Assembly: GCF_008727815.1 (NCBI RefSeq)
Contig: NZ_CP044230.1
Span: forward strand, 170,001-234,000
Length of the DNA stretch: 64,000 nt
Origin: Streptococcus sp. LPB0220
GTDB taxonomy: Bacteria > Bacillota > Bacilli > Lactobacillales > Streptococcaceae
Reading direction: 5' to 3'
Shown here: in pieces, positions 1 to 64,000 of the stretch
Position numbering within the stretch: the stretch's first letter is position 1
Layout of the letters: each line of letters opens with the position of its first letter
Translations under genes and position numbers: made by a program
Notes under the pieces: model-generated
What the model saw: the letters and a program-made list of their open reading frames with translations, nothing else
Database searches by the model: none
Told to the model about the DNA's origin: nothing

Positions 1-10
1 TTAATATTAA

Positions 11-84
<74 letters not shown>

Positions 85-87
85 TTT

Positions 88-160
88 GGCTCGGTAGCTC
101 AGTTGGTAGAGCAATGGATTGAAGCTCCATGTGTCGGCGGTTCGATTCCGTCTCGCGCCA
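88..160 (+). tRNA. tRNA-Phe (GAA)
   Basis: Cloverleaf with anticodon loop TTGAAGC, giving GAA. The T-loop TTCGATT is present. The acceptor stem has one mismatch (T91-C156). Three bases after tRNA-fMet, so probably one transcript. Confidence 0.93.
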
Positions 161-175
161 TCAATTCAATAATCA

Positions 176-256
176 GGAAGGGTAGCGAAGAGGCTAAACG
201 CGGCGGACTGTAAATCCGCTCCTTCGGGTTCGGGGGTTCGAATCCCTCCCCTTCCA
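176..256 (+). tRNA. tRNA-Tyr (GTA)
   Basis: Class II tRNA with a long variable arm (GCTCCTTCGGGTTC region) and anticodon GTA. The acceptor GGAAGGG pairs with CCCTTCC, with discriminator A at 256. Confidence 0.95.
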
Positions 257-262
257 TCCTTT

Positions 263-333
263 ACGGGCATAGTTTAAAGGTAGAACTAAGGTCTCCAAAA
301 CCTTCAGTGTGGGTTCAATTCCTACTGCCCGTG
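263..333 (+). tRNA. tRNA-Trp (CCA)
   Basis: The acceptor ACGGGCA pairs with TGCCCGT, with G discriminator at 333. Anticodon loop CTCCAAA gives CCA. Confidence 0.95.
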
Positions 334-344
334 TTAATAATTAT

Positions 345-418
345 GGCGGGTGTGGTGAAGTGGTTAACACACCAGATTGTGGCTCTGGCATGCGTGGGTT
401 CGATCCCCATCACTCGCC
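345..418 (+). tRNA. tRNA-His (GTG)
   Basis: Anticodon GTG. The acceptor stem has the extra G at position -1 (345) paired with C at 418, the identity element of histidine tRNAs. Confidence 0.94.
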
Positions 419-437
419 TATTTATTAATATTATTAT

Positions 438-509
438 TGGGGTATAGCCAAGCGGTAAGGCAAGGGACTTTGACTCCCTCATGCGTTGGTTCGAATCCAG
501 CTACCCCAG
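438..509 (+). tRNA. tRNA-Gln (TTG)
   Basis: The acceptor TGGGGTA pairs with TACCCCA, with G discriminator at 509. Anticodon TTG. Confidence 0.95.
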
Positions 510-519
510 TTAAATTTAT

Positions 520-603
520 GCCGGCGTGGCGGAATTGGCAGACGCGCTGGACTCAAAATCCAGTGTCCGCAAGGACGTGCCGGTTCGACCCCGGCCGCCG
601 GTA
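520..603 (+). tRNA. tRNA-Leu (CAA)
   Basis: Class II tRNA with variable-arm hairpin TGTCCGCAAGGACG and anticodon CAA (reads TTG). The acceptor GCCGGCG pairs with CGCCGGT. Last tRNA of the cluster. Confidence 0.95.
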
Positions 604-611
604 TAGATTAT

Positions 612-634
612 AAAGGAGTTTTACTCCTTTTTTT
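612..634 (+). terminator. terminator of the tRNA cluster
   Basis: AAAGGAGT-TTT-ACTCCTTT stem-loop followed by a run of T, directly after tRNA-Leu. It separates the stable-RNA transcript from the zinc operon. Confidence 0.85.
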
Positions 635-655
635 GTTTTATTTTTTTCTTTTTTG

Positions 656-675
656 TGATATAATTAACCGGTAAA
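656..675 (+). promoter_or_regulatory. adcR promoter with AdcR operator
   Basis: Extended -10 TGATATAAT at 656-664. A near-perfect palindrome TTAACCGGTAAA at 664-675 starts on its last base. The known AdcR site of streptococci is TTAACYRGTTAA, so this differs by one base. The position at the start of transcription predicts zinc-dependent autorepression of adcRCBA. Confidence 0.85.
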
Positions 676-706
676 GTTTCTTTTAGTGAATTAGAAGGAG
701 TTAATT

Positions 707-1144
707 TTGTCTGAAGTTGCAAATAAAATCGATCGATTTTTAAATTCTATTTTATTGTTATCAGAAAATCAGCATGAGATTTTAGTTGGTTCTTGTACAA
801 GTGGTGTTTCATTAACCAACACTCAGGAACATATTTTGATGCTGGTTGCTGATGAAGCTCTAACCAATTCTGTCTTAGCTAAGAAATTGAATGTCAGTCA
901 GGCTGCTATCACGAAGGCCGTGAAGCCCTTATTAAGTCAGGGGATGCTGGAGACTTATCGCGATGAAAATGATGCTCGGGTTCTCTATTACCGTTTAACT
1001 GAGATTGGTAAGCCGATTGCATTAGAGCATCAGCACCATCATCAGCATACTCTTCACACTTACGAGGATGTTTTGTCGAAGTTTACTAAGAATGAGCAAG
1101 GGGTCATTTCGCGGTTTTTAGATTTATTGGAAGAGGAGTTATAG
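707..1144 (+). CDS. adcR: AdcR, zinc-responsive MarR-family repressor
   Basis: Winged-helix repressor of 145 residues that binds zinc and shuts off zinc import. Start is TTG, preceded by GAAGGAG. The winged helix covers roughly residues 40-100. Residues matching the zinc ligands known from pneumococcal AdcR are all present: E24, C30, E41/H42, E107, H108 and H112, in a histidine-rich stretch (EHQHHHQH). First gene of adcRCBA; adcC begins two bases later. An AdcR box overlaps its own promoter, so it is probably autoregulated. Identification is firm from residue conservation and gene order. Confidence 0.96.
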
Positions 1145-1145
1145 T

Positions 1146-1850
1146 TTGAGGTATATTACGGTTTCGAATTTATCGTTTTATTATGACCGGGAACCGGTTC
1201 TGGAAGGAATCAATTACTACTTAGATAGTGGGGAGTTTGTGACCTTGACCGGGGAAAATGGGGCTGCTAAGTCAACCTTGATTAAGGCTAGTCTTGGGAT
1301 TTTACAGCCCAAGGTCGGGACAGTTGAGATTTCAAAGACAAATGTTAAGGGGAAGAAATTAAGGATTGCTTATTTGCCACAACAGATTGCTAGTTTTAAT
1401 GCAGGGTTTCCCAGTACGGTCTATGAATTTGTGAAGTCAGGTCGTTATCCTCGTAAAGGCTGGTTTCGAAAGTTGAATGAGCACGATGAAAAACATATTC
1501 TGAAGAGTTTAGAATCTGTTGGGATGCTGGAGTTCAAGGATCGGGCGATTGGTTCTTTGTCTGGTGGTCAGAAACAGCGGGCCGTCATTGCTCGGATGTT
1601 TGCTTCAGATCCGGATATCTTTGTTTTAGATGAACCGACAACAGGGATGGATGCGACGACAAAGAGTGATTTTTATGAGTTGATGCATCACAGTGCGCAT
1701 CACCATCAAAAATCTGTTTTGATGATTACGCATGATCCTGAAGAGGTTAACCAATTTGCGGATCGGAATATTCATTTGGTTCGTGACCAAAGCTCTCCTT
1801 GGAGATGTTTTAACGTCCATGATACAGAAGGGGAGGGTGACCATGCTTGA
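1146..1850 (+). CDS. adcC: AdcC, zinc ABC transporter ATPase
   Basis: Cytoplasmic ATPase of the AdcABC zinc importer, 234 residues, TTG start one base after adcR ends. Walker A is GENGAAKS (36-43), signature LSGGQ (138-142), Walker B with LDEPTT (161-166) and H-loop histidine 196 in the ITHD motif. All catalytic elements are intact. The last 8 bases overlap adcB, indicating translational coupling. Confidence 0.96.
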
Positions 1851-2646
1851 TTTATTCCAGTATGATTTTATGCAACGGGCCTTGTTGGCTATGGTTGCCA
1901 TGAGTCTTTTTTTTCCTGTATTAGGGATTTTCTTAATTTTAAGACGGCAGAGTCTGATGAGTGATACGCTGAGTCACGTTTCTCTTGCGGGTGTCGCTTT
2001 TGGGCTTTTCCTTGGAATCTCCCCGACGCTCTCGACTATGATCATTGTCATTATAGCTGCGGTTTTTCTTGAGTATTTACGGACATTATTTAAGGACTTT
2101 ATGGAGATCGGGACGGCAATTCTAATGTCCACTGGTCTTGCCCTAGCTTTAGTACTGATGCGTGGTGGTGGGAAAAGCTCGATGAGCTTGGATCAGTATT
2201 TGTTTGGTTCTACCCTAACCATTACGGATGAACAGGTGATCGCCTTGTTTGTGATTGCTTTCGTTGTATTAGTGCTGACGGCCTTATTCTTGCGGCCTAT
2301 GTATATTTTGACTTTTGATGAAGATACGGCCTTCGTAGATGGCCTTCCGGTCCGGACCATGTCCATTTTATTTAATGTGGTGACAGGGGTTGCTATCGCC
2401 TTAATGATTCCTGCAGCAGGATCGTTATTGGTTTCAACTATCATGGTCTTACCGGCTAGTATTGCGCTGAAATTAGGGAAGAACTTCCGTGGGGTCATGC
2501 TGATTGCGGTCATCATTGGCTTTATCGGGATGTTTAGTGGGTTGATTTTGTCTTATATTGCAGATACACCGGCGAGTGCCAGCATCACGCTTTTGTTTGT
2601 GGCACTGTTCTTGCTTGTGAATCTTGGATCACGTTTGAGGAAGTAA
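1843..2646 (+). CDS. adcB: AdcB, zinc ABC transporter permease
   Basis: ABC-3 family membrane permease of 267 residues with eight or so hydrophobic segments. I chose ATG 1843, which begins MLDLFQYDF after GGGAGGGTG; a longer reading frame upstream only reads through adcC. The conserved [18 protein letters not shown] region, typical of ABC-3 metal permeases, follows the first helix. Coupled to adcC by overlap, and adcA begins three bases after its stop. Confidence 0.95.
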
Positions 2647-2648
2647 AT

Positions 2649-4154
2649 ATGAAATTTAAAAAAATAGGTTTAATGTTGTTGGTGGCTTTTGCCCTTATCT
2701 TGACTGCTTGTGGTAAAAGTCAGAGTCAAAATGGAAAATTAAAAGTGATGACCACTTTTTATCCTGTTTATGATTTTACAAAAAATATTGTCGGAGATGA
2801 AGGAACGGTAGACCTGCTCATTGGAGCGGGATCAGAGCCTCATGAATATGAATTGTCTGCTAAGGGGCGGGCTATGATTCAAGATTCGGATGTTTTCGTC
2901 TATGAAAATGAAAATATGGAAACGTGGGTTCCAAATCTTTTGAAATCAATGAAGGATAAGAAAACCAAAGTGATCGATGCTACCAAGGGCATGGTCTTGC
3001 TTCCTGGATTGGAAGAGGAACATGAACACGAAGGTGGCGAAGAACACCATCATGAATATGATCCTCACCTTTGGCTCTCTCCACATCGTGCCATGAAGAT
3101 GGTAGAGTCGATTCGTGATCAATTGGTGGCAGCTTATCCAGATAAGAAAAAGACGTTTGAGAAAAATGCCCAAGCCTATCTAAAGAAATTACAGGCCTTG
3201 GATCAAGCTTATCAGGATGGCTTGAAAGATGCGAAACAAAAGAATTTTGTAACCCAACACGCGGCTTTCCGTTACTTGGCCTTGGATTATGGCTTAAACC
3301 AGGTGGCCATTTCAGGGATTTCACCTGATAGCGAGCCTTCTGCTGCACGATTGCGTGAATTGACAGAGTATATCAAGAAAAATGAGATCAAGGTCATTTA
3401 CTTTGAGGAAAATGCTTCTAAGTCCTTGGCGAAAACCTTGTCTTCTGAAGCTGGTGTTGAGTTGGCTGTCTTAAATCCTTTGGAAAGCCTGACGGATCAA
3501 GAAATGAAAGATGGCGAAGACTACGTGTCTGTTATGAAGGAGAATCTGAAGGCGCTAGAGAAAACAACGTCACAAGCTGGTAAGGATATTCAACCGGAAC
3601 ATGAGGAAGACGCTAAGACAGTTCAAAAGGGCTATTTCGAGGATAGTCAAGTGAAGGATCGTAGTTTGGCAAATTATGCGGGTGATTGGAAATCGGTTTA
3701 TCCATACTTGCAAGATGGAACTTTGGATCAGGTATTTGATTATAAGGCAAAATTAAATCCAACTATGACGGCTGCTGAGTATAAGGAATATTATACCAAG
3801 GGTTACCAAACAGATATTGATCGGATTAAGATTGATAAGGATTCAATGGAGTTTTATCAAAAAGGATCTTCTAAGAAATATACCTATAAATACGTAGGTA
3901 AGCACATTTTGACTTATAAGAAGGGGAATCGTGGTGTTCGTTATCTCTTTGAAGCCAAGGAGAGCGATGCGGGAGACTTCAAATATGTTCAATTTAGTGA
4001 CCATGAAATTACTCCGGTAAAGGCAGCCCACTTCCACATTTTCCATGGAGGAAAGAGTCAAGAAGCGCTTTATGATGAGTTGGAAAATTGGCCAACGTAT
4101 TATCCTTCGAACTTATCTGGTTTAGAAGTAGCACAGGAAATGCTGGCTCATTGA
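2649..4154 (+). CDS. adcA: AdcA, zinc-binding lipoprotein with ZinT domain
   Basis: Surface zinc-binding protein of the Adc importer, 501 residues. Lipoprotein signal with lipobox LTAC, Cys21. The ZnuA-like cluster A-I domain (about 30-305) carries the expected ligands H65, H140, H204 and E279, and a flexible His/Glu loop (EHEHEGGEEHHHEYDPH, 124-140). A C-terminal ZinT domain follows (about 315-500, starting near EHEEDAKTVQKGYFED). This two-domain layout is standard for streptococcal AdcA. Last gene of adcRCBA, followed by a terminator. Confidence 0.96.
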   Translation: MKFKKIGLMLLVAFALILTACGKSQSQNGKLKVMTTFYPVYDFTKNIVGDEGTVDLLIGAGSEPHEYELSAKGRAMIQDSDVFVYENENMETWVPNLLKSMKDKKTKVIDATKGMVLLPGLEEEHEHEGGEEHHHEYDPHLWLSPHRAMKMVESIRDQLVAAYPDKKKTFEKNAQAYLKKLQALDQAYQDGLKDAKQKNFVTQHAAFRYLALDYGLNQVAISGISPDSEPSAARLRELTEYIKKNEIKVIYFEENASKSLAKTLSSEAGVELAVLNPLESLTDQEMKDGEDYVSVMKENLKALEKTTSQAGKDIQPEHEEDAKTVQKGYFEDSQVKDRSLANYAGDWKSVYPYLQDGTLDQVFDYKAKLNPTMTAAEYKEYYTKGYQTDIDRIKIDKDSMEFYQKGSSKKYTYKYVGKHILTYKKGNRGVRYLFEAKESDAGDFKYVQFSDHEITPVKAAHFHIFHGGKSQEALYDELENWPTYYPSNLSGLEVAQEMLAH

Positions 4155-4164
4155 GAGCTGTATC

Positions 4165-4202
4165 AAAAGAGAGACTAGGACTGATTATCCCGGTCTCTTT
4201 TT
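4165..4202 (+). terminator. terminator after adcA
   Basis: AAAAGAGAGAC pairs imperfectly with GGTCTCTTTTT across a short loop, with a T-run at its 3' side. It lies 10 bases after the adcA stop. Confidence 0.7.
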
Positions 4203-4224
4203 GATTAAAAATGGGGAGTGAAGC

Positions 4225-4253
4225 TTGTCAAATGCTTGAAAATACGTTACAAT
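4225..4253 (+). promoter_or_regulatory. promoter of the DUF6287-like lipoprotein gene
   Basis: TTGTCA (4225-4230), 17-base spacer, TACAAT (4248-4253), placing the start near 4260. GGGGA before the ATG acts as ribosome binding site. Confidence 0.65.
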
Positions 4254-4292
4254 GAAAGGGCTTTAAATTAAAAAATGTATGGGGAATTTTAA

Positions 4293-4862
4293 ATGAAAAA
4301 AGTTGGTGCAATTCTTGTGAGTCTTCTCAGCGTGGTCCTGTTGGTAGCTTGTTCGCAACAGGGAGCGAGTAAAAAATCAACCGCTTCCTCTAGTCAAACG
4401 AATGCCTCTTCTGAAGTCAAAAAGACGGCTGCTTCTAGTTCGGAAGTGAAGGAGAAAGAAAAAAAAGAAGAGAAAAAAGAAGAGAAAAAAGAAGTGAAGA
4501 AAATGGATCTTGAAGCTATTGCCAATGGAGACTACAGCAGTATTGCTGGTGTCTGGCAAGATGATAAAGGAAATAAGCTGGTCTTTAACGACAAAGGGTT
4601 GGTCTCACAAGAGTTAGAGGGCTATGGAGCTTCTTTGACAGATTATGGAACAGCATCAGAAGGCATTTATGGTGGTCGTGATGGAGGCTTCTTGTTGGAG
4701 TATATTCCTGCAGGAGTGACCATTGGTGATCAGGTCGATGATCAAGGACAAGTCGTCTTTAAAGATACATCAGATGCCTCTAAAAACCGCTTATGGTCTG
4801 GTGTTGGTATCGCTAGTTTTGGGGAACAAGGCTCGATCTACTATCATGTAGGAGATGAATAA
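4293..4862 (+). CDS. small surface lipoprotein, DUF6287-like
   Basis: Predicted lipoprotein of 189 residues: signal peptide with lipobox VAC and Cys20, then a Ser/Thr/Lys-rich linker (about 21-52). A strongly charged KE-rich segment (53-70) follows, and then a globular domain (about 71-189) opening with MDLEAIANGDYSSIAGVWQD. That opening resembles the DUF6287 domain seen in streptococcal lipoproteins; this is from memory and the function is unknown. The charged segment is encoded by a nearly perfect 12-bp tandem repeat (4461-4494). Own promoter, so not part of the adc transcript. Confidence 0.75.
   Translation: MKKVGAILVSLLSVVLLVACSQQGASKKSTASSSQTNASSEVKKTAASSSEVKEKEKKEEKKEEKKEVKKMDLEAIANGDYSSIAGVWQDDKGNKLVFNDKGLVSQELEGYGASLTDYGTASEGIYGGRDGGFLLEYIPAGVTIGDQVDDQGQVVFKDTSDASKNRLWSGVGIASFGEQGSIYYHVGDE
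4461..4494 (+). repeat. 12-bp coding minisatellite (KKEE repeats)
   Basis: Unit AAAAAAGAAGAG occurs twice exactly (4461-4472, 4473-4484) plus a 10-base partial copy (4485-4494). It encodes the Lys/Glu linker of the lipoprotein. In-frame slippage could vary its length. Confidence 0.8.
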
Positions 4863-4874
4863 TGGAAAAAGAGA

Positions 4875-5046
4875 GTGGGACAGAAATCGGTAATTCGTTA
4901 GAATTCGATTTCGTCGTCCCACCTCCGCACAGTTGAGTAGGGCTGTAAAAGCTGATGAAATCAGCGTAGTAGAGCCCACTCAACCACTGCGTCTTGCTCG
5001 ACAATCCAAAAATAATTGAGAGGCTAGGACTTTTGTCCCAGCCTCT
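4875..5046. repeat. nested-hairpin intergenic repeat with bidirectional terminator
   Basis: Between the converging lipoprotein and GH92 genes. GTGGGAC (4875-4881) pairs with GTCCCAC (4916-4922). TTGAGT (4933-4938) pairs with ACTCAA (4978-4983) around a perfect inner hairpin GCTGAT-GAA-ATCAGC (4951-4965). GAGGCTAGGAC (5020-5030) pairs with GTCCCAGCCTC (5035-5045) and ends in T5, a clear terminator. The layout resembles short dispersed intergenic elements of streptococci, but I see only one copy here. Confidence 0.65.
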
Positions 5047-5051
5047 TTTTC

Positions 5052-7127
5052 TTATGCATGTGGGGGGAGCCAAGAAAGCTCAAATTGGAGCAATTGGGCT
5101 TCAAGGAGGTCTTGATGGGAAATCTCTTGTTTCTCTTTACCATCTAATAGGGCTTTTTGGATGAAATAGGCGCCTGCAGTGTGTGAGTTGGCGCAAATCT
5201 TGAGCTCTTGCTTGGGAAGATGGAGAAGGACTTCTTTAAAGAGGGGGAGCCCTAGATCATAGATTGGTTTTCCTGGGCAGGTTGGATAGAGTCCAAGGGC
5301 TGACCAGATGTACCAAGCAGATAGACTACCATTGTCCTCATCACCTGGATAGGCTTGGAAATTTTGATGGAAAGCTTGGGAACGGATCTGGTGGATCAGG
5401 AGATTGGTGTATTCGGGATGAAGGCTGTGACGGAAGAGGTAGGGAATGTGAAAGCTGGGTTGATTGGAGATGGCAATCTGCCCAAATGGGGCTTGGGCCA
5501 TTTCACTCATTTCGTGGATTTCATAGCCATATCCTCTTACATCAAATTGAGGTTTTTGATTGGCCAGATCCAGCAATCGTTGGGTGAAGGCTTTTTTACC
5601 GCCCATCAGCTCTATCAGGCCGGAGAGGTCGTGTAAGGCTCCAAAAGTAGCCTGGGTTGCAGAGCATTCTGCATAATCTCCTCCCCAGCTGGTAGGAGAG
5701 AAGGGCTCTTTAAAGTTTCCATTGGTGGATCGCGCTCTCATGAAGCCTGTTTGAGCATCGTACAATGTTCGGTAGGAGAGGCTGGAAGAAGCATACTGAG
5801 CAGCTGTTTCTGTATGCCCCAATTGCTTAGCGACAGTGGCAATACAAAAATCACTATAAGCATAATCGAGGCTGTGGCTAACACTTTCGTGAAAATCATC
5901 GGGTAGGTAGCCAAGGGTCTTGTAGCTTTCATTGCCATGGCGACCAAAATGTTGAGCGGGATCTGTTTTTTTGGCTGTCTGGAGCATGGCCGTTAGCATG
6001 TTTTCGTGTAGATCTGGTGCGATCCCTTTTGTGACAGCATCCGCAAAGACTCCATCGATAAGGGTGCCTGGCATCATCCCTCGTTCATCTGGGGCCAACC
6101 ATTTCGGAAGAAAACCAGTATCCTGGTAAGTGTTTAAAAATCCTTCGAGAAAGTGACGGTAGTAATCGGGATAGATAAGGCTAAAGAGCGGAAAAGATGT
6201 TCGGAAGAGATCCCAAAATCCGATATTGGTATAAGCTTTTCCTGGTTTGATTTCATTATGGGCAACATCCAGGTGCCAGTCATTTCCCTTAGTATCCGTT
6301 TCATAAAAAGTTTGAGGGAAAAGGAGGAGTCTGTAAAGGCAATGGTCGAAAAAGGCTTGGTCACGCCCTCCGTTATCCTTCACTTCAATTCGTTTTAGCA
6401 GTTGATTCCATTGATCGGCTGCTTCTTTTTTAGCTTCCTCCAAGGGAAGGTTGGGAAGATGGCTGTGAGCCATGTCTTGAGACAGATAAGAGCTACCTAA
6501 TTGGACGGTCACTTCCTTGCAAGCAAAGGTGAGAAAAAGATCTTGATCGATGTGAGTGACGTTCTCGATCAGCTGGCTAAATTGCCACTGGAGATAGAAA
6601 GAGTAGGAAGTATCTGCGGTATGAGCCTGATCCAGAATGCGGAAGTGGCAGGTTTGGTCTGTAAGGGTCAAGTCCTCTAGTTTATTTACTGCATGAAAGC
6701 AGAGAGTCAACTTTTCTGGTGCTCGAAAGCGCATGATAGCCCCGTAGCGGCTAGGAACTAGCTCGCTTTGAATCTGATAACGTTCCGAAAAAATACGAAG
6801 GTAGTGGGGCTGGAAAACAGCTTCTTTCATCGAATAACTACTTTGGCGCCTGAAGAGGTCTGAACTTGTAACTTCCCCTGTGATGGGCGTGATAAGGCAC
6901 CAAGCGTAGTCTCCTATCCAAGGACTAGGCTGGTGGGTGAGACGAAATCCCTGAAAAATAGGAAGATTGGGGTTGAAAAACCAAGCCCCTTGTTCGTGTG
7001 TCGTCTGGGGAAGGAAGTAGTTTATTCCAAAAGGAACTCCGGTATAAGGGAGGGTGTTTCCGTGCGAATAGTGGGGATGATTATCACTTCCCCAGCGGGT
7101 ATCGATGGTCTGGCAATGTGTGCGCAT
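5052..7127 (-). CDS. GH92 alpha-1,2-mannosidase
   Basis: Glycoside hydrolase of 691 residues removing terminal alpha-1,2-mannose from N-glycans. Start MRTHCQTIDTRWGSDNHP is chosen for the AAGGAG upstream; an 18-residue longer frame has no such site. The N-terminal beta-sandwich is followed by the (alpha/alpha)6 barrel; conserved GH92 patches include GDEDNGSLSAWYIWSALGLY near the C-terminus (catalytic acid/base region). No signal peptide, so cytoplasmic. Divergent from the GH125-GH38-ROK-GH20 operon; the same gene set exists in pneumococcus (SP_2141-2145, from memory). Confidence 0.9.
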   Translation of the reverse strand: MRTHCQTIDTRWGSDNHPHYSHGNTLPYTGVPFGINYFLPQTTHEQGAWFFNPNLPIFQGFRLTHQPSPWIGDYAWCLITPITGEVTSSDLFRRQSSYSMKEAVFQPHYLRIFSERYQIQSELVPSRYGAIMRFRAPEKLTLCFHAVNKLEDLTLTDQTCHFRILDQAHTADTSYSFYLQWQFSQLIENVTHIDQDLFLTFACKEVTVQLGSSYLSQDMAHSHLPNLPLEEAKKEAADQWNQLLKRIEVKDNGGRDQAFFDHCLYRLLLFPQTFYETDTKGNDWHLDVAHNEIKPGKAYTNIGFWDLFRTSFPLFSLIYPDYYRHFLEGFLNTYQDTGFLPKWLAPDERGMMPGTLIDGVFADAVTKGIAPDLHENMLTAMLQTAKKTDPAQHFGRHGNESYKTLGYLPDDFHESVSHSLDYAYSDFCIATVAKQLGHTETAAQYASSSLSYRTLYDAQTGFMRARSTNGNFKEPFSPTSWGGDYAECSATQATFGALHDLSGLIELMGGKKAFTQRLLDLANQKPQFDVRGYGYEIHEMSEMAQAPFGQIAISNQPSFHIPYLFRHSLHPEYTNLLIHQIRSQAFHQNFQAYPGDEDNGSLSAWYIWSALGLYPTCPGKPIYDLGLPLFKEVLLHLPKQELKICANSHTAGAYFIQKALLDGKEKQEISHQDLLEAQLLQFELSWLPPHA

Positions 7128-7222
7128 CTTGTCTCCTTTTTCTTCATCAACCTTAAATGATCTGTATTTTTCTTGGAACACGCGGTGGTATTTCCTTCAT
7201 TGTATCAAAGTGTTGTCAAATA

Positions 7223-7237
7223 TGATAGCGTTTTTAT
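7223..7237 (-). promoter_or_regulatory. candidate cre site between GH92 and GH125
   Basis: On the minus strand ATAAAAACGCTATCA matches the CcpA consensus WTGNAANCGNWNNCW at 14 of 15 positions. It also forms TGATA-N7-TATCA. It lies mid-way in the 215-bp divergent region and could repress both sides. A possible -10 TATACT for the rightward operon is at 7302-7307, without a convincing -35. Confidence 0.5.
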
Positions 7238-7342
7238 CAAATGGAAAATTTTGTAGAAAAAGGGCTATAGTTTGCGTATGTATTTCCCATTTGAAATCTT
7301 TTATACTGAATAGGAAAGAATCGATACGTGTGAGGAAAATAA

Positions 7343-8623
7343 ATGACCTATTCAAAAGAAATTGTGCGAGAATGGTTGGATCAAGTGGCTGAGCGAGCTA
7401 AGGAGTACCCGGAGTGGGTGGATGTCTTTGAACGTTGTTATACAGACACTTTGGACAACACAGTTGAAATTTTAGAAGATGGTTCAACCTTTGTGTTAAC
7501 AGGGGACATCCCAGCTATGTGGCTGCGTGACTCAACGGCTCAATTGAGACCTTATCTTCATGTGGCAAAAAGAGACCCTCGTTTGCGCCAGACCATTGCT
7601 GGTTTGGTCAAACGCCAGATGACCTTGATCCTCAAGGATCCCTATGCTAACTCTTTTAATATTGAGGAGAACTGGAAAGGCCACCACGAGACCGACCACA
7701 CCGATTTGAATGGCTGGATTTGGGAGCGCAAGTATGAAGTGGATTCGCTTTGCTATCCCTTGCAATTGGCTTACCTCCTTTGGAAGGAAACTGGTGAGAC
7801 TAGCCAATTTGATGAAACCTTTGTCACAGCGACCAAGGAAATCCTTCATCTCTGGACAGTGGAGCAAGACCACAAAAACTCACCATACCGTTTCGTCCGT
7901 GATACCGATCGTAAGGAAGATACCTTGGTAAATGACGGCTTTGGGCCAGATTTCTCCGTGACAGGGATGACCTGGTCAGCCTTTCGTCCAAGTGATGACT
8001 GCTGTCAGTATAGCTACTTGATTCCGTCCAATATGTTCGCAGTGGTTGTCTTGGGTTATGTGCAAGAAATCTTTGCAGACTTGAATCTAGCCGATAGTGA
8101 AAGGATCATTGCAGATGCCAAACGCCTGCAAGCGGAGATTCAAGAAGGGATCGAAAACTACGCCTACACGACTAACAGCAAGGGCGAGAAGATCTATGCT
8201 TTTGAAGTAGACGGTTTGGGAAATGCTAGCATCATGGATGATCCAAACGTGCCAAGCTTGTTGGCAGCTCCTTATCTGGGATATTGCGCCATTGACGATG
8301 AGGTCTACCAAGCTACTCGTCGGACGATTTTGAGCCCTGAAAATCCCTACTTCTATGAAGGGAAGTACGCAAGTGGACTAGGAAGTTCTCATACGTTTTA
8401 TCGCTATATCTGGCCGATTGCTTTATCCATTCAAGGATTGACAACGACAGATAAAGCTGAGAAAAAACATTTGCTGGACCAGTTGGTTGCCTGCGATGGA
8501 GGCACGGGCGTCATGCACGAAAGTTTCCATGTAGATGATCCAACTAAATACTCGCGTGAATGGTTCTCTTGGGCCAACATGATGTTCTGTGAATTAGTCT
8601 TGGATTACTTGGATATTCGCTAA
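7343..8623 (+). CDS. GH125 exo-alpha-1,6-mannosidase
   Basis: Enzyme of 426 residues of family GH125, which releases alpha-1,6-linked mannose from trimmed N-glycans. Recognisable family patches: GDIPAMWLRDSTAQLRPY (about 54-71), DLNGWIWERKYEVDSLCYP (about 122-140), and a C-terminal SREWFSWANMMFCELVLDY segment. ATG 7343 has GAGG upstream. No signal peptide, so it acts on imported oligosaccharide. First gene of a rightward operon with GH38, ROK kinase and GH20. Confidence 0.92.
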   Translation: MTYSKEIVREWLDQVAERAKEYPEWVDVFERCYTDTLDNTVEILEDGSTFVLTGDIPAMWLRDSTAQLRPYLHVAKRDPRLRQTIAGLVKRQMTLILKDPYANSFNIEENWKGHHETDHTDLNGWIWERKYEVDSLCYPLQLAYLLWKETGETSQFDETFVTATKEILHLWTVEQDHKNSPYRFVRDTDRKEDTLVNDGFGPDFSVTGMTWSAFRPSDDCCQYSYLIPSNMFAVVVLGYVQEIFADLNLADSERIIADAKRLQAEIQEGIENYAYTTNSKGEKIYAFEVDGLGNASIMDDPNVPSLLAAPYLGYCAIDDEVYQATRRTILSPENPYFYEGKYASGLGSSHTFYRYIWPIALSIQGLTTTDKAEKKHLLDQLVACDGGTGVMHESFHVDDPTKYSREWFSWANMMFCELVLDYLDIR

Positions 8624-8640
8624 TGAGCTGTCGCTTAACA

Positions 8641-8657
8641 GATTCTTGTAAAGAATC
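8641..8657 (+). other. intercistronic hairpin GH125/GH38
   Basis: Perfect GATTCTT-GTA-AAGAATC stem-loop without a T-run, in the 76-bp gap. More likely an mRNA stability or processing element than a terminator. Confidence 0.5.
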
Positions 8658-8699
8658 ACAAATAGATCTTTAAATTTAAGTTAGAATGAGGTTTTACTC

Positions 8700-11345
8700 A
8701 TGGAAAATGTTGTTGTACATATTATCTCTCACAGCCACTGGGATCGTGAGTGGTATCTACCTTTTGAAAGTCACCGCATGCAATTGGTGGAACTCTTTGA
8801 CAATCTCTTTGATCTTTTTGAAAATGACCCTGAATTCAAAAGTTTCCACTTGGATGGACAAACCATCGTCCTCGATGACTATTTAGAAATTCGCCCTGAA
8901 AACCGTGACAAGGTGCAGCGTTATATCGACGAAGGCAAGCTCAAGATTGGTCCCTTTTATATCTTGCAGGATGATTACCTAATCTCCAGTGAAGCCAACG
9001 TCCGCAATACCTTGATTGGTCAAGCTGAATGTGCCAAATGGGGCAAATCAACTCAAATTGGTTACTTCCCTGATACCTTTGGAAATATGGGACAAGCTCC
9101 TCAAATCCTTCAAAAATCAGGGATTCACGTAGCAGCCTTTGGGCGTGGGGTCAAACCAATCGGATTTGACAACCAAGTCCTCGAAGATGAGCAGTTTACC
9201 TCTCAATTTTCTGAAATGTACTGGCAAGGGGCGGATGGTAGCCGTGTGCTGGGTATTCTTTTTGCTAACTGGTACAGTAACGGGAACGAAATTCCAGTAG
9301 ATAAAGATGAGGCTTTAGCTTTTTGGAAACAAAAATTGGCAGATGTTCGTGACTATGCCTCAACCAACCAATGGTTGATGATGAACGGTTGCGACCACCA
9401 ACCGGTTCAACGAAACTTGAGTGAAGCTATTCGCGTGGCCAATGAGCTTTTCCCTGACGTGACCTTTATTCATAGCTCCTTTGATGAATATGTTCAAGCA
9501 GTGGAAAGTGCGCTTCCTGAACAATTATCAACGGTTACGGGGGAATTGACCAGTCAGGAAACCGATGGCTGGTACACACTTGCTAATACCTCTTCTTCAC
9601 GCGTTTATCTCAAACAAGCCTTTCAAGAAAACAGCAATTTGCTGGAGCAAGTGGTGGAACCTTTGACCATCATTACAGGTGGTCACAATCACAAGGATCA
9701 ATTGACCTATGCCTGGAAGATGCTCTTACAAAATGCGCCACACGATAGTATATGTGGATGTAGTGTGGATGATGTTCACCGTGAAATGGAAGTTCGTTTT
9801 GCCAAGGTCAACCAAGTTGGAAACTTCGTCAAGACCAACCTTCTGAACGAATGGAAGGGTAAACTAGCGACTCAAAAAGCCCAGAGTGAGCACCTCTTTA
9901 CGGTCATCAATACTGGCTTGCATAATAAGGTGGACACCGTCAGCACGATTGTCGATGTAGCAGTTTGTCCGTTTAAGGAATTGCATCCGACAGAAGGCTT
10001 CAAGAAAATGGCCGCTTTGAGCTTGCCAGACTACCACGTAGAAGATTTAGATGGGCATCTTGTAGAAGCAGAGATTGAGGACTTGGGAGCAAGCTTTGGC
10101 TATACCCTGCCTAAGGATAAATTCCGTCAACCTTATATCGCGCGTCAAGTGCGCGTGACGGTTCCGGTTCACCTAGCGCCTCTTTCTTGGACCACCTTCC
10201 AGCTCTTGGAAGGCAAAGCACCTCATCATGATGGTCTTTTCCAAAATGGGGTGATCGATACGCCATTTGTAACCCTTAGTATCGATGATGGCTTGACCCT
10301 CTATGATAAAACGACCAATGAGGCTTATGAGGATTTCCTTCGTTTTGAAGATCGTGGTGATATTGGAAATGAATATATCTACTTCCAACCAAAAGGAACC
10401 GAACCGATCTATGCGGAGTTAACAGCTTATGAGGTCTTGGAAAACAATGCTCGCTATGCCAAAATCTTGCTCAAGCATGACTTGACGATCCCGGTCAGCG
10501 CGGATGAACAATTGGATGCGGAGCAAAGAGGCATTATCGAGTTTATGAACCGCAAGGCAAGCCGCTCAGAAGAGCTGACAACCATCCCTCTTGAAACGGA
10601 GATGACCATCTTTGTAGATGATCCGCAAATTCGCTTCAAGACGCGCTTCACCAATACAGCTAAGGATCACCGTATCCGTCTCTTGGTCAAGACTCACAAT
10701 ACACGTCCAAGCAACGACTCGGAAAGCATTTTTGAGGTGGTCACACGGCCAAATAAACCGGCTGCTTCTTGGGAAAATCCTGAAAATCCCCAACACCAGC
10801 AAGCCTTCGTCAGCTTGTATGATGACGTCAAAGGGGTAACAGTGGCCAATAAAGGATTGCATGAATACGAAATCCTTGGAGACGATACGATAGCTGTAAC
10901 ACTTCTCCGTGCTTCCGGCGAACTTGGTGACTGGGGCTATTTCCCAACACCAGAAGCACAATGCTTGCGGGACTTTGAGGTTGAATATGCAGTAGAATGC
11001 CATCAAGCTCAGGGACGCTTCTCTGCTTATCGCCGAGCTAAAGCTTTGCAGACACCGATGACCAGCCTTCAAGTTGAAAAACAAGAAGGAAGTGTAGCAG
11101 CGTCTGGTAGTTTACTCAAGCATACAGCCTTGACACATCCTCAGGTTTGTCCAACAGCCTTTAAGGTAGCAGAAAATGAAGAAGGTTACATCCTTCGCTA
11201 TTACAATATGAGCCAAGAAAATGTGCGCGTGTCAGAAGGACAACAAACGGTTGTCGATCTTCTGGAACAACCGTATCCGGTCCATACAGGTTTATTGGCA
11301 CCGCAAGAAATCCGGACAGAATGGATTAAAAAAGAAGAAGTATAG
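8700..11345 (+). CDS. GH38 alpha-mannosidase
   Basis: Large cytoplasmic alpha-mannosidase of 881 residues. The N-terminal GH38 barrel starts at once with the zinc motif HSHWDREW (11-18); YFPDTFGNMGQAPQ near residue 120 holds the probable nucleophile Asp. NAPHDSICGCSVDDVHREM (about 350) marks the alpha-mannosidase middle domain. C-terminal beta domains fill the rest. The pneumococcal homologue (SP_2143) removes alpha-1,3-mannose. Sits between GH125 and the ROK kinase gene, consistent with stepwise core mannose removal. Confidence 0.92.
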   Translation: MENVVVHIISHSHWDREWYLPFESHRMQLVELFDNLFDLFENDPEFKSFHLDGQTIVLDDYLEIRPENRDKVQRYIDEGKLKIGPFYILQDDYLISSEANVRNTLIGQAECAKWGKSTQIGYFPDTFGNMGQAPQILQKSGIHVAAFGRGVKPIGFDNQVLEDEQFTSQFSEMYWQGADGSRVLGILFANWYSNGNEIPVDKDEALAFWKQKLADVRDYASTNQWLMMNGCDHQPVQRNLSEAIRVANELFPDVTFIHSSFDEYVQAVESALPEQLSTVTGELTSQETDGWYTLANTSSSRVYLKQAFQENSNLLEQVVEPLTIITGGHNHKDQLTYAWKMLLQNAPHDSICGCSVDDVHREMEVRFAKVNQVGNFVKTNLLNEWKGKLATQKAQSEHLFTVINTGLHNKVDTVSTIVDVAVCPFKELHPTEGFKKMAALSLPDYHVEDLDGHLVEAEIEDLGASFGYTLPKDKFRQPYIARQVRVTVPVHLAPLSWTTFQLLEGKAPHHDGLFQNGVIDTPFVTLSIDDGLTLYDKTTNEAYEDFLRFEDRGDIGNEYIYFQPKGTEPIYAELTAYEVLENNARYAKILLKHDLTIPVSADEQLDAEQRGIIEFMNRKASRSEELTTIPLETEMTIFVDDPQIRFKTRFTNTAKDHRIRLLVKTHNTRPSNDSESIFEVVTRPNKPAASWENPENPQHQQAFVSLYDDVKGVTVANKGLHEYEILGDDTIAVTLLRASGELGDWGYFPTPEAQCLRDFEVEYAVECHQAQGRFSAYRRAKALQTPMTSLQVEKQEGSVAASGSLLKHTALTHPQVCPTAFKVAENEEGYILRYYNMSQENVRVSEGQQTVVDLLEQPYPVHTGLLAPQEIRTEWIKKEEV

Positions 11346-11379
11346 CTGGTTGCAGCTGAAGAAACAATAAAAGGAAAGG

Positions 11380-11421
11380 AGGAGCGAAAAAGTAAGAACC
11401 GACTGCTGACTCGCTCCTTTT
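11380..11421 (+). terminator. intra-operon terminator-like hairpin
   Basis: AGGAGCGA (11380-11387) pairs with TCGCTCCT (11411-11418), followed by TTTT. It lies between GH38 and the ROK gene with no clear promoter after it, so it probably lets part of the transcription through and lowers expression of the two downstream genes. Confidence 0.6.
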
Positions 11422-11435
11422 TACAGGTAAAAGCA

Positions 11436-12305
11436 ATGACCATTGCAACGATTGATATCGGAGGGACTGGGATTAAGTTTGCTAGTCTCACTCCGGATGG
11501 AAAGATTTTAGATAAGGCCAGCACCCCAACGCCAAAAACTCTAGAAGATTTGTTGGCTTGGTTGGACCAGCGATTGTCAGAACGTGACTACCGTGGGATT
11601 GCTATGAGTGTGCCAGGGGCTGTTAACCAAGAAACAGGGGTAATTGAAGGGACCAGTGCCATTCCTTACATCCATGGTTTTTCATGGTATGAGGCCCTTT
11701 CTCATCACAAGCTACCTGTCCATCTAGAAAATGATGCCAACTGTGTTGGACTGAGTGAATTGCTGGCGCATCCTGAGATTGAAAATGCAGCCTGTGTCGT
11801 GATTGGTACAGGGATCGGTGGCGCCATGATCATCAATGGCAAGCTTCACCGTGGTCGTCATGGCTTGGGCGGTGAGTTTGGCTACATGACAACCATCGAA
11901 CCTGCAGAAAAGCTCAATAACTGGTCACAACTAGCATCAACAGGAAATATGGTGCGCTATGTCATTGAAAAATCTGGTCAGTCTGACTGGGATGGCCGTA
12001 AGGTGTACCAAGAGGCGGCAGCAGGCAATGCCCTTTGCCAAGAAGCTATTGAGCGGATGAATCGCAACCTAGCCCAAGGACTGCTCAATATCCAGTATCT
12101 CATCGACCCAGATGTCATTAGCCTGGGTGGCTCTATTAGTCAGAATCCAGATTTTATCAGAGGGGTTCAAAAAGCAGTAGATACTTTTGTGGACAGATAT
12201 GAAGAATATACAATTGCTCCAGTGATTCAAGCTTGCACCTATCAGGCAGATGCCAATCTCTACGGTGCCCTTGTCAACTGGTTACAGGAGGAAAACCAAT
12301 GGTAA
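11436..12305 (+). CDS. ROK-family sugar kinase
   Basis: Cytoplasmic sugar kinase of 289 residues. Phosphate-binding motif [10 protein letters not shown] near the N-terminus, second ATP-binding motif [20 protein letters not shown] (about 124-143) and GLGGEFG (146-152). No N-terminal helix-turn-helix, so an enzyme rather than a ROK repressor. In this operon its likely substrate is the mannose freed by GH92/GH125/GH38, but glucose or amino sugars are possible. It lacks the CXCGXXGCXE zinc motif of many ROK proteins. Overlaps GH20 by 7 bases. Confidence 0.85.
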
Positions 12306-14179
12306 CTTTTACCGGAATCAGCAGTAAACAAGCGCAAGCTTTAGAGTTGCTCCAAAATCACATTTCTCTACCAGATGTAGAAGTGGCGGTTGGTCAGTCT
12401 GACCATGCTTCTATCTCTATCAAGGGTGAGAGTGGACAGTATCAATTGACCTACCGCAAACCGCATCAACTTTACCGCGCCTTATCCGTTCTAGCAACAG
12501 CTTTAGCAGAAGGGGACAAGGTAGAGATTGAAGAACAAGCGGCTTACGAAGATTTGGCCTATATGGCGGACTGTTCGCGCAACGCCGTGATCAATGTCGC
12601 ATCTGCCAAACAGATGATTGAAGTCTTGGCTCTCATGGGTTATTCAACCTTTGAGCTCTACATGGAAGACACCTATCAGATTGAGGGGCAACCTTATTTT
12701 GGTTATTTCCGTGGAGCATACTCAGCTGAAGAGTTACAGGAAATTGAAACCTATGCCCAGCGGTTTGACATGACCTTTGTCCCATGCATCCAAACCTTGG
12801 CCCACTTGTCAGCCTTTGTCAAATGGGGTGTCAAAGAAGTGCAGGAACTCCGCGATGTAGAGGACATTCTCCTTATCGGTGAAGAAAAAGTTTATGACCT
12901 GATTGATGGCATGTTTGCGACGCTATCTAAACTACAAACGCGCAAGGTCAATATCGGGATGGACGAAGCCCACCTGGTTGGTTTGGGTCGTTATCTTATC
13001 TTGAACGGTATTGTGGACCGGAGTCTCCTTATGTGCCAACACTTGGAGCGCGTGCTGGATATTGCAGATAAGTATGGTTTCCACTGCCAGATGTGGAGCG
13101 ATATGTTCTTCAAGCTTATGTCAGCAGATGGCCAGTACGATCGTGAGGTGGACATTCCAGAAGAAACACGAGTTTATCTAGACCGTCTCAAAGACCGTGT
13201 GACCTTGGTTTACTGGGATTATTATCAGGATAGCGAGGAAAAATACAATCGTAACTTCCGTAATCACCACAAGATTAGCCAAGATATCGCCTTTGCTGGT
13301 GGGGCTTGGAAGTGGATTGGCTTCACACCCCACAACCATTTCAGTCGTCTCATCGCTCTTGAAGCCAATAAAGCTTGCCGTGCCAACCAGATCAAGGAAG
13401 TCATTGTGACGGGCTGGGGGGACAATGGTGGTGAAACAGCCCAGTTCTCGATCCTACCGAGCTTACAAATCTGGGCGGAGCTCAGCTATCGCAATAATTT
13501 AGAGTGTCTATCTGCTCACTTTAAGACTAATACTGGTCTATCCGTTGAGGACTTTATGCAGCTGGATCTGGCCAACCTCTTGCCAGACCTACCAGACAAT
13601 CTCAGTGGCATTAACCCCAATCGCTATGTCTTTTATCAGGATGTTCTCTGCCCAATTCTTGACAAACACATGACACCTGAACAGGATAAGCCACACTTTG
13701 CCCAAGCAGCTGAGACTCTTGCTGCTATCAAAGAAAAAGCAGGCATCTACGCCTATCTCTTTGAAACCCAGGCTCAGTTGAATGCCATTTTAAGTAGTAA
13801 AGTGGATGTAGGTCGACGCATCCGTGAGGCCTATCACGCAGGTGATAAAGAGAGCTTGCAACAAATTGCTCGGGAAGAATTACCAAAACTCAGAAGCCAG
13901 ATTGAACACTTACATGCTCTCTTTAGCCACCAATGGTTGAAAGAAAACAAGGTCTTTGGTTTGGATACCGTAGATATTCGTATGGGTGGACTCTTGCAGC
14001 GGATCAAGCGAGCTGAAAGCCGTATTGAAAACTACCTAGCAGGCGAAATCCCTCGTATCGATGAACTAGAAGTAGAGATCTTGCCATTCAACGATTTCTA
14101 CGGGGATCAGGACTTCGCAGCCACAACGGCTAACCAGTGGCATACTATTGCGACGGCTTCAACCATTTATACAACGTAA
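12299..14179 (+). CDS. GH20 beta-hexosaminidase (GH20C type)
   Basis: Beta-N-acetylhexosaminidase of 626 residues. I start it at ATG 12299 behind CAGGAGG; a longer frame only reads into the kinase gene. A small N-terminal domain precedes the GH20 barrel, with the catalytic Asp-Glu pair in [15 protein letters not shown] (about 213-227). No signal peptide. The pneumococcal counterpart GH20C (SP_2141, from memory) has the same length and order and is cytoplasmic. It probably removes the GlcNAc left on imported glycan cores. Last gene of the operon. Confidence 0.9.
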
Positions 14180-14223
14180 AAAATGCCAAGTTGGATGACA
14201 GAAGTCTCATCCACAGTGGCTAG

Positions 14224-14271
14224 GAGTAGAAGAGGAGCTGTCTTTACGACCACCCTTTTCTACTCTTTTTT
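14224..14271 (+). terminator. terminator of the glycosidase operon
   Basis: GAGTAGAA (14224-14231) pairs with TTCTACTC (14258-14265) and is followed by T6. Confidence 0.85.
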
Positions 14272-14316
14272 AAAGCTATGTCATAAATTTGTAGAATTTT
14301 TTCTATAATTAGGAGT

Positions 14317-14365
14317 TTGAAAATGTAAATGGGCTATCTTATAATAGGTGATGTAAACGCTACCA
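14317..14365 (+). promoter_or_regulatory. glycan ABC transporter promoter with cre site
   Basis: TTGAAA (14317-14322), 17-base spacer, TATAAT (14340-14345). ATGTAAACGCTACCA (14351-14365) matches the CcpA consensus WTGNAANCGNWNNCW at every position and sits at the transcription start, the usual place for catabolite repression. AGGGGGGGAG ribosome site precedes the first permease. Confidence 0.88.
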
Positions 14366-14406
14366 AAGCAAATAAACACGCTCAAGGCTCAAAGGGGGGG
14401 AGTTAA

Positions 14407-15336
14407 ATGAAAAAGTTTGTAAGGACTCTGAGAGAAAATTTCATTTTTCTTTTAATGGTCTTACCTGGTGCAGCGTGGTTAATCTTATTCTTCTATATTC
14501 CGGTTTTTGGGAATATCGTAGCATTTAAGGACTATCATATTACGGGAGAGGGCTTCATTGACAGTGTCATGAAGAGTAAGTGGGTTGGCTTTGACAATTT
14601 CAAGTTCCTCTTTAGTTCCAAAGATGCCTACATTATTACAAGAAACACGGTATTGTACAACTTAGGATTCATCTTCTTAGGATTGATTGTTTCCGTTGGG
14701 ATCGCCATCATCTTTAGTGAGTTGAGATCAAAAAGAGTGGTCAAGGTGCTTCAAACCTCCATGCTCTTCCCATACTTCCTATCATGGGTTATCATCAGCT
14801 TCTTCACCGATGCCTTCCTTAACGTGGACAAAGGATTGGTCAACCACATCTTAACTTCATTTGGTATGAAAGCCATCAATTTCTACTCGGAATTGTGGAT
14901 CTGGCCAGCGCTTCTCCTCTTCTTAGGAATCTGGAAAGGCTTTGGTTATAGTAGTGTCATGTACTATGCAACCATCATGGGAATTGACCCAACTTACTAT
15001 GAAGCAGCGACTGTGGATGGTGCGTCTAAGTGGCAACGCATTCGCAACATCACCATTCCTCAGTTGTCTTCCTTGATTACGGTTTTGACTATTCTTGCAG
15101 TCGGAAATATCTTCCGCGCAGATTTCGGTCTTTTCTACCAAATCCCGCATAATGCTGGAGCGCTCTATAGTGTGACCAACGTTATTGATGTTTATGTCTA
15201 CAACGGTTTGACCAAGTCAGGGGATATCGGGATGACAGCAGCAGCCGGTCTTTACCAATCGGTAGTCGGTTTGGTTCTTGTTTTAATCTCAAATATCATT
15301 GCCCGTCGCATTGATAAGAATGCCGCTCTCTTCTAG
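14407..15336 (+). CDS. ABC sugar permease, LplB type (NgtP1-like)
   Basis: Inner-membrane permease of 309 residues with six transmembrane segments and the EAA loop EAATVDGASKWQRIRNITIP (about 198-217), which contacts the ATPase. It belongs to the LplB/YteP group that imports larger oligosaccharides. Next to a second permease, a binding protein and N-glycan glycosidases, it most resembles the pneumococcal N-glycan importer NgtS-P1-P2. No ATPase gene is here, so it probably uses a shared MsmK-type ATPase encoded elsewhere. Confidence 0.88.
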   Translation: MKKFVRTLRENFIFLLMVLPGAAWLILFFYIPVFGNIVAFKDYHITGEGFIDSVMKSKWVGFDNFKFLFSSKDAYIITRNTVLYNLGFIFLGLIVSVGIAIIFSELRSKRVVKVLQTSMLFPYFLSWVIISFFTDAFLNVDKGLVNHILTSFGMKAINFYSELWIWPALLLFLGIWKGFGYSSVMYYATIMGIDPTYYEAATVDGASKWQRIRNITIPQLSSLITVLTILAVGNIFRADFGLFYQIPHNAGALYSVTNVIDVYVYNGLTKSGDIGMTAAAGLYQSVVGLVLVLISNIIARRIDKNAALF

Positions 15337-15349
15337 AAAGGAGGATCGT

Positions 15350-16282
15350 ATGAAAAAATCAACCATTCAAAAAGAAAAAATTGATAATGTCGGGATCCAT
15401 TCTTTCAGTAAGAAGAGCAACTTCTTCTTTACCTTGTTGTTGACCTTGGTCGGCTTGACCTGTGTGCTTCCCTTCATCTTCGTTGTCATGATCTCTTTGA
15501 CAGACGAACAAAGTTTGGCAGTCCATGGTTTCCAATTCTGGCCAGCAAAATTTGGATTTGATGGTTACCTCTTCTTGGTACAGTTCAAAGACAAAATCTT
15601 GCAAGCCCTCTTCATTACCTTGTTTGTGACCATTGTGGGAACAGCATGTAATGTCTTTATCACCACAACTTATGCTTACGCAATCTCACGGAGTACCTTT
15701 AAATACCGCAAGTTCTTTACCGTATTTTCACTCCTTAGTATGCTCTTTAGTGCAGGGTTGGTTCCAAGCTACATTGTGACCACTCAACTCTTGCAGTTAG
15801 GTGATACCATCGGGGCTTTGATTATCCCAATGTTGCTCAGTCCATTTAACATCATATTGATGCGGACCTTCTTTAAACGGACCATTCCAGAAGCTATCCT
15901 TGAATCCGCTCGGATCGATGGGGCAAGTGAAACACGGATCTTCTTCCAAATCTGCTTGCCATTGTCTCTACCAGGGATTGCGACCATCAGTTTGTTCACC
16001 GCTTTAGGGTTCTGGAATGACTGGTTCAATGCCCTCCTCTATATTAAGAGTGACAACCTTTACCCATTGCAATACCTCTTGATGCAAATCCAAAACAATA
16101 TGGATTACATCGCTAAAAATGTCGGGGTATCCGGCCAATTGGCAGGAGCTGTACAATCCATCCCACGGGAAACAGGACGTATGGCCATGGTGGTTGTGGC
16201 AACAGTGCCAATCGCCATTCTCTATCCATTCTTCCAACGCTACTTTGTAAAAGGCTTGACCATCGGTGGTGTGAAAGAATAA
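15350..16282 (+). CDS. ABC sugar permease, LplC/YtcP type (NgtP2-like)
   Basis: Second membrane permease, 310 residues, six hydrophobic segments, EAA loop ESARIDGASETRIFFQICLP (about 183-202). ATG 15350 sits behind AGGAGG; an upstream in-frame start lies inside the previous gene. Partner of the LplB-type permease in a probable N-glycan oligosaccharide importer. Confidence 0.88.
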   Translation: MKKSTIQKEKIDNVGIHSFSKKSNFFFTLLLTLVGLTCVLPFIFVVMISLTDEQSLAVHGFQFWPAKFGFDGYLFLVQFKDKILQALFITLFVTIVGTACNVFITTTYAYAISRSTFKYRKFFTVFSLLSMLFSAGLVPSYIVTTQLLQLGDTIGALIIPMLLSPFNIILMRTFFKRTIPEAILESARIDGASETRIFFQICLPLSLPGIATISLFTALGFWNDWFNALLYIKSDNLYPLQYLLMQIQNNMDYIAKNVGVSGQLAGAVQSIPRETGRMAMVVVATVPIAILYPFFQRYFVKGLTIGGVKE

Positions 16283-16291
16283 CATCGTTCA

Positions 16292-16314
16292 TTGAAAATC
16301 AACAGGATTTTCAA
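16292..16314 (+). other. intercistronic hairpin before the binding-protein gene
   Basis: Perfect TTGAAAATC-AACAG-GATTTTCAA stem-loop with no T-run, in the 79-bp gap between permease and solute-binding genes. Such hairpins often stabilise an mRNA end, and binding proteins are usually needed in excess over permeases. Confidence 0.55.
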
Positions 16315-16361
16315 CTCATAACTTAGTCTAAAAAGAAAATAACATAAAGGAGATTTTTCTT

Positions 16362-17843
16362 ATGAAAAATTGGAAAAAATATGCGTTAGCATCTGCTAGT
16401 GTCATCGCTCTTGGAGCTACTCTTGCTGCTTGTGGAAGCCTTACAGGTAACAACAAGAAATCTGCAACAACTGAAGACGGTAAACCAATCATCAAGATGT
16501 ACCAAATCGGTGATAAACCAGATAACTTGGATGTTCTTCTTAAAAATGCCAACAAGATCATTGAAAAGAAAGTTGGCGCAAAATTGGATATCCAATATCT
16601 TGGTTGGGGTGACTATGCACAAAAAATGAACGTTATCATCTCATCTGGTGAAAACTATGATATTGCCTTTGCTAATAACTATGTCATTAACGCTCAAAAA
16701 GGTGCTTATGCTGACTTGACAGAATTGTACAAGAAAGAAGGGAAAGACCTTTACAAAGCACTTGACCCAGCTTACATCAAAGGGAACACTGTAAACGGCA
16801 AGATCTATGCTGTTCCAGTAGCAGCTAACGTTGCATCTTCTCAAAACTTTGCATTTAACGGACCACTTCTTGAAAAATATGGTATCGACGTTTCAAACGT
16901 GAAAGACTATGCTTCTCTTGAACCAGTCTTGAAAGCCATCAAAGAAAAAGATCCAAACGTTGTTCCATTTGCAATGAACAAGAGCTACGGTGGACCTTCA
17001 GATGACTTTGACTATGTGGCTGTTGATGGACTTCCATTCGTTGTTGACTTGAAAGGTGACACTACTAAGATCGTTGACCGTTACACAATTCCTCGTTATG
17101 TAGAAAACTTGAAGACTCTTCACAAATACTACGAAGCAGGATACATTCCAAAAGACGTAGCAACGAGCGACACTGGTTATGATCTTTCTCAAGATACATG
17201 GTTGGTTCGTGAAGAAACAGTAGGGCCAGCTGACTACGGTAACAGCTTGCTTTCTCGTGTAGCAAACCGTAAGATCGAAATCAAACCATTTACTGAACTG
17301 TACAAGAAGAACAATACTACTCAAGTAGCTAACTTTGTTATCTCAAACAACTCTAAGAACAAAGAAAAAGCAATGGAAGTGTTGAATCTCTTGAACACTG
17401 ATCCAGAACTCTTGAACGGCCTTGTTTATGGACCAGAAGGCAAGAACTGGGAAAAAGTTCCCGGCAAAGAAAACCGTGTCAAAGTCTTGGATGGCTACAA
17501 CGGAAACACTCACATGTCTGGATGGAACACTGGTAACAACTGGATTCTTTACATCAACGAAAACGTAACAGATGAACAAATTGCACAATCTAAGAAAGAC
17601 TTGGAAACTGCAAAAGAATCTCCAGCACTTGGCTTCATCTTTAACACAGATAAAGTGAAATCAGAAATCACTGCTCTTACAAATACTTTGAACCAATTCG
17701 CAGGTGCTATCAATACTGGTACTGTGGATCCTGAAGTAGAAGTTCCTAAGATGCTTGAAAAATTGAAATCAGAAGGTGCTTACCAAAAAGTGCTTGACGA
17801 AATGCAAAAACAATACGACGAATTCCTTGCTTCTAAAAAATAA
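16362..17843 (+). CDS. oligosaccharide-binding lipoprotein (NgtS-like)
   Basis: Extracellular solute-binding lipoprotein of 493 residues, lipobox AAC with Cys24. The body has the family 1 binding-protein fold in the version paired with LplB/LplC permeases (motif DIQYLGWGDYAQKMNVIISS near 72-91). AAAGGAG ribosome site. Codon usage is strongly biased to preferred codons, suggesting high expression. Third gene of the transporter operon; the glycosidase context points to processed N-glycans as ligand (inference). Confidence 0.88.
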   Translation: MKNWKKYALASASVIALGATLAACGSLTGNNKKSATTEDGKPIIKMYQIGDKPDNLDVLLKNANKIIEKKVGAKLDIQYLGWGDYAQKMNVIISSGENYDIAFANNYVINAQKGAYADLTELYKKEGKDLYKALDPAYIKGNTVNGKIYAVPVAANVASSQNFAFNGPLLEKYGIDVSNVKDYASLEPVLKAIKEKDPNVVPFAMNKSYGGPSDDFDYVAVDGLPFVVDLKGDTTKIVDRYTIPRYVENLKTLHKYYEAGYIPKDVATSDTGYDLSQDTWLVREETVGPADYGNSLLSRVANRKIEIKPFTELYKKNNTTQVANFVISNNSKNKEKAMEVLNLLNTDPELLNGLVYGPEGKNWEKVPGKENRVKVLDGYNGNTHMSGWNTGNNWILYINENVTDEQIAQSKKDLETAKESPALGFIFNTDKVKSEITALTNTLNQFAGAINTGTVDPEVEVPKMLEKLKSEGAYQKVLDEMQKQYDEFLASKK

Positions 17844-17857
17844 GAACAGGTAGTTCG

Positions 17858-17891
17858 AAAAAGGCTTTGGAGGGATCTCCAGAGCCTTTTT
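17858..17891 (+). terminator. terminator of the transporter operon
   Basis: AAAAAGGCTTTGGAG pairs with CTCCAGAGCCTTTTT around a GGAT loop. Confidence 0.9.
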
Positions 17892-17975
17892 GTGTCTTTA
17901 TGAAAATGAGTCTTGTAAATGAAAATCAATATTTCAATTTACCAATGCAAATAGGGGGAAAGCGTTTTATTTTTA

Positions 17976-17984
17976 TGGTATAAT
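17976..17984 (+). promoter_or_regulatory. extended -10 promoter of DUF624-yesMN
   Basis: TGGTATAAT, an extended -10, about 30 bases before the DUF624 start. No good -35. AAAGCG-TTTT just upstream is cre-like but has three mismatches. Confidence 0.6.
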
Positions 17985-18014
17985 AGAATCACTAATTGGA
18001 AAAGAGGCTGAATG

Positions 18015-18626
18015 ATGGGAAAAATCATCGAGTTCATTTTTACGAGAGTCTATGTTGCTATGCTGGTAACAGGGATTTTTTGGGTCTTGACGATCTGTGG
18101 GGGTGTTCTACTAGGAGTAGGACCGGCTAGTGCCACTATCATGAGCCTCTATGCGGAAAATGGCATGACCTACAAGGACTATCATTGGTCACGCGCTTGG
18201 GAACTCTTCAAAGAAAATCTACGCCCGGCTAATCAAGTCTTTTATACCTTCTTTGCCATTGAAGGGGTTCTCCTCTATGGCATGTACCTCATAGTCCAGA
18301 TTCCTCACTTGAATTTCTTCCAAATTTTGGTTCTCTTGTTTAATCTGGTTTTCCTCTTGGTTGCGCCTCTAGCTTACGCCGTTTATTTGAAATTGCAAGT
18401 TCATTTCGATCTCTCTTATGCCAACAGTATCAAGCTCAGTTTGATCGGAATGTTGCTGGACATTCGTCCAGTTCTGAAGCTCATCCTTGGAACCGCGCTA
18501 CTTGGCGTCATTAGCTACTATATGCCAGCCCTTCTCTTTTTCGTCTTGATCGGTGTATGGCATTTCTTTGTCAATGATATCTTTGACCCTGTTTATCAAA
18601 ACATCCACGAAAAATTGGTATCCTAA
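18015..18626 (+). CDS. DUF624 (YesL-like) membrane protein
   Basis: Membrane protein of 203 residues with about five hydrophobic segments. The start FTRVYVAMLVTGIFWVLTICGG leads into LGVGPASATIMSLYAE, the conserved patch of the DUF624/YesL family. I prefer ATG 18015 (7 bases after AGAGG) over ATG 18012. In Bacillus yesL lies next to yesMN and sugar transport genes, and the order is the same here. Its role is unknown; an accessory to the kinase or transporter is plausible. The kinase gene begins 2 bases after its stop. Confidence 0.82.
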   Translation: MGKIIEFIFTRVYVAMLVTGIFWVLTICGGVLLGVGPASATIMSLYAENGMTYKDYHWSRAWELFKENLRPANQVFYTFFAIEGVLLYGMYLIVQIPHLNFFQILVLLFNLVFLLVAPLAYAVYLKLQVHFDLSYANSIKLSLIGMLLDIRPVLKLILGTALLGVISYYMPALLFFVLIGVWHFFVNDIFDPVYQNIHEKLVS

Positions 18627-18628
18627 CG

Positions 18629-20275
18629 ATGAAAAAAATCTGGTTAAGTACGCTTTTAAAATTCTACGCCTATGTCATGGTAGTCATTTTGACCATTATG
18701 GGCCTAGTTGTCGCGGGGATCTCTTGGAAAAACCAGCAAGCTGAAGCCGACCGGATCGCCCAACGGGTCTTGACCGAAGTGGTGACGGATCTCGAGACTT
18801 CTTATCAACGGGTCACACAAGAAGGACGTAGCCTCGTTGAAAACCCTGCAAAATTAGAAGGAGTTTATCGCTATTTTACCTTGTCACCATCGGAGTATGA
18901 GACTTGGCGATTGAATGCCCAATTCCCTTCTTATATCCAATTGTCCCTACATAAGAATATTGACAGTCTCTATTTGAGCAATAAAAACATCGAGGGTATC
19001 GATGTCACCTTGTCTGATTACAAGACGGTATTTGTCTCTACCCGGCAATCACAGGGAGGCAAGCAAGTCTCAGCGGACCATTACAAGGCTCCTGCGACAG
19101 CCATTCCGGTTCCTTTGACAGATCCGACTACGGGTGCTGGAGTTGGGATTGCTTATATGACGCTGAACCAAGCAATTTTGACGGCAGCGATTGATAATGC
19201 CAGAGGCGATCTTCCGGTCGCTGTACGGATCTTCACTCCCTTTGGGAAAGAGATGTACCATGAAGGGGATAAGGGACAATCAAAAGATGTTAAATGGCAA
19301 ACCCGTAGCACGATCTATGGCTACAAGGTGGATGTAGCTGTTTCTGAAAGTTATCTGGTCAAAAAGGGTCTAGCTAACCTGACCACTTTTCTCTCCATTG
19401 CTTTCCTAATTTTCTTGATCCTTTACTTGTTATTAGGTCAGATTTTCAAAAATTACCGGCGTCAAGTCCTTGATTTGGTCGATACCATGAATCAGATCAG
19501 TCAAGGGGAGAGTGAACGACGGATTGATACCTCGACCAAGGACCAAGAACTGCTGGTTATTGGGAATATGATCAATACCATGTTAGACAATATGGATAAG
19601 AATATTCGGGATATCTACCAGCTACAGCTCAGCCAAAAAGATGCCAATATGCGGGCACTACAAGCCCAGATCAATCCCCACTTCATGTACAACACACTGG
19701 AATTTATCCGGATGTATGCCGTCATGCAAGAGCAGGATGAATTGGGTGATATTATCTATGAGTTTAGTAGTCTCTTGCGCAATAATATCTCAGACGAGCG
19801 AGTGACGACAGTTGAAAATGAGCTCGAATTTTGTCGCAAATACAGCTACCTCTGCATGGTACGTTATCCCAAATCGATTGCCTATGGCTTTAAGATCGAT
19901 CCAGGTTTGGAAAAAATGAAGATTCCAAAATTCACCATCCAGCCTTTGGTCGAGAACTATTTTGCGCATGGGGTGGACCATAAACGCAAGGACAATGTGA
20001 TCAGTGTCAAGGTCTTGCAAGGAGAAGGACAGGTCATCATCTTGATCACTGATAATGGGCGCGGGATGAAAGAAGAACAGCTAGAAAGCATTCAAGAGAT
20101 GCTAGCCAATCGCAATACACGCTCAGAAATCGAAGAAAAGAGTGGTCGGCAGTCCATCGGAATTGTCAATGTTCATGAACGCCTGCTGCTCTATTTTGGA
20201 GATCGCTACCACATACAAGTCTTCTCCCAACCTCACCATGGAGTGACCTATACGATTACCATTCAAGACGAATAA
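18629..20275 (+). CDS. yesM: YesM-type sensor histidine kinase
   Basis: Membrane sensor kinase of 548 residues. First membrane helix about 12-33, an extracellular sensor domain (about 34-248) and a second helix (about 252-272). A HAMP domain follows (about 273-325), then the His_kinase domain with QINPHFMYNTLEF (347-359, His351 phosphorylated) and a HATPase domain with ITDNGRGMKEE. Pairs with the AraC-type regulator 10 bases downstream. Pneumococcal TCS07, its probable orthologue, controls host-glycan use (from memory). Ligand unknown; an N-glycan fragment is a good guess. Confidence 0.9.
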   Translation: MKKIWLSTLLKFYAYVMVVILTIMGLVVAGISWKNQQAEADRIAQRVLTEVVTDLETSYQRVTQEGRSLVENPAKLEGVYRYFTLSPSEYETWRLNAQFPSYIQLSLHKNIDSLYLSNKNIEGIDVTLSDYKTVFVSTRQSQGGKQVSADHYKAPATAIPVPLTDPTTGAGVGIAYMTLNQAILTAAIDNARGDLPVAVRIFTPFGKEMYHEGDKGQSKDVKWQTRSTIYGYKVDVAVSESYLVKKGLANLTTFLSIAFLIFLILYLLLGQIFKNYRRQVLDLVDTMNQISQGESERRIDTSTKDQELLVIGNMINTMLDNMDKNIRDIYQLQLSQKDANMRALQAQINPHFMYNTLEFIRMYAVMQEQDELGDIIYEFSSLLRNNISDERVTTVENELEFCRKYSYLCMVRYPKSIAYGFKIDPGLEKMKIPKFTIQPLVENYFAHGVDHKRKDNVISVKVLQGEGQVIILITDNGRGMKEEQLESIQEMLANRNTRSEIEEKSGRQSIGIVNVHERLLLYFGDRYHIQVFSQPHHGVTYTITIQDE

Positions 20276-20285
20276 AGGAGACAGA

Positions 20286-21590
20286 ATGTACAAAGTCTTA
20301 TTAGTAGACGATGAGTATATGATTACAGAAGGGTTAAAAAAATTAATCCCCTTTGACCACTGGAATATGGAAGTGGTCGCAACTGCAGAAGATGCAGATC
20401 AGGCCCTTGATTATGTGCGAGAGTATCCGGTAGATGTGGTGATCACGGATGTCAATATGCCTGGGAAAACTGGACTTCAGATGATTGCTGAGATGAAGGA
20501 TTTGATACCAGATGCTGCTTTTATCATTATGTCAGGCTATCAGGATTTTGAATATGTCAAGACAGCCCTCAATTTGCGCGTGGCAGACTACCTGCTCAAA
20601 CCTGTCAATAAGGTGGAGATGGGCAATATCCTAGAAAAAATTCGGAACCAAATCCAGCAACCAAGCCAAGAGTTGGCCAACCGTTTGATTCACGATGATA
20701 TTTCTGAGGAAGAGTTTTGTCAGTATATCGCAGGTCGGAACTCACTGTGGATTGGAGTCGCTAAGGAGAAAAAAGGCTTTATCAGCTCGTCTTATCAAGT
20801 TCTTGGGCAAAATCTTCAACTCTTTATCTCGGATCAAGAAGAAGAAGCCATGATTCAGAAGGCCTTTGAGCCTCCATATAAGGAGCACTTTCATCAATTT
20901 AAGGACCTAGTAGAGCGGAGCCTCTTCTATGGGGCGATCCCTCTCAATCAAGATGAAGAGGTCTTCCATTACTACGAGCCTGCCTATCGGGTAATCATGC
21001 AAGGAAATATCCAACAGATCTTAGAAGAACTGGACTGGTTGGAAAAAATGATCCTTGAGAAGACACCCAAGGTTTCGCTGACAAAGCAACTCTTTATCCA
21101 ATTTTTGATGGATGTCTTTCATTTGTTTGAATACCTGCAAGGAGATGATTTGGCCGATGTGGTCAAGAAAGTCCAAGAAGCTGCTACCTTTAGCGAGATG
21201 ATTAGCTTTATCCAGGAAGAGTTGTCCCGTTTCTTATCCCACTATCGGATGAACGAAAATGTAGCGAGTGTCCTCCAAGTGATTAGCCGTGATTACCAAA
21301 AAGAGCTGTCACTCAAGGACATCAGTCAGGCTCTCTTTATCAATCCAGTCTATTTAGGCCAATTGATTAAACGAGAAACCAATGCAACGTTCGCAGAACT
21401 CCTCAACAAACAGCGGATTAAGGCTGCCCAGCAGCTCCTCTTATCGACCAATGACAGTATTGAAGATATCTGCTATAAAGTTGGTTACAGTAATGTAGGC
21501 TATTTCTACAAGGTTTTCCGTAAACTCTGTGGGAAATCGCCTAAAACCTATCGCTTACAAGTCATGACAGAGCAGGCAGAAGATGAGTAA
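20286..21590 (+). CDS. yesN: YesN-type response regulator, AraC family
   Basis: Regulator of 434 residues: receiver domain (1-120) with Asp55 in ITDVNMPG and acidic pair D8/D9, a middle linker (about 130-330), and a C-terminal AraC double helix-turn-helix (about 335-430). The latter contains KDISQALFINPVYLGQLIKR and the signature SIEDICYKVGYSNVGYFYKV. Cognate partner of the YesM kinase and likely activator of the neighbouring transporter and glycosidase operons. The last 35 bases and the terminator are duplicated about 1.4 kb downstream. Confidence 0.92.
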   Translation: MYKVLLVDDEYMITEGLKKLIPFDHWNMEVVATAEDADQALDYVREYPVDVVITDVNMPGKTGLQMIAEMKDLIPDAAFIIMSGYQDFEYVKTALNLRVADYLLKPVNKVEMGNILEKIRNQIQQPSQELANRLIHDDISEEEFCQYIAGRNSLWIGVAKEKKGFISSSYQVLGQNLQLFISDQEEEAMIQKAFEPPYKEHFHQFKDLVERSLFYGAIPLNQDEEVFHYYEPAYRVIMQGNIQQILEELDWLEKMILEKTPKVSLTKQLFIQFLMDVFHLFEYLQGDDLADVVKKVQEAATFSEMISFIQEELSRFLSHYRMNENVASVLQVISRDYQKELSLKDISQALFINPVYLGQLIKRETNATFAELLNKQRIKAAQQLLLSTNDSIEDICYKVGYSNVGYFYKVFRKLCGKSPKTYRLQVMTEQAEDE

Positions 21591-21619
21591 AAGGCTGAGA
21601 CGATTTGTCTCAGCCTTTT
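21555..21619 (+). repeat. 65-bp direct repeat, copy 1 (yesN tail plus terminator)
   Basis: Identical at 64 of 65 positions to 22953-23017; the single change is GCAGGCAG to GCATGCAG. This copy contains the last yesN codons and the hairpin AAAAGGCTGAGAC-GATTT-GTCTCAGCCTTTT (21589-21619), the yesN terminator. Confidence 0.95.
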
Positions 21620-21663
21620 GATTGAAGACAACGTCTTCTTAGAAACTTTCCTTAGGTGAGTAC
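21620..21663 (+). repeat. fragment of a dispersed hairpin repeat
   Basis: Starts right after the terminator hairpin. It contains hairpin GAAGAC-AAC-GTCTTC (21624-21638) and then AGAAACTTTCCTTAGGTGAG. It matches the reverse complement of 50638-50682 over about 44 bases with roughly four differences. Confidence 0.8.
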
Positions 21664-21712
21664 ATAACAGAAGGTCAGAGACTATGAAGCTAAGTTTTGA
21701 GTATTTTTTTAT

Positions 21713-21767
21713 TTGACAAATATAAGTAGACGGTGTATACTTTATAAAAAGTAGACGACGTATACTT
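21713..21767 (+). promoter_or_regulatory. tetR promoter with two tandem 19-bp operators
   Basis: TTGACA (21713-21718), 17 bases, TATACT (21736-21741). AAGTAGACGGTGTATACTT (21724-21742) covers the spacer and -10, and AAGTAGACGACGTATACTT (21749-21767) lies just downstream. Each is an imperfect palindrome (7/9 and 8/9 paired arms). Centre spacing is 25 bp. This is the expected target of the adjacent TetR protein. Confidence 0.85.
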
Positions 21768-21787
21768 TGATAAGGGAAGGTGGTCAA

Positions 21788-22381
21788 ATGAAACGGAATA
21801 CGGAAGAACTGAAAGAAAAGTTAATTTCGGTTGGCATTGAAGAAATCAGAACTAACGGGATTGACCGGATGTCTATGCGTACAATAGCTCAAAAATGTGG
21901 GGTGACTCATGGAGCTCCCTATAAGCATTTTGGAAGTAAAGATAGATATATTCAAGTGGTTATGGAACACTTATCAATGTTCTTTTTGAAAAATATGATA
22001 CAAGGGATTGATACTTCCATAGATGCAAGAACTCAACTAACTCTGATGGGCTGTAACTTTGTAAGGTTTGCCCAAGAGGAAACCTATCTATTTGAAGCAT
22101 TATTTATCAAATTTCCATATAACTATATGGAGTTATCCCATGAAACTATTTCAGTCAACTCCTCTTTACCAGGATTTGAACATTTTAAGTCGGTAGCGTT
22201 AAGACTTAAAGATGAGGAAAATCTTTCTAGTAGTGACGCAGAAATTTTGATCCATTTTTGGAGTTTTATTGCTGGTTTGGCTCTATTGGTAAGGAGTCCC
22301 GTTGGAGAAAGCTTTAAAGAAAATGATGTTCAAAAGACCGTCAGAACGATGCTTGATATTTATATAAAAGGAGATAGCTGA
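21788..22381 (+). CDS. TetR-family transcriptional regulator
   Basis: Repressor of 197 residues. The N-terminal helix-turn-helix (about 10-55) reads IRTNGIDRMSMRTIAQKCGV then PYKHFGSKDRYI, the classic TetR_N pattern; the rest is the ligand-binding helical domain. ATG 21788 is preceded by GGGAAGG. The stop overlaps the start of the flavoprotein gene (TGATG), so both are co-expressed and likely autorepressed. Codon use is more AT-rich than the glycan genes, and the pair sits inside a 65-bp duplication, suggesting acquisition by insertion. Confidence 0.88.
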   Translation: MKRNTEELKEKLISVGIEEIRTNGIDRMSMRTIAQKCGVTHGAPYKHFGSKDRYIQVVMEHLSMFFLKNMIQGIDTSIDARTQLTLMGCNFVRFAQEETYLFEALFIKFPYNYMELSHETISVNSSLPGFEHFKSVALRLKDEENLSSSDAEILIHFWSFIAGLALLVRSPVGESFKENDVQKTVRTMLDIYIKGDS

Positions 22382-22944
22382 TGAATGTTTTAATAATCTA
22401 TTCACATCCGAATGAAACAAGTTATAATGCATCAATCCTTCAAACTGTGCAAAAGCATTTAGCACCAGAGCATAGGGTTAAAATAGTAGACTTATATAAA
22501 GAAAACTTTGATCCGGTTTTACGTTTTGATGAAAGGCATAAAAGGAGAGATTTACAGCATAATGAAGACATGAAACCGTATAGAGATTTATTGAGTTGGG
22601 CGGATCAGTTGATTTTTATTTTCCCTACTTGGTGGAGTGGAATGCCAGCTATTTTAAAAGGTTTTATTGATCGTGTTTTTGTTGCAGGTTTTGCTTATCA
22701 GAATGGACCTCGAGGTCCGGTGGGGCAACTAGATGGAAAAGCGTGGATCATTACGACGCATAATACGCCAAAAATTTTTCTTCCTTTTTCTCAAGACTAC
22801 GCAAAGGTTCTAAAATCCCAAATCTTGAAACCCTGTGGTATTAAACCGGTTAAAGTGACACAAGTTACACGAGTGGAATATATGAGTGATCGTCAACGGA
22901 AAGAAGAACTCGAAAAAATCGCACAAATAGCAAAAAGAATTTAA
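22381..22944 (+). CDS. NAD(P)H oxidoreductase, flavodoxin-2 (quinone reductase) family
   Basis: Flavoprotein of 187 residues. Starts MNVLIIYSHPNETSYNASIL, the FMN/FAD phosphate site of the NQO1/MdaB/KefF family; FIFPTWWSGMPAILKGFIDR (about 79-98) is the family signature. Probably reduces quinones or other electrophiles with NAD(P)H in the cytoplasm. Coupled to the TetR gene, an arrangement typical of electrophile- or drug-inducible detoxification. The inducer cannot be read from sequence. Confidence 0.88.
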   Translation: MNVLIIYSHPNETSYNASILQTVQKHLAPEHRVKIVDLYKENFDPVLRFDERHKRRDLQHNEDMKPYRDLLSWADQLIFIFPTWWSGMPAILKGFIDRVFVAGFAYQNGPRGPVGQLDGKAWIITTHNTPKIFLPFSQDYAKVLKSQILKPCGIKPVKVTQVTRVEYMSDRQRKEELEKIAQIAKRI

Positions 22945-22952
22945 AAAGTGCT

Positions 22953-23017
22953 TTACAAGTCATGACAGAGCATGCAGAAGATGAGTAAAAGGCTGAGACG
23001 ATTTGTCTCAGCCTTTT
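22953..23017. repeat. 65-bp direct repeat, copy 2, with bidirectional terminator
   Basis: Second copy of the yesN tail and terminator, not part of any gene here. Its hairpin (AAAAGGCTGAGAC / GTCTCAGCCTTTTT) now ends the flavoprotein transcript and the opposing rlmA transcript. Confidence 0.95.
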
Positions 23018-23028
23018 TACTTTTCATT

Positions 23029-23883
23029 TTACGTTCTTTGTATCTTGATTTTCCCAACCAATATTTGGGCCTCAATGGTGATTTCTGTGAGTTGGGTCCA
23101 GTCGATTTTTTCTTGGTCTACGTGAAATAGAAGAGGGGTCATGGCGAGGAGCGCCTGGCGTTCTTCAGGAGTTAAACTCTTGGTGAGGCTGACCGTTTCG
23201 GATGAGAGGATCTGGCAGTGGTCTTCAAAGTGCTCCAAAATTTCCTGGTTGGAGTAGGACTGCTTGGTCAATTGATCTTGGGCCAACTGACGAATTTCTT
23301 TTAGATGAGAAGAGGTTGGAACGACCTTAATGATGACCCCTTCAGCCTTTAAGACACGCTCAAATTCAGCGTAATTAGCCGGGGAGAAGATGTCCAAAAT
23401 GACATCCATACTCTTGGATTGAATGGGTAGATGAGCCAAGTCTCCTACAAACCAATTGACCTTCCAGCTAGCATCACTCTTGGCAGCTAGTTGCACAGAT
23501 TCCTTGGAAAGATCAAAGGCATAGAAAGTAGCCTTGGGATAGGCTTCTTGTAGCTTTCGGGAGTAATAGCCTTCTCCGCAACCGATATCTAGAATTCTGG
23601 CATCACTGGTCGGAATTTTTTGTCCGATCGCTGTTAGAATCGGCTCATAAAAACCTGCTTCTAAGATCAGCTGGCGATTCTGGAAATTTTCTTTGTCATA
23701 GTCCTTTGATTGCTTGATCTGGGGAGCCAGGTTGACATAGCCAAATTTCGCCAAATCAAAAGAATGGCCCTTGGGACATTTAAAACTGGTCCCCACAAGT
23801 TCTAGGTCCAATTGACAGATGGGACAGGCAAAGGCAGTGGCTGTTTGAAATCGTTGTAATTTTGGTTTGATCGGTGTATTCAT
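23029..23883 (-). CDS. rlmA: RlmA(II)-type 23S rRNA (guanine-N1) methyltransferase
   Basis: SAM-dependent methyltransferase of 284 residues that in Gram-positives modifies G748 of 23S rRNA and affects macrolide/ketolide binding. An N-terminal zinc finger has CPIC (20-23) and CPKGHSF (36-42). The Rossmann domain follows with ILDIGCGEGYYSR (about 96-108). No ribosome binding site precedes the ATG; instead a promoter places the transcription start on the ATG itself. Ends against the duplicated terminator. Confidence 0.9.
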   Translation of the reverse strand: MNTPIKPKLQRFQTATAFACPICQLDLELVGTSFKCPKGHSFDLAKFGYVNLAPQIKQSKDYDKENFQNRQLILEAGFYEPILTAIGQKIPTSDARILDIGCGEGYYSRKLQEAYPKATFYAFDLSKESVQLAAKSDASWKVNWFVGDLAHLPIQSKSMDVILDIFSPANYAEFERVLKAEGVIIKVVPTSSHLKEIRQLAQDQLTKQSYSNQEILEHFEDHCQILSSETVSLTKSLTPEERQALLAMTPLLFHVDQEKIDWTQLTEITIEAQILVGKIKIQRT

Positions 23884-23918
23884 ATTAGTAGTGTAACAAA
23901 AGAGCCTCTAGATAGCAA
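23884..23918 (-). promoter_or_regulatory. rlmA promoter, predicted leaderless
   Basis: Minus strand: TTGCTA (23918-23913), 17 bases, TACACT (23895-23890) preceded by TG as an extended -10, then only 6 bases to the ATG at 23883. No Shine-Dalgarno is present. Confidence 0.65.
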
Positions 23919-23990
23919 CCGATGCTGTAATGGGACTAAGTCACACTTTTTTAACGGTTCTACGCGGTATTGAATGGACCTTGAGTCTCT

Positions 23991-24308
23991 TTATTTAATT
24001 TCCTCATTTTCGTCCAATGGATCGCTGAGGAGGGTTTTCAATTCTAGACAATACTTACTTGCTTCAAATTCAATGATCTCATATTGAGCAATCTCATTTT
24101 GATAGAATGGATCGTGTGCAATGATTTCTTGGACAGCATCTTTATTTTTTGCTCTCATGAGAATGATACCGCCAGTTCTTGGATTTTTTCTTCCAGATGC
24201 GATAAAAAGACCTTTTGTATAATACTGATTTAAAAAATCTATGTGTTTTTCTAAGTGTTTTTCAACTTCATCAAGGGGCTTGATATAGGTAAGGTTTACA
24301 ATAAACAT
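23991..24308 (-). CDS. YciI family protein
   Basis: Small cytoplasmic protein of 105 residues with a ferredoxin-like YciI domain. It shows the start MFIVNLTYIKPLDEVEKHLE, the central FIASGRKNPRTGGIILM and the conserved His/Asp pair region IAHDPFYQNEIAQYEIIEF. Biochemical role is unclear in most species. AAGGAG precedes the ATG. Divergent from an HxlR regulator across 87 bp, so HxlR probably controls it. Confidence 0.85.
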   Translation of the reverse strand: MFIVNLTYIKPLDEVEKHLEKHIDFLNQYYTKGLFIASGRKNPRTGGIILMRAKNKDAVQEIIAHDPFYQNEIAQYEIIEFEASKYCLELKTLLSDPLDENEEIK

Positions 24309-24339
24309 AAGTGACTCCTTTAAAATAAATGATAAATAG

Positions 24340-24347
24340 ATTATAAT
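24340..24347. promoter_or_regulatory. overlapping divergent -10 boxes, YciI and HxlR genes
   Basis: ATTATAAT can be read as TATAAT on both strands (plus 24342-24347, minus 24345-24340). The flank TTACAAACTAC...GTAG...TTTTGTAA (24351-24386) is an interrupted inverted repeat and could be the HxlR operator. -35 boxes are weak. Confidence 0.45.
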
Positions 24348-24395
24348 ACTTTACAAACTACCTGAATAGTAGGCACATTTTTGTAAGGAGAAAAA

Positions 24396-24713
24396 ATGTT
24401 AACAAATAAAAATTGGAACTGTAGTATGTCTCGAGTCTTAGATGTGGTTGGTGGGAAATGGAGGATGAATATATTATGGGTTATAAACAAGCATAAGAGA
24501 GTTCGTTTCAATCAATTGAGAAGAGAAGTTGAAGGGATAACAACTATCAGTTTGACACGTGGCTTAGACGTTTTAATAGAGAACCAATTGGTTGAGAAAT
24601 ATGATTTTGAAACGATGCCACTCCATACAGAATATGAGCTGACAGAAAAAGGCAAATCACTGATGCCGATTTTAAAGGACTTGAATCAATGGGGAAAAGA
24701 ATGGTTGCAATGA
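24396..24713 (+). CDS. HxlR-family transcriptional regulator
   Basis: Winged-helix regulator of 105 residues. Opens with NWNCSMSRVLDVVGGKWRM, the HxlR signature containing a conserved Cys (position 9) that in several members senses electrophiles or oxidants. The helix-turn-helix RVRFNQLRREVEGITTISLT follows. GTAAGGAG ribosome site. Likely represses the divergent YciI gene and itself. Confidence 0.9.
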   Translation: MLTNKNWNCSMSRVLDVVGGKWRMNILWVINKHKRVRFNQLRREVEGITTISLTRGLDVLIENQLVEKYDFETMPLHTEYELTEKGKSLMPILKDLNQWGKEWLQ

Positions 24714-24780
24714 ATTTTTCCCTCATTTTAATCTCTTCTATCTCGCCACTCATCTCTTCATTTTAACCACTTATCCCCAA

Positions 24781-24805
24781 AAGCCGTTTTTTAAACGGCT
24801 TTTTT
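24781..24805 (+). terminator. terminator after the HxlR gene
   Basis: AAGCCGTTT-TTT-AAACGGCTT stem-loop followed by T5. The ABC exporter genes begin 33 bases later without an obvious promoter. Confidence 0.85.
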
Positions 24806-24837
24806 GCTAGACTGGTTCTATCAAAAGGAGAGAGAAC

Positions 24838-25704
24838 ATGATATTACAAGCTAAAAACATCAGTAAACGATATGGAAATCATTTAGCCGTAAACAATATT
24901 CATTTACAGTTTGAAAAGGGAACCTTTAATGCGATTCTAGGACCAAATGGGGCGGGGAAATCAACAACGATTTCCATGTTGATTGGTTTGAAACAACCAA
25001 CGCAAGGTGAAATCATCTATGAACCAGGTACGAAAATTGGTGTGGTCTTCCAGACTAGTGTCTTAGATGAGATGCTAACGGTTAGGGAAAATCTGACCAT
25101 TCGTGCGAAACAGTATAAAGGCTTAAAACCTGATCGTGTGTCTGATCTTATTGATCGGCTAGGCCTATCAGCTTTCCAAAAGCAGAAATACGGGACGCTT
25201 TCAGGTGGTCAAAAGCGTCGGGTTGACATTGCGCGTGCTCTACTACACAGTCCAGACCTTTTGTTCTTAGATGAGCCAACGACAGGTTTAGACATTCAAA
25301 CCCGGAAGTCCATTTGAGATTTGCTCTATCAATTGCAGAGAGAAGAGGGAATGACCGTTGTATTGACCACGCATTATCTTGACGAAGCAGATGAAGCTGA
25401 TCAAATTTATATTGTAGACCATGGGGAAGTGATTGCTCAAGGATCGGCACTAGATATTAAGAGCCAGTATGCAAAAAATATCTTGAAGATTCGTTTCAAG
25501 GAGATGCAGCAGATAGAAAGTCTCAAATCTTCGGGAATGTCAGTAGAGCAACAAAGTCAATTGGAGTATATTTTTCAACCCAAGAGTGAAAGGGAAGCCA
25601 TTGATTATCTGGCGCAAGTTAGAGATAATCTAGCCCATTTTGAGTTTCGTCCAGGGACCATGGATGATGCCTTTATTGCACTTACAGGAAGGGAGGTCCG
25701 CTAA
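24838..25704 (+). pseudogene. ABC exporter ATPase interrupted by in-frame TGA
   Basis: ABC ATPase reading frame of 288 codons with TGA at codon 160 (25315-25317) instead of, most likely, the Trp codon TGG common here. The first part (159 residues) has Walker A GPNGAGKSTT, signature LSGGQKRR and Walker B LFLDEPTTGLD. The part after the stop continues in the same frame with VVLTTHYLDEADEAD, the switch region with the H-loop, and a DUF4162-like tail. No frameshift is seen. Without readthrough the product lacks the H-loop and is probably inactive. Could also be a sequencing error. Confidence 0.85.
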
Positions 25705-26546
25705 TGCTAGCCGTACTAAAGCGAAATTTTTTATTGTATTTTAGGAATCGTTCAGGAGTTTTCTTCTCCCTGTTGGGAGCCTTGATTTCCTTTGTTCTCT
25801 ATATTATTTTTCTTCAAAAAAATCTGACAGATGCTTGGGCTCAGCTCCCAAATAGTGGTCCTGTGTTAAATAATTGGTTAATGAGTGGGACGCTGGCTGT
25901 GACAGGGATTACGACAAGTCTGGCTGCCCTGACTCAGTTAGTAAAGGACCGTGAACATCAAGTAGATCAGGATCTTTATTTATCGGATCAAGGAAAGTGG
26001 CGGTTACCATTTTCGTATCTAACGAGCGCAATCATCATCTCTTTTTTCATGCAAGTCCTTATGTATGTGCTGATGTGTGGCTATTTTAGAGAAGCTCCAG
26101 CACTATCTTTATTACCTGAAGTACTCCTCATCATGCTGTTTAGTAGCCTGCTTTCTAGTTTAGTGAATGCCATTTTTGTTTATTTTTTCCAATCCGTAGA
26201 CAGTCTTGGAAAGTTTGCGACCATAGTGGGTACAGCTTCCGGTTTTTTGGTAGGGACTTATGTACCTTTAGGTGTTCTACCTGATTTTGCACAACTACTA
26301 ATGAAATGTACTCCAGCAACTTATATTGCTGCACTTTATCGACAAGTACTCATGAAAGAAGCAGTGAGCGAAACCTTTAAGGGGCGAGATGATCTTCTTC
26401 GAGATTTTCAAGAAAAAATGGGCGTTCAGCTCAAATGGCAAGCTTTATTGACAAAGGAACAAACATACCTTATAGTGTTAGGAGGTATTCTTCTAGCTTT
26501 GGGGATTTGGATTTCCTTGGCAAAAAGATCGAGTAAAAGAAAGTAA
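25704..26546 (+). CDS. ABC-2 type exporter permease
   Basis: Membrane protein of 280 residues with about six transmembrane segments, ABC-2 permease family (start MLAVLKRNFLLYFRNRSGV; conserved PLGVLPDFAQLLMKCTPATY near 190). ATG overlaps the ATPase stop by one base, so it depends on translation of that interrupted gene. Substrate unknown; drug or peptide export is the usual role. A LytTR regulator gene follows 18 bases later. Confidence 0.85.
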   Translation: MLAVLKRNFLLYFRNRSGVFFSLLGALISFVLYIIFLQKNLTDAWAQLPNSGPVLNNWLMSGTLAVTGITTSLAALTQLVKDREHQVDQDLYLSDQGKWRLPFSYLTSAIIISFFMQVLMYVLMCGYFREAPALSLLPEVLLIMLFSSLLSSLVNAIFVYFFQSVDSLGKFATIVGTASGFLVGTYVPLGVLPDFAQLLMKCTPATYIAALYRQVLMKEAVSETFKGRDDLLRDFQEKMGVQLKWQALLTKEQTYLIVLGGILLALGIWISLAKRSSKRK

Positions 26547-26564
26547 GTGAGAATTGGAGTAGGA

Positions 26565-27020
26565 ATGAAGATTCGTTTTGAGGAAAAACAGGATATCGCA
26601 GAAAGCAACCCCTGTGTGGTCATTCAAGCCAAGCAATTATCTGATCAAGCACGAGAGGTGATGGACTATCTCGAACAATTTTCGACAGTGAATCAAGTAG
26701 TGATTCCTATCAAAACAGATGATCATTTGATTATGGTGAAAATTGATGACATTATTCTAGCCGAGATTGATAAGAATCAGCTAACCATTTATACGACAGA
26801 CAAAACGTTCACCGTCAGAGATACTTTGACAAATTTTCAACATCGGATTAATCGTCGTAATTTTTTACAGATATCACGCCACGCGGTGATGAATATCGAC
26901 CATTTAGAATCGCTATCGGATAGTTTTTCAGGCAATATGATGGCTAAACTGACACGCGGAGTGAAATCAAGTGTCAGTCGGAAATATGTCAAATCCTTGA
27001 TGGATTATTTAGGGGTATAG
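26565..27020 (+). CDS. LytTR DNA-binding regulator
   Basis: Regulator of 151 residues: short N-terminal part with no receiver domain, then a LytTR DNA-binding domain (about 50-148) with LTIYTTDKTFTVRDTLTNFQ and RRNFLQISRHAVMNIDHLES. ATG 26565 is chosen; a frame 18 bases longer starts with GTG and lacks a ribosome site. The gene pairs with a DUF3021 membrane protein 9 bases downstream, the layout of LytTR regulatory systems, in which a membrane partner holds the regulator inactive. Likely controls this ABC operon. Confidence 0.87.
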   Translation: MKIRFEEKQDIAESNPCVVIQAKQLSDQAREVMDYLEQFSTVNQVVIPIKTDDHLIMVKIDDIILAEIDKNQLTIYTTDKTFTVRDTLTNFQHRINRRNFLQISRHAVMNIDHLESLSDSFSGNMMAKLTRGVKSSVSRKYVKSLMDYLGV

Positions 27021-27029
27021 GAGAAAGTG

Positions 27030-27443
27030 ATGAAACGAGTTATAGCTTATTTTGTATCTGGTATGAGGACAGGATCCTTCTTTTATTTGTGTTTGGTGTT
27101 ATTATCCCATATCTATCCCAACATCGTCTATCCCGCTGTGAATGTACGCAACATCCTAGCGATCTTTTTAATGAGTGGAACAATGGGAGTTTTGACGTTC
27201 ATTCTTGAGGAAGAAGAGTTTTTGACCTATAGTTTGCGTGTGGTCCTGCATTTAGTTGTGACAGCTACCATCTTAGCATTGACCTACTTATTTTTTGGCT
27301 GGGGGGCAGCCTTACGGAGCCCGATTCCTTGGTTGATCTTTCTAGCCATTTACGGCCTGATCTGGCTTTACCAGATTTGGCAACTCCATAAAAAAACTCA
27401 ACGAATCAACCAAGCATTGTTGTATCGCAGAAAAGGGAAATAG
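27030..27443 (+). CDS. DUF3021 membrane protein, LytTR partner
   Basis: Membrane protein of 137 residues with four predicted helices and a basic cytoplasmic tail, DUF3021 family (recognised by its pairing with LytTR and by the RTGSFFYL and FILEEEEF patches). ATG 27030 is used; GTG 27027 directly before it is an alternative. Probably the membrane inhibitor of the LytTR regulator, by analogy with HdrRM/BrsRM systems. Confidence 0.8.
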   Translation: MKRVIAYFVSGMRTGSFFYLCLVLLSHIYPNIVYPAVNVRNILAIFLMSGTMGVLTFILEEEEFLTYSLRVVLHLVVTATILALTYLFFGWGAALRSPIPWLIFLAIYGLIWLYQIWQLHKKTQRINQALLYRRKGK

Positions 27444-27464
27444 TCCCAGAAAAAAGTGTATAAG

Positions 27465-27499
27465 AAAACCACGAAGTTTCGTATTAACTTCGTGGTTTT
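27465..27499. terminator. bidirectional terminator, DUF3021 / tyrS
   Basis: Perfect 14-bp stem AAAACCACGAAGTT / AACTTCGTGGTTTT with a 7-base loop between converging genes; A- and T-runs on both sides serve both directions. Confidence 0.92.
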
Positions 27500-27505
27500 A
27501 CTTTC

Positions 27506-28762
27506 TTAATAAGTCAAAACAAAGTATTTTTTCTTACCGCGGCGGATAACGGTCAATTCATTTTCTAATTTATCGCTATCGCTCAAGACATAGTCAAGAT
27601 CTTGGATGCGTTCGCCGTTAACGTAGATAGCACCATTTTGAACATCTTCGCGGGCTTGGCGTTTAGAATTTACCACACCAGCTGTGACCAAGAGTTCAAC
27701 GATGTTGAGGTTATCTTCTGCTTGGACCTGGTAGTTTGGCACACCACGAAGGCCTTGTTTGAGTTCTTTGACAGAAAGCTTTTTGATGTTCCCTGCAAAG
27801 AGTTGTTCGGTGATGTTGAGGGCTTCTTTGTAGGCTTCTTCACCGTGGACAAGAGTAACCACTTCACGCGCCAAGATCTTTTGAGCCAAGCGTTCATGAG
27901 GAGCAGCCTCAAACTGTTTGCGAATCTCTTCGATTTCATCGAGTGACAAGAAAGTGAAGATCTTCAAGAAGCGCACAGCGTCGGCATCCATCACATTCAT
28001 CCAGAATTGGTACATTTCGTAAGGAGATGTTTTGTCTGCATTGAGCCAGACGGCGTTTCCTTCTGATTTTCCGAATTTCTTACCAGTTGCATCTGTGATC
28101 AAAGGCACAGTCATAACATGACCAGTTTTATCCGCTTTACGGCGCATCAACTCAGTACCAGCTGTCATGTTTCCCCATTGGTCAGATCCACCGATTTGAA
28201 GGGTGACATTGTGTTCTTGGTTGAGGACGTAGAAGTCATAGCCTTGCATGATTTGGTAGGCAAACTCTGTGTAAGAAATCCCTGTCTCAATCCGTTTTTT
28301 AACAGATTCTTTACTCATCATAGCATTGACCGTAAAGTATTTTCCGACATCACGAAGGAAGTCAATAAAGCTAATGCTTCCGAACCAATCGTAGTTGTTG
28401 ACCATTTCGGCTTTATTGTCCCCATTTTCAAAATCGAGGAAACGAGACAATTGTCCTTGAATGGAGCGAACCCATTCTTGTACAGTTTCTTTTGTTTGGA
28501 GACTACGTTCAGCATCTTTGAAGGACGGATCTCCAATGAGACCAGTCGCACCGCCAACGAGCGCATAAGGTTTGTGGCCTGCTAGTTGAAGACGACGGCT
28601 CGTCAAGATGGCAACCAAGTGACCAAGGTGAAGGCTGTCAGCAGTTGGATCATAACCAGTATAATAAGAAACCTGACCTTCTTCCAGTGCTTTGCGTAAG
28701 GCTTCTTCATCCGTCGTTTGAAATACCAAACCACGCTCTTTTAGCTCATCAAAAATGTGCAT
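27506..28762 (-). CDS. tyrS: tyrosyl-tRNA synthetase
   Basis: Class I aminoacyl-tRNA synthetase of 418 residues charging tRNA-Tyr. HIGH motif as HLGH in [11 protein letters not shown] (about 43-53), KMSKS as KFGKS, and a C-terminal S4 RNA-binding domain ([20 protein letters not shown]). [11 protein letters not shown] at 28762 follows AAAGGAG and is preferred over a start 10 codons upstream. No T-box is visible in the short leader, unusual among Firmicutes but common for streptococcal tyrS. Confidence 0.96.
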
Positions 28763-28798
28763 GTGTCTTTTCTCCTTTATAAGTTTATTCATTTCTCT

Positions 28799-28826
28799 AT
28801 TCTACCATAAACCACGGAAATGGCAA
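28799..28826 (-). promoter_or_regulatory. tyrS promoter
   Basis: Minus strand: TTGCCA (28826-28821), 16 bases, TGGTAGAAT extended -10 (TAGAAT at 28804-28799). Confidence 0.6.
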
Positions 28827-28890
28827 TGGTTTCCATCATTTTCTTGACCTTACTCAAGAAGATTGAGTGACGATTTCTACGCTCTTGTGA

Positions 28891-28920
28891 TTGAAAACAA
28901 AGGGCCTAATCTGCTATAAT
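28891..28920 (+). promoter_or_regulatory. pbp1b promoter
   Basis: TTGAAA (28891-28896), 18-base spacer, TATAAT (28915-28920); start near 28927, followed by AAGGAG at 28930-28935. Confidence 0.75.
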
Positions 28921-28944
28921 ATAGGGAACAAGGAGAAAGAATCA

Positions 28945-31401
28945 GTGAATCAATTAAAAGAGAAGCTGCAAGAATTTTGGACGAAGATTCAAAAATTCTT
29001 TGCAAATATGTATACAGAAACTCCGAATAAGGAAAAAAGTGAGGAAAGTAGCTGGTCTGTCGGTGATATTTTTGCGACCTTTTTACGAACCCTCAAACTC
29101 TTGTGGGATGTCATGATCGCCCTGTTCGTGTGCCTCTTTTTATTTGGCGCAGGGATCGGGATTGGTTATGCGGCGAGCCTCTTTAGTAACGTCAAGGTTC
29201 CAAAGACAGAAGAATTGGTCCAGCAGGTCCGCAATGTCAGCAGTGTTTCAAAACTGACTTATTCAGATAAGAGTTTGATTGCAGAAGTGGACAGTGATTT
29301 GATCCGCACGCCAGTAGCAGGAGACGCCATTTCAGACAATGTCAAGAAGGCTGTGATCGCTACTGAGGATGAGAATTTTGAAAGCCACAAGGGGGTTGTA
29401 CCTAAAGCCGTTCTTCGGGCAACACTTGGATCTGTAGCCGGTGTGGGCTCCTCTAGTGGGGGATCAACCCTGACCCAGCAGTTGATCAAACAGCAAGTCG
29501 TGGGAGACGCTCCAACCTTTACTCGTAAGGCGACAGAGATTGTCGATGCCTTGGCTTTAGAGCGGGGAATGGATAAAAATGAAATCCTGACCACCTACTT
29601 AAATGTTTCGCCTTTTGGACGCAACAATCGGGGACAAAATATTGCGGGTGTGGAAGCTGCAGCTCAAGGGATCTTTGGCGTCTCTGCGAAAGACTTGTCC
29701 GTTCCACAAGCGGCCTTTATCGCTGGCTTGCCACAAAGTCCGATTGTCTACTCTCCTTATGCTGCAGACGGTAGCCTAAAGAGCAAGGAGAACCTCGAGT
29801 TAGGTCTGGCGCGTGCCAAAGACGTTTTGTTCAATATGTACCGGACAGGAGCCTTGTCGAAAAAAGACTACGAGACCTATGCTCAGTACGACTTGACCAA
29901 AGACTTCATCGCTCCAGATGGCATCGAGAAAACACCGCATGACTACCTCTACTTCCAAGCCATGGCAGAAGCAAAAGAGGCCATGTATGATTACTTGATC
30001 AAGCGAGACAATGTCACCAAGCAAGACTTGAAAAATAATGAAACCGTCAAGGCTTACCAGGAATTAGCTGAGAGCGAGTTGCGCGAAGGTGGCTACACCA
30101 TTCAAACCACGATTAACAAACCGGTTCACAATGCGATGCAGGCCGCGGTATCGAATTTTGGAAGTGTCTTGGATGATGGGACGGGTCTTGTAGAAGTTGG
30201 GAATGTCCTTATGGACAACCGAACGGGTGCCGTTTTAGGATTTATCGGTGGACGGAATTTTGACGGCAACCAAAACAACCATGCTTTTGATACAGAGCGT
30301 TCCCCAGGGTCTACTATCAAACCGCTGTTGGCATATGGGATTGCCATCGACCAAGGCTTGATGGGAAGCAATAGCATCCTTTCTAACTACCCGACTAATT
30401 TCTCAAGTGGGGAGCCGATCATGCACGTGGATAGCCGAGGGACAGCCATGATGGATCTTCGTGAGGCCCTCAATACCTCATGGAATATTCCAGCTTACTG
30501 GACTTACCGGACTCTTCGTGAAAAAGGTGTGGATGTCCCATCCTACATGAAGAAAATGGGCTATGATATCCCTGAATATGGCATTGAGAGTCTGCCGATG
30601 GGGGGAGGAATTGAGGTCACTGTTGCCCAACATACCAATGGTTTCCAAACCATTGCTAACAATGGGAACTACCTCAAACGCTACATGGTAGAGCAAATCA
30701 TTGATCGAGATGGAGATGTGGTATACAAGCACGAGGCAGATCCTGTTCGTGTTTACTCTCCAGCAACGGCAACGATTATGCAGGATCTCTTGCGCGGGGT
30801 TATTACGTCTGGTGCAACAACGACCTTTAAGTCACGGATTAGCCAAGTCAACCCAACGCTGGCAGGTGCAGACTGGATTGGAAAAACCGGTACCACTAAC
30901 TCAAATGGAGATATGTGGTTGATGCTGTCCACCCCTAATGTTTCTTTAGGAGGTTGGATCGGTCATGACAACAATGCTTCCATGCAGACCTTGACTGGAT
31001 ACAACAACAATGCCCAATACATGGCGCAGTTGGCGAATGCAATCTACCAAGCAGATCCAAGTCTCTTTGGGATTCAGGATAAATTCACTCTCGATAAGAG
31101 TGTGATCCGCTCTGAAGTGCTCAAATCGACTGGTGAAAGACCGGGCCGCGTCAATGTCAATGGTCGGGATATCGATGTGAGCGGTCAAATGGTGACGAGC
31201 CTTTGGGCCAAAAACGGAGCGCCAACCACTCAATACCGCTTTGCCATCGGGGGATCGGATAGCGATTATCAAAGTGCTTGGGCAGCCATTCTCGGTAATT
31301 CCAGTGGAAATCAGTCGAATAATAAGAACAATTCGACAACCAATAGTTCATCCAGCAATAGTTCAAATCGAAACAGCTCAAATCGTGGCAATCGACACTA
31401 G
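28945..31401 (+). CDS. pbp1b: penicillin-binding protein 1b, bifunctional
   Basis: Class A PBP of 818 residues that polymerises and crosslinks peptidoglycan. GTG start 28945 behind AAGGAG. Short cytoplasmic part, one membrane helix (about 55-80), GT51 transglycosylase domain with [11 protein letters not shown] and [11 protein letters not shown], then transpeptidase domain with SPGSTIKP (catalytic Ser), SWN and KTGTT motifs. The C-terminus ends in a low-complexity Asn/Ser tail (last 35 residues or so). Located immediately before rpoB as in pneumococcus. Confidence 0.95.
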
Positions 31402-31431
31402 TCTGATCCAGTAGAAAACCTGGAGAAAGCC

Positions 31432-31460
31432 TTGATTTTTGGAGCAAAAAACGGTATAAT
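31432..31460 (+). promoter_or_regulatory. rpoB promoter
   Basis: TTGATT (31432-31437), 17-base spacer, TATAAT (31455-31460). It gives a leader of about 285 bases before the rpoB start. Confidence 0.82.
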
Positions 31461-31517
31461 AGTGATAACTAATTTGTCGTGTGCTTTATTTGAAATATTG
31501 TCCAAATAAGAGCTTAC

Positions 31518-31561
31518 AGCAGTTAAATCTTACTTGAATAAGTCGATTTAGCTGCTCTTTT
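31518..31561 (+). terminator. attenuator-like terminator in the rpoB leader
   Basis: AGCAGTTAAATC (31518-31529) pairs with GATTTAGCTGCT (31545-31556) and is followed by CTTTTT. Because it lies about 55 bases after the rpoB promoter, it should attenuate rpoBC as well as end pbp1b transcripts. Confidence 0.78.
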
Positions 31562-31639
31562 TGTGCCTATTTTTCAGAAAAATCCTAGTTTGTTACACAA
31601 ATTTAATTTTTCTAAAAATTACAAAAAGCGACGAATGAG

Positions 31640-31726
31640 GTGAAGAGATAGCTCTTCACGTGATGCAAATCACACAATTGTAGTTAAAACCGGATAGGTG
31701 GTGAAAGTCATTTTACCAAGCTATCC
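31640..31726 (+). other. structured part of the rpoB leader
   Basis: Three hairpins in a row: GTGAAGAG-ATAG-CTCTTCAC (31640-31659), GTGAT-GCAA-ATCAC (31660-31673), and GGATAG (31692-31697) with CTATCC (31721-31726). All stems are perfect. No coding sequence is seen. Could act in transcript processing, antitermination or autoregulation; undetermined. Confidence 0.6.
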
Positions 31727-31752
31727 TAGTATGGAAAAAGGAGCTAAAAACT

Positions 31753-34700
31753 TTGGCAGGACATGACGTTCAATACGGGAAACATCGGACCCGTCGTAGT
31801 TTTTCAAGAATCAAAGAGGTTCTTGATTTACCAAACTTGATTGAAATCCAGACAGACTCATTCAAAGATTTCTTGGATCATGGCTTGAAGGAAGTATTTG
31901 AAGATGTGCTTCCCATCTCAAACTTCACGGATACAATGGAATTGGAATTTGTGGGTTATGAAATCCGCGAACCTAAGTATTCGCTTGAAGAAGCGCGCAT
32001 CCACGATGCCAGCTACTCAGCACCAATCTTTGTGACCTTCCGTTTGGTCAACAAAGAAACAGGTGAAATCAAGACCCAAGAAGTTTTCTTTGGTGATTTC
32101 CCAATCATGACTGAAATGGGAACCTTCATCATCAATGGTGGAGAACGGATTATCGTATCTCAGTTGGTCCGCTCACCAGGTGTCTACTTCAATGATAAGG
32201 TGGACAAGAATGGTAAGGTTGGTTATGGATCAACTGTTATCCCTAACCGTGGGGCTTGGTTAGAGCTTGAAACCGACTCAAAAGACATTGCTTACACACG
32301 TATCGACCGCACACGTAAGATTCCATTTACAACTCTTGTGCGTGCTCTTGGATTCTCTGGAGATGATGAAATCATCGATATCTTTGGGGATAGCGAATTG
32401 GTTCGTAATACCATTGAAAAAGATATCCACAAAAATCCAATGGATTCACGGACAGATGAAGCCCTCAAAGAAATCTACGAGCGTCTTCGTCCGGGTGAAC
32501 CAAAAACAGCGGAAAGCTCACGCAGCTTGTTGGTAGCTCGTTTCTTTGATCCACGTCGTTATGACTTGGCTCCTGTCGGTCGCTACAAGATCAACAAGAA
32601 ACTCAATATCAAGAACCGCTTGTTGAACCAAACAATCGCAGAACCATTGGTAGATGCTGAAACAGGGGAAATCCTTGTAGAAGCTGGTACTGTCATGACG
32701 CGCGATGTGATCGACAGCATCTCTGAACAATTGGATAACGGTTTGAACAAAATCACCTACATTCCAAATGATGCTGCTGTTTTGACAGAACCAGTAGAAT
32801 TGCAAAAATTCAAAGTTGTCGCTCCAACAGATCCAGACCGCGTTGTCACCATCATCGGAAATGCCAACCCATCTGACAAAGTACGGATTGTAACTCCAGC
32901 AGATATCTTGGCAGAAATGAGCTATTTCTTGAACCTGGCAGAAGGTATTGGTCGCGTGGATGATATCGACCACCTTGGAAACCGTCGGATTCGTGCCGTT
33001 GGTGAATTGCTTGCCAACCAAGTGCGTCTTGGACTTTCACGGATGGAACGAAACGTTCGCGAACGGATGTCTGTACAAGATAACGATGTCTTGACACCAC
33101 AACAAATCATCAACATCCGTCCAGTAACTGCAGCAATTAAAGAATTCTTTGGTTCTTCCCAATTGTCACAGTTCATGGACCAACACAACCCGCTTTCTGA
33201 GTTGTCTCACAAACGTCGTTTGTCTGCCTTAGGGCCTGGTGGTTTGACACGTGACCGCGCTGGATATGAAGTACGTGACGTGCACTATACCCACTATGGT
33301 CGTATGTGTCCAATCGAAACACCTGAAGGACCAAACATCGGTTTGATCAACAACTTGTCATCTTATGGACACTTGAACAAGTATGGTTTCATCCAAACAC
33401 CATACCGTAAAGTGGACCGTGAAAAAGGTGTAGTCACTAACGAAATCGTTTGGTTGACAGCCGATGAAGAAGATGAGTACATCGTTGCTCAGGCCAACTC
33501 TAAGTTGAACGAAAAGGGTGGCTTTGCTGAGCCAATCGTTATGGGACGTCACCGTGGTAACAACCAAGAGTTCCCATCTGATCAAGTCGACTACATGGAC
33601 GTGTCTCCAAAACAAGTAGTTGCCGTTGCGACAGCATGTATTCCTTTCTTGGAAAACGATGACTCCAACCGTGCCCTCATGGGTGCCAACATGCAACGTC
33701 AGGCTGTGCCATTGATTGATCCAAAAGCCCCTTATGTGGGTACTGGTATGGAATACCAAGCTGCCCATGACTCAGGAGCTGCAGTCATTGCTCAACACGA
33801 TGGTAAAGTTACTTACGCGGATGCAGACAAGGTAGAAGTTCGTCGGGAAGATGGATCTCTTGATGTATATCACATCCAAAAATTCCGTCGTTCAAACTCA
33901 GGTACGGCTTACAACCAACGTACCCTTGTAAAAGTTGGCGATGTTGTTGAAAAAGGCGACTTTATTGCTGACGGTCCATCGATGGAAAAAGGGGAAATGG
34001 CCCTTGGTCAAAACCCAATCGTCGCTTACATGACTTGGGAAGGGTATAACTTCGAGGATGCCGTTATCATGAGCGAACGCTTGGTGAAAGAAGATGTCTA
34101 CACATCTGTTCACTTGGAAGAATTCGAATCAGAAACACGCGATACCAAGTTAGGCCCTGAAGAAATTACCCGTGAAATTCCAAACGTCGGGGAAGATGCT
34201 CTTCGTGACTTGGATGAAACAGGTATTATCCGTATTGGTGCGGAAGTAAAAGAAGGCGATATCCTTGTCGGTAAGGTCACACCGAAGGGTGAAAAAGACC
34301 TTTCTGCTGAAGAACGTCTCCTTCACGCGATCTTTGGAGATAAATCTCGTGAAGTGCGGGATACATCACTCCGTGTACCTCACGGTGGAGATGGAGTCGT
34401 TCGCGATGTTAAGATCTTTACACGTGCAAACGGAGATGAATTGCAATCGGGTGTCAACATGTTGGTTCGTGTTTACATCGCACAAAAACGCAAGATCCGC
34501 GTCGGAGATAAGATGGCCGGTCGTCACGGAAACAAAGGGGTTGTGTCTCGTATTGTTCCAGTTGAAGATATGCCTTACCTTCCAGACGGTACACCGGTTG
34601 ATATCATGTTGAACCCTCTTGGGGTGCCATCACGTATGAATATCGGTCAGGTTATGGAACTTCACCTTGGTATGGCCGCTCGTAACTTGGGTATTCACAT

Positions 34701-35322
34701 CGCAACACCAGTCTTTGACGGAGCAAGCTCAGAAGACCTCTGGGATACTGTAAAAGAAGCTGGTATGGATAGCGATGCTAAGACTATTCTTTACGATGGA
34801 CGTACAGGTGAGCCATTTGACAACCGTGTCTCTGTCGGTGTCATGTACATGATCAAGCTCCACCACATGGTTGATGATAAACTCCATGCCCGTTCAGTCG
34901 GACCTTACTCAATGGTTACCCAACAACCACTCGGAGGGAAAGCTCAATTTGGTGGACAACGTTTCGGGGAAATGGAAGTGTGGGCCCTTGAGGCTTATGG
35001 TGCATCAAATGTCCTTCAAGAAATCTTGACTTACAAGTCAGATGATGTCAACGGACGTTTGAAAGCCTATGAAGCGATTACCAAAGGTAAACCAATTCCA
35101 AAACCAGGTGTACCAGAATCCTTCCGCGTTCTTGTCAAAGAATTGCAATCACTTGGTCTTGACATGCGTGTCTTGGACGAAGATGATCAAGAAGTGGAAC
35201 TTCGTGACCTCGATGAAGGGGAAGACGATGATGTGATTCATGTGGATGACCTTGAAAAAGCACGTGAAAAAGCAGCCAAGGAAGCAAAAGCAGCCTTTGA
35301 TGCTGAAGAATCAGAAAAATAA
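31753..35322 (+). CDS. rpoB: RNA polymerase beta subunit
   Basis: Beta subunit of 1189 residues. TTG start behind AAAAAGGAG. The rifampicin region reads [20 protein letters not shown] then [11 protein letters not shown], i.e. the susceptible type at the usual Asp, His and Ser positions. The flap and the C-terminal [19 protein letters not shown] clamp-connector are present. The acidic C-terminal tail (DEGEDDD onwards) is typical of streptococci. Codon bias indicates high expression. Cotranscribed with rpoC. Confidence 0.98.
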
Positions 35323-35397
35323 TCAGTAAAAATGATTGTCTTGTGAGAAACCAATGCTTCTAGCAGGATGATTCGATAACAAGATACAGACACAAGG

Positions 35398-35430
35398 AGG
35401 TGCAAGAAAGTTTCCTTTCTTCCCCCACCT
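35398..35430 (+). other. hairpin between rpoB and rpoC
   Basis: AGGTG (35398-35402) pairs with CACCT (35426-35430), with an inner stem AAGAAAG-TTTC-CTTTCTT (35404-35421). There is no T-run. Possible mRNA processing or translational element in the 158-bp gap; the AGGAGGTG on its 5' side mimics a strong ribosome site with no start codon after it. Confidence 0.55.
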
Positions 35431-35480
35431 AAGCTGTATTCAAATGAAACAAGTATGAAAACAAGGAAAGGTAAGAAATA

Positions 35481-38400
35481 GTGGTTGATGTAAATCGTTT
35501 TAAAAGTATGCAAATCACCCTAGCTTCTCCAAGCAAGGTCCGTTCATGGTCTTATGGAGAGGTCAAGAAACCTGAAACAATCAACTACCGTACATTGAAA
35601 CCAGAACGTGAAGGTCTCTTTGATGAAGTCATCTTTGGACCTACAAAAGACTGGGAATGTGCGTGTGGGAAATACAAACGGATCCGTTACAAAGGGATCG
35701 TTTGTGACCGCTGTGGGGTTGAAGTAACACGTGCGAAAGTTCGTCGTGAACGCATGGGGCACATCGAGTTGAAAGCACCTGTATCACACATCTGGTACTT
35801 CAAAGGAATCCCTTCTCGTATGGGATTGACCTTGGATATGAGCCCTCGTGCCCTTGAAGAAGTCATTTACTTCGCAGCTTATGTGGTCATCGATCCAAAA
35901 GATACACCACTTGAGCACAAATCCATCATGACAGAACGTGAATACCGTGAACGCTTGCGTGAATACGGACCAGGTTCCTTTGTAGCTAAGATGGGTGCAG
36001 AAGCGATCCAAGACCTCTTGAAACAAGTGGATTTGGAAGCTGAAATTGCTCTCTTGAAAGAAGAATTGAAGACTGCAACTGGTCAAAAACGTGTGAAGGC
36101 TGTTCGTCGTTTGGATGTCTTGGATGCCTTCTACAAATCTGGTAACAAGCCAGAATGGATGGTTCTCAACATCCTTCCAGTTATTCCACCAGATCTTCGT
36201 CCGATGGTCCAATTGGATGGTGGCCGTTTTGCTGCCTCTGACTTGAACGACCTTTACCGCCGTGTAATCAACCGGAACAACCGTTTGGCACGTTTGCTTG
36301 AGTTGAATGCCCCTGGTATCATCGTGCAAAACGAAAAACGGATGCTCCAAGAAGCCGTTGATGCTTTGATCGATAACGGTCGTCGTGGTCGTCCGATCAC
36401 AGGACCAGGTAGCCGTCCACTGAAATCATTGAGTCACATGCTCAAAGGGAAACAAGGACGCTTCCGTCAAAACTTGCTCGGTAAACGGGTGGACTTCTCA
36501 GGACGTTCCGTTATCGCCGTTGGTCCAACTCTTAAGATGTACCAATGTGGTGTGCCACGTGAAATGGCGATCGAGCTCTTCAAACCATTCGTCATGCGTG
36601 AAATCGTTGCGCGTGATATCGTGCAAAACGTTAAAGCTGCAAAACGCTTGGTCGAACGCGGAGATGAACGCATCTGGGATATCCTAGAAGAAGTGATCAA
36701 AGAACACCCAGTTCTCTTGAACCGCGCACCGACCCTTCACCGTTTGGGGATCCAAGCTTTTGAACCTGTCTTGATTGACGGGAAAGCCCTTCGCTTGCAC
36801 CCACTTGTCTGTGAAGCCTACAATGCCGACTTTGACGGTGACCAAATGGCCATCCACGTACCGCTTTCAGAAGAAGCTCAAGCAGAAGCTCGTATCTTGA
36901 TGTTGGCTGCTGAGCACATCTTGAATCCAAAAGACGGTAAACCAGTTGTTACCCCATCTCAGGATATGGTATTGGGGAACTACTACCTCACTATGGAAGA
37001 AGCTGGTCGTGAAGGAGAAGGCATGGTCTTCAAAGACCGTGATGAAGCGGTCATGGCTCTTCGCAATGGCTATGTTCACTTGCATACACGTGTCGGAATT
37101 GCGACAGATAGCTTGAACAAACCATGGACAGAAGCGCAACAACACAAGATTCTCTTGACAACTGTTGGTAAGATCCTCTTTAACGATATCATGCCTGCAG
37201 AGCTTCCATACCTTCAAGAGCCAAATAATGCCAACTTGACAGAAGGCGTTCCAGCTAAGTACTTCTTGGAGCCTGGTCAAGATGTCAAAGCAGCGATTGA
37301 GAAATTGGAATTAAACGTTCCATTCAAGAAGAAAAATCTTGGAAATATCATCGCAGAAATCTTCAAACGCTTCCGTACAACTGAAACATCTGCTTTCTTG
37401 GACCGCTTGAAAGACTTGGGTTACCATCACTCAACCCTTGCTGGTTTGACAGTGGGGATTGCCGATATTCCGGTCGTTGAAGATAAAGCAGAAATCATTG
37501 AAGAATCTCACAAACGTGTGGAACAAATCACTAAACAATTCCGTCGTGGTTTGATCACAGATGATGAACGCTACAATGCCGTTACAGCTGAATGGCGTGC
37601 AGCCCGTGAAAAATTGGAAAAACGCTTAGTGGATAACCAAGATCCGAAGAACCCAATCGTTATGATGATGGACTCTGGAGCCCGTGGTAACATTTCAAAC
37701 TTCTCGCAACTTGCCGGTATGCGTGGTTTGATGGCCGCTCCAAACGGACGGATCATGGAATTGCCAATCCTGTCAAACTTCCGCGAAGGTTTGTCAGTAC
37801 TCGAAATGTTCTTCTCAACTCACGGTGCCCGTAAAGGGATGACCGATACGGCCCTCAAGACAGCCGACTCAGGTTACTTGACTCGTCGTTTGGTTGACGT
37901 GGCCCAAGACGTCATTATCCGTGAAGACGACTGTGGAACAGACCGTGGACTTGTGATCCGTGCCATTACTGATGGTAAGGAAATGATCGAGCCACTCGAA
38001 GAACGCTTGACTGGTCGTTATACCAAGAAATCTGTTAAACATCCTGAAACAGGTGAAGTCATCGTTGGTCCAGATACCTTGATTTCAGAAGACCTAGCAC
38101 GTGAAATTGTCAAAGCTGGTGTGGAAGAAGTCACTATCCGCTCTGTCTTTACATGTAACACCCGCCATGGTGTCTGCCGTCACTGTTATGGTATCAACTT
38201 GGCGACTGGTGATGCGGTTGAAGTGGGTGAAGCAGTCGGAACTATCGCTGCCCAATCTATCGGGGAACCTGGTACACAGTTGACCATGCGTACCTTCCAC
38301 ACGGGTGGGGTTGCCTCAAATACCGATATCACGCAAGGTCTTCCTCGTGTCCAAGAAATCTTTGAAGCCCGCAATCCAAAAGGGGAAGCGGTCATCACTG

Positions 38401-39134
38401 AGGTCAAAGGGGAAGTCACAGCGATCGAAGAAGATGCTTCTACACGCACCAAGAAAGTCTTTGTTAGCGGAGCAACTGGTGAGGGCGAATACGTTGTCCC
38501 TTACACTGCCCGCATGAAAGTCGAAGTGGGAGATCAAGTCTCTCGTGGTGCGGCTCTGACAGAAGGGTCTATCCAACCAAAACGTCTCCTTGCCGTTCGT
38601 GATGTCTTGTCGGTTGAAACTTACCTTCTTGCGGAAGTACAAAAAGTATACCGTAGCCAAGGGGTAGAAATCGGCGACAAACACATCGAGGTAATGGTTC
38701 GTCAAATGATCCGTAAAGTACGTGTCATGGATCCAGGAGATACAGACCTTCTCATGGGTACGCTTATGGACATTACAGACTTTACAGATGCTAATAAGGA
38801 TGTCCTTATCTCTGGTGGAGTTCCTGCGACTGCTCGTCCAGTCCTTATGGGAATCACCAAAGCCTCTCTTGAAACCAACAGTTTCTTGTCAGCTGCTTCC
38901 TTCCAAGAAACCACTCGTGTTCTTACGGACGCAGCGATCCGCGGTAAGAAAGACCATCTCCTTGGACTTAAGGAAAATGTTATCATTGGTAAGATTATTC
39001 CTGCGGGTACAGGTATGGCTCGTTACCGTAATTTGGAACCACAAGCGATTAATGAAGTTGAAATTATCGAAGAAGTACCATTAACAGATGGAACAGTCGA
39101 TGAAGTTCAAACAGCTGAAGTCGTAGAAGAATAA
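35481..39134 (+). CDS. rpoC: RNA polymerase beta' subunit
   Basis: Beta' subunit of 1217 residues, GTG start. The N-terminal zinc finger has CACGKYK and CDRCGVEV (about 59-80); the catalytic [15 protein letters not shown] motif binds the active-site magnesium; the second zinc site ([13 protein letters not shown]) lies near residue 895. The trigger loop region [11 protein letters not shown] is intact. Follows rpoB and ends in a terminator. Confidence 0.98.
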
Positions 39135-39142
39135 GAAAATTA

Positions 39143-39170
39143 GTCGGAACTACATGTTCCGGCTTTTTTT
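39143..39170 (+). terminator. rpoBC terminator
   Basis: GTCGGAAC-TACAT-GTTCCGGC followed by T7. Confidence 0.9.
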
Positions 39171-39217
39171 GAAAAAAGGAACCAATAGCAATTAGGCAGT
39201 CTATTTTTGGAAAATAA

Positions 39218-39250
39218 TTGTGAAAATCACCTGAAAACTACCTGAAAAAT
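39218..39250 (+). repeat. three 11-bp tandem repeats upstream of DUF1033
   Basis: TTGTGAAAATC, ACCTGAAAACT, ACCTGAAAAAT, each 11 bases, one helical turn apart, with phased A-tracts. They end 43 bases upstream of a TATAAT box. Could bind a response regulator or bend DNA. Confidence 0.65.
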
Positions 39251-39270
39251 CATGCTCTGAGCAGAAAACT

Positions 39271-39298
39271 TTTATTCTCAAAGGATTTTCTATATAAT
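39271..39298 (+). promoter_or_regulatory. promoter of the DUF1033 gene
   Basis: TTTATT (39271-39276), 16-base spacer, TATAAT (39293-39298). Confidence 0.55.
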
Positions 39299-39324
39299 AG
39301 AGGATACAAAGGATGGAAGAGTTT

Positions 39325-39714
39325 ATGTATCGAGTGATTGAAATGTACGGGGACTGTGAACCCTGGTGGTTTTTAGAAGGTTGGGAAGAAGATATCGTCA
39401 GTAGCCGGAAGTTTGAAGACTATTACCAGGCTTTGAAATACTACAAGCAGAAGTGGTTGGAGTTGAATGCACACTTTCCAAGTTATAAGAGTCGGAGTGA
39501 TCTCATGACGATCTTTTGGGATACCAACGAGCAAGAGTGGTGTGAGGACTGCAGTGAAGATGTGCAGTTTTTCCATTCGATTGTCCTTCTAGAAGACGAG
39601 CACAAGATCCCTAAAAGCAAGCTCCGCCCAGGCTACGAAAAGGAAAGAGGCAGTCGCAAACACCGTTCTTGTCAATATACACTCGATTCAAAAAAGGGGA
39701 CAACCCTGTCATAA
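39325..39714 (+). CDS. DUF1033 family protein
   Basis: Protein of 129 residues of unknown function, opening MYRVIEMYGDCEPWWFLEGW, the DUF1033 signature found just upstream of comGA in many streptococci and lactobacilli. Rich in Trp, Glu and Cys (CEDCSED near residue 73). I use ATG 39325, which has GGAAGAG 4 bases upstream; an ATG 12 bases earlier is possible. Soluble, no signal peptide. Separated from comGA by a terminator and a competence promoter, so not itself in the late-com transcript. Confidence 0.85.
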   Translation: MYRVIEMYGDCEPWWFLEGWEEDIVSSRKFEDYYQALKYYKQKWLELNAHFPSYKSRSDLMTIFWDTNEQEWCEDCSEDVQFFHSIVLLEDEHKIPKSKLRPGYEKERGSRKHRSCQYTLDSKKGTTLS

Positions 39715-39724
39715 GAGACATTCG

Positions 39725-39763
39725 GAAGATTTTTTAGAGCGATCTAGAAAGTCTTCTTTTTTT
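39725..39763 (+). terminator. terminator before comGA
   Basis: GAAGATTTTTTAGA (39725-39738) pairs with TCTAGAAAGTCTTC (39743-39756) through 14 pairs including two G-U, loop GCGA, then T7. Confidence 0.8.
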
Positions 39764-39772
39764 GTCTTCTTT

Positions 39773-39780
39773 TTCGAATA
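39773..39780 (+). promoter_or_regulatory. ComX (SigX) cin-box of comGA
   Basis: TTCGAATA behind a T-rich stretch, 22 bases before comGA. It differs by one base from the usual streptococcal cin-box TACGAATA. The identical octamer precedes ssbB (54977-54984), supporting recognition by the alternative competence sigma factor. Confidence 0.82.
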
Positions 39781-39801
39781 GTATAAGTGAGAGGAGGAAC
39801 T

Positions 39802-40743
39802 ATGGTTCAAGAAATTGCAAAAAAACTGATCCGCATGGGGAAAAAGGAAGAAGCTCAGGATCTTTACTTCATTCCTCGGAAGGAGGAGTACCAGGTTTTT
39901 ATGAGGGTGGGAGACGAGAGGCGCTTTGTAAAGTCCTTCCCTTTTGAGGACATGACGGCTATTATCAGCCACTTTAAGTTCGTGGCAGGGATGAATGTGG
40001 GAGAAAAAAGGCGCAGCCAGCTAGGGTCGTGTGATTACCCATTAGAGGATGGAGTGGTCTCGATTCGCTTGTCAACGGTGGGGGATTATCGTGGTTATGA
40101 AAGCTTGGTCATTCGGCTCTTGCATGATGAGGAACGTGAATTGCGGTTTTGGTTTGACCAGCTGCCAGACTTGCAGAAGAAATTGGCTGGTCGTGGGCTT
40201 TATCTTTTTGCGGGCCCCGTTGGCTCGGGAAAGACCACTCTCATGCATGCTTTGGCGCAAGAGCGCTTTGCGGACCAGCAAGTCATGTCTATTGAAGATC
40301 CTGTCGAGATCAAGCAGGATAATATGCTTCAGCTTCAGCTGAATGACCAGATCGGCATGACCTATGACAACCTGATCAAACTCTCCTTGCGCCATCGGCC
40401 GGACCTTCTTATTATTGGAGAGATCCGAGATAAGGAAACAGCTCGTGCGGTCGTACGAGCTAGTTTGACAGGAGTCACCGTCTTCTCTACGATTCATGCC
40501 AAAAGCGTTCGAGGTGTTTATGAGAGGCTCTTAGAACTTGGAGTGAGTGAGGAAGAGCTCAAGATTGTTTTACAAGGTATTTGCTACCAACGATTAATTG
40601 CAGGAGGAGGTGTGGTCGATTTTGCGACGGAAAACTACCAAGAGCACTCAGCCAGCCGCTGGAACCAACAAATGGATCTCTTGGCTCAATCGGGATATAT
40701 CCAGCTGGCTCAGGCGCAAGCCGAAAAAATTATCTACCGCTAA
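39802..40743 (+). CDS. comGA: ComGA, competence pilus assembly ATPase
   Basis: Secretion-type ATPase of 313 residues powering assembly of the transformation pilus. ATG 39802 follows GGAGG. Walker A GPVGSGKT (138-145), Asp box and Walker B LLIIGEIRDKETARAVVRAS, His box TVFSTIHAKS. First gene of comGA-GG, with a ComX promoter. Acts at the cytoplasmic membrane with ComGB. Confidence 0.95.
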   Translation: MVQEIAKKLIRMGKKEEAQDLYFIPRKEEYQVFMRVGDERRFVKSFPFEDMTAIISHFKFVAGMNVGEKRRSQLGSCDYPLEDGVVSIRLSTVGDYRGYESLVIRLLHDEERELRFWFDQLPDLQKKLAGRGLYLFAGPVGSGKTTLMHALAQERFADQQVMSIEDPVEIKQDNMLQLQLNDQIGMTYDNLIKLSLRHRPDLLIIGEIRDKETARAVVRASLTGVTVFSTIHAKSVRGVYERLLELGVSEEELKIVLQGICYQRLIAGGGVVDFATENYQEHSASRWNQQMDLLAQSGYIQLAQAQAEKIIYR

Positions 40744-41707
40744 ACAAAAGCAAATCATCGAATTGTTTTTGAATCTTTATTCGAGTGGTTTTCATCTGTC
40801 TGAGATTGTCGATTTTCTGGATCGCTCTCACCTAGTGGAGAGTCGTTTGGTTTCCCAGATGCGAGAGGACCTCTCGAGGGGGCGGAGTTTTTCAGAGATG
40901 ATGGCGGGGATCGGTTTTTCAGATGCGGTCACGACACAGCTGTCTCTCGCTGAACTCCATGGCAATCTTGCATTGAGCTTGGAGAAAATCAGTGCTTACC
41001 TAGAAAACATGCGCAAGGTCAAGAAAAAGCTGATTGAGGTGAGCACCTATCCTCTCATCTTGCTTGGATTTTTAGTTCTGATTATGCTAGGCCTGCGCAA
41101 TTACTTGCTTCCTCAAATGGATGCTCAAAATATTGGGACGCAATTGATCAGTTCCTTCCCCCAACTCTTTTTGGCCTTAGGAGCGGGACTGGTGATCTTC
41201 TTCTTACTCAGCTTTCTCTATTATCGAAAGTCAGGCAAGATCAAGGTTTTTAGAACCTTGTCTCATCTGCCTTTCGGGAAAGGCATGATTCAAGCTTATT
41301 TGACAGCCTATTATGCCAGAGAATGGGGTAATCTGATTGGACAAGGATTGGAATTGTCTCAGATTTTTTCCATGATGCAGGGGCAAAAATCCCAGCTTTT
41401 TCAGGAAATTGGAAGGGACTTAGCTCTTTCTTTAGATCGTGGCCAGTCCTTTTCAGAGACGGTCAGGGGGTATTCTTTTTTCAAAAAAGAATTGTCCCTT
41501 ATGATTGAATACGGTGAAGTCAAATCAAAGCTCGGAAGTGAGCTAGAGATCTACGCTGAAAAAACATGGGAAGATTTCTTTCGTCGGGTTCACAAGGCCA
41601 TGAATGTGATACAACCCTTGGTGTTTGTCTTTGTGGCTCTTGTGATTGTCTTACTCTATGCAGCCATGTTGCTGCCGATTTATCAAAATATGGAGGTTCA
41701 TTTATGA
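40622..41707 (+). CDS. comGB: ComGB, competence pilus membrane platform protein
   Basis: Polytopic membrane protein of the GspF family, 361 residues from this start, three transmembrane segments (LILLGFLVLIMLGL, LFLALGAGLVIFFLL and the C-terminal VFVFVALVIVLLYAAML). The start is uncertain. Relatives begin near the sequence corresponding to WISWLNRDIS, but no ATG/GTG/TTG exists there in this frame. TTG 40622 lies 11 bases after AGGAGG and overlaps comGA by 122 bases; TTG 40598 and GTG 40610 are alternatives. Confidence 0.88.
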   Translation: MRRKTTKSTQPAAGTNKWISWLNRDISSWLRRKPKKLSTAKQKQIIELFLNLYSSGFHLSEIVDFLDRSHLVESRLVSQMREDLSRGRSFSEMMAGIGFSDAVTTQLSLAELHGNLALSLEKISAYLENMRKVKKKLIEVSTYPLILLGFLVLIMLGLRNYLLPQMDAQNIGTQLISSFPQLFLALGAGLVIFFLLSFLYYRKSGKIKVFRTLSHLPFGKGMIQAYLTAYYAREWGNLIGQGLELSQIFSMMQGQKSQLFQEIGRDLALSLDRGQSFSETVRGYSFFKKELSLMIEYGEVKSKLGSELEIYAEKTWEDFFRRVHKAMNVIQPLVFVFVALVIVLLYAAMLLPIYQNMEVHL

Positions 41708-42021
41708 AAACATTAAAAACCTATAAGGTTAAAGCCTTTACACTGATTGAAATGTTGGTGGTCTTATTGATCATCAGTGTGCTCTTATTGCTCTTTGTGC
41801 CGAATTTGACCAAGCAAAAAGACTCCGTGAAAGAGACAGGAAATGCAGCTGTAGTGAAGGTGGTCGAAAGCCAGGCTGAATTGTACGAGCTCAATCATAC
41901 CAATGAACAAGCTACTCTAGCAAAGCTGATTGCTGATGGAAATATTACCAACAAACAAGCAGAGTCCTACCGTGCCTATTATGCGAAAAATAGTGGAGAA
42001 ACTCGTGCGGTTGCAGATTAA
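41704..42021 (+). CDS. comGC: ComGC, major competence pilin
   Basis: Type IV-like prepilin of 105 residues, main subunit of the DNA-uptake pilus. Prepilin site KVKA|FTLIEMLVVLLIISVLLL: cleavage after Ala by the ComC/PilD peptidase exposes Phe, with Glu at +5. The rest of the helix and a short head follow. ATG overlaps the comGB stop (ATGA). Confidence 0.95.
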   Translation: MKTLKTYKVKAFTLIEMLVVLLIISVLLLLFVPNLTKQKDSVKETGNAAVVKVVESQAELYELNHTNEQATLAKLIADGNITNKQAESYRAYYAKNSGETRAVAD

Positions 42022-42415
42022 GGCCTTCACCTTGGTGGAGACCCTTCTGACCTTGATGATCGTCAGTTTTATCTATCTGGGCTTATCGGGATCGATCAAG
42101 ACGAGCTTTCAGCAGGTGGAAGAAAAAGTATTTTTTGCAGAGTTTGAACACCTCTATCAAGAAAGCCAGAAAATAGCGCTGGCAAGGCAAACGGAATTGG
42201 ATGTTGAAGTGACTGCAAGGAAGATTCAAACGCCTTACCAGACGGTGGAGATTCCTGATTCTGTCATTTTGCAAGATCCTAAAACTATTCGTTTAGACCG
42301 AGCAGGTGGCAATTCATCCCTGGCCAATGTTCACTTTCAGACACAGAGAGGAGTGGTGACCTATCAACTGTCGCTTGGAAATGGGAAAATTAAAAAAAGC
42401 ATCCGTTCCCGCTAG
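41981..42415 (+). CDS. comGD: ComGD, minor competence pilin
   Basis: Minor pseudopilin of 144 residues. Prepilin site QIKA|FTLVETLLTLMIVSFIYLG with Glu at +5. Starts inside comGC (41-base overlap) at ATG 41981; GTG 41993 is a later alternative. Helps start pilus assembly together with ComGE-GG. Confidence 0.9.
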   Translation: MRKIVEKLVRLQIKAFTLVETLLTLMIVSFIYLGLSGSIKTSFQQVEEKVFFAEFEHLYQESQKIALARQTELDVEVTARKIQTPYQTVEIPDSVILQDPKTIRLDRAGGNSSLANVHFQTQRGVVTYQLSLGNGKIKKSIRSR

Positions 42416-42668
42416 TATTCTCATAGAATCCTTAGTTGCCTTGGGTTTATTTGCCATGATTACGACCTTATTGTTAGGGGAGATCCGGCGTTCGCGCAAG
42501 GAGCGACTAGCGGATTTCAAAGAGGTAGAGGTCTTATCTGTCGCTCAAATGGCGCTTCAGACAGGGCAAAATCATCTGGAGGCCAATGGTATTCAGGTTC
42601 AAGTCGAAAAAGATGCCGATCAGCTCACGGTCTATCATCAAGGGAAGGTGGTACTGCATGTGGAATAA
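42381..42668 (+). CDS. comGE: ComGE, minor competence pilin
   Basis: Minor pilin-like protein of 95 residues with N-terminal hydrophobic helix ASILIESLVALGLFAMITTL, where ILIES holds the +5-like Glu. ATG 42381 overlaps comGD by 35 bases; no ribosome site, so translation is probably coupled. TTG 42375 is another option. Confidence 0.88.
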   Translation: MGKLKKASVPASILIESLVALGLFAMITTLLLGEIRRSRKERLADFKEVEVLSVAQMALQTGQNHLEANGIQVQVEKDADQLTVYHQGKVVLHVE

Positions 42669-43110
42669 CGGAAAGGTCAAGGCCTTTACCCTGCTCGAAG
42701 CCTTGGTCGCTCTCTTGGTGCTCAGTGGGGGTGTGTTGGTCTTTCAAGGCTTGACCAAGCTCCTGCATGCTGAATTGGACTACCAGGCGCATCAAAAGCA
42801 GGAAGAATGGGTACTTTTTCAGCAACAATTGCAGGTGGAATTGGACCGGAGTCATTTTGAAAAAGTAGCGGACAATCATATCTACTTGGTTCAGGATCAA
42901 AAACCAATTGCTATTGGCCAATCTAAAGGAGATGATATCCGAAAAACAGATGATAAGGGCAGAGGCTATCAGCCTATGATTTCAGGGGTTCGCTCTAGCC
43001 AAATTTGGCAGGAGGGAGAGCTCCTTCATCTGCGGTTGAATTTTGAAGAAGGTCTAGAAAGGGAGTATGTCTACCATGTGGTACCAGCGATACAAAATGA
43101 AAAAAGTTAA
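42658..43110 (+). CDS. comGF: ComGF, minor competence pilin
   Basis: Minor pseudopilin of 150 residues with prepilin site KVKA|FTLLEALVALLVLSGGVLV and a ComGF-type C-terminal domain. ATG 42658 follows GGGAAGG and overlaps comGE by 11 bases. A longer frame upstream has no ribosome site. Confidence 0.92.
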   Translation: MWNNGKVKAFTLLEALVALLVLSGGVLVFQGLTKLLHAELDYQAHQKQEEWVLFQQQLQVELDRSHFEKVADNHIYLVQDQKPIAIGQSKGDDIRKTDDKGRGYQPMISGVRSSQIWQEGELLHLRLNFEEGLEREYVYHVVPAIQNEKS

Positions 43111-43534
43111 GGCTGGTGTCTTGCTTTACGCTCTCTTGATGGCAGCGATTTTTAGTCTCTTGCTTCAGTTTTACCTGCATCGTCAGGTTGCGGAAAGACG
43201 GATCTTAAAGACGAGTCAAGATCGTCTACGGGCCTATGCTTTGGTGCAATTGGCTCTTGAAAAGAGAAAGAGTGATGAGAAGACATCAGAGATTCATTTA
43301 AAGTCTGGAACAGTTCAGCTAAAGAAGGATACTGGTTTTCTTCATGCCCAAGCTGAGATGGATGGCGAAAGCTATGAGTTTGTCCTTCCTGTAAGGGAAG
43401 AAAAAGAAAGTAGCAAGAGCCAAAAAGAAAAGAAGAAGACACAGAAAGATAAGGAGAAAGCAGGGAGCGAAACGCCTTCTGAAGAGACGCCAAACGAGAT
43501 CAAGGAACCATCAGAAAATAGCGAAAAAGACTAA
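43076..43534 (+). CDS. comGG: ComGG, minor competence pilin
   Basis: Protein of 152 residues: membrane helix KAGVLLYALLMAAIFSLLLQ near the N-terminus, a small domain, then an unusually long Lys/Glu/Ser-rich tail (about the last 45 residues). ATG 43076 (10 bases after GGGAG, overlapping comGF) matches the MW... start of relatives; ATG 43067 and 43097 also fit. Last gene of the comG operon. Confidence 0.85.
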   Translation: MWYQRYKMKKVKAGVLLYALLMAAIFSLLLQFYLHRQVAERRILKTSQDRLRAYALVQLALEKRKSDEKTSEIHLKSGTVQLKKDTGFLHAQAEMDGESYEFVLPVREEKESSKSQKEKKKTQKDKEKAGSETPSEETPNEIKEPSENSEKD

Positions 43535-43538
43535 TTTT

Positions 43539-43547
43539 TGGTATGAT
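43539..43547 (+). promoter_or_regulatory. extended -10 before the methyltransferase gene
   Basis: TGGTATGAT, 17 bases before the ATG and just after comGG, suggesting expression outside competence. Confidence 0.5.
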
Positions 43548-43564
43548 AGGGTGCGGAGGAAATC

Positions 43565-44518
43565 ATGAATTTCGAAAAAATTGAACAAGCTTATACCTAT
43601 CTATTAGAAAACACTCAAAGTATTCAAAATGAATTGTCGACCAACTTTTATGATGCCTTGATTGAGCAAAATGCCATGTATTTAGAGGGCAAGACAGATC
43701 TAGACATTGTCAAAAATAATAGCCAAAAATTAAAAGAACTAGGTTTAAGTAAGGAAGAATGGCGCAGAGCCTACCAGTTCCTTTTTATGAAAGCTGCTCA
43801 AACAGAGCCTTTGCAAGCAAATCACCAGTTCACCCCAGATGCGATTGGTTTTATCATTACATTTTTGATCGATCAGTTGGCCAAAAGCGACCAACTGGAT
43901 GTCTTAGAAGTGGGAAGTGGGACCGGAAATCTCGCTGAGACTATTGTCAACAATAGCCGTCTCAAGATTGATTACTTAGGATTGGAAGTGGACGATCTCT
44001 TGATTGACCTATCTGCTAGTATCGCAGATGTGATGGAGTCTAGTGTTGTCTTTGCACAAGGAGACGCTGTTCGTCCACAAGTTTTGAAAGAAAGTGACTT
44101 GATTGTTAGCGATTTACCAATTGGTTATTATCCAGATGATGCCATTGCACAGCGCTATCAGGTAGCGAGCTCCGAAGGGCATACTTATGCCCATCACCTT
44201 ATGATGGAACAGGCGCTGAAATACTTGAAACCTCAAGGAGTGGCTATCTTTTTAGCTCCCAACAACCTCTTGACGAGTCCTCAGAGTGATCTTTTAAAAG
44301 CTTGGTTGAAAGACAAGGCTCAAATCCTGGCCATGCTGACCTTGCCAGAATCTCTCTTTTCAAATCCAGCCTATGCTAAGACGATTTTCGTCCTACGAAA
44401 ACAAGAAGAAGAATCTGTTCAGCCTTTTGTTTATCCTTTTACCGATCTCCAGGATCAAGACCAAGTGGTTCACTTCATGGAAAGTTTCCAAAACTGGTTA
44501 AAGGATAGTGAAATTTGA
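43565..44518 (+). CDS. class I SAM-dependent methyltransferase, YtxK-like
   Basis: Protein of 317 residues resembling the N6-adenine methyltransferase group. Helical N-terminal part (1-105), then SAM motif I VLEVGSGTGNLAETI (about 116-130) and motif IV as SDLPIGYYP in place of the usual NPPY/DPPY. In Bacillus its homologue ytxK also lies by ackA, and the comG-ytxK-ackA order is conserved in streptococci. Substrate unknown; the degenerate motif IV makes DNA adenine methylation uncertain. Confidence 0.85.
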   Translation: MNFEKIEQAYTYLLENTQSIQNELSTNFYDALIEQNAMYLEGKTDLDIVKNNSQKLKELGLSKEEWRRAYQFLFMKAAQTEPLQANHQFTPDAIGFIITFLIDQLAKSDQLDVLEVGSGTGNLAETIVNNSRLKIDYLGLEVDDLLIDLSASIADVMESSVVFAQGDAVRPQVLKESDLIVSDLPIGYYPDDAIAQRYQVASSEGHTYAHHLMMEQALKYLKPQGVAIFLAPNNLLTSPQSDLLKAWLKDKAQILAMLTLPESLFSNPAYAKTIFVLRKQEEESVQPFVYPFTDLQDQDQVVHFMESFQNWLKDSEI

Positions 44519-44527
44519 TCAAAGATC

Positions 44528-44558
44528 TGATATAATAGAGGAAGTGAAAACGCTTAAT
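44528..44558 (+). promoter_or_regulatory. ackA promoter with possible cre site
   Basis: Extended -10 TGATATAAT (44528-44536). GTGAAAACGCTTAAT (44544-44558) matches the CcpA consensus at 13 of 15 positions and lies just downstream. Confidence 0.55.
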
Positions 44559-44569
44559 GAGGTGAATAT

Positions 44570-45763
44570 ATGTCGAAAACAATTTCTATTAATGCAGGAA
44601 GCTCTAGTTTGAAATGGCAATTGTACCAAATGCCAGAGGAAACGGTTCTTGCAAAAGGGTTGATTGAACGGATCGGATTGAAAGATTCTATTTCAACTGT
44701 TAAATTTGATGGACGTTCAGAAAAACAAGTATTAGATATCCAGGACCATACACAAGCTGTAAAAATTTTGTTGGATGATTTGATTCGCTTTGATATTATC
44801 AAATCCTACGATGAGATTACAGGCGTGGGTCACCGCGTCGTTGCTGGTGGAGAATACTTCAATGATTCTGCCTTGGTAGATGACGAAGTCCTTCGAAAAG
44901 TAGAGGAATTGTCTTTGTTAGCACCTCTTCATAATCCTGCAAATGCAGCTGGGATTCGGGCTTTTAGAGAGATTTGTCCAGATATTACCAGTGTTGTAGT
45001 ATTTGATACTTCTTTCCATACAACCATGCCAGAAAAAGCTTATCGTTACCCTCTTCCAACCAAATATTACACAGAAAATAAGGTCCGGAAGTATGGCGCT
45101 CATGGAACCAGTCACCAGTATGTAGCTGGTGAAGCTGCTAAACTTCTTGGAAAACCATTAGAAGAATTGAAATTGATCACCTGCCACGTTGGAAATGGTG
45201 TATCTGTTACAGCGGTTGACAAGGGAATCTCTGTCGATACCTCAATGGGCTTCACCCCTCTAGGTGGTGTCATGATGGGAACCCGTACAGGGGATCTTGA
45301 TCCAGCGATTATTCCTTACTTGATGGAACATACAGAGGATTTCAGTAAGCCTGAAGATATTAGCCGCATCCTCAATCGTGAATCAGGTCTTCTGGGTGTT
45401 TCTGGATCTTCTAGTGACATGCGGGATATTCATACAGCGATGCATAATGGAGACGAAAAAGCCAAATTGGCTTACGATATCTTTATCGATCGTTTGCAAA
45501 AATACATCGGTCAATACTTGGCTGTCTTGAATGGTGCAGATGCCATCATCTTTACAGCAGGAATCGGTGAAAATGCAGTAAACGTTCGTTCTTCTATTAT
45601 CAATGGAATCAGCTGGTTTGGCTGCAAGGTCGACCCTGAAAAGAACGTCTTTGGAGTTGTCGGAGATATTTCCACAGATGATTCCCGTGTGAAGGTATTG
45701 GTGATTCCAACGGATGAAGAGTTGGTGATTGCGCGTGACGTTGAACGTTTCAAAAATCAGTAA
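44570..45763 (+). CDS. ackA: acetate kinase
   Basis: Converts acetyl phosphate and ADP to acetate and ATP in the last step of the acetate branch; 397 residues. ASKHA-family motifs: [17 protein letters not shown] at the N-terminus, [12 protein letters not shown] (phosphate loop) and [13 protein letters not shown] near the C-terminus; catalytic Arg in [13 protein letters not shown] ribosome site. Single gene with its own promoter and terminator. Confidence 0.97.
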
Positions 45764-45778
45764 ACTGTAATAAAGAGA

Positions 45779-45812
45779 GAAGGCTGGAGGCGAAAGCCCC
45801 AGTCTTCTTATT
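45779..45812 (+). terminator. ackA terminator
   Basis: GAAGGCTGGAGGC-GAAA-GCCCCAGTCTTC hairpin followed by TTATTTT. Confidence 0.75.
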
Positions 45813-45835
45813 TTATACAAGAAAGAGGTTGTCCA

Positions 45836-46567
45836 TTGAAAAATATACAGTCATTTGTTCGAAAGCACCCATTATGTAAGAATGCCCTCTGGCTCCTTCT
45901 TTTTGTGCCCTTATTCTTTCTCTCACAATTCCCCCTCATCACCATGGTTTATTCCCTTCAAGAAGGAATGGATGCAAGGTGGGTCACTATCCTCACTCTC
46001 TTGGTGACAGTGGCGGTGCTATTTATTTTTTATATAGTCATCAAAAAGAGCCCTCTGGAGAACTTAGATGCTGGGGTTATAACCTGGCCGTCTTTGGGGA
46101 GAAATTTTCTTTTTCTTCTCTTGTTGATGGCTAATAACCTGCTCGCCTATCCCTTGTTGAAACAAGAGGCAGGTGGTACGACGGCAAACCAAGCGGCTCT
46201 GAATGAACTGCAATCTCATGCTCCTTTTCTTGCTATGGGCATGGTCGTGATCCTTGTTGCTCCGATTCTAGAAGAGCTGCTCTGTCGGGCCATCATCCCT
46301 CGTTTGATCTTTCGAGGGGCAGAACCAATCGGTTACCTAGCTGGTGCTCTCTTTTTTACGTACTTGCATGGACCGAGTACCCTAGGGGAATGGGTAGCTT
46401 ACGGAGGCATGTCCTTGATCTTAACTTGGGTGGCTTATCGCTACAAGCGGATCGAATATAGCATTTGCCTTCACATGACCTTGAATGCGCTGGCTTATTA
46501 TTATCCAGCTGTATTCCTCCTTTGTTTATTGCCGGTATCGAGAGTTTTCTTCCATGATAAATTATGA
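45836..46567 (+). CDS. CPBP (Abi/CAAX-type) intramembrane metalloprotease
   Basis: Membrane protein of 243 residues with about seven helices. Family motifs: EELLCRAIIPRLIF (EExxxR), FFTYLHGP (FxxxH) and HMTLNAL (HxxxN) near the C-terminus. TTG start behind AAGAGG. In streptococci such proteins are linked to bacteriocin immunity or processing; no bacteriocin gene is seen nearby, so function is open. Confidence 0.85.
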   Translation: MKNIQSFVRKHPLCKNALWLLLFVPLFFLSQFPLITMVYSLQEGMDARWVTILTLLVTVAVLFIFYIVIKKSPLENLDAGVITWPSLGRNFLFLLLLMANNLLAYPLLKQEAGGTTANQAALNELQSHAPFLAMGMVVILVAPILEELLCRAIIPRLIFRGAEPIGYLAGALFFTYLHGPSTLGEWVAYGGMSLILTWVAYRYKRIEYSICLHMTLNALAYYYPAVFLLCLLPVSRVFFHDKL

Positions 46568-46573
46568 TAAAAT
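46565..46573 (+). promoter_or_regulatory. candidate extended -10 for the folate operon
   Basis: TGATAAAAT overlapping the CPBP stop codon. No other promoter is visible between here and folP; it would give a leader of about 150 bases. Confidence 0.4.
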
Positions 46574-46654
46574 GGTAGGTACCAATGAGTTTTGATGCAG
46601 AACCATCCTACAGAAGGTCAGAAAAAATCAGAAATCCGTATGGAGAGTAGACTC

Positions 46655-46687
46655 AGAGGTTTAGAACACTTGTTCTAGCCTCTTTTG
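46655..46687 (+). terminator. terminator or attenuator before folP
   Basis: AGAGG-TT-TAGAACA-CT-TGTTCTA-G-CCTCT followed by TTTG. It ends CPBP transcripts, or attenuates folP if the promoter is the one at 46565. Confidence 0.7.
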
Positions 46688-46705
46688 TTCGCAATCATGC
46701 TGTAG

Positions 46706-47680
<975 letters not shown>

Positions 47681-48991
47681 ATGAAGACAAAAGAACATCA
47701 GTTGGATCTTCGTTGGCTAGAAGCCTATCGTTCCCAAGATCCACATTTCGGCTTGGAGCGCATGGAAGCTCTCTTGGCTTTGAGAGGAAATCCTCACCTA
47801 GACTGTCGGGTCATTCATGTTGCGGGGACCAATGGCAAAGGCTCTGCCATTGCTACCTTGTCCCAACTCTTGAGGCAGGCAGGTTTACGAGTTGGAGTCT
47901 TTACCTCTCCTTATCTGATCCATTACAATGACCAAATCACCATTAATGGCGAAGCCATTTCAGATCAAGACCTGCAAACCTACCTGGATAGTTACCAGCA
48001 GCTCCTGCAAGCTGAACAATCAAAGGCCGTCTTTCAAGGTTTGACTGAATTTGAAGTGATGACGGCCATTGCCTATGATTATTTTGCTCATGAGGAGCTG
48101 GATTATGTGATCATGGAAGTCGGTATGGGGGGACGACTAGACAGTACCAATGTTTGTCAGCCTGTTCTGACGGCGATCACTTCGATTGGTTTGGATCATG
48201 TCGCCCTTCTTGGGCCAGATCTGGCTTCCATCGCCCGTGAAAAGGCTGGTATCATTAAGCCAGGAATTCCTCTGGTTCTAGGGAAATTAGAAGCAGAAGC
48301 CAGCCAAGTCATTGAAGGTATTGCGATTCAGAAGCAGGCACCGATAACAGCCTATGACAGAGATTACCAAGTTGAGCTAGAGGCCTCTTGTCTATCAGGC
48401 CAATCCTTTTCTTATCACAGTTCCAAAAGAGAAAAGGCTCCCTATCAAGTAGCGCTCTTAGGTCATCACCAGGCTAGAAATGCAGCTCTTGCGATCAGTA
48501 TCTGTGATGTACTTTTTGAAAGAGAAGGGCGTGAACTCTTGTCAAGAGAGTTAGTGGATGAGGCCTTGCATCAAGTCGTCTGGCCTGGCAGGATGGAAGT
48601 GGTCTCGCAAAATCCCATGATCTTGCTAGATGGGGCCCATAACCCCCACGCCGTTGCGCCTTTGATCGCAAGTCTTCGGGAACTTTTTCCAGGTCAAAAA
48701 AAGACCATTCTTTTTACCTGCATCCGGACCAAAGCCTTAGAAGAGATGCTCATTCAGTGGCAGAAACTAGAAAATAGTCGCTTGATCCTCACGAGCTTTG
48801 AAGATCCAAGAGCCTATTCTCAAGAAGAGATAAGAGCTGCTGCGAAAAACCATCAGCTTGAGGAAGTCAACTGGCAAGAGTTTCTACAAAACTGGCAAGC
48901 TGGAGATGATGAGCTCCTCATTGTAACGGGATCGCTCTATTTCCTTAGCCAGGTACGACCTTATTTATTAAAAACAGAAAAATCCAACTAG
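47681..48991 (+). CDS. folC: dihydrofolate/folylpolyglutamate synthase
   Basis: Mur-ligase family enzyme of 436 residues adding glutamate to dihydropteroate and folates. P-loop [11 protein letters not shown] (about 46-56), [12 protein letters not shown] (about 147-158) and C-terminal [11 protein letters not shown] begins directly after the folP stop, indicating coupling. Corresponds to pneumococcal sulB. Confidence 0.95.
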
Positions 48992-48999
48992 GAGATGAT

Positions 49000-49554
49000 A
49001 TGGATACAAAGAAAATTGAAGAAGCAGTAAAAATGATCATCGAGGCAGTCGGTGAAGATGAGAACCGTGAGGGGCTTCAAGAAACCCCGTCCCGCATTGC
49101 CAAGATGTACCAAGAAATCTTTTCAGGACTAGGGCAGACAGCAGAAGAGCACCTGTCTAAATCATTTGAAATCATTGATAACAATATGGTGGTTGAGAAG
49201 GATATTTTCTTCCATTCCATGTGTGAGCATCACTTTTTACCGTTTTATGGAAAAGTGCACATTGCCTACATTCCAAATGGCCGTGTTGCTGGGCTTTCAA
49301 AACTGGCTCGTACGGTCGAAGTTTATGCTAAAAAACCACAGATTCAGGAACGTTTGACGGTAGAAATCGCAGATGCCTTGATGGAATATCTTGGAGCGCA
49401 AGGTGCCCTTGTCTGGGTAGAAGCAGAGCATATGTGTATGAACATGCGGGGTGTCCGTAAACCTGGGACCGCTACAGTGACAACTGCTGCGCGTGGACTG
49501 CTTGCGACAGATAAAGACTTAAAAAATGAAGCCTATAAACTCATGGGCCACTAA
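49000..49554 (+). CDS. folE: GTP cyclohydrolase I
   Basis: First enzyme of pterin synthesis, 184 residues. Zinc ligands in CEHHFLPF (Cys-His-His) and the later [13 protein letters not shown]; helical N-terminal part with [16 protein letters not shown]. Corresponds to pneumococcal sulC. Confidence 0.96.
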
Positions 49555-49579
49555 TGGCTGGCTATAAGAGGTGAACAGA

Positions 49580-50389
49580 GTGGATCAATTACGGATCAAG
49601 GACTTAGAGGTATACGCCTATCACGGTGTTTTCCCAGCAGAAAAAGAATTAGGACAACGCTTTGTCCTAGACCTATGGGTAGATTATGAGATGACTCGTG
49701 CTGCCCGCACAGGTGATTTGGAAGCTTCGATCCATTATGGGATCTTGGCGGAACAGTTGACCGAGTGGATGCAGGCAGAAAAGATCGATCTGATTGAAAC
49801 GGTGGCCTTTCAGTTGGTGCAAAAGATTTTCGAAAGCTATGCCTTTGTAGAAAAAGTTCGTCTGGAGTTAAAAAAACCTTGGGCTCCTGTTCCCTTGCCA
49901 TTAGAGACTTGTTCGGTGACAATCGAACGGGAGAAAAAACGGGCCTTTATTGGGCTTGGCACCAATATGGGAGATAAACAACTGCAACTAGAGACGGCGC
50001 TAGAAAAACTCAAGGATCGAGGCATTCGCCTTCTTCAGACATCCACAAGGATTGAAACAGAACCTTGGGGAGGAGTGGAGCAGGACACCTTTTTGAATCA
50101 GGTGGCAGAGGTTGAAACCTGGATGACCCCAGAGGATTTATTAGAGACCTTACTGGCCATTGAGCAGGAAATGGGGCGTGTCCGTGAGATCAAGTGGGGG
50201 CCACGTGTGATCGATCTAGATCTGCTCTATATGGAGGACACCATTTGTTACAGTCCTAGCCTGATATTACCGCATCCTTATGTGGCAGAACGTGCCTTTG
50301 TCCTAGAGTCTTTGAATGAAATTGCTCCTCATTTTGTGGACCCTGTTCAAAGAAAGCCCATTCGCCAATTATGGGAGGCTGTCAAATAG
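49580..50389 (+). CDS. sulD: bifunctional dihydroneopterin aldolase / HPPK (FolB-FolK)
   Basis: Fusion of 269 residues making the pterin pyrophosphate used by FolP. FolB domain 1-118 ([19 protein letters not shown]), FolK domain 119-269 ([19 protein letters not shown], then [12 protein letters not shown]). GTG 49580 lies 8 bases after AAGAGG and gives the [10 protein letters not shown] start of pneumococcal SulD; GTG 49571 inside the ribosome site is unlikely. Last gene of the operon. Confidence 0.93.
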
Positions 50390-50410
50390 TCCCTCTTCTT
50401 TGCATCATAA

Positions 50411-50438
50411 AAAAACAATCCCTATTCGAGGGATTGTT
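50411..50438 (-). terminator. terminator for leftward transcripts (DUF1846 gene)
   Basis: AACAATCCCT-ATTCG-AGGGATTGTT; the A-run at 50408-50415 is a T-run on the minus strand. It lies 22 bases after sulD, far from the gene it should end. Confidence 0.75.
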
Positions 50439-50521
50439 GAGAGCGTAGAGAAACGAATCTTTAATAAAATCTAATCAATTCTTTAAAAATTATACTCGTT
50501 ATAGTTATTCAATCATATTCT

Positions 50522-50682
50522 GAAACTTTCCGCCGTGAGAAAAGTGCCTGAAACGACTCAGTTTCAGGCACTCGGAATTATTGGGACCTTAGGCTCAATA
50601 ATTAGTCATGGAACTTCGTAGAAGTTCGCTGACGTCCGTACTCGCCTAAGGAAAGTTTTTTAAGAAGACTTTGTCTTCAATC
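50522..50682. repeat. hairpin-rich dispersed repeat
   Basis: Bounded by GAAACTTTCC (50522-50531) and GGAAAGTTTT (50650-50659). It contains perfect hairpins AGTGCCTGAAAC/GTTTCAGGCACT (50543-50572), AATTATTG/CAATAATT (50576-50603), GAACTTC-GTA-GAAGTTC (50611-50627) and GAAGAC-TTT-GTCTTC (50664-50678). Its right 45 bases match 21620-21663 in reverse; its left 18 match 52377-52394 in reverse. No coding sequence. Confidence 0.75.
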
Positions 50683-50684
50683 TG

Positions 50685-50713
50685 AACAATTCCTAAAACA
50701 GGGATTGTTTTTG
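50685..50713 (+). terminator. terminator for rightward transcripts (folate operon)
   Basis: AACAATTCCT-AAAAC-AGGGATTGTT followed by TTT. Its right arm forms a 13-bp perfect inverted repeat with the left terminator (50411-50423). Confidence 0.78.
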
Positions 50714-50724
50714 TTTGTCTGAGT

Positions 50725-52209
50725 TTATTTACGATACAAGCGATCGTATTGGTAGACAGGGTCCATGGTGACGTTGATGCCGAGCTTGCGAAGGACATTC
50801 TTGTCTTCGTCTGTCAGCATCACGGTTGAGTGGGCTTCGCTACCTTTCAACTTGCCTAATTCTTGCATAGCAAGCTTAGCATCTTCGTTGCTCATGGCTG
50901 TAATGGCCAGGGCGATGAGGATCTCGTTTGAGTGAAGACGAGGGTTACGGCTACCCAAATGATTGATCTTCAAGCCTTGGATAGGTTGGACGTATTCTGG
51001 CTCGATTAATTTGGTTTCTTTATCAATATGCGCCAATTTCTTGATCGCATTGATCAAGAGGGCTGCCGTTGGACCAAAGAGATCAGAGGTTTTTCCGGTC
51101 ACCATCTCGCCGTTTGGCAATTCAAGGGCCAAGGCTGGCTCCCCTGTTTCTTCTTCTTTCTGACGAGCAAGCACGGTCACTTTCCGGTCATTTGGAGTAA
51201 TGCCCAAATCATTCATCAAGAGCTCAATCTTCTTGACAGCTCCTTCACCGACACGCTCTGCTTTAACATCCAAGATTGTTTGGTAATAGCGACGGATGAT
51301 TTCTTGTTGGGAAGCTTCAATCGCAGCGTCATTGTCCACAATGGCAAAGCCAACCATGTTGACGCCCATGTCTGTTGGAGAAGCGTAAGGAGAGGTTCCT
51401 AAGATGCGTTCCAACATGCGCTTCAAGACAGGGAAGATTTCGATATCGCGGTTGTAATTGACCGTTGTTTCCCCGTAGGTTTGGAGGTGGAAAGGATCGA
51501 TCATATTGACATCGTCTAGATCTGCAGTCGCTGCTTCATAAGCCAAGTTGACTGGGTGGTGCAAAGGAAGATTCCATACTGGGAAGGTTTCAAACTTAGC
51601 ATAACCGGATTTGATCCCATTTAATTGGTCATGGTACATATTGGACATACAAGTTGCCAGCTTACCAGAACCAGGGCCAGGAGCTGTCACAACGACCAAA
51701 TTGCGACTAGTTTTGATGTAGTCATTTTTCCCCATCCCTTCAGGAGAGATGATGTGGTCCATGTCGGTCGGATAGCCCTTGATCGGATAGTGGAGATAAG
51801 AGGCGATCCCGCTCTTATCCAGTTGTTTGCGAAAGGCATCTGCTGCAGCTTGTCCAGCATATTGGGTGATCACGACAGAGCCCACAAAGATCCCTAATTC
51901 ATTGAATTTGTCGATCAAGCGTAGCACTTCTTGGTCATAAGAAATTCCTAGGTCTCCACGGGCTTTTGAGTGCTCAATGTTGTTGGCGTTGATGGCAATG
52001 ACAATTTCCACCTGGTCGCGCAATTCTTGGAGCAGCTTGATCTTATTGTCTGGTTCGTATCCAGGGAGGACACGAGCAGCGTGGAAGTCTTCTAACATCT
52101 TACCACCAAATTCAAGGTAGAGCTTGCCATCGAATTGATTGATCCGCTCAATAATGTGGTCACGTTGCAAGTTCAAATACTTTTCAGAACTAAAAGCTTG
52201 TTTTTTCAT
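50725..52209 (-). CDS. DUF1846 family protein
   Basis: Conserved protein of 494 residues, DUF1846/UPF0371 family. ATG 52209 ([20 protein letters not shown]) follows AGGAG; a frame 15 codons longer lacks a ribosome site. Conserved patches: [42 protein letters not shown] (a P-loop-like stretch) and [20 protein letters not shown]. Structures of the family suggest nucleotide binding, but the reaction is unknown to me. Soluble. Single gene converging on the folate operon. Confidence 0.88.
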
Positions 52210-52292
52210 GTAAAACTCCTGCATATAAGGAAAGGGCCTGCTACACAGAATCAAGGATGAGTGTTCAGTTCCCTACCATTTCATTCTTTCAT

Positions 52293-52301
52293 ATTATATC
52301 A
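52293..52301 (-). promoter_or_regulatory. promoter of the DUF1846 gene
   Basis: Extended -10 TGATATAAT on the minus strand, 84 bases before the ATG. No clear -35. Confidence 0.6.
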
Positions 52302-52333
52302 GAAAAGCGATGGAAGATAAAATATTCTAAGAT

Positions 52334-52394
52334 ACTTTCCATAGGGAAGTGTGGATGCCAAAGAGCTCAATGGTGACTCACGGTGGAAAGTTTC
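52334..52394. repeat. short member of the GAAACTTTCC repeat family
   Basis: ACTTTCC-ATAG-GGAAGT opens it, and CTCACGGTGGAAAGTTTC (52377-52394) closes it. The latter is the reverse complement, with one mismatch, of the left end of the element at 50522-50539. Confidence 0.55.
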
Positions 52395-52414
52395 CAAGAG
52401 AACCTTGTTTCCCT

Positions 52415-52439
52415 CCTAAAAAAGCCCCTTACGGGGCTT
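52415..52439 (-). terminator. pepA terminator
   Basis: Minus strand AAGCCCC-GTAA-GGGGCTT followed by TTTTTT (plus-strand A-run 52416-52421). Confidence 0.88.
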
Positions 52440-52453
52440 CAGATAGGATTTGC

Positions 52454-53518
52454 TTAATAGTGTTTGATCAGATCAACTGTAGAACGATCCAATTTCTTAA
52501 CCAATGCTTGCAAGAAGGCTTGCGCTTGCAAGAAATCATCCATGGCATAGAGGGTTTGGTGTGAGTGGATGTAACGTGCGCAGACACCGATGGTTGTTGA
52601 TGGGACTCCGCCGTTCTTCAAGTGTGCTGCACCTGCATCGGTACCACCTTTGGCACAATAGTATTGGAATTTAATGCCCGCTTCCTCAGCAGTTGTGAGC
52701 AAGAAGTCTTTCATATTTGGTAGCATGATGTGACCTGGATCGTAGAAGCGAAGCAGTGTTCCTTCACCAATCGCGCCCTGGTCCCCAAAGACATCCGCTG
52801 CTGGTGAACAGTCTACAGCAAGGAAGATTTCAGGATCAAATTTAGTAGTTGAGGTGTGGGCACCACGAAGTCCTACTTCTTCTTGAACGTTAGCCCCTAC
52901 ATAGAGTTCGTTGTTTAAGGCTTGTCCAGAAAGACTCTTGGCCAATTCGCTGACCATCAAGACGCCGTAGCGGTTATCCCATGCTTTGGAGATGACGTTT
53001 TTACCATTAGCAGTGAGAATCGCAGAGCTATCTGGAACCAAAGTATCTCCAGGACGGACCCCATAGCTTTCAGCTTCGGCTTTAGAGCTAAAGCCTGCAT
53101 CAAAGACGATGCCGCTAATGGCAGGTACGGTTGGTCCACCTGTTCCACGTGTCAAATGAGGAGGAACAGATCCGGAAATAGCAGGGTATTCACGTCCATC
53201 ACGTGTAAAGAGTTTGAAGCGTTGGCTGCTGACGACCATCGGATTCCAACCTCCGATTGGGACAACACGGAAAGTTCCGTCAGCTTTGATTTCGCTGATC
53301 ATAAAACCAACTTCGTCCATGTGGGCAGCTACTAAGATACGAGGAGCGTCGGCAGCTGTTGAGTGTTTGACTCCAAAGATCCCACCGAGACCATCTGTCA
53401 CGATTTCGTCCACATGAGGGGTCAATTGTTGGCGCAAATAATCCCGTACAGGAGCTTCATGACCTGAGATGGCAGGGATTTCAGTTACTTCTTTGATTTT
53501 AGAAAATAAATCAGTCAT
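52454..53518 (-). CDS. pepA: glutamyl aminopeptidase (M42 family)
   Basis: Cytosolic metallo-aminopeptidase of 354 residues removing N-terminal acidic residues. M42 motifs: VAAHMDEVGFMISEI (metal His, catalytic Asp), DNRYG (bridging Asp region), NVQEEVGLRGA (catalytic Glu pair), AVDCSPAAD, and a C-terminal HSHQTLY metal site. GAAGGTAACC upstream gives a weak ribosome site. Monocistronic. Confidence 0.95.
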   Translation of the reverse strand: MTDLFSKIKEVTEIPAISGHEAPVRDYLRQQLTPHVDEIVTDGLGGIFGVKHSTAADAPRILVAAHMDEVGFMISEIKADGTFRVVPIGGWNPMVVSSQRFKLFTRDGREYPAISGSVPPHLTRGTGGPTVPAISGIVFDAGFSSKAEAESYGVRPGDTLVPDSSAILTANGKNVISKAWDNRYGVLMVSELAKSLSGQALNNELYVGANVQEEVGLRGAHTSTTKFDPEIFLAVDCSPAADVFGDQGAIGEGTLLRFYDPGHIMLPNMKDFLLTTAEEAGIKFQYYCAKGGTDAGAAHLKNGGVPSTTIGVCARYIHSHQTLYAMDDFLQAQAFLQALVKKLDRSTVDLIKHY

Positions 53519-53625
53519 AGGTTACCTTCTTTCTGATGCTATTTTATCACTTTTTCTACAAGGATGGTAGCGTTATTATAGAAATCGGTCCCGAAAAACT
53601 GAAGGAGGAGATCCAGCCTAGACCA

Positions 53626-53661
53626 TTGTCCCTCTGCTTATTTTGTGTTACAATAGGCACT
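53626..53661 (+). promoter_or_regulatory. promoter of the DUF4651 gene, predicted leaderless
   Basis: TTGTCC (53626-53631), 17-base spacer, TACAAT (53649-53654) with TG extension, then 7 bases to the ATG. No ribosome binding site fits between. Confidence 0.62.
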
Positions 53662-53952
53662 ATGAAAGCTAAAAAAATTATTTTGTCTAGTCTGGCTGTA
53701 GCAAGTGCAGGAGCTCTTGCGGCCGGTGTTTATAAAATTGCCAAAGATCAAAAGCGTCTCCGTACTCAAGAAGAGTTGGTAGCAGAAGTACGGGAGCAAA
53801 TGGAAGCTATGGGGACGATTGCGACCTTGTATGTGGAACTCTACGAGTCTAGTGAAGAGCGTTTAGTAGGAGGCGTCATTTTTGAAGATGAGCGCCATTA
53901 CCGCTTTGTCTATGAGGATGGTCTTTTGCAGTACGAAGAGGAAAAACTATGA
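53662..53952 (+). CDS. DUF4651 family small membrane-anchored protein
   Basis: Protein of 96 residues: N-terminal helix KIILSSLAVASAGALAAGVY (about 5-24) anchoring it in the membrane, then a charged coiled part and a DUF4651-like C-terminus (IFEDERHYRFVYEDGLLQYE). ATG 53662 fits relatives and the promoter; upstream codons in frame have no usable start. Overlaps the thioredoxin gene by 4 bases. Function unknown, but its fixed pairing with a thioredoxin gene suggests a redox link. Confidence 0.82.
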   Translation: MKAKKIILSSLAVASAGALAAGVYKIAKDQKRLRTQEELVAEVREQMEAMGTIATLYVELYESSEERLVGGVIFEDERHYRFVYEDGLLQYEEEKL

Positions 53953-54266
53953 TTACACCAAATTCTCTAGAAGAAATTGCTTCTTATGTAGAGCAAGAGG
54001 GCAAGAAAGTCTTTGTCTTTTCAGCGGACTGGTGTGGGGATTGCCGTTATCTCAAGCCTTTTTTGCCGGAGATTGAGGCTGAAAATCCCGAATTTACCTT
54101 TATCTTAATTGACCGAGATGCCTATATGGATCTGGCGAAAGTCTGGGATGTTTATGGGATCCCTAGTTTGGTGGTTCTGGAAAAGGATAAGGAAATCGGA
54201 CGGTTTGTCAATCGGGATCGGAAAACTAAAGCCCAGATTACAGCATTCTTAGCAGGATTAAAATAG
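53949..54266 (+). CDS. thioredoxin-like protein
   Basis: Thioredoxin-fold protein of 105 residues with active site SADWCGDCRYL (Cys29 and Cys32) and cis-Pro in YGIPSLVVL. CGDC differs from the classic CGPC, pointing to altered redox potential. No signal peptide, cytoplasmic. Starts inside the DUF4651 gene (ATGA) and is followed after 9 bases by ytpR. Confidence 0.9.
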   Translation: MITPNSLEEIASYVEQEGKKVFVFSADWCGDCRYLKPFLPEIEAENPEFTFILIDRDAYMDLAKVWDVYGIPSLVVLEKDKEIGRFVNRDRKTKAQITAFLAGLK

Positions 54267-54275
54267 GAGAAGAAC

Positions 54276-54902
54276 ATGATTGTAACATACAACAAAGAAC
54301 AAGTCGGCGATGTATTGATGCTGACCTTGAAAAACAGTGGTGAAGCTAAGCTAGCGGTGGAGAGAAAAGGGAAGGTGGCTCGCGTTTACCGTGAGGACAA
54401 CCAAGAAACAGTTGCCTGGAATATCTTTGAACTCTCAACTATCTTTGCCGTAGAAGGCAAGGGCCAAGTCTTTTTGACAGATGAGCAAGTGGATCGTTTG
54501 AACCAAGAATTGGAAAGAGAAGGTTTTTCAGAACGCTTGGTCAATGATCGGGAACCAAAATTTGTGGTGGGAGAAATCCTTGAAATGGTGGCCCATTCAG
54601 ATAGTGACCACTTGAATATCTGCCAAGTAGCAGTTGGACCAGATAAGACAGTTCAGATTGTAGCAGGGGCTCCAAATGCGCGAGTGGGCCTCAAGACCAT
54701 TGTCGCTCTTCCAGGTGCTATGATGCCGGATGGCAGCTTAATTTTCCCAGGGGCTCTTCGTGGAGAAAAAAGCTATGGCATGATGTGCAGTCCGCGTGAA
54801 TTGCACTTGCCAAATGCTCCTCAAAAACGAGGTATTATTGAATTAGATGACGCAGAAGTAGCAGGGACACCTTTTGATCCTGCTCGTCACTGGCACGAAT
54901 AA
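54276..54902 (+). CDS. ytpR: YtpR family tRNA-binding protein
   Basis: Protein of 208 residues with an N-terminal DUF4479 domain and a C-terminal EMAP/PheT-type OB-fold tRNA-binding domain (about 90-200: VGEILEMVAHSDSDHLNICQ then GAPNARVGLKTIVALPGAMM and SYGMMCSPRELHL). Binds tRNA nonspecifically in relatives; exact function unknown. Last gene of the DUF4651-thioredoxin-ytpR group. Confidence 0.9.
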   Translation: MIVTYNKEQVGDVLMLTLKNSGEAKLAVERKGKVARVYREDNQETVAWNIFELSTIFAVEGKGQVFLTDEQVDRLNQELEREGFSERLVNDREPKFVVGEILEMVAHSDSDHLNICQVAVGPDKTVQIVAGAPNARVGLKTIVALPGAMMPDGSLIFPGALRGEKSYGMMCSPRELHLPNAPQKRGIIELDDAEVAGTPFDPARHWHE

Positions 54903-54910
54903 AGAGAAGA

Positions 54911-54942
54911 ATCTAGGATGTTTTGGATCCTAGATTTTTTTG
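54911..54942 (+). terminator. ytpR terminator
   Basis: ATCTAGGAT-GTTTTGG-ATCCTAGAT followed by T-run. Confidence 0.9.
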
Positions 54943-54976
54943 ATTTTGGTTTGTCACCTCCATTTTTTAAATTTTT

Positions 54977-54984
54977 TTCGAATA
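54977..54984 (+). promoter_or_regulatory. ComX cin-box of ssbB
   Basis: TTCGAATA behind a T-run, 20 bases before the ssbB start; same octamer and same distance as at comGA. Confidence 0.82.
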
Positions 54985-55003
54985 AATAGATAGGAGGTAA
55001 ATG

Positions 55004-55399
55004 ATGTATAATAAAGTTATTTTAATCGGTCGCTTAGTGGCGGCCCCAGAATTGCATAAAACCAGCACAGACAAATCCGTTGCCCGAGTGACCGTTGCGG
55101 TCAATCGTCGCTACAAGGACCAAAACGGGGAGCGAGAGACTGATTTTGTCAATGTCGTTGTCTGGGGGAAATTGGCTGAAACCATGGCTAGTTATGCCAG
55201 CAAAGGGAGTTTGATCTCTTTGGATGGAGAGATTCGGACGCGCCGCTACGAGAAAAATGGCATCATGCAGTATGTGACAGAGGTCCTCTGCCAAAGTTTT
55301 CAGTTATTAGAGAGCCGCGCTCAGCGAGCGATGCGTGAAAATGGTGGAACGGGAGATTTAGCCGACATCATTTTAGAGGAGGAAGATCTTCCTTTTTAG
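55004..55399 (+). CDS. ssbB: SsbB, competence-induced single-strand DNA-binding protein
   Basis: Single-strand binding protein of 131 residues: OB-fold (1-105, MYNKVILIGRLVAAPELHKT) and a short acidic end LEEEDLPF that contacts partner proteins. Much shorter than housekeeping SSB, as expected for SsbB, which stores incoming transforming DNA. AGGAGG precedes two adjacent ATGs; 55004 matches pneumococcal SsbB, 55001 is possible. Late competence gene. Confidence 0.93.
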   Translation: MYNKVILIGRLVAAPELHKTSTDKSVARVTVAVNRRYKDQNGERETDFVNVVVWGKLAETMASYASKGSLISLDGEIRTRRYEKNGIMQYVTEVLCQSFQLLESRAQRAMRENGGTGDLADIILEEEDLPF

Positions 55400-55411
55400 A
55401 AACAAAAAAAG

Positions 55412-55441
55412 AAAGCTGGTTCGTTTATAGACCAGCTTTTT
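55412..55441 (+). terminator. ssbB terminator
   Basis: AAAGCTGGT-(10)-ACCAGCTTT followed by TT. Confidence 0.9.
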
Positions 55442-55529
55442 TGATACTTGCTAGGGATTTCATTCGGGAACTACTCTTTTTAAAATGAATCAAAAATATG
55501 CATCTGTACAATAAAAGCCAGCACTTTTC

Positions 55530-55557
55530 TTGAAAAAGTAGTAAAATAAAGTAATAT
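55530..55557 (+). promoter_or_regulatory. candidate promoter of the sensor operon
   Basis: TTGAAA (55530-55535), 16 bases, TAATAT (55552-55557), about 30 bases before the TTG start of the first binding protein. Confidence 0.5.
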
Positions 55558-55588
55558 ATATTCAAAATTTTCAGAAAAGGAACGGAGT

Positions 55589-56572
55589 TTGAAGGGGAAA
55601 GAAGAAAGAAAAGAACGGTTGAAATGGCTGATAAAACGGGTTTTACTGGTGATTCCAGTGGCCTGCATCCTCTTGTGGATCTATGCCGTTTGTCAAACCA
55701 GTAGCATCAAGGATCAGACCAAGATCGGTGTCACCTATATGACCATGAACAATGAGTTCTATAAAAGTATTCATTCGGAAATTAGTCGGATTGCCGATGA
55801 GAAAGGGGCTCTTGTATCTGTCCGAGATCCAGAATTGGACGAAAAAAGGCAGAGCCAGCAGATCGATGATTTTTGCGCTCAAAAGGTAAATGTGATTGTG
55901 ATTAATCCGGTCAAAGGGGATAGTCAGCCCATTTTAAGAGCTCTTAAAAAAGCTAGAAAACAAGGAATTAAGATTATTGCAGTTGATACCCAGCTCAAGC
56001 ATTTTAAGCCGGATGCCAGCATTGTCTCTGATAACTACCAAGCAGGAGTCTTGATTGCGAAAGAGTTGATGAAACGCTCTTCAAATGCTCGTATTTTGCT
56101 CTTGGAGCATAAGGGGACTGTTTCGGCAGATACGCGGATACAGGGATTTAAGGATACCATCAAAGGACATGGCTCTTATCAGATCATCTCGGAACTAGAA
56201 ACCAAGGGGCAGACGGAGATCGCCATGCCTGCTGTCCGTAAGTTCTTGCAGTCAGGGGGAAATATCGATACACTAGTCGCCCTGAATGACCGCTCAGCTA
56301 TAGGAGCTTTAGCGGCCATCAAGGAGCAAGGAATCACCCACCCCATTGCGATCTATGGGATTGATGGCTCACCAGATATGAAAGCCTTGCTGCACTCGAC
56401 AGATGATGTCGTGGGAACCGTTGCCCAGTCTCCGTTGAAGATGGGAGACCGCGTGATGGAGGTCATCCAAGATATGGCTGATGGGAAGAGCTACCAAAAA
56501 GAAATAACCATTCCGGTTCAAATGATGACAAAGGAAAACATCGATCAATTTGATGTGAATGGGTGGCAGTAA
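55589..56572 (+). CDS. membrane-anchored sugar-binding protein, RbsB/LacI-type fold
   Basis: Protein of 327 residues: one N-terminal membrane helix (about 14-35, VLLVIPVACILLWIYAVC) and a periplasmic-binding type I domain (about 40-325) like RbsB (KIGVTYMTMNNEFYKSIHSE, VNVIVINPVKGD, VSDNYQAGVLIAKELM). The Cys after the helix is preceded by AV, not a lipobox, so it stays as a signal anchor. TTG start behind GGAACGGAG. No permease or ATPase is nearby; the next genes encode a kinase and regulator, so it is more likely a sensor subunit than a transport protein. Ligand unknown, probably a sugar. Confidence 0.85.
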   Translation: MKGKEERKERLKWLIKRVLLVIPVACILLWIYAVCQTSSIKDQTKIGVTYMTMNNEFYKSIHSEISRIADEKGALVSVRDPELDEKRQSQQIDDFCAQKVNVIVINPVKGDSQPILRALKKARKQGIKIIAVDTQLKHFKPDASIVSDNYQAGVLIAKELMKRSSNARILLLEHKGTVSADTRIQGFKDTIKGHGSYQIISELETKGQTEIAMPAVRKFLQSGGNIDTLVALNDRSAIGALAAIKEQGITHPIAIYGIDGSPDMKALLHSTDDVVGTVAQSPLKMGDRVMEVIQDMADGKSYQKEITIPVQMMTKENIDQFDVNGWQ

Positions 56573-57888
56573 TGAGAAAATTTAGAGGTGTGAGATACAG
56601 TTTGGCCATTCTGATGGTCGTGAATTTTATCGCTGTGATGCTCAACAGTATCATCTATCTTCAAGCAACCAACTATATCATTGCCCAACGGCAAGCTTCT
56701 CTATTAGTAGAACGTTTAGAGCGTATTCCTTTTGCGCCTTCGACAACTTTTTGGTTGTCTGCGCTCTTATTTGCTGGAATTGCCTTGATCTCCATGAGTC
56801 GTTACCGGTCTCAAACGAGTCGATGGTCCATTTTTGATAAGTGGAACATTTTGGAGATCCTCCTGATGTTGCTCTTGATGTGGGTCCAAAATGTAGCTTA
56901 TAACGGGCTGATTCTCTTGGTTTTTGCGGATATCTTCTATGGTTCCAAAGAGTTGAATACCAAGCGAGACCGCAAGTATTGGTTTGCGTTTATCCTAGTG
57001 AGTTTCTTGATTCTACTTGTGACCAATTCAGACGTCTTTTCGCTTTTCTTTCCGATACCTTCTCTGGATGTCTATATTCATTTTTACCCTGCCTCCATCC
57101 GGATTCTGGCCTTTTTCTTAAAGAATTCCCTCTATGCCTTGAATATGGTTCTCTTCATTATTTCGCTTTTGTTCTATATTATGAATGTTCTTGCGGAAAA
57201 CCACGAAGTAGAAGAAGAGCTGGCCATGGTTTCGAAGGTGAATACGGAGTTGAACAACTATATGGCCTTGTCTGAGAAGATTGCAGAGGATCGAGAGCGC
57301 AAGCGGATTGCTCGGGAGATTCACGATACCTTGGGACACGCGCTAACAGGGATATCGGCAGGCTTAGATGCTGTCGGAGTCTTGATTGATATCGATCCCA
57401 ATCGGGCAAAAGAGCAGGTAAAAAGCGTATCAGAAGTTGTCCGTGAAGGAATCCAGGATGTGAGGGGCTCTCTTAACCGCCTCCGTCCAGGTGCCCTTGA
57501 GGGACGAACCCTCAAAGATGCTTTAGAAAAGATGATCCGCGAGTACCAGACGCTTTCCAACTTGCAGGTTGATTTACACTATGAATGGGTCGATGTCGAT
57601 ATGGACGTCATGATTGAAGATACGATCTTTCGTGTGATCCAAGAGTCTATGACCAATGCGGTTCGCCACGGTCATGCCAGTCAGATGAGCCTTCATTTTT
57701 TTGAGGATGAAGAAGATTACCTGATCGAGTTGCAGGACAATGGGGTTGGGTTTGAAACCTTGACTTATGGCTATGGACTCAAACAGATGATGGAACGAAT
57801 TTCTATCCTAGGAGGACAGCTTCAATTTGAAAGCCGCGATGGATTTTTCACGCGCGTCAGTTTACCGAAATATAAAGAAGGGAGATAA
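56572..57888 (+). CDS. NarL-class sensor histidine kinase with polytopic membrane domain
   Basis: Kinase of 438 residues. N-terminal membrane domain with about six helices (1-205) and no sizeable extracellular sensor, then a coiled segment, HisKA_3 domain with RKRIAREIHDTLGHALTGI (His251), and a HATPase with QDNGVGFETLTYGYGLKQMM. ATG overlaps the binding-protein stop (TAATG). Without a sensor domain of its own, it may get its signal from the flanking binding proteins (inference). Confidence 0.9.
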   Translation: MRKFRGVRYSLAILMVVNFIAVMLNSIIYLQATNYIIAQRQASLLVERLERIPFAPSTTFWLSALLFAGIALISMSRYRSQTSRWSIFDKWNILEILLMLLLMWVQNVAYNGLILLVFADIFYGSKELNTKRDRKYWFAFILVSFLILLVTNSDVFSLFFPIPSLDVYIHFYPASIRILAFFLKNSLYALNMVLFIISLLFYIMNVLAENHEVEEELAMVSKVNTELNNYMALSEKIAEDRERKRIAREIHDTLGHALTGISAGLDAVGVLIDIDPNRAKEQVKSVSEVVREGIQDVRGSLNRLRPGALEGRTLKDALEKMIREYQTLSNLQVDLHYEWVDVDMDVMIEDTIFRVIQESMTNAVRHGHASQMSLHFFEDEEDYLIELQDNGVGFETLTYGYGLKQMMERISILGGQLQFESRDGFFTRVSLPKYKEGR

Positions 57889-57891
57889 GAG

Positions 57892-58578
57892 ATGGTAATA
57901 AAAGTAATGGTGGCAGATGACCAGGCCTTGATTCGAGAATCTCTGAAAATTATTTTGTCAGCCCACCCCGATATCGAAGTGGTGGCCACAGTGGAAGACG
58001 GCAATCACGTCCTGTCTAGCATTCCCCAAACCCATCCTGACCTAATCTTGATGGATATCCGGATGCCAGGGATGGATGGGGTTTTGGCGACAAAAGAAGT
58101 AAAAGAACACTATCCGGATATCAAAATTATTATTTTAACGACCTTTGATGATGATGAATTTATCTATAGTGCGCTCAAGTATGGTGCTTCAGGTTATCTT
58201 TTAAAGGGAGCCTCGACAGAGGAACTCTATGAAGCGATTAAGGTGGTGTATCAGGGCGGAGCCATGATCAACCCGAATATCGCTAGTAAAGTCTTTCAAA
58301 TTTTCTCACAAATGGCTAAATCCAACTTCTCTATTGCTGTGGATGAGGACAATGTCAAGGATTTGAGCACAACAGAATGGCGCATTATCCAAGAAGTTGG
58401 CTATGGGGAGTCCAATAAAGAAATTGCGGCCAAACTCTTCTTGTCAGAAGGAACCGTGCGCAATTACTTATCAACGATTTTGGCGAAATTAAACCTAAGA
58501 GATCGAACGCAATTAGCGATCTGGTCAGTCCAAACTGGAGTGACGAGACGTGATTTTTCTAAAGGAAATACAGAATGA
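57892..58578 (+). CDS. NarL/LuxR-family response regulator
   Basis: Regulator of 228 residues: receiver domain with D9/D10 and phospho-acceptor Asp55 (LILMDIRMPGMDG), Thr and Lys switch residues in ILTTFDDDEF and YLLKGAS, and a C-terminal LuxR helix-turn-helix (about 150-215, SNKEIAAKLFLSEGTVRNYL). Partner of the kinase 3 bases upstream. Overlaps the next gene by 4 bases. Probable target: the PTS operon about 1.4 kb downstream (inference). Confidence 0.92.
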   Translation: MVIKVMVADDQALIRESLKIILSAHPDIEVVATVEDGNHVLSSIPQTHPDLILMDIRMPGMDGVLATKEVKEHYPDIKIIILTTFDDDEFIYSALKYGASGYLLKGASTEELYEAIKVVYQGGAMINPNIASKVFQIFSQMAKSNFSIAVDEDNVKDLSTTEWRIIQEVGYGESNKEIAAKLFLSEGTVRNYLSTILAKLNLRDRTQLAIWSVQTGVTRRDFSKGNTE

Positions 58579-59873
58579 AATTGAAGCGAAAGCATCTTTG
58601 TTGGGGGCTTGGTCTCCTTGTTGCGCTCTGTGCGAGCGCGAGTTTTTATTGGTGGAAACAGCAACCGACCGTGCTTCATATTGGCGTGTATGCAGGTTCT
58701 AGTTGGGATGTGCCGACCAGTCAACGTTCCCATGCCTTGGATCGTGCGATTGAAAAATTTGAAAAGTCTCATCCCCACGTTCGTGTGGAGTATGAAAATG
58801 GGATCCCGCAGTCAGATTATTCAGACTGGCTCTCTGAAAAGATTGTCTCAGGAAAGACACCAGATGTGTTTATGGTCTCTGAGCAAGATCTTTCCTTATT
58901 AGCGGCGCGTGGCGTATTAGAAAAGTTAAACGGCTATATGGATCGAAAAGATCAAGCTGCCTTTTACCCCGTTGCCTTTGAATCAGGTGTCTATCAGGGG
59001 CAAACCTATGCCTTACCTTATGAAAGTAATCCGATTTTGATGTGTGTCAATAAAGATCTCTTGGATAAAGAAGGCATCGCGGTTCCTAAAGAAGGTTGGA
59101 CCCTTGAAGAGTTCTATACGATTTGCAAGAAACTAACCAAAGATACCAATGGAGATGGGCAATTGGACCAATTTGGGAGCACAGAATACACCTGGAAAGA
59201 AGCCTTGGCGGCAAATGGAGGTCATCTCTTCCAAGGAGGCATGCTCAAGCTGACAGCTCCAAAAGTCAAAGAGTCTTTGACTTTTCTTCAAAAATTGGAA
59301 GATCTAAATAAAAATTACAAGGTGAGCTCTAAAGATTTTGACCAGGGGAAAGTCGCCTTCTATCCCATGACCTTGGCCCAATATCGGACCTATAAACCTT
59401 ATCCCTACCACGTTTCTAAATATTCAAACTTCACCTGGACCTGTATCCCGATGCCGGCTAAGTCAAAAACGACCAAGGCAACCTTGGTCACGACGACTTC
59501 TTTTGCTATGTCAGCCCGAAGTTCTCATTCCAAGTTAGCTTGGGAGTTGATGCAAGTTTTGACAGAGGATCCAGAAATTCAACAAACCCTCTTTGCCCAA
59601 TCCCAAGGGATCTCTGTCATGCCACAGGTAGTCAAGAGTCGCTCTAGTAAAGACCTTCTGCAGGTGGATGATTTTGGAACGGATTCCCTGACCAATCAGA
59701 CCTTGAACCGCATCATGGAACAAGCTGTTGAAAGTAGTCCTAAAAATGTCTCAAAAGAGGTGCTAGAAAAGCTAGACTACTTGATTGGCAATGCCTTGCG
59801 CGATCAAGATGTTGAGAACCGCTTGCCTCAAATTCAGAGGGAGATTGAAAGTAGTCTACAGGTAGGAGTTTAG
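58575..59873 (+). CDS. membrane-anchored solute-binding protein, family 1
   Basis: Protein of 432 residues with N-terminal hydrophobic helix (about 8-28, LCWGLGLLVALCASASFYWW) and a family 1 extracellular binding domain (ALDRAIEKFEKSHPHVRVEY, GKTPDVFMVSEQDLSLLAAR, YALPYESNPILMCVNKDLLD). Neither Cys lies in a lipobox, so it is likely a signal-anchored or secreted protein. The second binding protein of this operon and, unlike transport operons, it has no permease gene. Starts within the regulator gene (ATGA). Confidence 0.85.
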   Translation: MKLKRKHLCWGLGLLVALCASASFYWWKQQPTVLHIGVYAGSSWDVPTSQRSHALDRAIEKFEKSHPHVRVEYENGIPQSDYSDWLSEKIVSGKTPDVFMVSEQDLSLLAARGVLEKLNGYMDRKDQAAFYPVAFESGVYQGQTYALPYESNPILMCVNKDLLDKEGIAVPKEGWTLEEFYTICKKLTKDTNGDGQLDQFGSTEYTWKEALAANGGHLFQGGMLKLTAPKVKESLTFLQKLEDLNKNYKVSSKDFDQGKVAFYPMTLAQYRTYKPYPYHVSKYSNFTWTCIPMPAKSKTTKATLVTTTSFAMSARSSHSKLAWELMQVLTEDPEIQQTLFAQSQGISVMPQVVKSRSSKDLLQVDDFGTDSLTNQTLNRIMEQAVESSPKNVSKEVLEKLDYLIGNALRDQDVENRLPQIQREIESSLQVGV

Positions 59874-59884
59874 AGTAAAATAAG

Positions 59885-59919
59885 ATGGCATTTTGTCAAG
59901 TGACAGATGTCATTTTTTT
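59885..59919 (+). terminator. terminator of the sensor operon
   Basis: ATGGCATTTTGTCA pairs with TGACAGATGTCAT (one bulge, one G-U), loop AG, then T7. Confidence 0.8.
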
Positions 59920-59925
59920 ATTGCT

Positions 59926-59986
59926 AAATGTCATATTGGGAATGTGACATTTGACAATGTAAAAGCGCTTTCAAATAGTCTACAAT
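59926..59986 (+). promoter_or_regulatory. PTS operon control region: inverted repeat, cre and promoter
   Basis: AAATGTCA (59926-59933) and TGACATTT (59945-59952) form a perfect 8-bp inverted repeat with 11-base spacing. On the minus strand TTGAAAGCGCTTTTA (59974-59960) fits the CcpA consensus at 14 of 15 positions. TACAAT at 59981-59986 is the likely -10, with TGTAAA 17 bases before it. Confidence 0.75.
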
Positions 59987-60013
59987 AGAGTCAAATAAAG
60001 GAGGCGTAGCAAA

Positions 60014-60451
60014 ATGAAATACCTCATTTTGGTCAGTCATGGTGGACTGGCAGAAGGTCTAAAAACATCACTAGCCATGTTTGCTGGTGATAAGATGGAT
60101 CAGGTCATCGCGGTTGGACTCAAAGAAGGAAAATCGGTCGATGACTTCGCAGTTGATTTCAGAGAGAGCATTTCAGGATTGACAGCTGATGATTCTGTTT
60201 TGGTCTTGGCAGATATCGTAGGTGGTAGTCCATTAACCACTGCAGCCACGGTTCTAGAAGAAGCTGGAAAGCTCGATGGAGCCTTGATTCTTGGTGGGAT
60301 GAACCTCACCATGGCCTTGACGGCAGTTGTGATGAAGGATGTGTTGGATGGAGACGATTTGTCAGCCACCATCTTATCAGAAGCACGATCTGCACTACAG
60401 CCTTTTGAAGTTTCAGCCACTGGTGCTGAAGAAGATGATGACGATATTTAA
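60014..60451 (+). CDS. PTS mannose-family EIIA
   Basis: Cytoplasmic phosphocarrier of 145 residues. MKYLILVSHGG places the phosphorylated His at position 9; DIVGGSPLTTAATVLE is the family core. C-terminal acidic tail EEDDDDI. Separate IIA and IIB genes distinguish it from ManL, which fuses both, so this is not the main glucose/mannose PTS. First gene of IIA-IIB-IIC-IID; GGAGGCG ribosome site. Confidence 0.93.
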   Translation: MKYLILVSHGGLAEGLKTSLAMFAGDKMDQVIAVGLKEGKSVDDFAVDFRESISGLTADDSVLVLADIVGGSPLTTAATVLEEAGKLDGALILGGMNLTMALTAVVMKDVLDGDDLSATILSEARSALQPFEVSATGAEEDDDDI

Positions 60452-60465
60452 TAGGGAGGTACCTT

Positions 60466-60960
60466 ATGGTAGTAACATTTGTACGGATTGATGACCGCAT
60501 GATTCACGGTCAGACAGTCACACGCTGGGCAAAGGAAAAACCATGTGATGGTTTGATTGCCGTAAACGATGCAGCAGCATCAAACAAGGTTTTGATCCAA
60601 GCTTACAAAGGTGCATCAGACAAGAAAACCTTTGTATGGACAAAGGAAGCCTTTAAAGAAAAATCAGCAAAAGTAACAGAATCAGATAGTCGTTACTTCT
60701 TGATCACCAAAAATCCAATCGATATGAAGGAAATTTTGGTCGACCAAGGGTTTGTCCCAGGTGATGTTAAAGAAATCATCGTAGGCCCTGCCAATGATCG
60801 TCCTGGAGCTGTGAAATTGGGAAATAACCAATCCATCACTCAGGAAGAAGCAGAAGCCTTCCAAGCTATTCAAGCAGCAGGCTACAAGGTGAAATTCCAA
60901 TTGTTGCCAGATGTTTCCATCGGTTATTGGGATGATTTCAAATCAAAATTTGGTTTTTAA
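60466..60960 (+). CDS. PTS mannose-family EIIB
   Basis: Phosphotransfer protein of 164 residues. FVRIDDRMIHGQTVTRWAKE contains His14, which passes phosphate from IIA to the sugar. GGGAGG ribosome site. Substrate not readable; other members transport mannose, sorbose, galactosamine or fructose. Confidence 0.93.
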   Translation: MVVTFVRIDDRMIHGQTVTRWAKEKPCDGLIAVNDAAASNKVLIQAYKGASDKKTFVWTKEAFKEKSAKVTESDSRYFLITKNPIDMKEILVDQGFVPGDVKEIIVGPANDRPGAVKLGNNQSITQEEAEAFQAIQAAGYKVKFQLLPDVSIGYWDDFKSKFGF

Positions 60961-60962
60961 AA

Positions 60963-60982
60963 CTAACAGTCCTATCTGTTAG
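60963..60982 (+). other. intercistronic hairpin IIB/IIC
   Basis: Perfect CTAACAG-TCCTAT-CTGTTAG without T-run; possible processing or stability element separating soluble from membrane subunits. Confidence 0.5.
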
Positions 60983-61016
60983 GTAAATAAATTTACAAAC
61001 AAAAGGAGCGTTTGTT

Positions 61017-61859
61017 ATGACAATTTCATGGATTCAAGCAATCTTGCTTGGTATTTTCGCCAGCTTGTCTTCAATGCCTGGTATGGGAGGTTCCAGTATC
61101 GGGAACTATACACTCGGTCGTCCTTTGATCGGTGGGTTGATTTCAGGTTTAATTCTTGGAGATGTGACAACTGGTATTATGGTCGGGGTTGCCCTTCAAG
61201 TCGTTTATATCGCCTTGGTAACACCTGGTGGTACCGTATCTGCCGATGTGCGTGCCATCTCTTACATCGGTGTTCCTCTTGCTATCTTGTTTGTGCATGC
61301 CAATAACATCACAGATGAAGCTGGAATCGCCGCAGCTGCAGCTCCAATCGGTGCAGCCGTTGGGACAATCGGTACAGTTCTTTTCTACGGTACCGCTACT
61401 ATGAACTTGGTTTGGCAACACATTGGTTGGAAAGCCGTTGAAGAAGGGAACTTCAAAAAACTCTACGCAGTTGACTGGGTTTACCCTTGGATCTCTCACT
61501 TCCTCTTCTCTTTCCTTCCAACAATGATTATCACCAAATACGGTGAAAACATGGTTGATTTGATGAAACAATACCTTCCTATGGATGGTTACTGGATGAA
61601 AGCCCTCTTTACAGTCGGTGCTCTTCTCCCATGTGTCGGTATTGCCATCTTGTTGAAACAAATTGTTACAGAAGCAACTGACTTCATTCCATTCTTTGTT
61701 GGATTTACCTTGGCGAAATCTCTCGGATTGAACTTGGTATCCAGTGCCGTTGTTTCATTAATCTTTGCAGTAATCTACTATGAACTTGAAGTGATCAAAT
61801 CGATGAAAGCTGCTCCAGCCGGAGCGGTGGATCTAGACGATGATGAGGAGGATATTTAA
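61017..61859 (+). CDS. PTS mannose-family EIIC
   Basis: Membrane channel subunit of 280 residues with several hydrophobic segments. Family patches GMGGSSIGNYTLGRPLIGGL and DVTTGIMVGVALQVVYIALV. Acidic C-terminus DLDDDEEDI resembles that of the IIA. AAAGGAGCG ribosome site. Confidence 0.93.
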   Translation: MTISWIQAILLGIFASLSSMPGMGGSSIGNYTLGRPLIGGLISGLILGDVTTGIMVGVALQVVYIALVTPGGTVSADVRAISYIGVPLAILFVHANNITDEAGIAAAAAPIGAAVGTIGTVLFYGTATMNLVWQHIGWKAVEEGNFKKLYAVDWVYPWISHFLFSFLPTMIITKYGENMVDLMKQYLPMDGYWMKALFTVGALLPCVGIAILLKQIVTEATDFIPFFVGFTLAKSLGLNLVSSAVVSLIFAVIYYELEVIKSMKAAPAGAVDLDDDEEDI

Positions 61860-61860
61860 A

Positions 61861-62697
61861 ATGGCTGATAGAAAGAAAATTTCAAAGAAAACATTAGCAA
61901 AAGCATTCCATCATTGGTATTATGGTCATTTGACTTGTTTCTCTCAAGAACATATGCAAACCTTCGGGTACTTGACTTCTATGCTTCCAATCGTAGAAGA
62001 AATGTATGACACAAAAGAAGAACAAAAGGATGCTATGCAAACCTATACAGCCTTCTTCAACACTGAACCACAACTTGGATCTCTTGTTGTAGGGATCACA
62101 GCTGGTTTGGAAGAAGCGCGTGCAAACGGAGATGCAGTAGATGGCGAAACCATCAACGGTATGCGTGCCGGTTTGATGGGACCAATCGCTGGTATTGGTG
62201 ACTCATTGGTTGTTGGTACCTTGATCCCAGTTCTCTTGGGGATTGCCCTTGGTCTTTCTAAAGGTGGTAACGTCGCTGGTGCTCTCTTCTACATCGTCGT
62301 ATGGAACCTCTTAGTCTACTTTGGTATGCGCTTTGCCTTCTTCAAAGGTTACCAATTAGGGGATAAAGCCGTTGAATTCCTTGTAGGACCAAAAGGACAA
62401 GCTCTTCGTAAAGCGATCAGCGTTGTCGGTGGTATGGTTATCGGTGCCGTAGCAGCTACTTGGGTATCTGTTACAACAGCCCTTCAATTCAAGAACGCTG
62501 AAGGAAAAGTCTTCTTGAACATCCAAGAAAAGATCGATGGTGTTTATCCAGGTCTCTTGACAGCGGCCTTCATCACTCTTTGCTGGTGGTTGATGTCTAA
62601 GAAAAAAATTTCACCAAACAAAGTTATGTTACTTCTCGTTGTAGTGGCTTTGATCGGTGTTGCCCTTGGTATCTTTGATCCACATCTTAAATACTAA
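61861..62697 (+). CDS. PTS mannose-family EIID
   Basis: Membrane subunit of 278 residues acting with IIC. AFHHWYYGHLTCFSQEHMQT and GLMGPIAGIGDSLVVGTLIP are IID hallmarks; large cytoplasmic N-terminal part and C-terminal helices. ATG 61861 follows GAGGATAT, one base after the IIC stop. Confidence 0.94.
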   Translation: MADRKKISKKTLAKAFHHWYYGHLTCFSQEHMQTFGYLTSMLPIVEEMYDTKEEQKDAMQTYTAFFNTEPQLGSLVVGITAGLEEARANGDAVDGETINGMRAGLMGPIAGIGDSLVVGTLIPVLLGIALGLSKGGNVAGALFYIVVWNLLVYFGMRFAFFKGYQLGDKAVEFLVGPKGQALRKAISVVGGMVIGAVAATWVSVTTALQFKNAEGKVFLNIQEKIDGVYPGLLTAAFITLCWWLMSKKKISPNKVMLLLVVVALIGVALGIFDPHLKY

Positions 62698-62730
62698 GGA
62701 AAAGAAAAACGAATTTGCTAGTAGGAGTTT

Positions 62731-62782
62731 TTGAGAATGAAGTGAATTGACCTCCTTTACTTGCACTTCATTCTCAATTTTT
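62731..62782 (+). terminator. strong hairpin after IID with anti-Shine-Dalgarno loop
   Basis: Perfect 14-bp stem TTGAGAATGAAGTG (62731-62744) / CACTTCATTCTCAA (62764-62777), followed by TTTTTA. The 19-base loop contains CCTCCT (62751-62756), complementary to the AGGAGG of the next gene (about 62786-62791). Confidence 0.85.
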
Positions 62783-62797
62783 ATCAGGAGGAATCCC

Positions 62798-63091
62798 ATG
62801 GTTACAAAACAAGAACTTGTCAATGGATATGAAACAGAAATCAAGTACCAACGCCACATGCTTGAAAACCTTGGTCGTTGGTTCAGCTTACTCTTTATCA
62901 TTGCCAGTATTGGTGTGGTATTGATCTATCTCTTTCACAAAAGTTTCCTCCCACTCTTGATCCTCGGGATTTTACTAGCCTTGGTTGGAATTTTAGGCAT
63001 GATTGTTTTTGGATATGGCATCTACCGCGGGCGGATCAATCTTCAAAAAGTGATCGATGATTTCAATCAAAAATTGACAATTTTAAATTGA
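62798..63091 (+). CDS. small two-helix membrane protein, unknown function
   Basis: Protein of 97 residues not recognised with certainty. Amphipathic start (MVTKQELVNGYETEIKYQRH), two membrane helices (about 29-46 and 50-73) and a short basic end; somewhat like DUF202-type proteins. ATG 62798 behind CAGGAGG. Directly follows the PTS operon past a terminator hairpin, so it is transcribed by readthrough or from an unseen promoter. A PTS accessory role is possible but unsupported. Confidence 0.7.
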   Translation: MVTKQELVNGYETEIKYQRHMLENLGRWFSLLFIIASIGVVLIYLFHKSFLPLLILGILLALVGILGMIVFGYGIYRGRINLQKVIDDFNQKLTILN

Positions 63092-63100
63092 TATTTTAGA

Positions 63101-63132
63101 AACATCTCATTTATTTTTGAGGTGTTTTTTTC
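63101..63132 (+). terminator. terminator after the small membrane protein gene
   Basis: AACATCTCA-(8)-TGAGGTGTT (one G-U) followed by T5. Confidence 0.85.
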
Positions 63133-63198
63133 TTGACTATTTCTGACCAAGTGATACAATAGAAACATAAGTTAGCACTTACGTATAGAGAGTGCTAA
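63133..63198 (+). promoter_or_regulatory. groESL promoter and CIRCE operator
   Basis: TTGACT (63133-63138), 16-base spacer, TACAAT (63155-63160). CIRCE TTAGCACTT-N9-GAGTGCTAA (63172-63198), one mismatch from the standard TTAGCACTC arm. It is the binding site of the heat-shock repressor HrcA and covers the early transcribed region. Confidence 0.93.
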
Positions 63199-63220
63199 AA
63201 ACACGTATGGAGGAATGAAA

Positions 63221-63502
63221 ATGTTAAAACCATTAGGAGACCGTGTGGTCTTAAAAGTAGAAGAAAAAGAACAGACTGTTGGAGGTTTTGTCCTCGCAGG
63301 TGCGAGCAAGGCTGATACAAAAACAGCAGAAGTAGTGGCTGTTGGTGAAGGTGTGCGTACCCTAAGTGGTGAACTCATTGCTCCAGCTGTAAAAGCAGGA
63401 GACCACGTTTTGGTTGAAAGCCATGCAGGAATTGAAGTGAAAGATGGGGAAGAAACCTACACCATCGTTGGAACAGCAAACATTCTTGCAATTGTAGAGT
63501 AA
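63221..63502 (+). CDS. groES: GroES co-chaperonin
   Basis: Lid of the GroEL chaperonin, 93 residues: [20 protein letters not shown], mobile loop [11 protein letters not shown]-terminal LAIVE. ATG 63221 is 7 bases after TGGAGG; ATG 63215 is too close. HrcA-controlled through CIRCE. Confidence 0.96.

Positions 63503-64000
<498 letters not shown>

Follow-up and report, generated by a model that had tools for sequence, protein, structure and literature searches.

Why should two sugar-binding proteins frame a two-component system with no ABC transporter beside them? This question is raised by four genes in the window, that is, the whole stretch of 64,000 nucleotides from Streptococcus sp. LPB0220 that was analysed. 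The first-pass annotation had read them as binding protein, kinase, NarL-type regulator and binding protein, overlapping or within 3 bases of each other, and the four open, intact reading frames and their Pfam domains agree: levT and levS overlap by 1 base (the ATG of levS is at 56572), 3 bases separate the end of levS (57888) from levR, and levR and levQ overlap by 4 bases.

The LevQRST operon and its S. mutans relative

On sequence grounds, the four genes are almost certainly the ortholog of LevQRST, the S. parasanguinis version of a sugar-sensing switch of the tooth-decay bacterium S. mutans, in which two binding proteins at the cell surface assist a kinase in activating fructose/mannose uptake. 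Names follow the published S. mutans numbering: LevT is the binding protein that comes first, LevQ the one at the end. The genes are the following:

55589..56572, + strand: levT, type I (RbsB-like) sugar-binding protein of 327 aa, anchored, with TTG start (Pfam, ORF)
56572..57888, + strand: levS, sensor histidine kinase with DesK-like core; six long helices make up most of the picture of its first half
57892..58578, + strand: levR, NarL/LuxR-type response regulator
58575..59873, + strand: levQ, family 1 (MalE-like) sugar-binding protein of 432 aa, anchored
60014..60451, + strand: levD, PTS EIIA (mannose family)
60466..60960, + strand: levE, PTS EIIB
61017..61859, + strand: levF, PTS EIIC
61840..62697, + strand: levG, PTS EIID
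62798..63091, + strand: 97 aa conserved protein, no Pfam or NCBIfam match

The position of the 97 aa protein is that of levX. The order levT-levS-levR-levQ-levDEFG-97aa, flanked by ssb and groES, is found with the same flanks in an S. mutans-type locus, which was recognised by an exact 29-base published primer and by residues at exactly the published positions (LevT C12, C149 and D72; LevQ C161, C188, C296, C336, E170, F292 and D202; LevS I253); all six published cysteine positions are present there. The likeness to S. mutans LevQRST-levDEFG extends to the domain types, with a kinase and a response regulator flanked by two sugar-binding proteins, to the mannose-family PTS operon directly downstream (IIA, IIB, IIC and IID by Pfam, 3' of levQ), and to the operator motif, a predicted LevR-type dyad within the levD promoter. 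The differences are that fruA was not found in the present genome, and that identity to the S. mutans-type proteins is 47% for LevT, 48% for LevQ, within 47-50% for LevS and 68% for LevR; the PTS EIIB, LevE, is 88% identical. Since LevT, LevS and LevQ reach only 47-50%, inducer specificity could differ.

Is a sensor with two different binding-protein folds new, as had been claimed? It is not, because LevQRST was already described with the same parts, including two different sugar-binding proteins, and the supposed novelty is already covered by the genetic study of Zeng, Das and Burne in 2011, which cites earlier work (PMC3043104). In S. mutans, the system needs LevQ, LevS, LevR and, in part, LevT, its inducers are fructose and mannose, and LevR binds the fruA and levD promoter regions; that study contains no biochemical demonstration of direct contact between LevQ or LevT and LevS (PMC3043104). 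By analogy, the same inducers and phosphotransfer would apply here. The present analysis shows anatomy, orthology, synteny and a conserved operator. Three things from it remain of use: the three-site operator is sharply conserved, the sugar pocket of LevT is almost unchanged, and the occurrence of the module is mapped in part. With these it becomes easier to test which sugar each protein binds and by what means LevS senses it.

Binding proteins and kinase

LevT matches Peripla_BP_4 (E 6.6e-44), and LevQ matches SBP_bac_1/SBP_bac_8. As the first-pass annotation had stated, each carries one N-terminal hydrophobic segment, the window proteins show nothing that resembles a lipobox, and no ABC permease or ATPase was found in the ten flanking proteins scanned (47681-63499, ~16 kb, lev and PTS genes apart). 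Its picture of the kinase, about six helices and no extracellular sensor domain, also holds: in the LevS model, the first half contains six long helices, of which the sixth continues into the region of dimerisation, and an extracellular domain is lacking. Pfam assigns HisKA_3 and HATPase_c to LevS, with no match to His_kinase (PF06580); the core is DesK-like in a PDB fold search, and none of the 50 fold matches listed is to the membrane half in its own right. LevR carries Response_reg and GerE and no AraC domain.

How would these parts work together? LevT and LevQ, each anchored by one N-terminal membrane helix, would bind sugars outside the cell and pass the signal to LevS, probably via membrane-helix contacts. 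LevS, with no extracellular sensor domain, would then phosphorylate LevR, which would bind TGACA-N2-TGTCA sites arrayed in tandem ahead of levDEFG and switch on the fructose/mannose PTS, an extra cre-like site probably acting as well. The earlier proposal that anchored binding proteins feed the kinase is right in outline.

The LevT pocket columns D133, R183, N233, D259 and Q280 are invariant in 37/37 aligned sequences; ribose-binding relatives have an arginine after the pocket aspartate, where LevT has S, T or A. In LevQ, F292 is invariant in 35/35 aligned sequences, and E170 is found in 28/35. By both sequence and fold, LevT matches BT1754 (PDB 2x7x), a hybrid two-component sensor of Bacteroides that binds fructose. 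The likeness is that of an RbsB-like domain, fructose-binding in BT1754, feeding a kinase; the BT1754 domain is part of one hybrid protein, according to the PDB title, whereas LevT is separate, anchored and accompanied by a second binding protein.

The operator upstream of levD

In the levD promoter, LevR-type sites occur three times, at spacings of 21 and 23 bp:

59901..59912, unstranded: LevR-type dyad site 1, exact TGACANNTGTCA (predicted)
59922..59933, unstranded: LevR-type site 2, 8/10 match (predicted)
59945..59956, unstranded: LevR-type site 3, 9/10 match (predicted)
59958..59973, + strand: cre-like CcpA site (sequence, predicted)
59981..59986, + strand: levD promoter, -10-like hexamer TACAAT (authors' reading)

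We take 59958..59973 to be cre-like by the cre consensus, and no canonical -35 was seen in the levD promoter. An exact dyad is present in 70/71 distinct levD upstream regions, against 1/3550 shuffles, with main spacings of 21 and 23 bp; the 70/71 are not independent, because the footprint sequences are related, and the dyad is absent from one region (L110). Site 2 lies 46 bp from the -10, and the S. mutans-type fruA dyad is also 46 bp from its -10. In the S. mutans-type genome the exact dyad falls on the one published for fruA, at -72 to -59, which, according to PMC9241797, is required for fruA expression and is a likely LevR target. Together with S. mutans genetics (PMC3043104), the LevR-type dyads support the downstream PTS operon as the target of LevR, as first suggested.

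An exact-match search places the dyad at five sites in the present genome and the reversed control pattern at one. Besides levD, three exact dyads are located inside ORFs or at their beginning, one of them spanning the start codon of an ORF that we take to be arginine-deiminase-like. The remaining one precedes, by 60 bp, an ORF whose sequence start resembles an ABC binding protein, with no second site by eye. These four were not counted as LevR targets. The 200 bases that lead up to and into levT contain no site of >=8/10, which gives no sign of autoregulation.

Spread, fructanase and competing readings

How widely is the module kept? Full-length or near-full-length LevS is present in 75/197 Streptococcus genomes. 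A survey of neighbourhoods, proposed by the first-pass annotation and carried out through LevS or LevT, found levT-S-R-Q together in 75/75 of these genomes and the whole nine-gene block in order in 70/75; a plasmid search gave no match.

No FruA-type fructanase was found in the present genome, whose only two GH32 genes have open frames of 487 and 491 aa; fruA as a further target, a feature associated with the system and not defining it, is not seen here. With at most three FruA candidates scored per genome, so that FruA counts are lower bounds, no FruA-like match of >1,000 residues was found in 53/75 LevS-bearing genomes, and 6/28 FruA-bearing genomes were without LevS. Eight retrieved loci have a fruA-like gene 0.4-1.6 kb ahead of levT. 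Upstream of these genes the exact dyad occurs in only 2/8, a best match of 9/10 in 5/8 and none in 1/8, and the motif is therefore weaker there than at levD. As no FruA was found, the regulon of the present genome may shrink to the PTS, and would consist mainly of that operon.

Could the locus be something else? In clostridia, XylFII-LytS joins one binding protein to a LytS kinase, with the His_kinase domain (PF06580), and to YesN, an AraC-type regulator, and it controls a xylose ABC importer. The likeness drawn by the first-pass annotation lies in the logic, a binding protein serving as sensor for a kinase, and LevT, which is RbsB-like, has XylF-type matches, far below cut-off. The nearest relative is a different one, however: the lev kinase is HisKA_3 and DesK-like, the regulator is NarL-type with GerE and without AraC domain, and there are two binding proteins and a PTS in place of the ABC importer. 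With neither the LytS-type kinase nor the AraC-type regulator, membership is rejected on domain content, and its chance is close to nil. Both binding-protein families belong mostly to ABC importers, and LevT and LevQ might serve a remote permease and stand beside the two-component system by chance. This is very improbable and is rejected on gene order, fixed as levT-S-R-Q in 75/75 genus loci; against it also stand the missing lipobox in the window proteins and the S. mutans levQ mutant, in which levD and fruA expression is at baseline (PMC3043104).

A LevQRST ortholog with a shifted ligand, another sugar such as glycan-released mannose rather than fructan-derived fructose, becomes possible because fruA is missing, and the 47-48% identity of LevT and LevQ to the S. 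mutans-type proteins speaks for it. We consider it unlikely, since the five LevT pocket columns are invariant, the PTS EIIB is 88% identical and mannose is already a published inducer (PMC3043104).

Returning to LevQRST proper, we tentatively suggest, while leaning against it, that a fructan-sensing four-component system lost its fructanase target in the S. parasanguinis lineage and was narrowed or retuned until it sensed free hexoses, or hexoses derived from the host, for one operon only and, more broadly, that levTSRQ is a portable two-ligand sensor module. Outside streptococci, levTSRQ would be coupled to different transporters, namely a PTS on its upstream or its downstream side or an ABC importer of the ribose type; in two non-streptococcal loci the sensor genes are paired with an ABC importer.

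The lev operon and its S. mutans counterpart

Four genes of the window, named after LevQRST of Streptococcus mutans, follow one another with overlaps or gaps of 3 bases:

55589-56572, levT, type I binding protein (Pfam Peripla_BP_4)
56572-57888, levS, kinase (Pfam HisKA_3 and HATPase_c)
57892-58578, levR, NarL-type regulator (Pfam Response_reg and GerE)
58575-59873, levQ, family 1 binding protein (Pfam SBP_bac_1/8)

Open reading frames and Pfam matches bear out the arrangement described in the first-pass annotation, with kinase and regulator enclosed by two binding proteins. The same is true of its description of the latter as having an N-terminal helix without a lipobox: LevT and LevQ of the window have one N-terminal hydrophobic segment apiece and no match to a lipobox-like pattern. 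In the sequences derived from the fetched loci, a loose form of this pattern occurs in 3 of 83 LevT and 8 of 84 LevQ. It had also been stated that no permease or ATPase is near, and indeed neither is found among the ten flanking proteins scanned (three folate-pathway enzymes, DUF1846, M42 peptidase, DUF4651, thioredoxin, a tRNA-binding-domain protein, SSB and GroES). After levQ, Pfam identifies all four subunits of a mannose-family PTS (levDEFG).

This operon is a known system, in a species related to S. mutans. A genetic study of S. mutans LevQRST (PMC3043104) describes two sugar-binding proteins associated with the membrane, together with a histidine kinase and a response regulator, reports the absence of ABC transporter genes nearby, and gives as targets levDEFG, immediately 3', and fruA, the fructanase gene. 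Operons of this kind are listed there for S. gordonii, S. sanguinis, two lactobacilli, Clostridium acetobutylicum and Dorea longicatena. The window shares with LevQRST the component types, the gene order, the ssb and groES flanks, and the PTS 3' of levQ. The mechanism initially proposed was right in outline, but the supposed novelty of two types of binding protein in one sensor is not supported, as the S. mutans system had already been so described.

The exact published primer recovers the S. mutans-type locus in 2 of 284 genus genomes. In genome G235 (locus L066), the only cysteines of LevT (12 and 149) and of LevQ (161, 188, 296 and 336, counted from one among several possible start codons) stand exactly at the positions mutated in that study, and LevT D72, LevQ E170, D202 and F292, and LevS I253 match published positions; the label "S. 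mutans-type" is a sequence-based assignment from primer and residues. The order ssb-levT-levS-levR-levQ-levD-E-F-G-97aa-groES is common to this locus and the window; between the two, LevT, LevS and LevQ are 47-52% identical, LevR 68% and the PTS subunits 68-88%. Loci named S. parasanguinis have a LevT close to that of the window (99% identity in S. parasanguinis S32, 96-98% in the others), and on this basis the species is taken to be S. parasanguinis.

Distribution of the lev genes

Counting the genome of the window (2.13 Mb), LevS is full-length or nearly so in 75 of 197 Streptococcus genomes; in the other 122 the best E-values are 2e-18 to 5e-29, and the matches listed reflect mainly the shared kinase core. 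The surroundings of LevS were inspected in all 75 (66 directly, 7 via named loci equated with these contigs by their length, 2 separately). The four lev genes are present in every case, and 70 genomes have the complete nine-gene block in order. Of the remainder, L025 and L131 are interrupted by contig ends, in L113 levQ and the PTS are 4.3 kb apart and the region ends inside the latter, and L088 and L140 lack a match to the 97 aa gene. This conserved gene (62798-63091 in the window), whose product had no hit in Pfam or NCBIfam at E 0.001, ends the lev-PTS block in 70 of the 75 genus loci.

Two side observations concern individual lineages. In 4 of the 75 genomes (G050, G002, G154 and G127; loci L079, L080, L081 and L067), levS carries at least one in-frame stop but the lev genes around it persist, which suggests that a few lineages lost the kinase recently. 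In L092, L095 and L100, EIIC and EIID are about 71 and 76% identical to those of the window, versus 87 and 88% in L090, L091 and L093, whereas the sensor proteins of both groups are equally distant from it, a pattern that an exchange of the PTS half between relatives would give.

Outside the genus, LevS occurs at E <= 1e-35 in 9 of 398 phylum genomes, two of the 11 hits (the genome of the window and one genus member) being excluded. Six of the nine (L151, L152, L153, L154, L156 and L158) have all four lev genes adjacent as separate ORFs; L155 has levT, levS and levQ, its levR ORF not being retained at a place overlapped by a longer ORF in reverse orientation; in L157 levS-levR-levQ stand next to a contig end, and L159 has the kinase-regulator pair only. 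Window-like PTS genes (40-72% identical) lie 3' of lev in L151 and 5' in L152; nearby PTS matches in L153, L154 and L155 are just 24-34% identical, and none was seen near lev in L156, L158 and L159. Among named non-genus loci, the PTS is downstream in L029 and upstream in L030, a Hungatella MAG. A HAD-type (Hydrolase_3) gene is downstream of lev in L151 (15043), L152 (11979), L158 (13726) and L030 (14349), by Pfam scan in the first three and by the sequence start only in L030.

Judging from the neighbourhoods in loci that were reached by way of LevS or LevT, the binding-protein genes do not sit mainly beside ABC permeases; a survey of this kind had been proposed at first pass. There are two real exceptions, both non-streptococcal: in L157 (2937-10018) and in L031 (148-6887), a Clostridiaceae MAG, a ribose-type ABC importer (Peripla_BP_4 - ABC_tran - BPD_transp_2: binding protein, ATPase and permease) adjoins the sensor genes, with no PTS there.

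Predicted LevR sites and the fructanase

The levQ-levD interval contains a match to the LevR-type dyad TGACA-N2-TGTCA:

59901-59912, exact dyad, TGACAGATGTCA

A second site (8/10) begins 21 bp from the start of the first and a third (9/10) 23 bp further; beyond them come a cre-like sequence and TACAAT. We compared 75 levD upstreams, all streptococcal (74 of the 75 LevS genomes, L131 being without levD, plus G235), of which 71 are distinct. The exact dyad is present in 70 of these, L110 being the exception, versus 1 of 3550 dinucleotide shuffles, and at least two sites of 8/10 or better in 67, versus 1.1% of shuffles. Successive sites are most often spaced 21 bp (59), 23 bp (53) or 7 bp (39) apart, the 7-bp spacings coming from partial matches that overlap. 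Outside the genus, inspection by eye found the exact dyad in L029 and none in L030.

The dyad recurs in the S. mutans-type genome ahead of a GH32 ORF of 1,443 codons, taken as fruA; it lies 46 bp before TATACT, and hence at -72 to -59 if TATACT occupies -12 to -7. For a fruA dyad at -72 to -59, PMC9241797 states that it is required for fruA expression and a likely target of LevR. From the -10, the second site of the window lies 46 bp away and its counterpart at the S. mutans-type levD 47 bp. Because the dyads upstream of levD are conserved, and dyad and -10 distance recur at the S. mutans-type fruA, levDEFG is very probably the target of LevR. The PTS operon had been proposed as target from its position, and the dyads in 70 of 71 upstreams support this.

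Unlike S. mutans, with its fruA target, the genome of the window has no GH32 gene of FruA length: its two GH32 genes have open frames of 487 and 491 aa, and, judging neighbours from sequence starts, one has genes of an ABC sugar importer beside it, and next to the other are a LacI-type regulator and a PTS gene of the sucrose type. A FruA-like match of more than 1,000 residues occurs in at least 28 of 197 genus genomes, 22 with LevS and 6 without (Fisher p 3.5e-6, uncorrected for relatedness), and in eight fetched loci fruA is just upstream of levT. Among the candidates scored, 53 of the 75 LevS genomes have no such match. From these counts and loci, fructanase and sensor are associated, yet the sensor is often without a fructanase, as in the genome of the window.

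Proposed signal transfer and sugar pockets

The LevS model (mean pLDDT 82, pTM 0.51) has six long helices and a few short ones, the sixth running into the dimerisation region, and no extracellular domain, in agreement with the topology first sketched; the kinase half is DesK-like. LevT and LevQ would pass their signal to LevS by contacts between the proteins. For S. mutans LevS, PMC3043104 predicts up to five membrane helices and places LevQ/LevT-dependent effects at TM4 and TM5.

LevT is RbsB-like, and its confident model (mean pLDDT 93) has one long N-terminal helix (residues 2-36) ahead of the fold. Among solved structures it is closest to ribose-binding proteins, and the BT1754 fructose-binding domain is also among the hits. 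Pocket columns were chosen by alignment to the ribose-pocket residues of RbsB. D133, R183, N233, D259 and Q280 are invariant in 37 aligned sequences, of which 36 keep N54, 36 Y58 and 35 F57. Where the ribose-binding relatives have an arginine after the pocket aspartate, LevT has S, T or A, and therefore the two pockets are not identical.

LevQ has as nearest relatives an arabino-oligosaccharide-binding protein and maltose-type proteins. In 35 aligned sequences E170 is kept in 28 and F292 is invariant; the latter is one of two residues altered in a constitutive LevQ mutant described in print.
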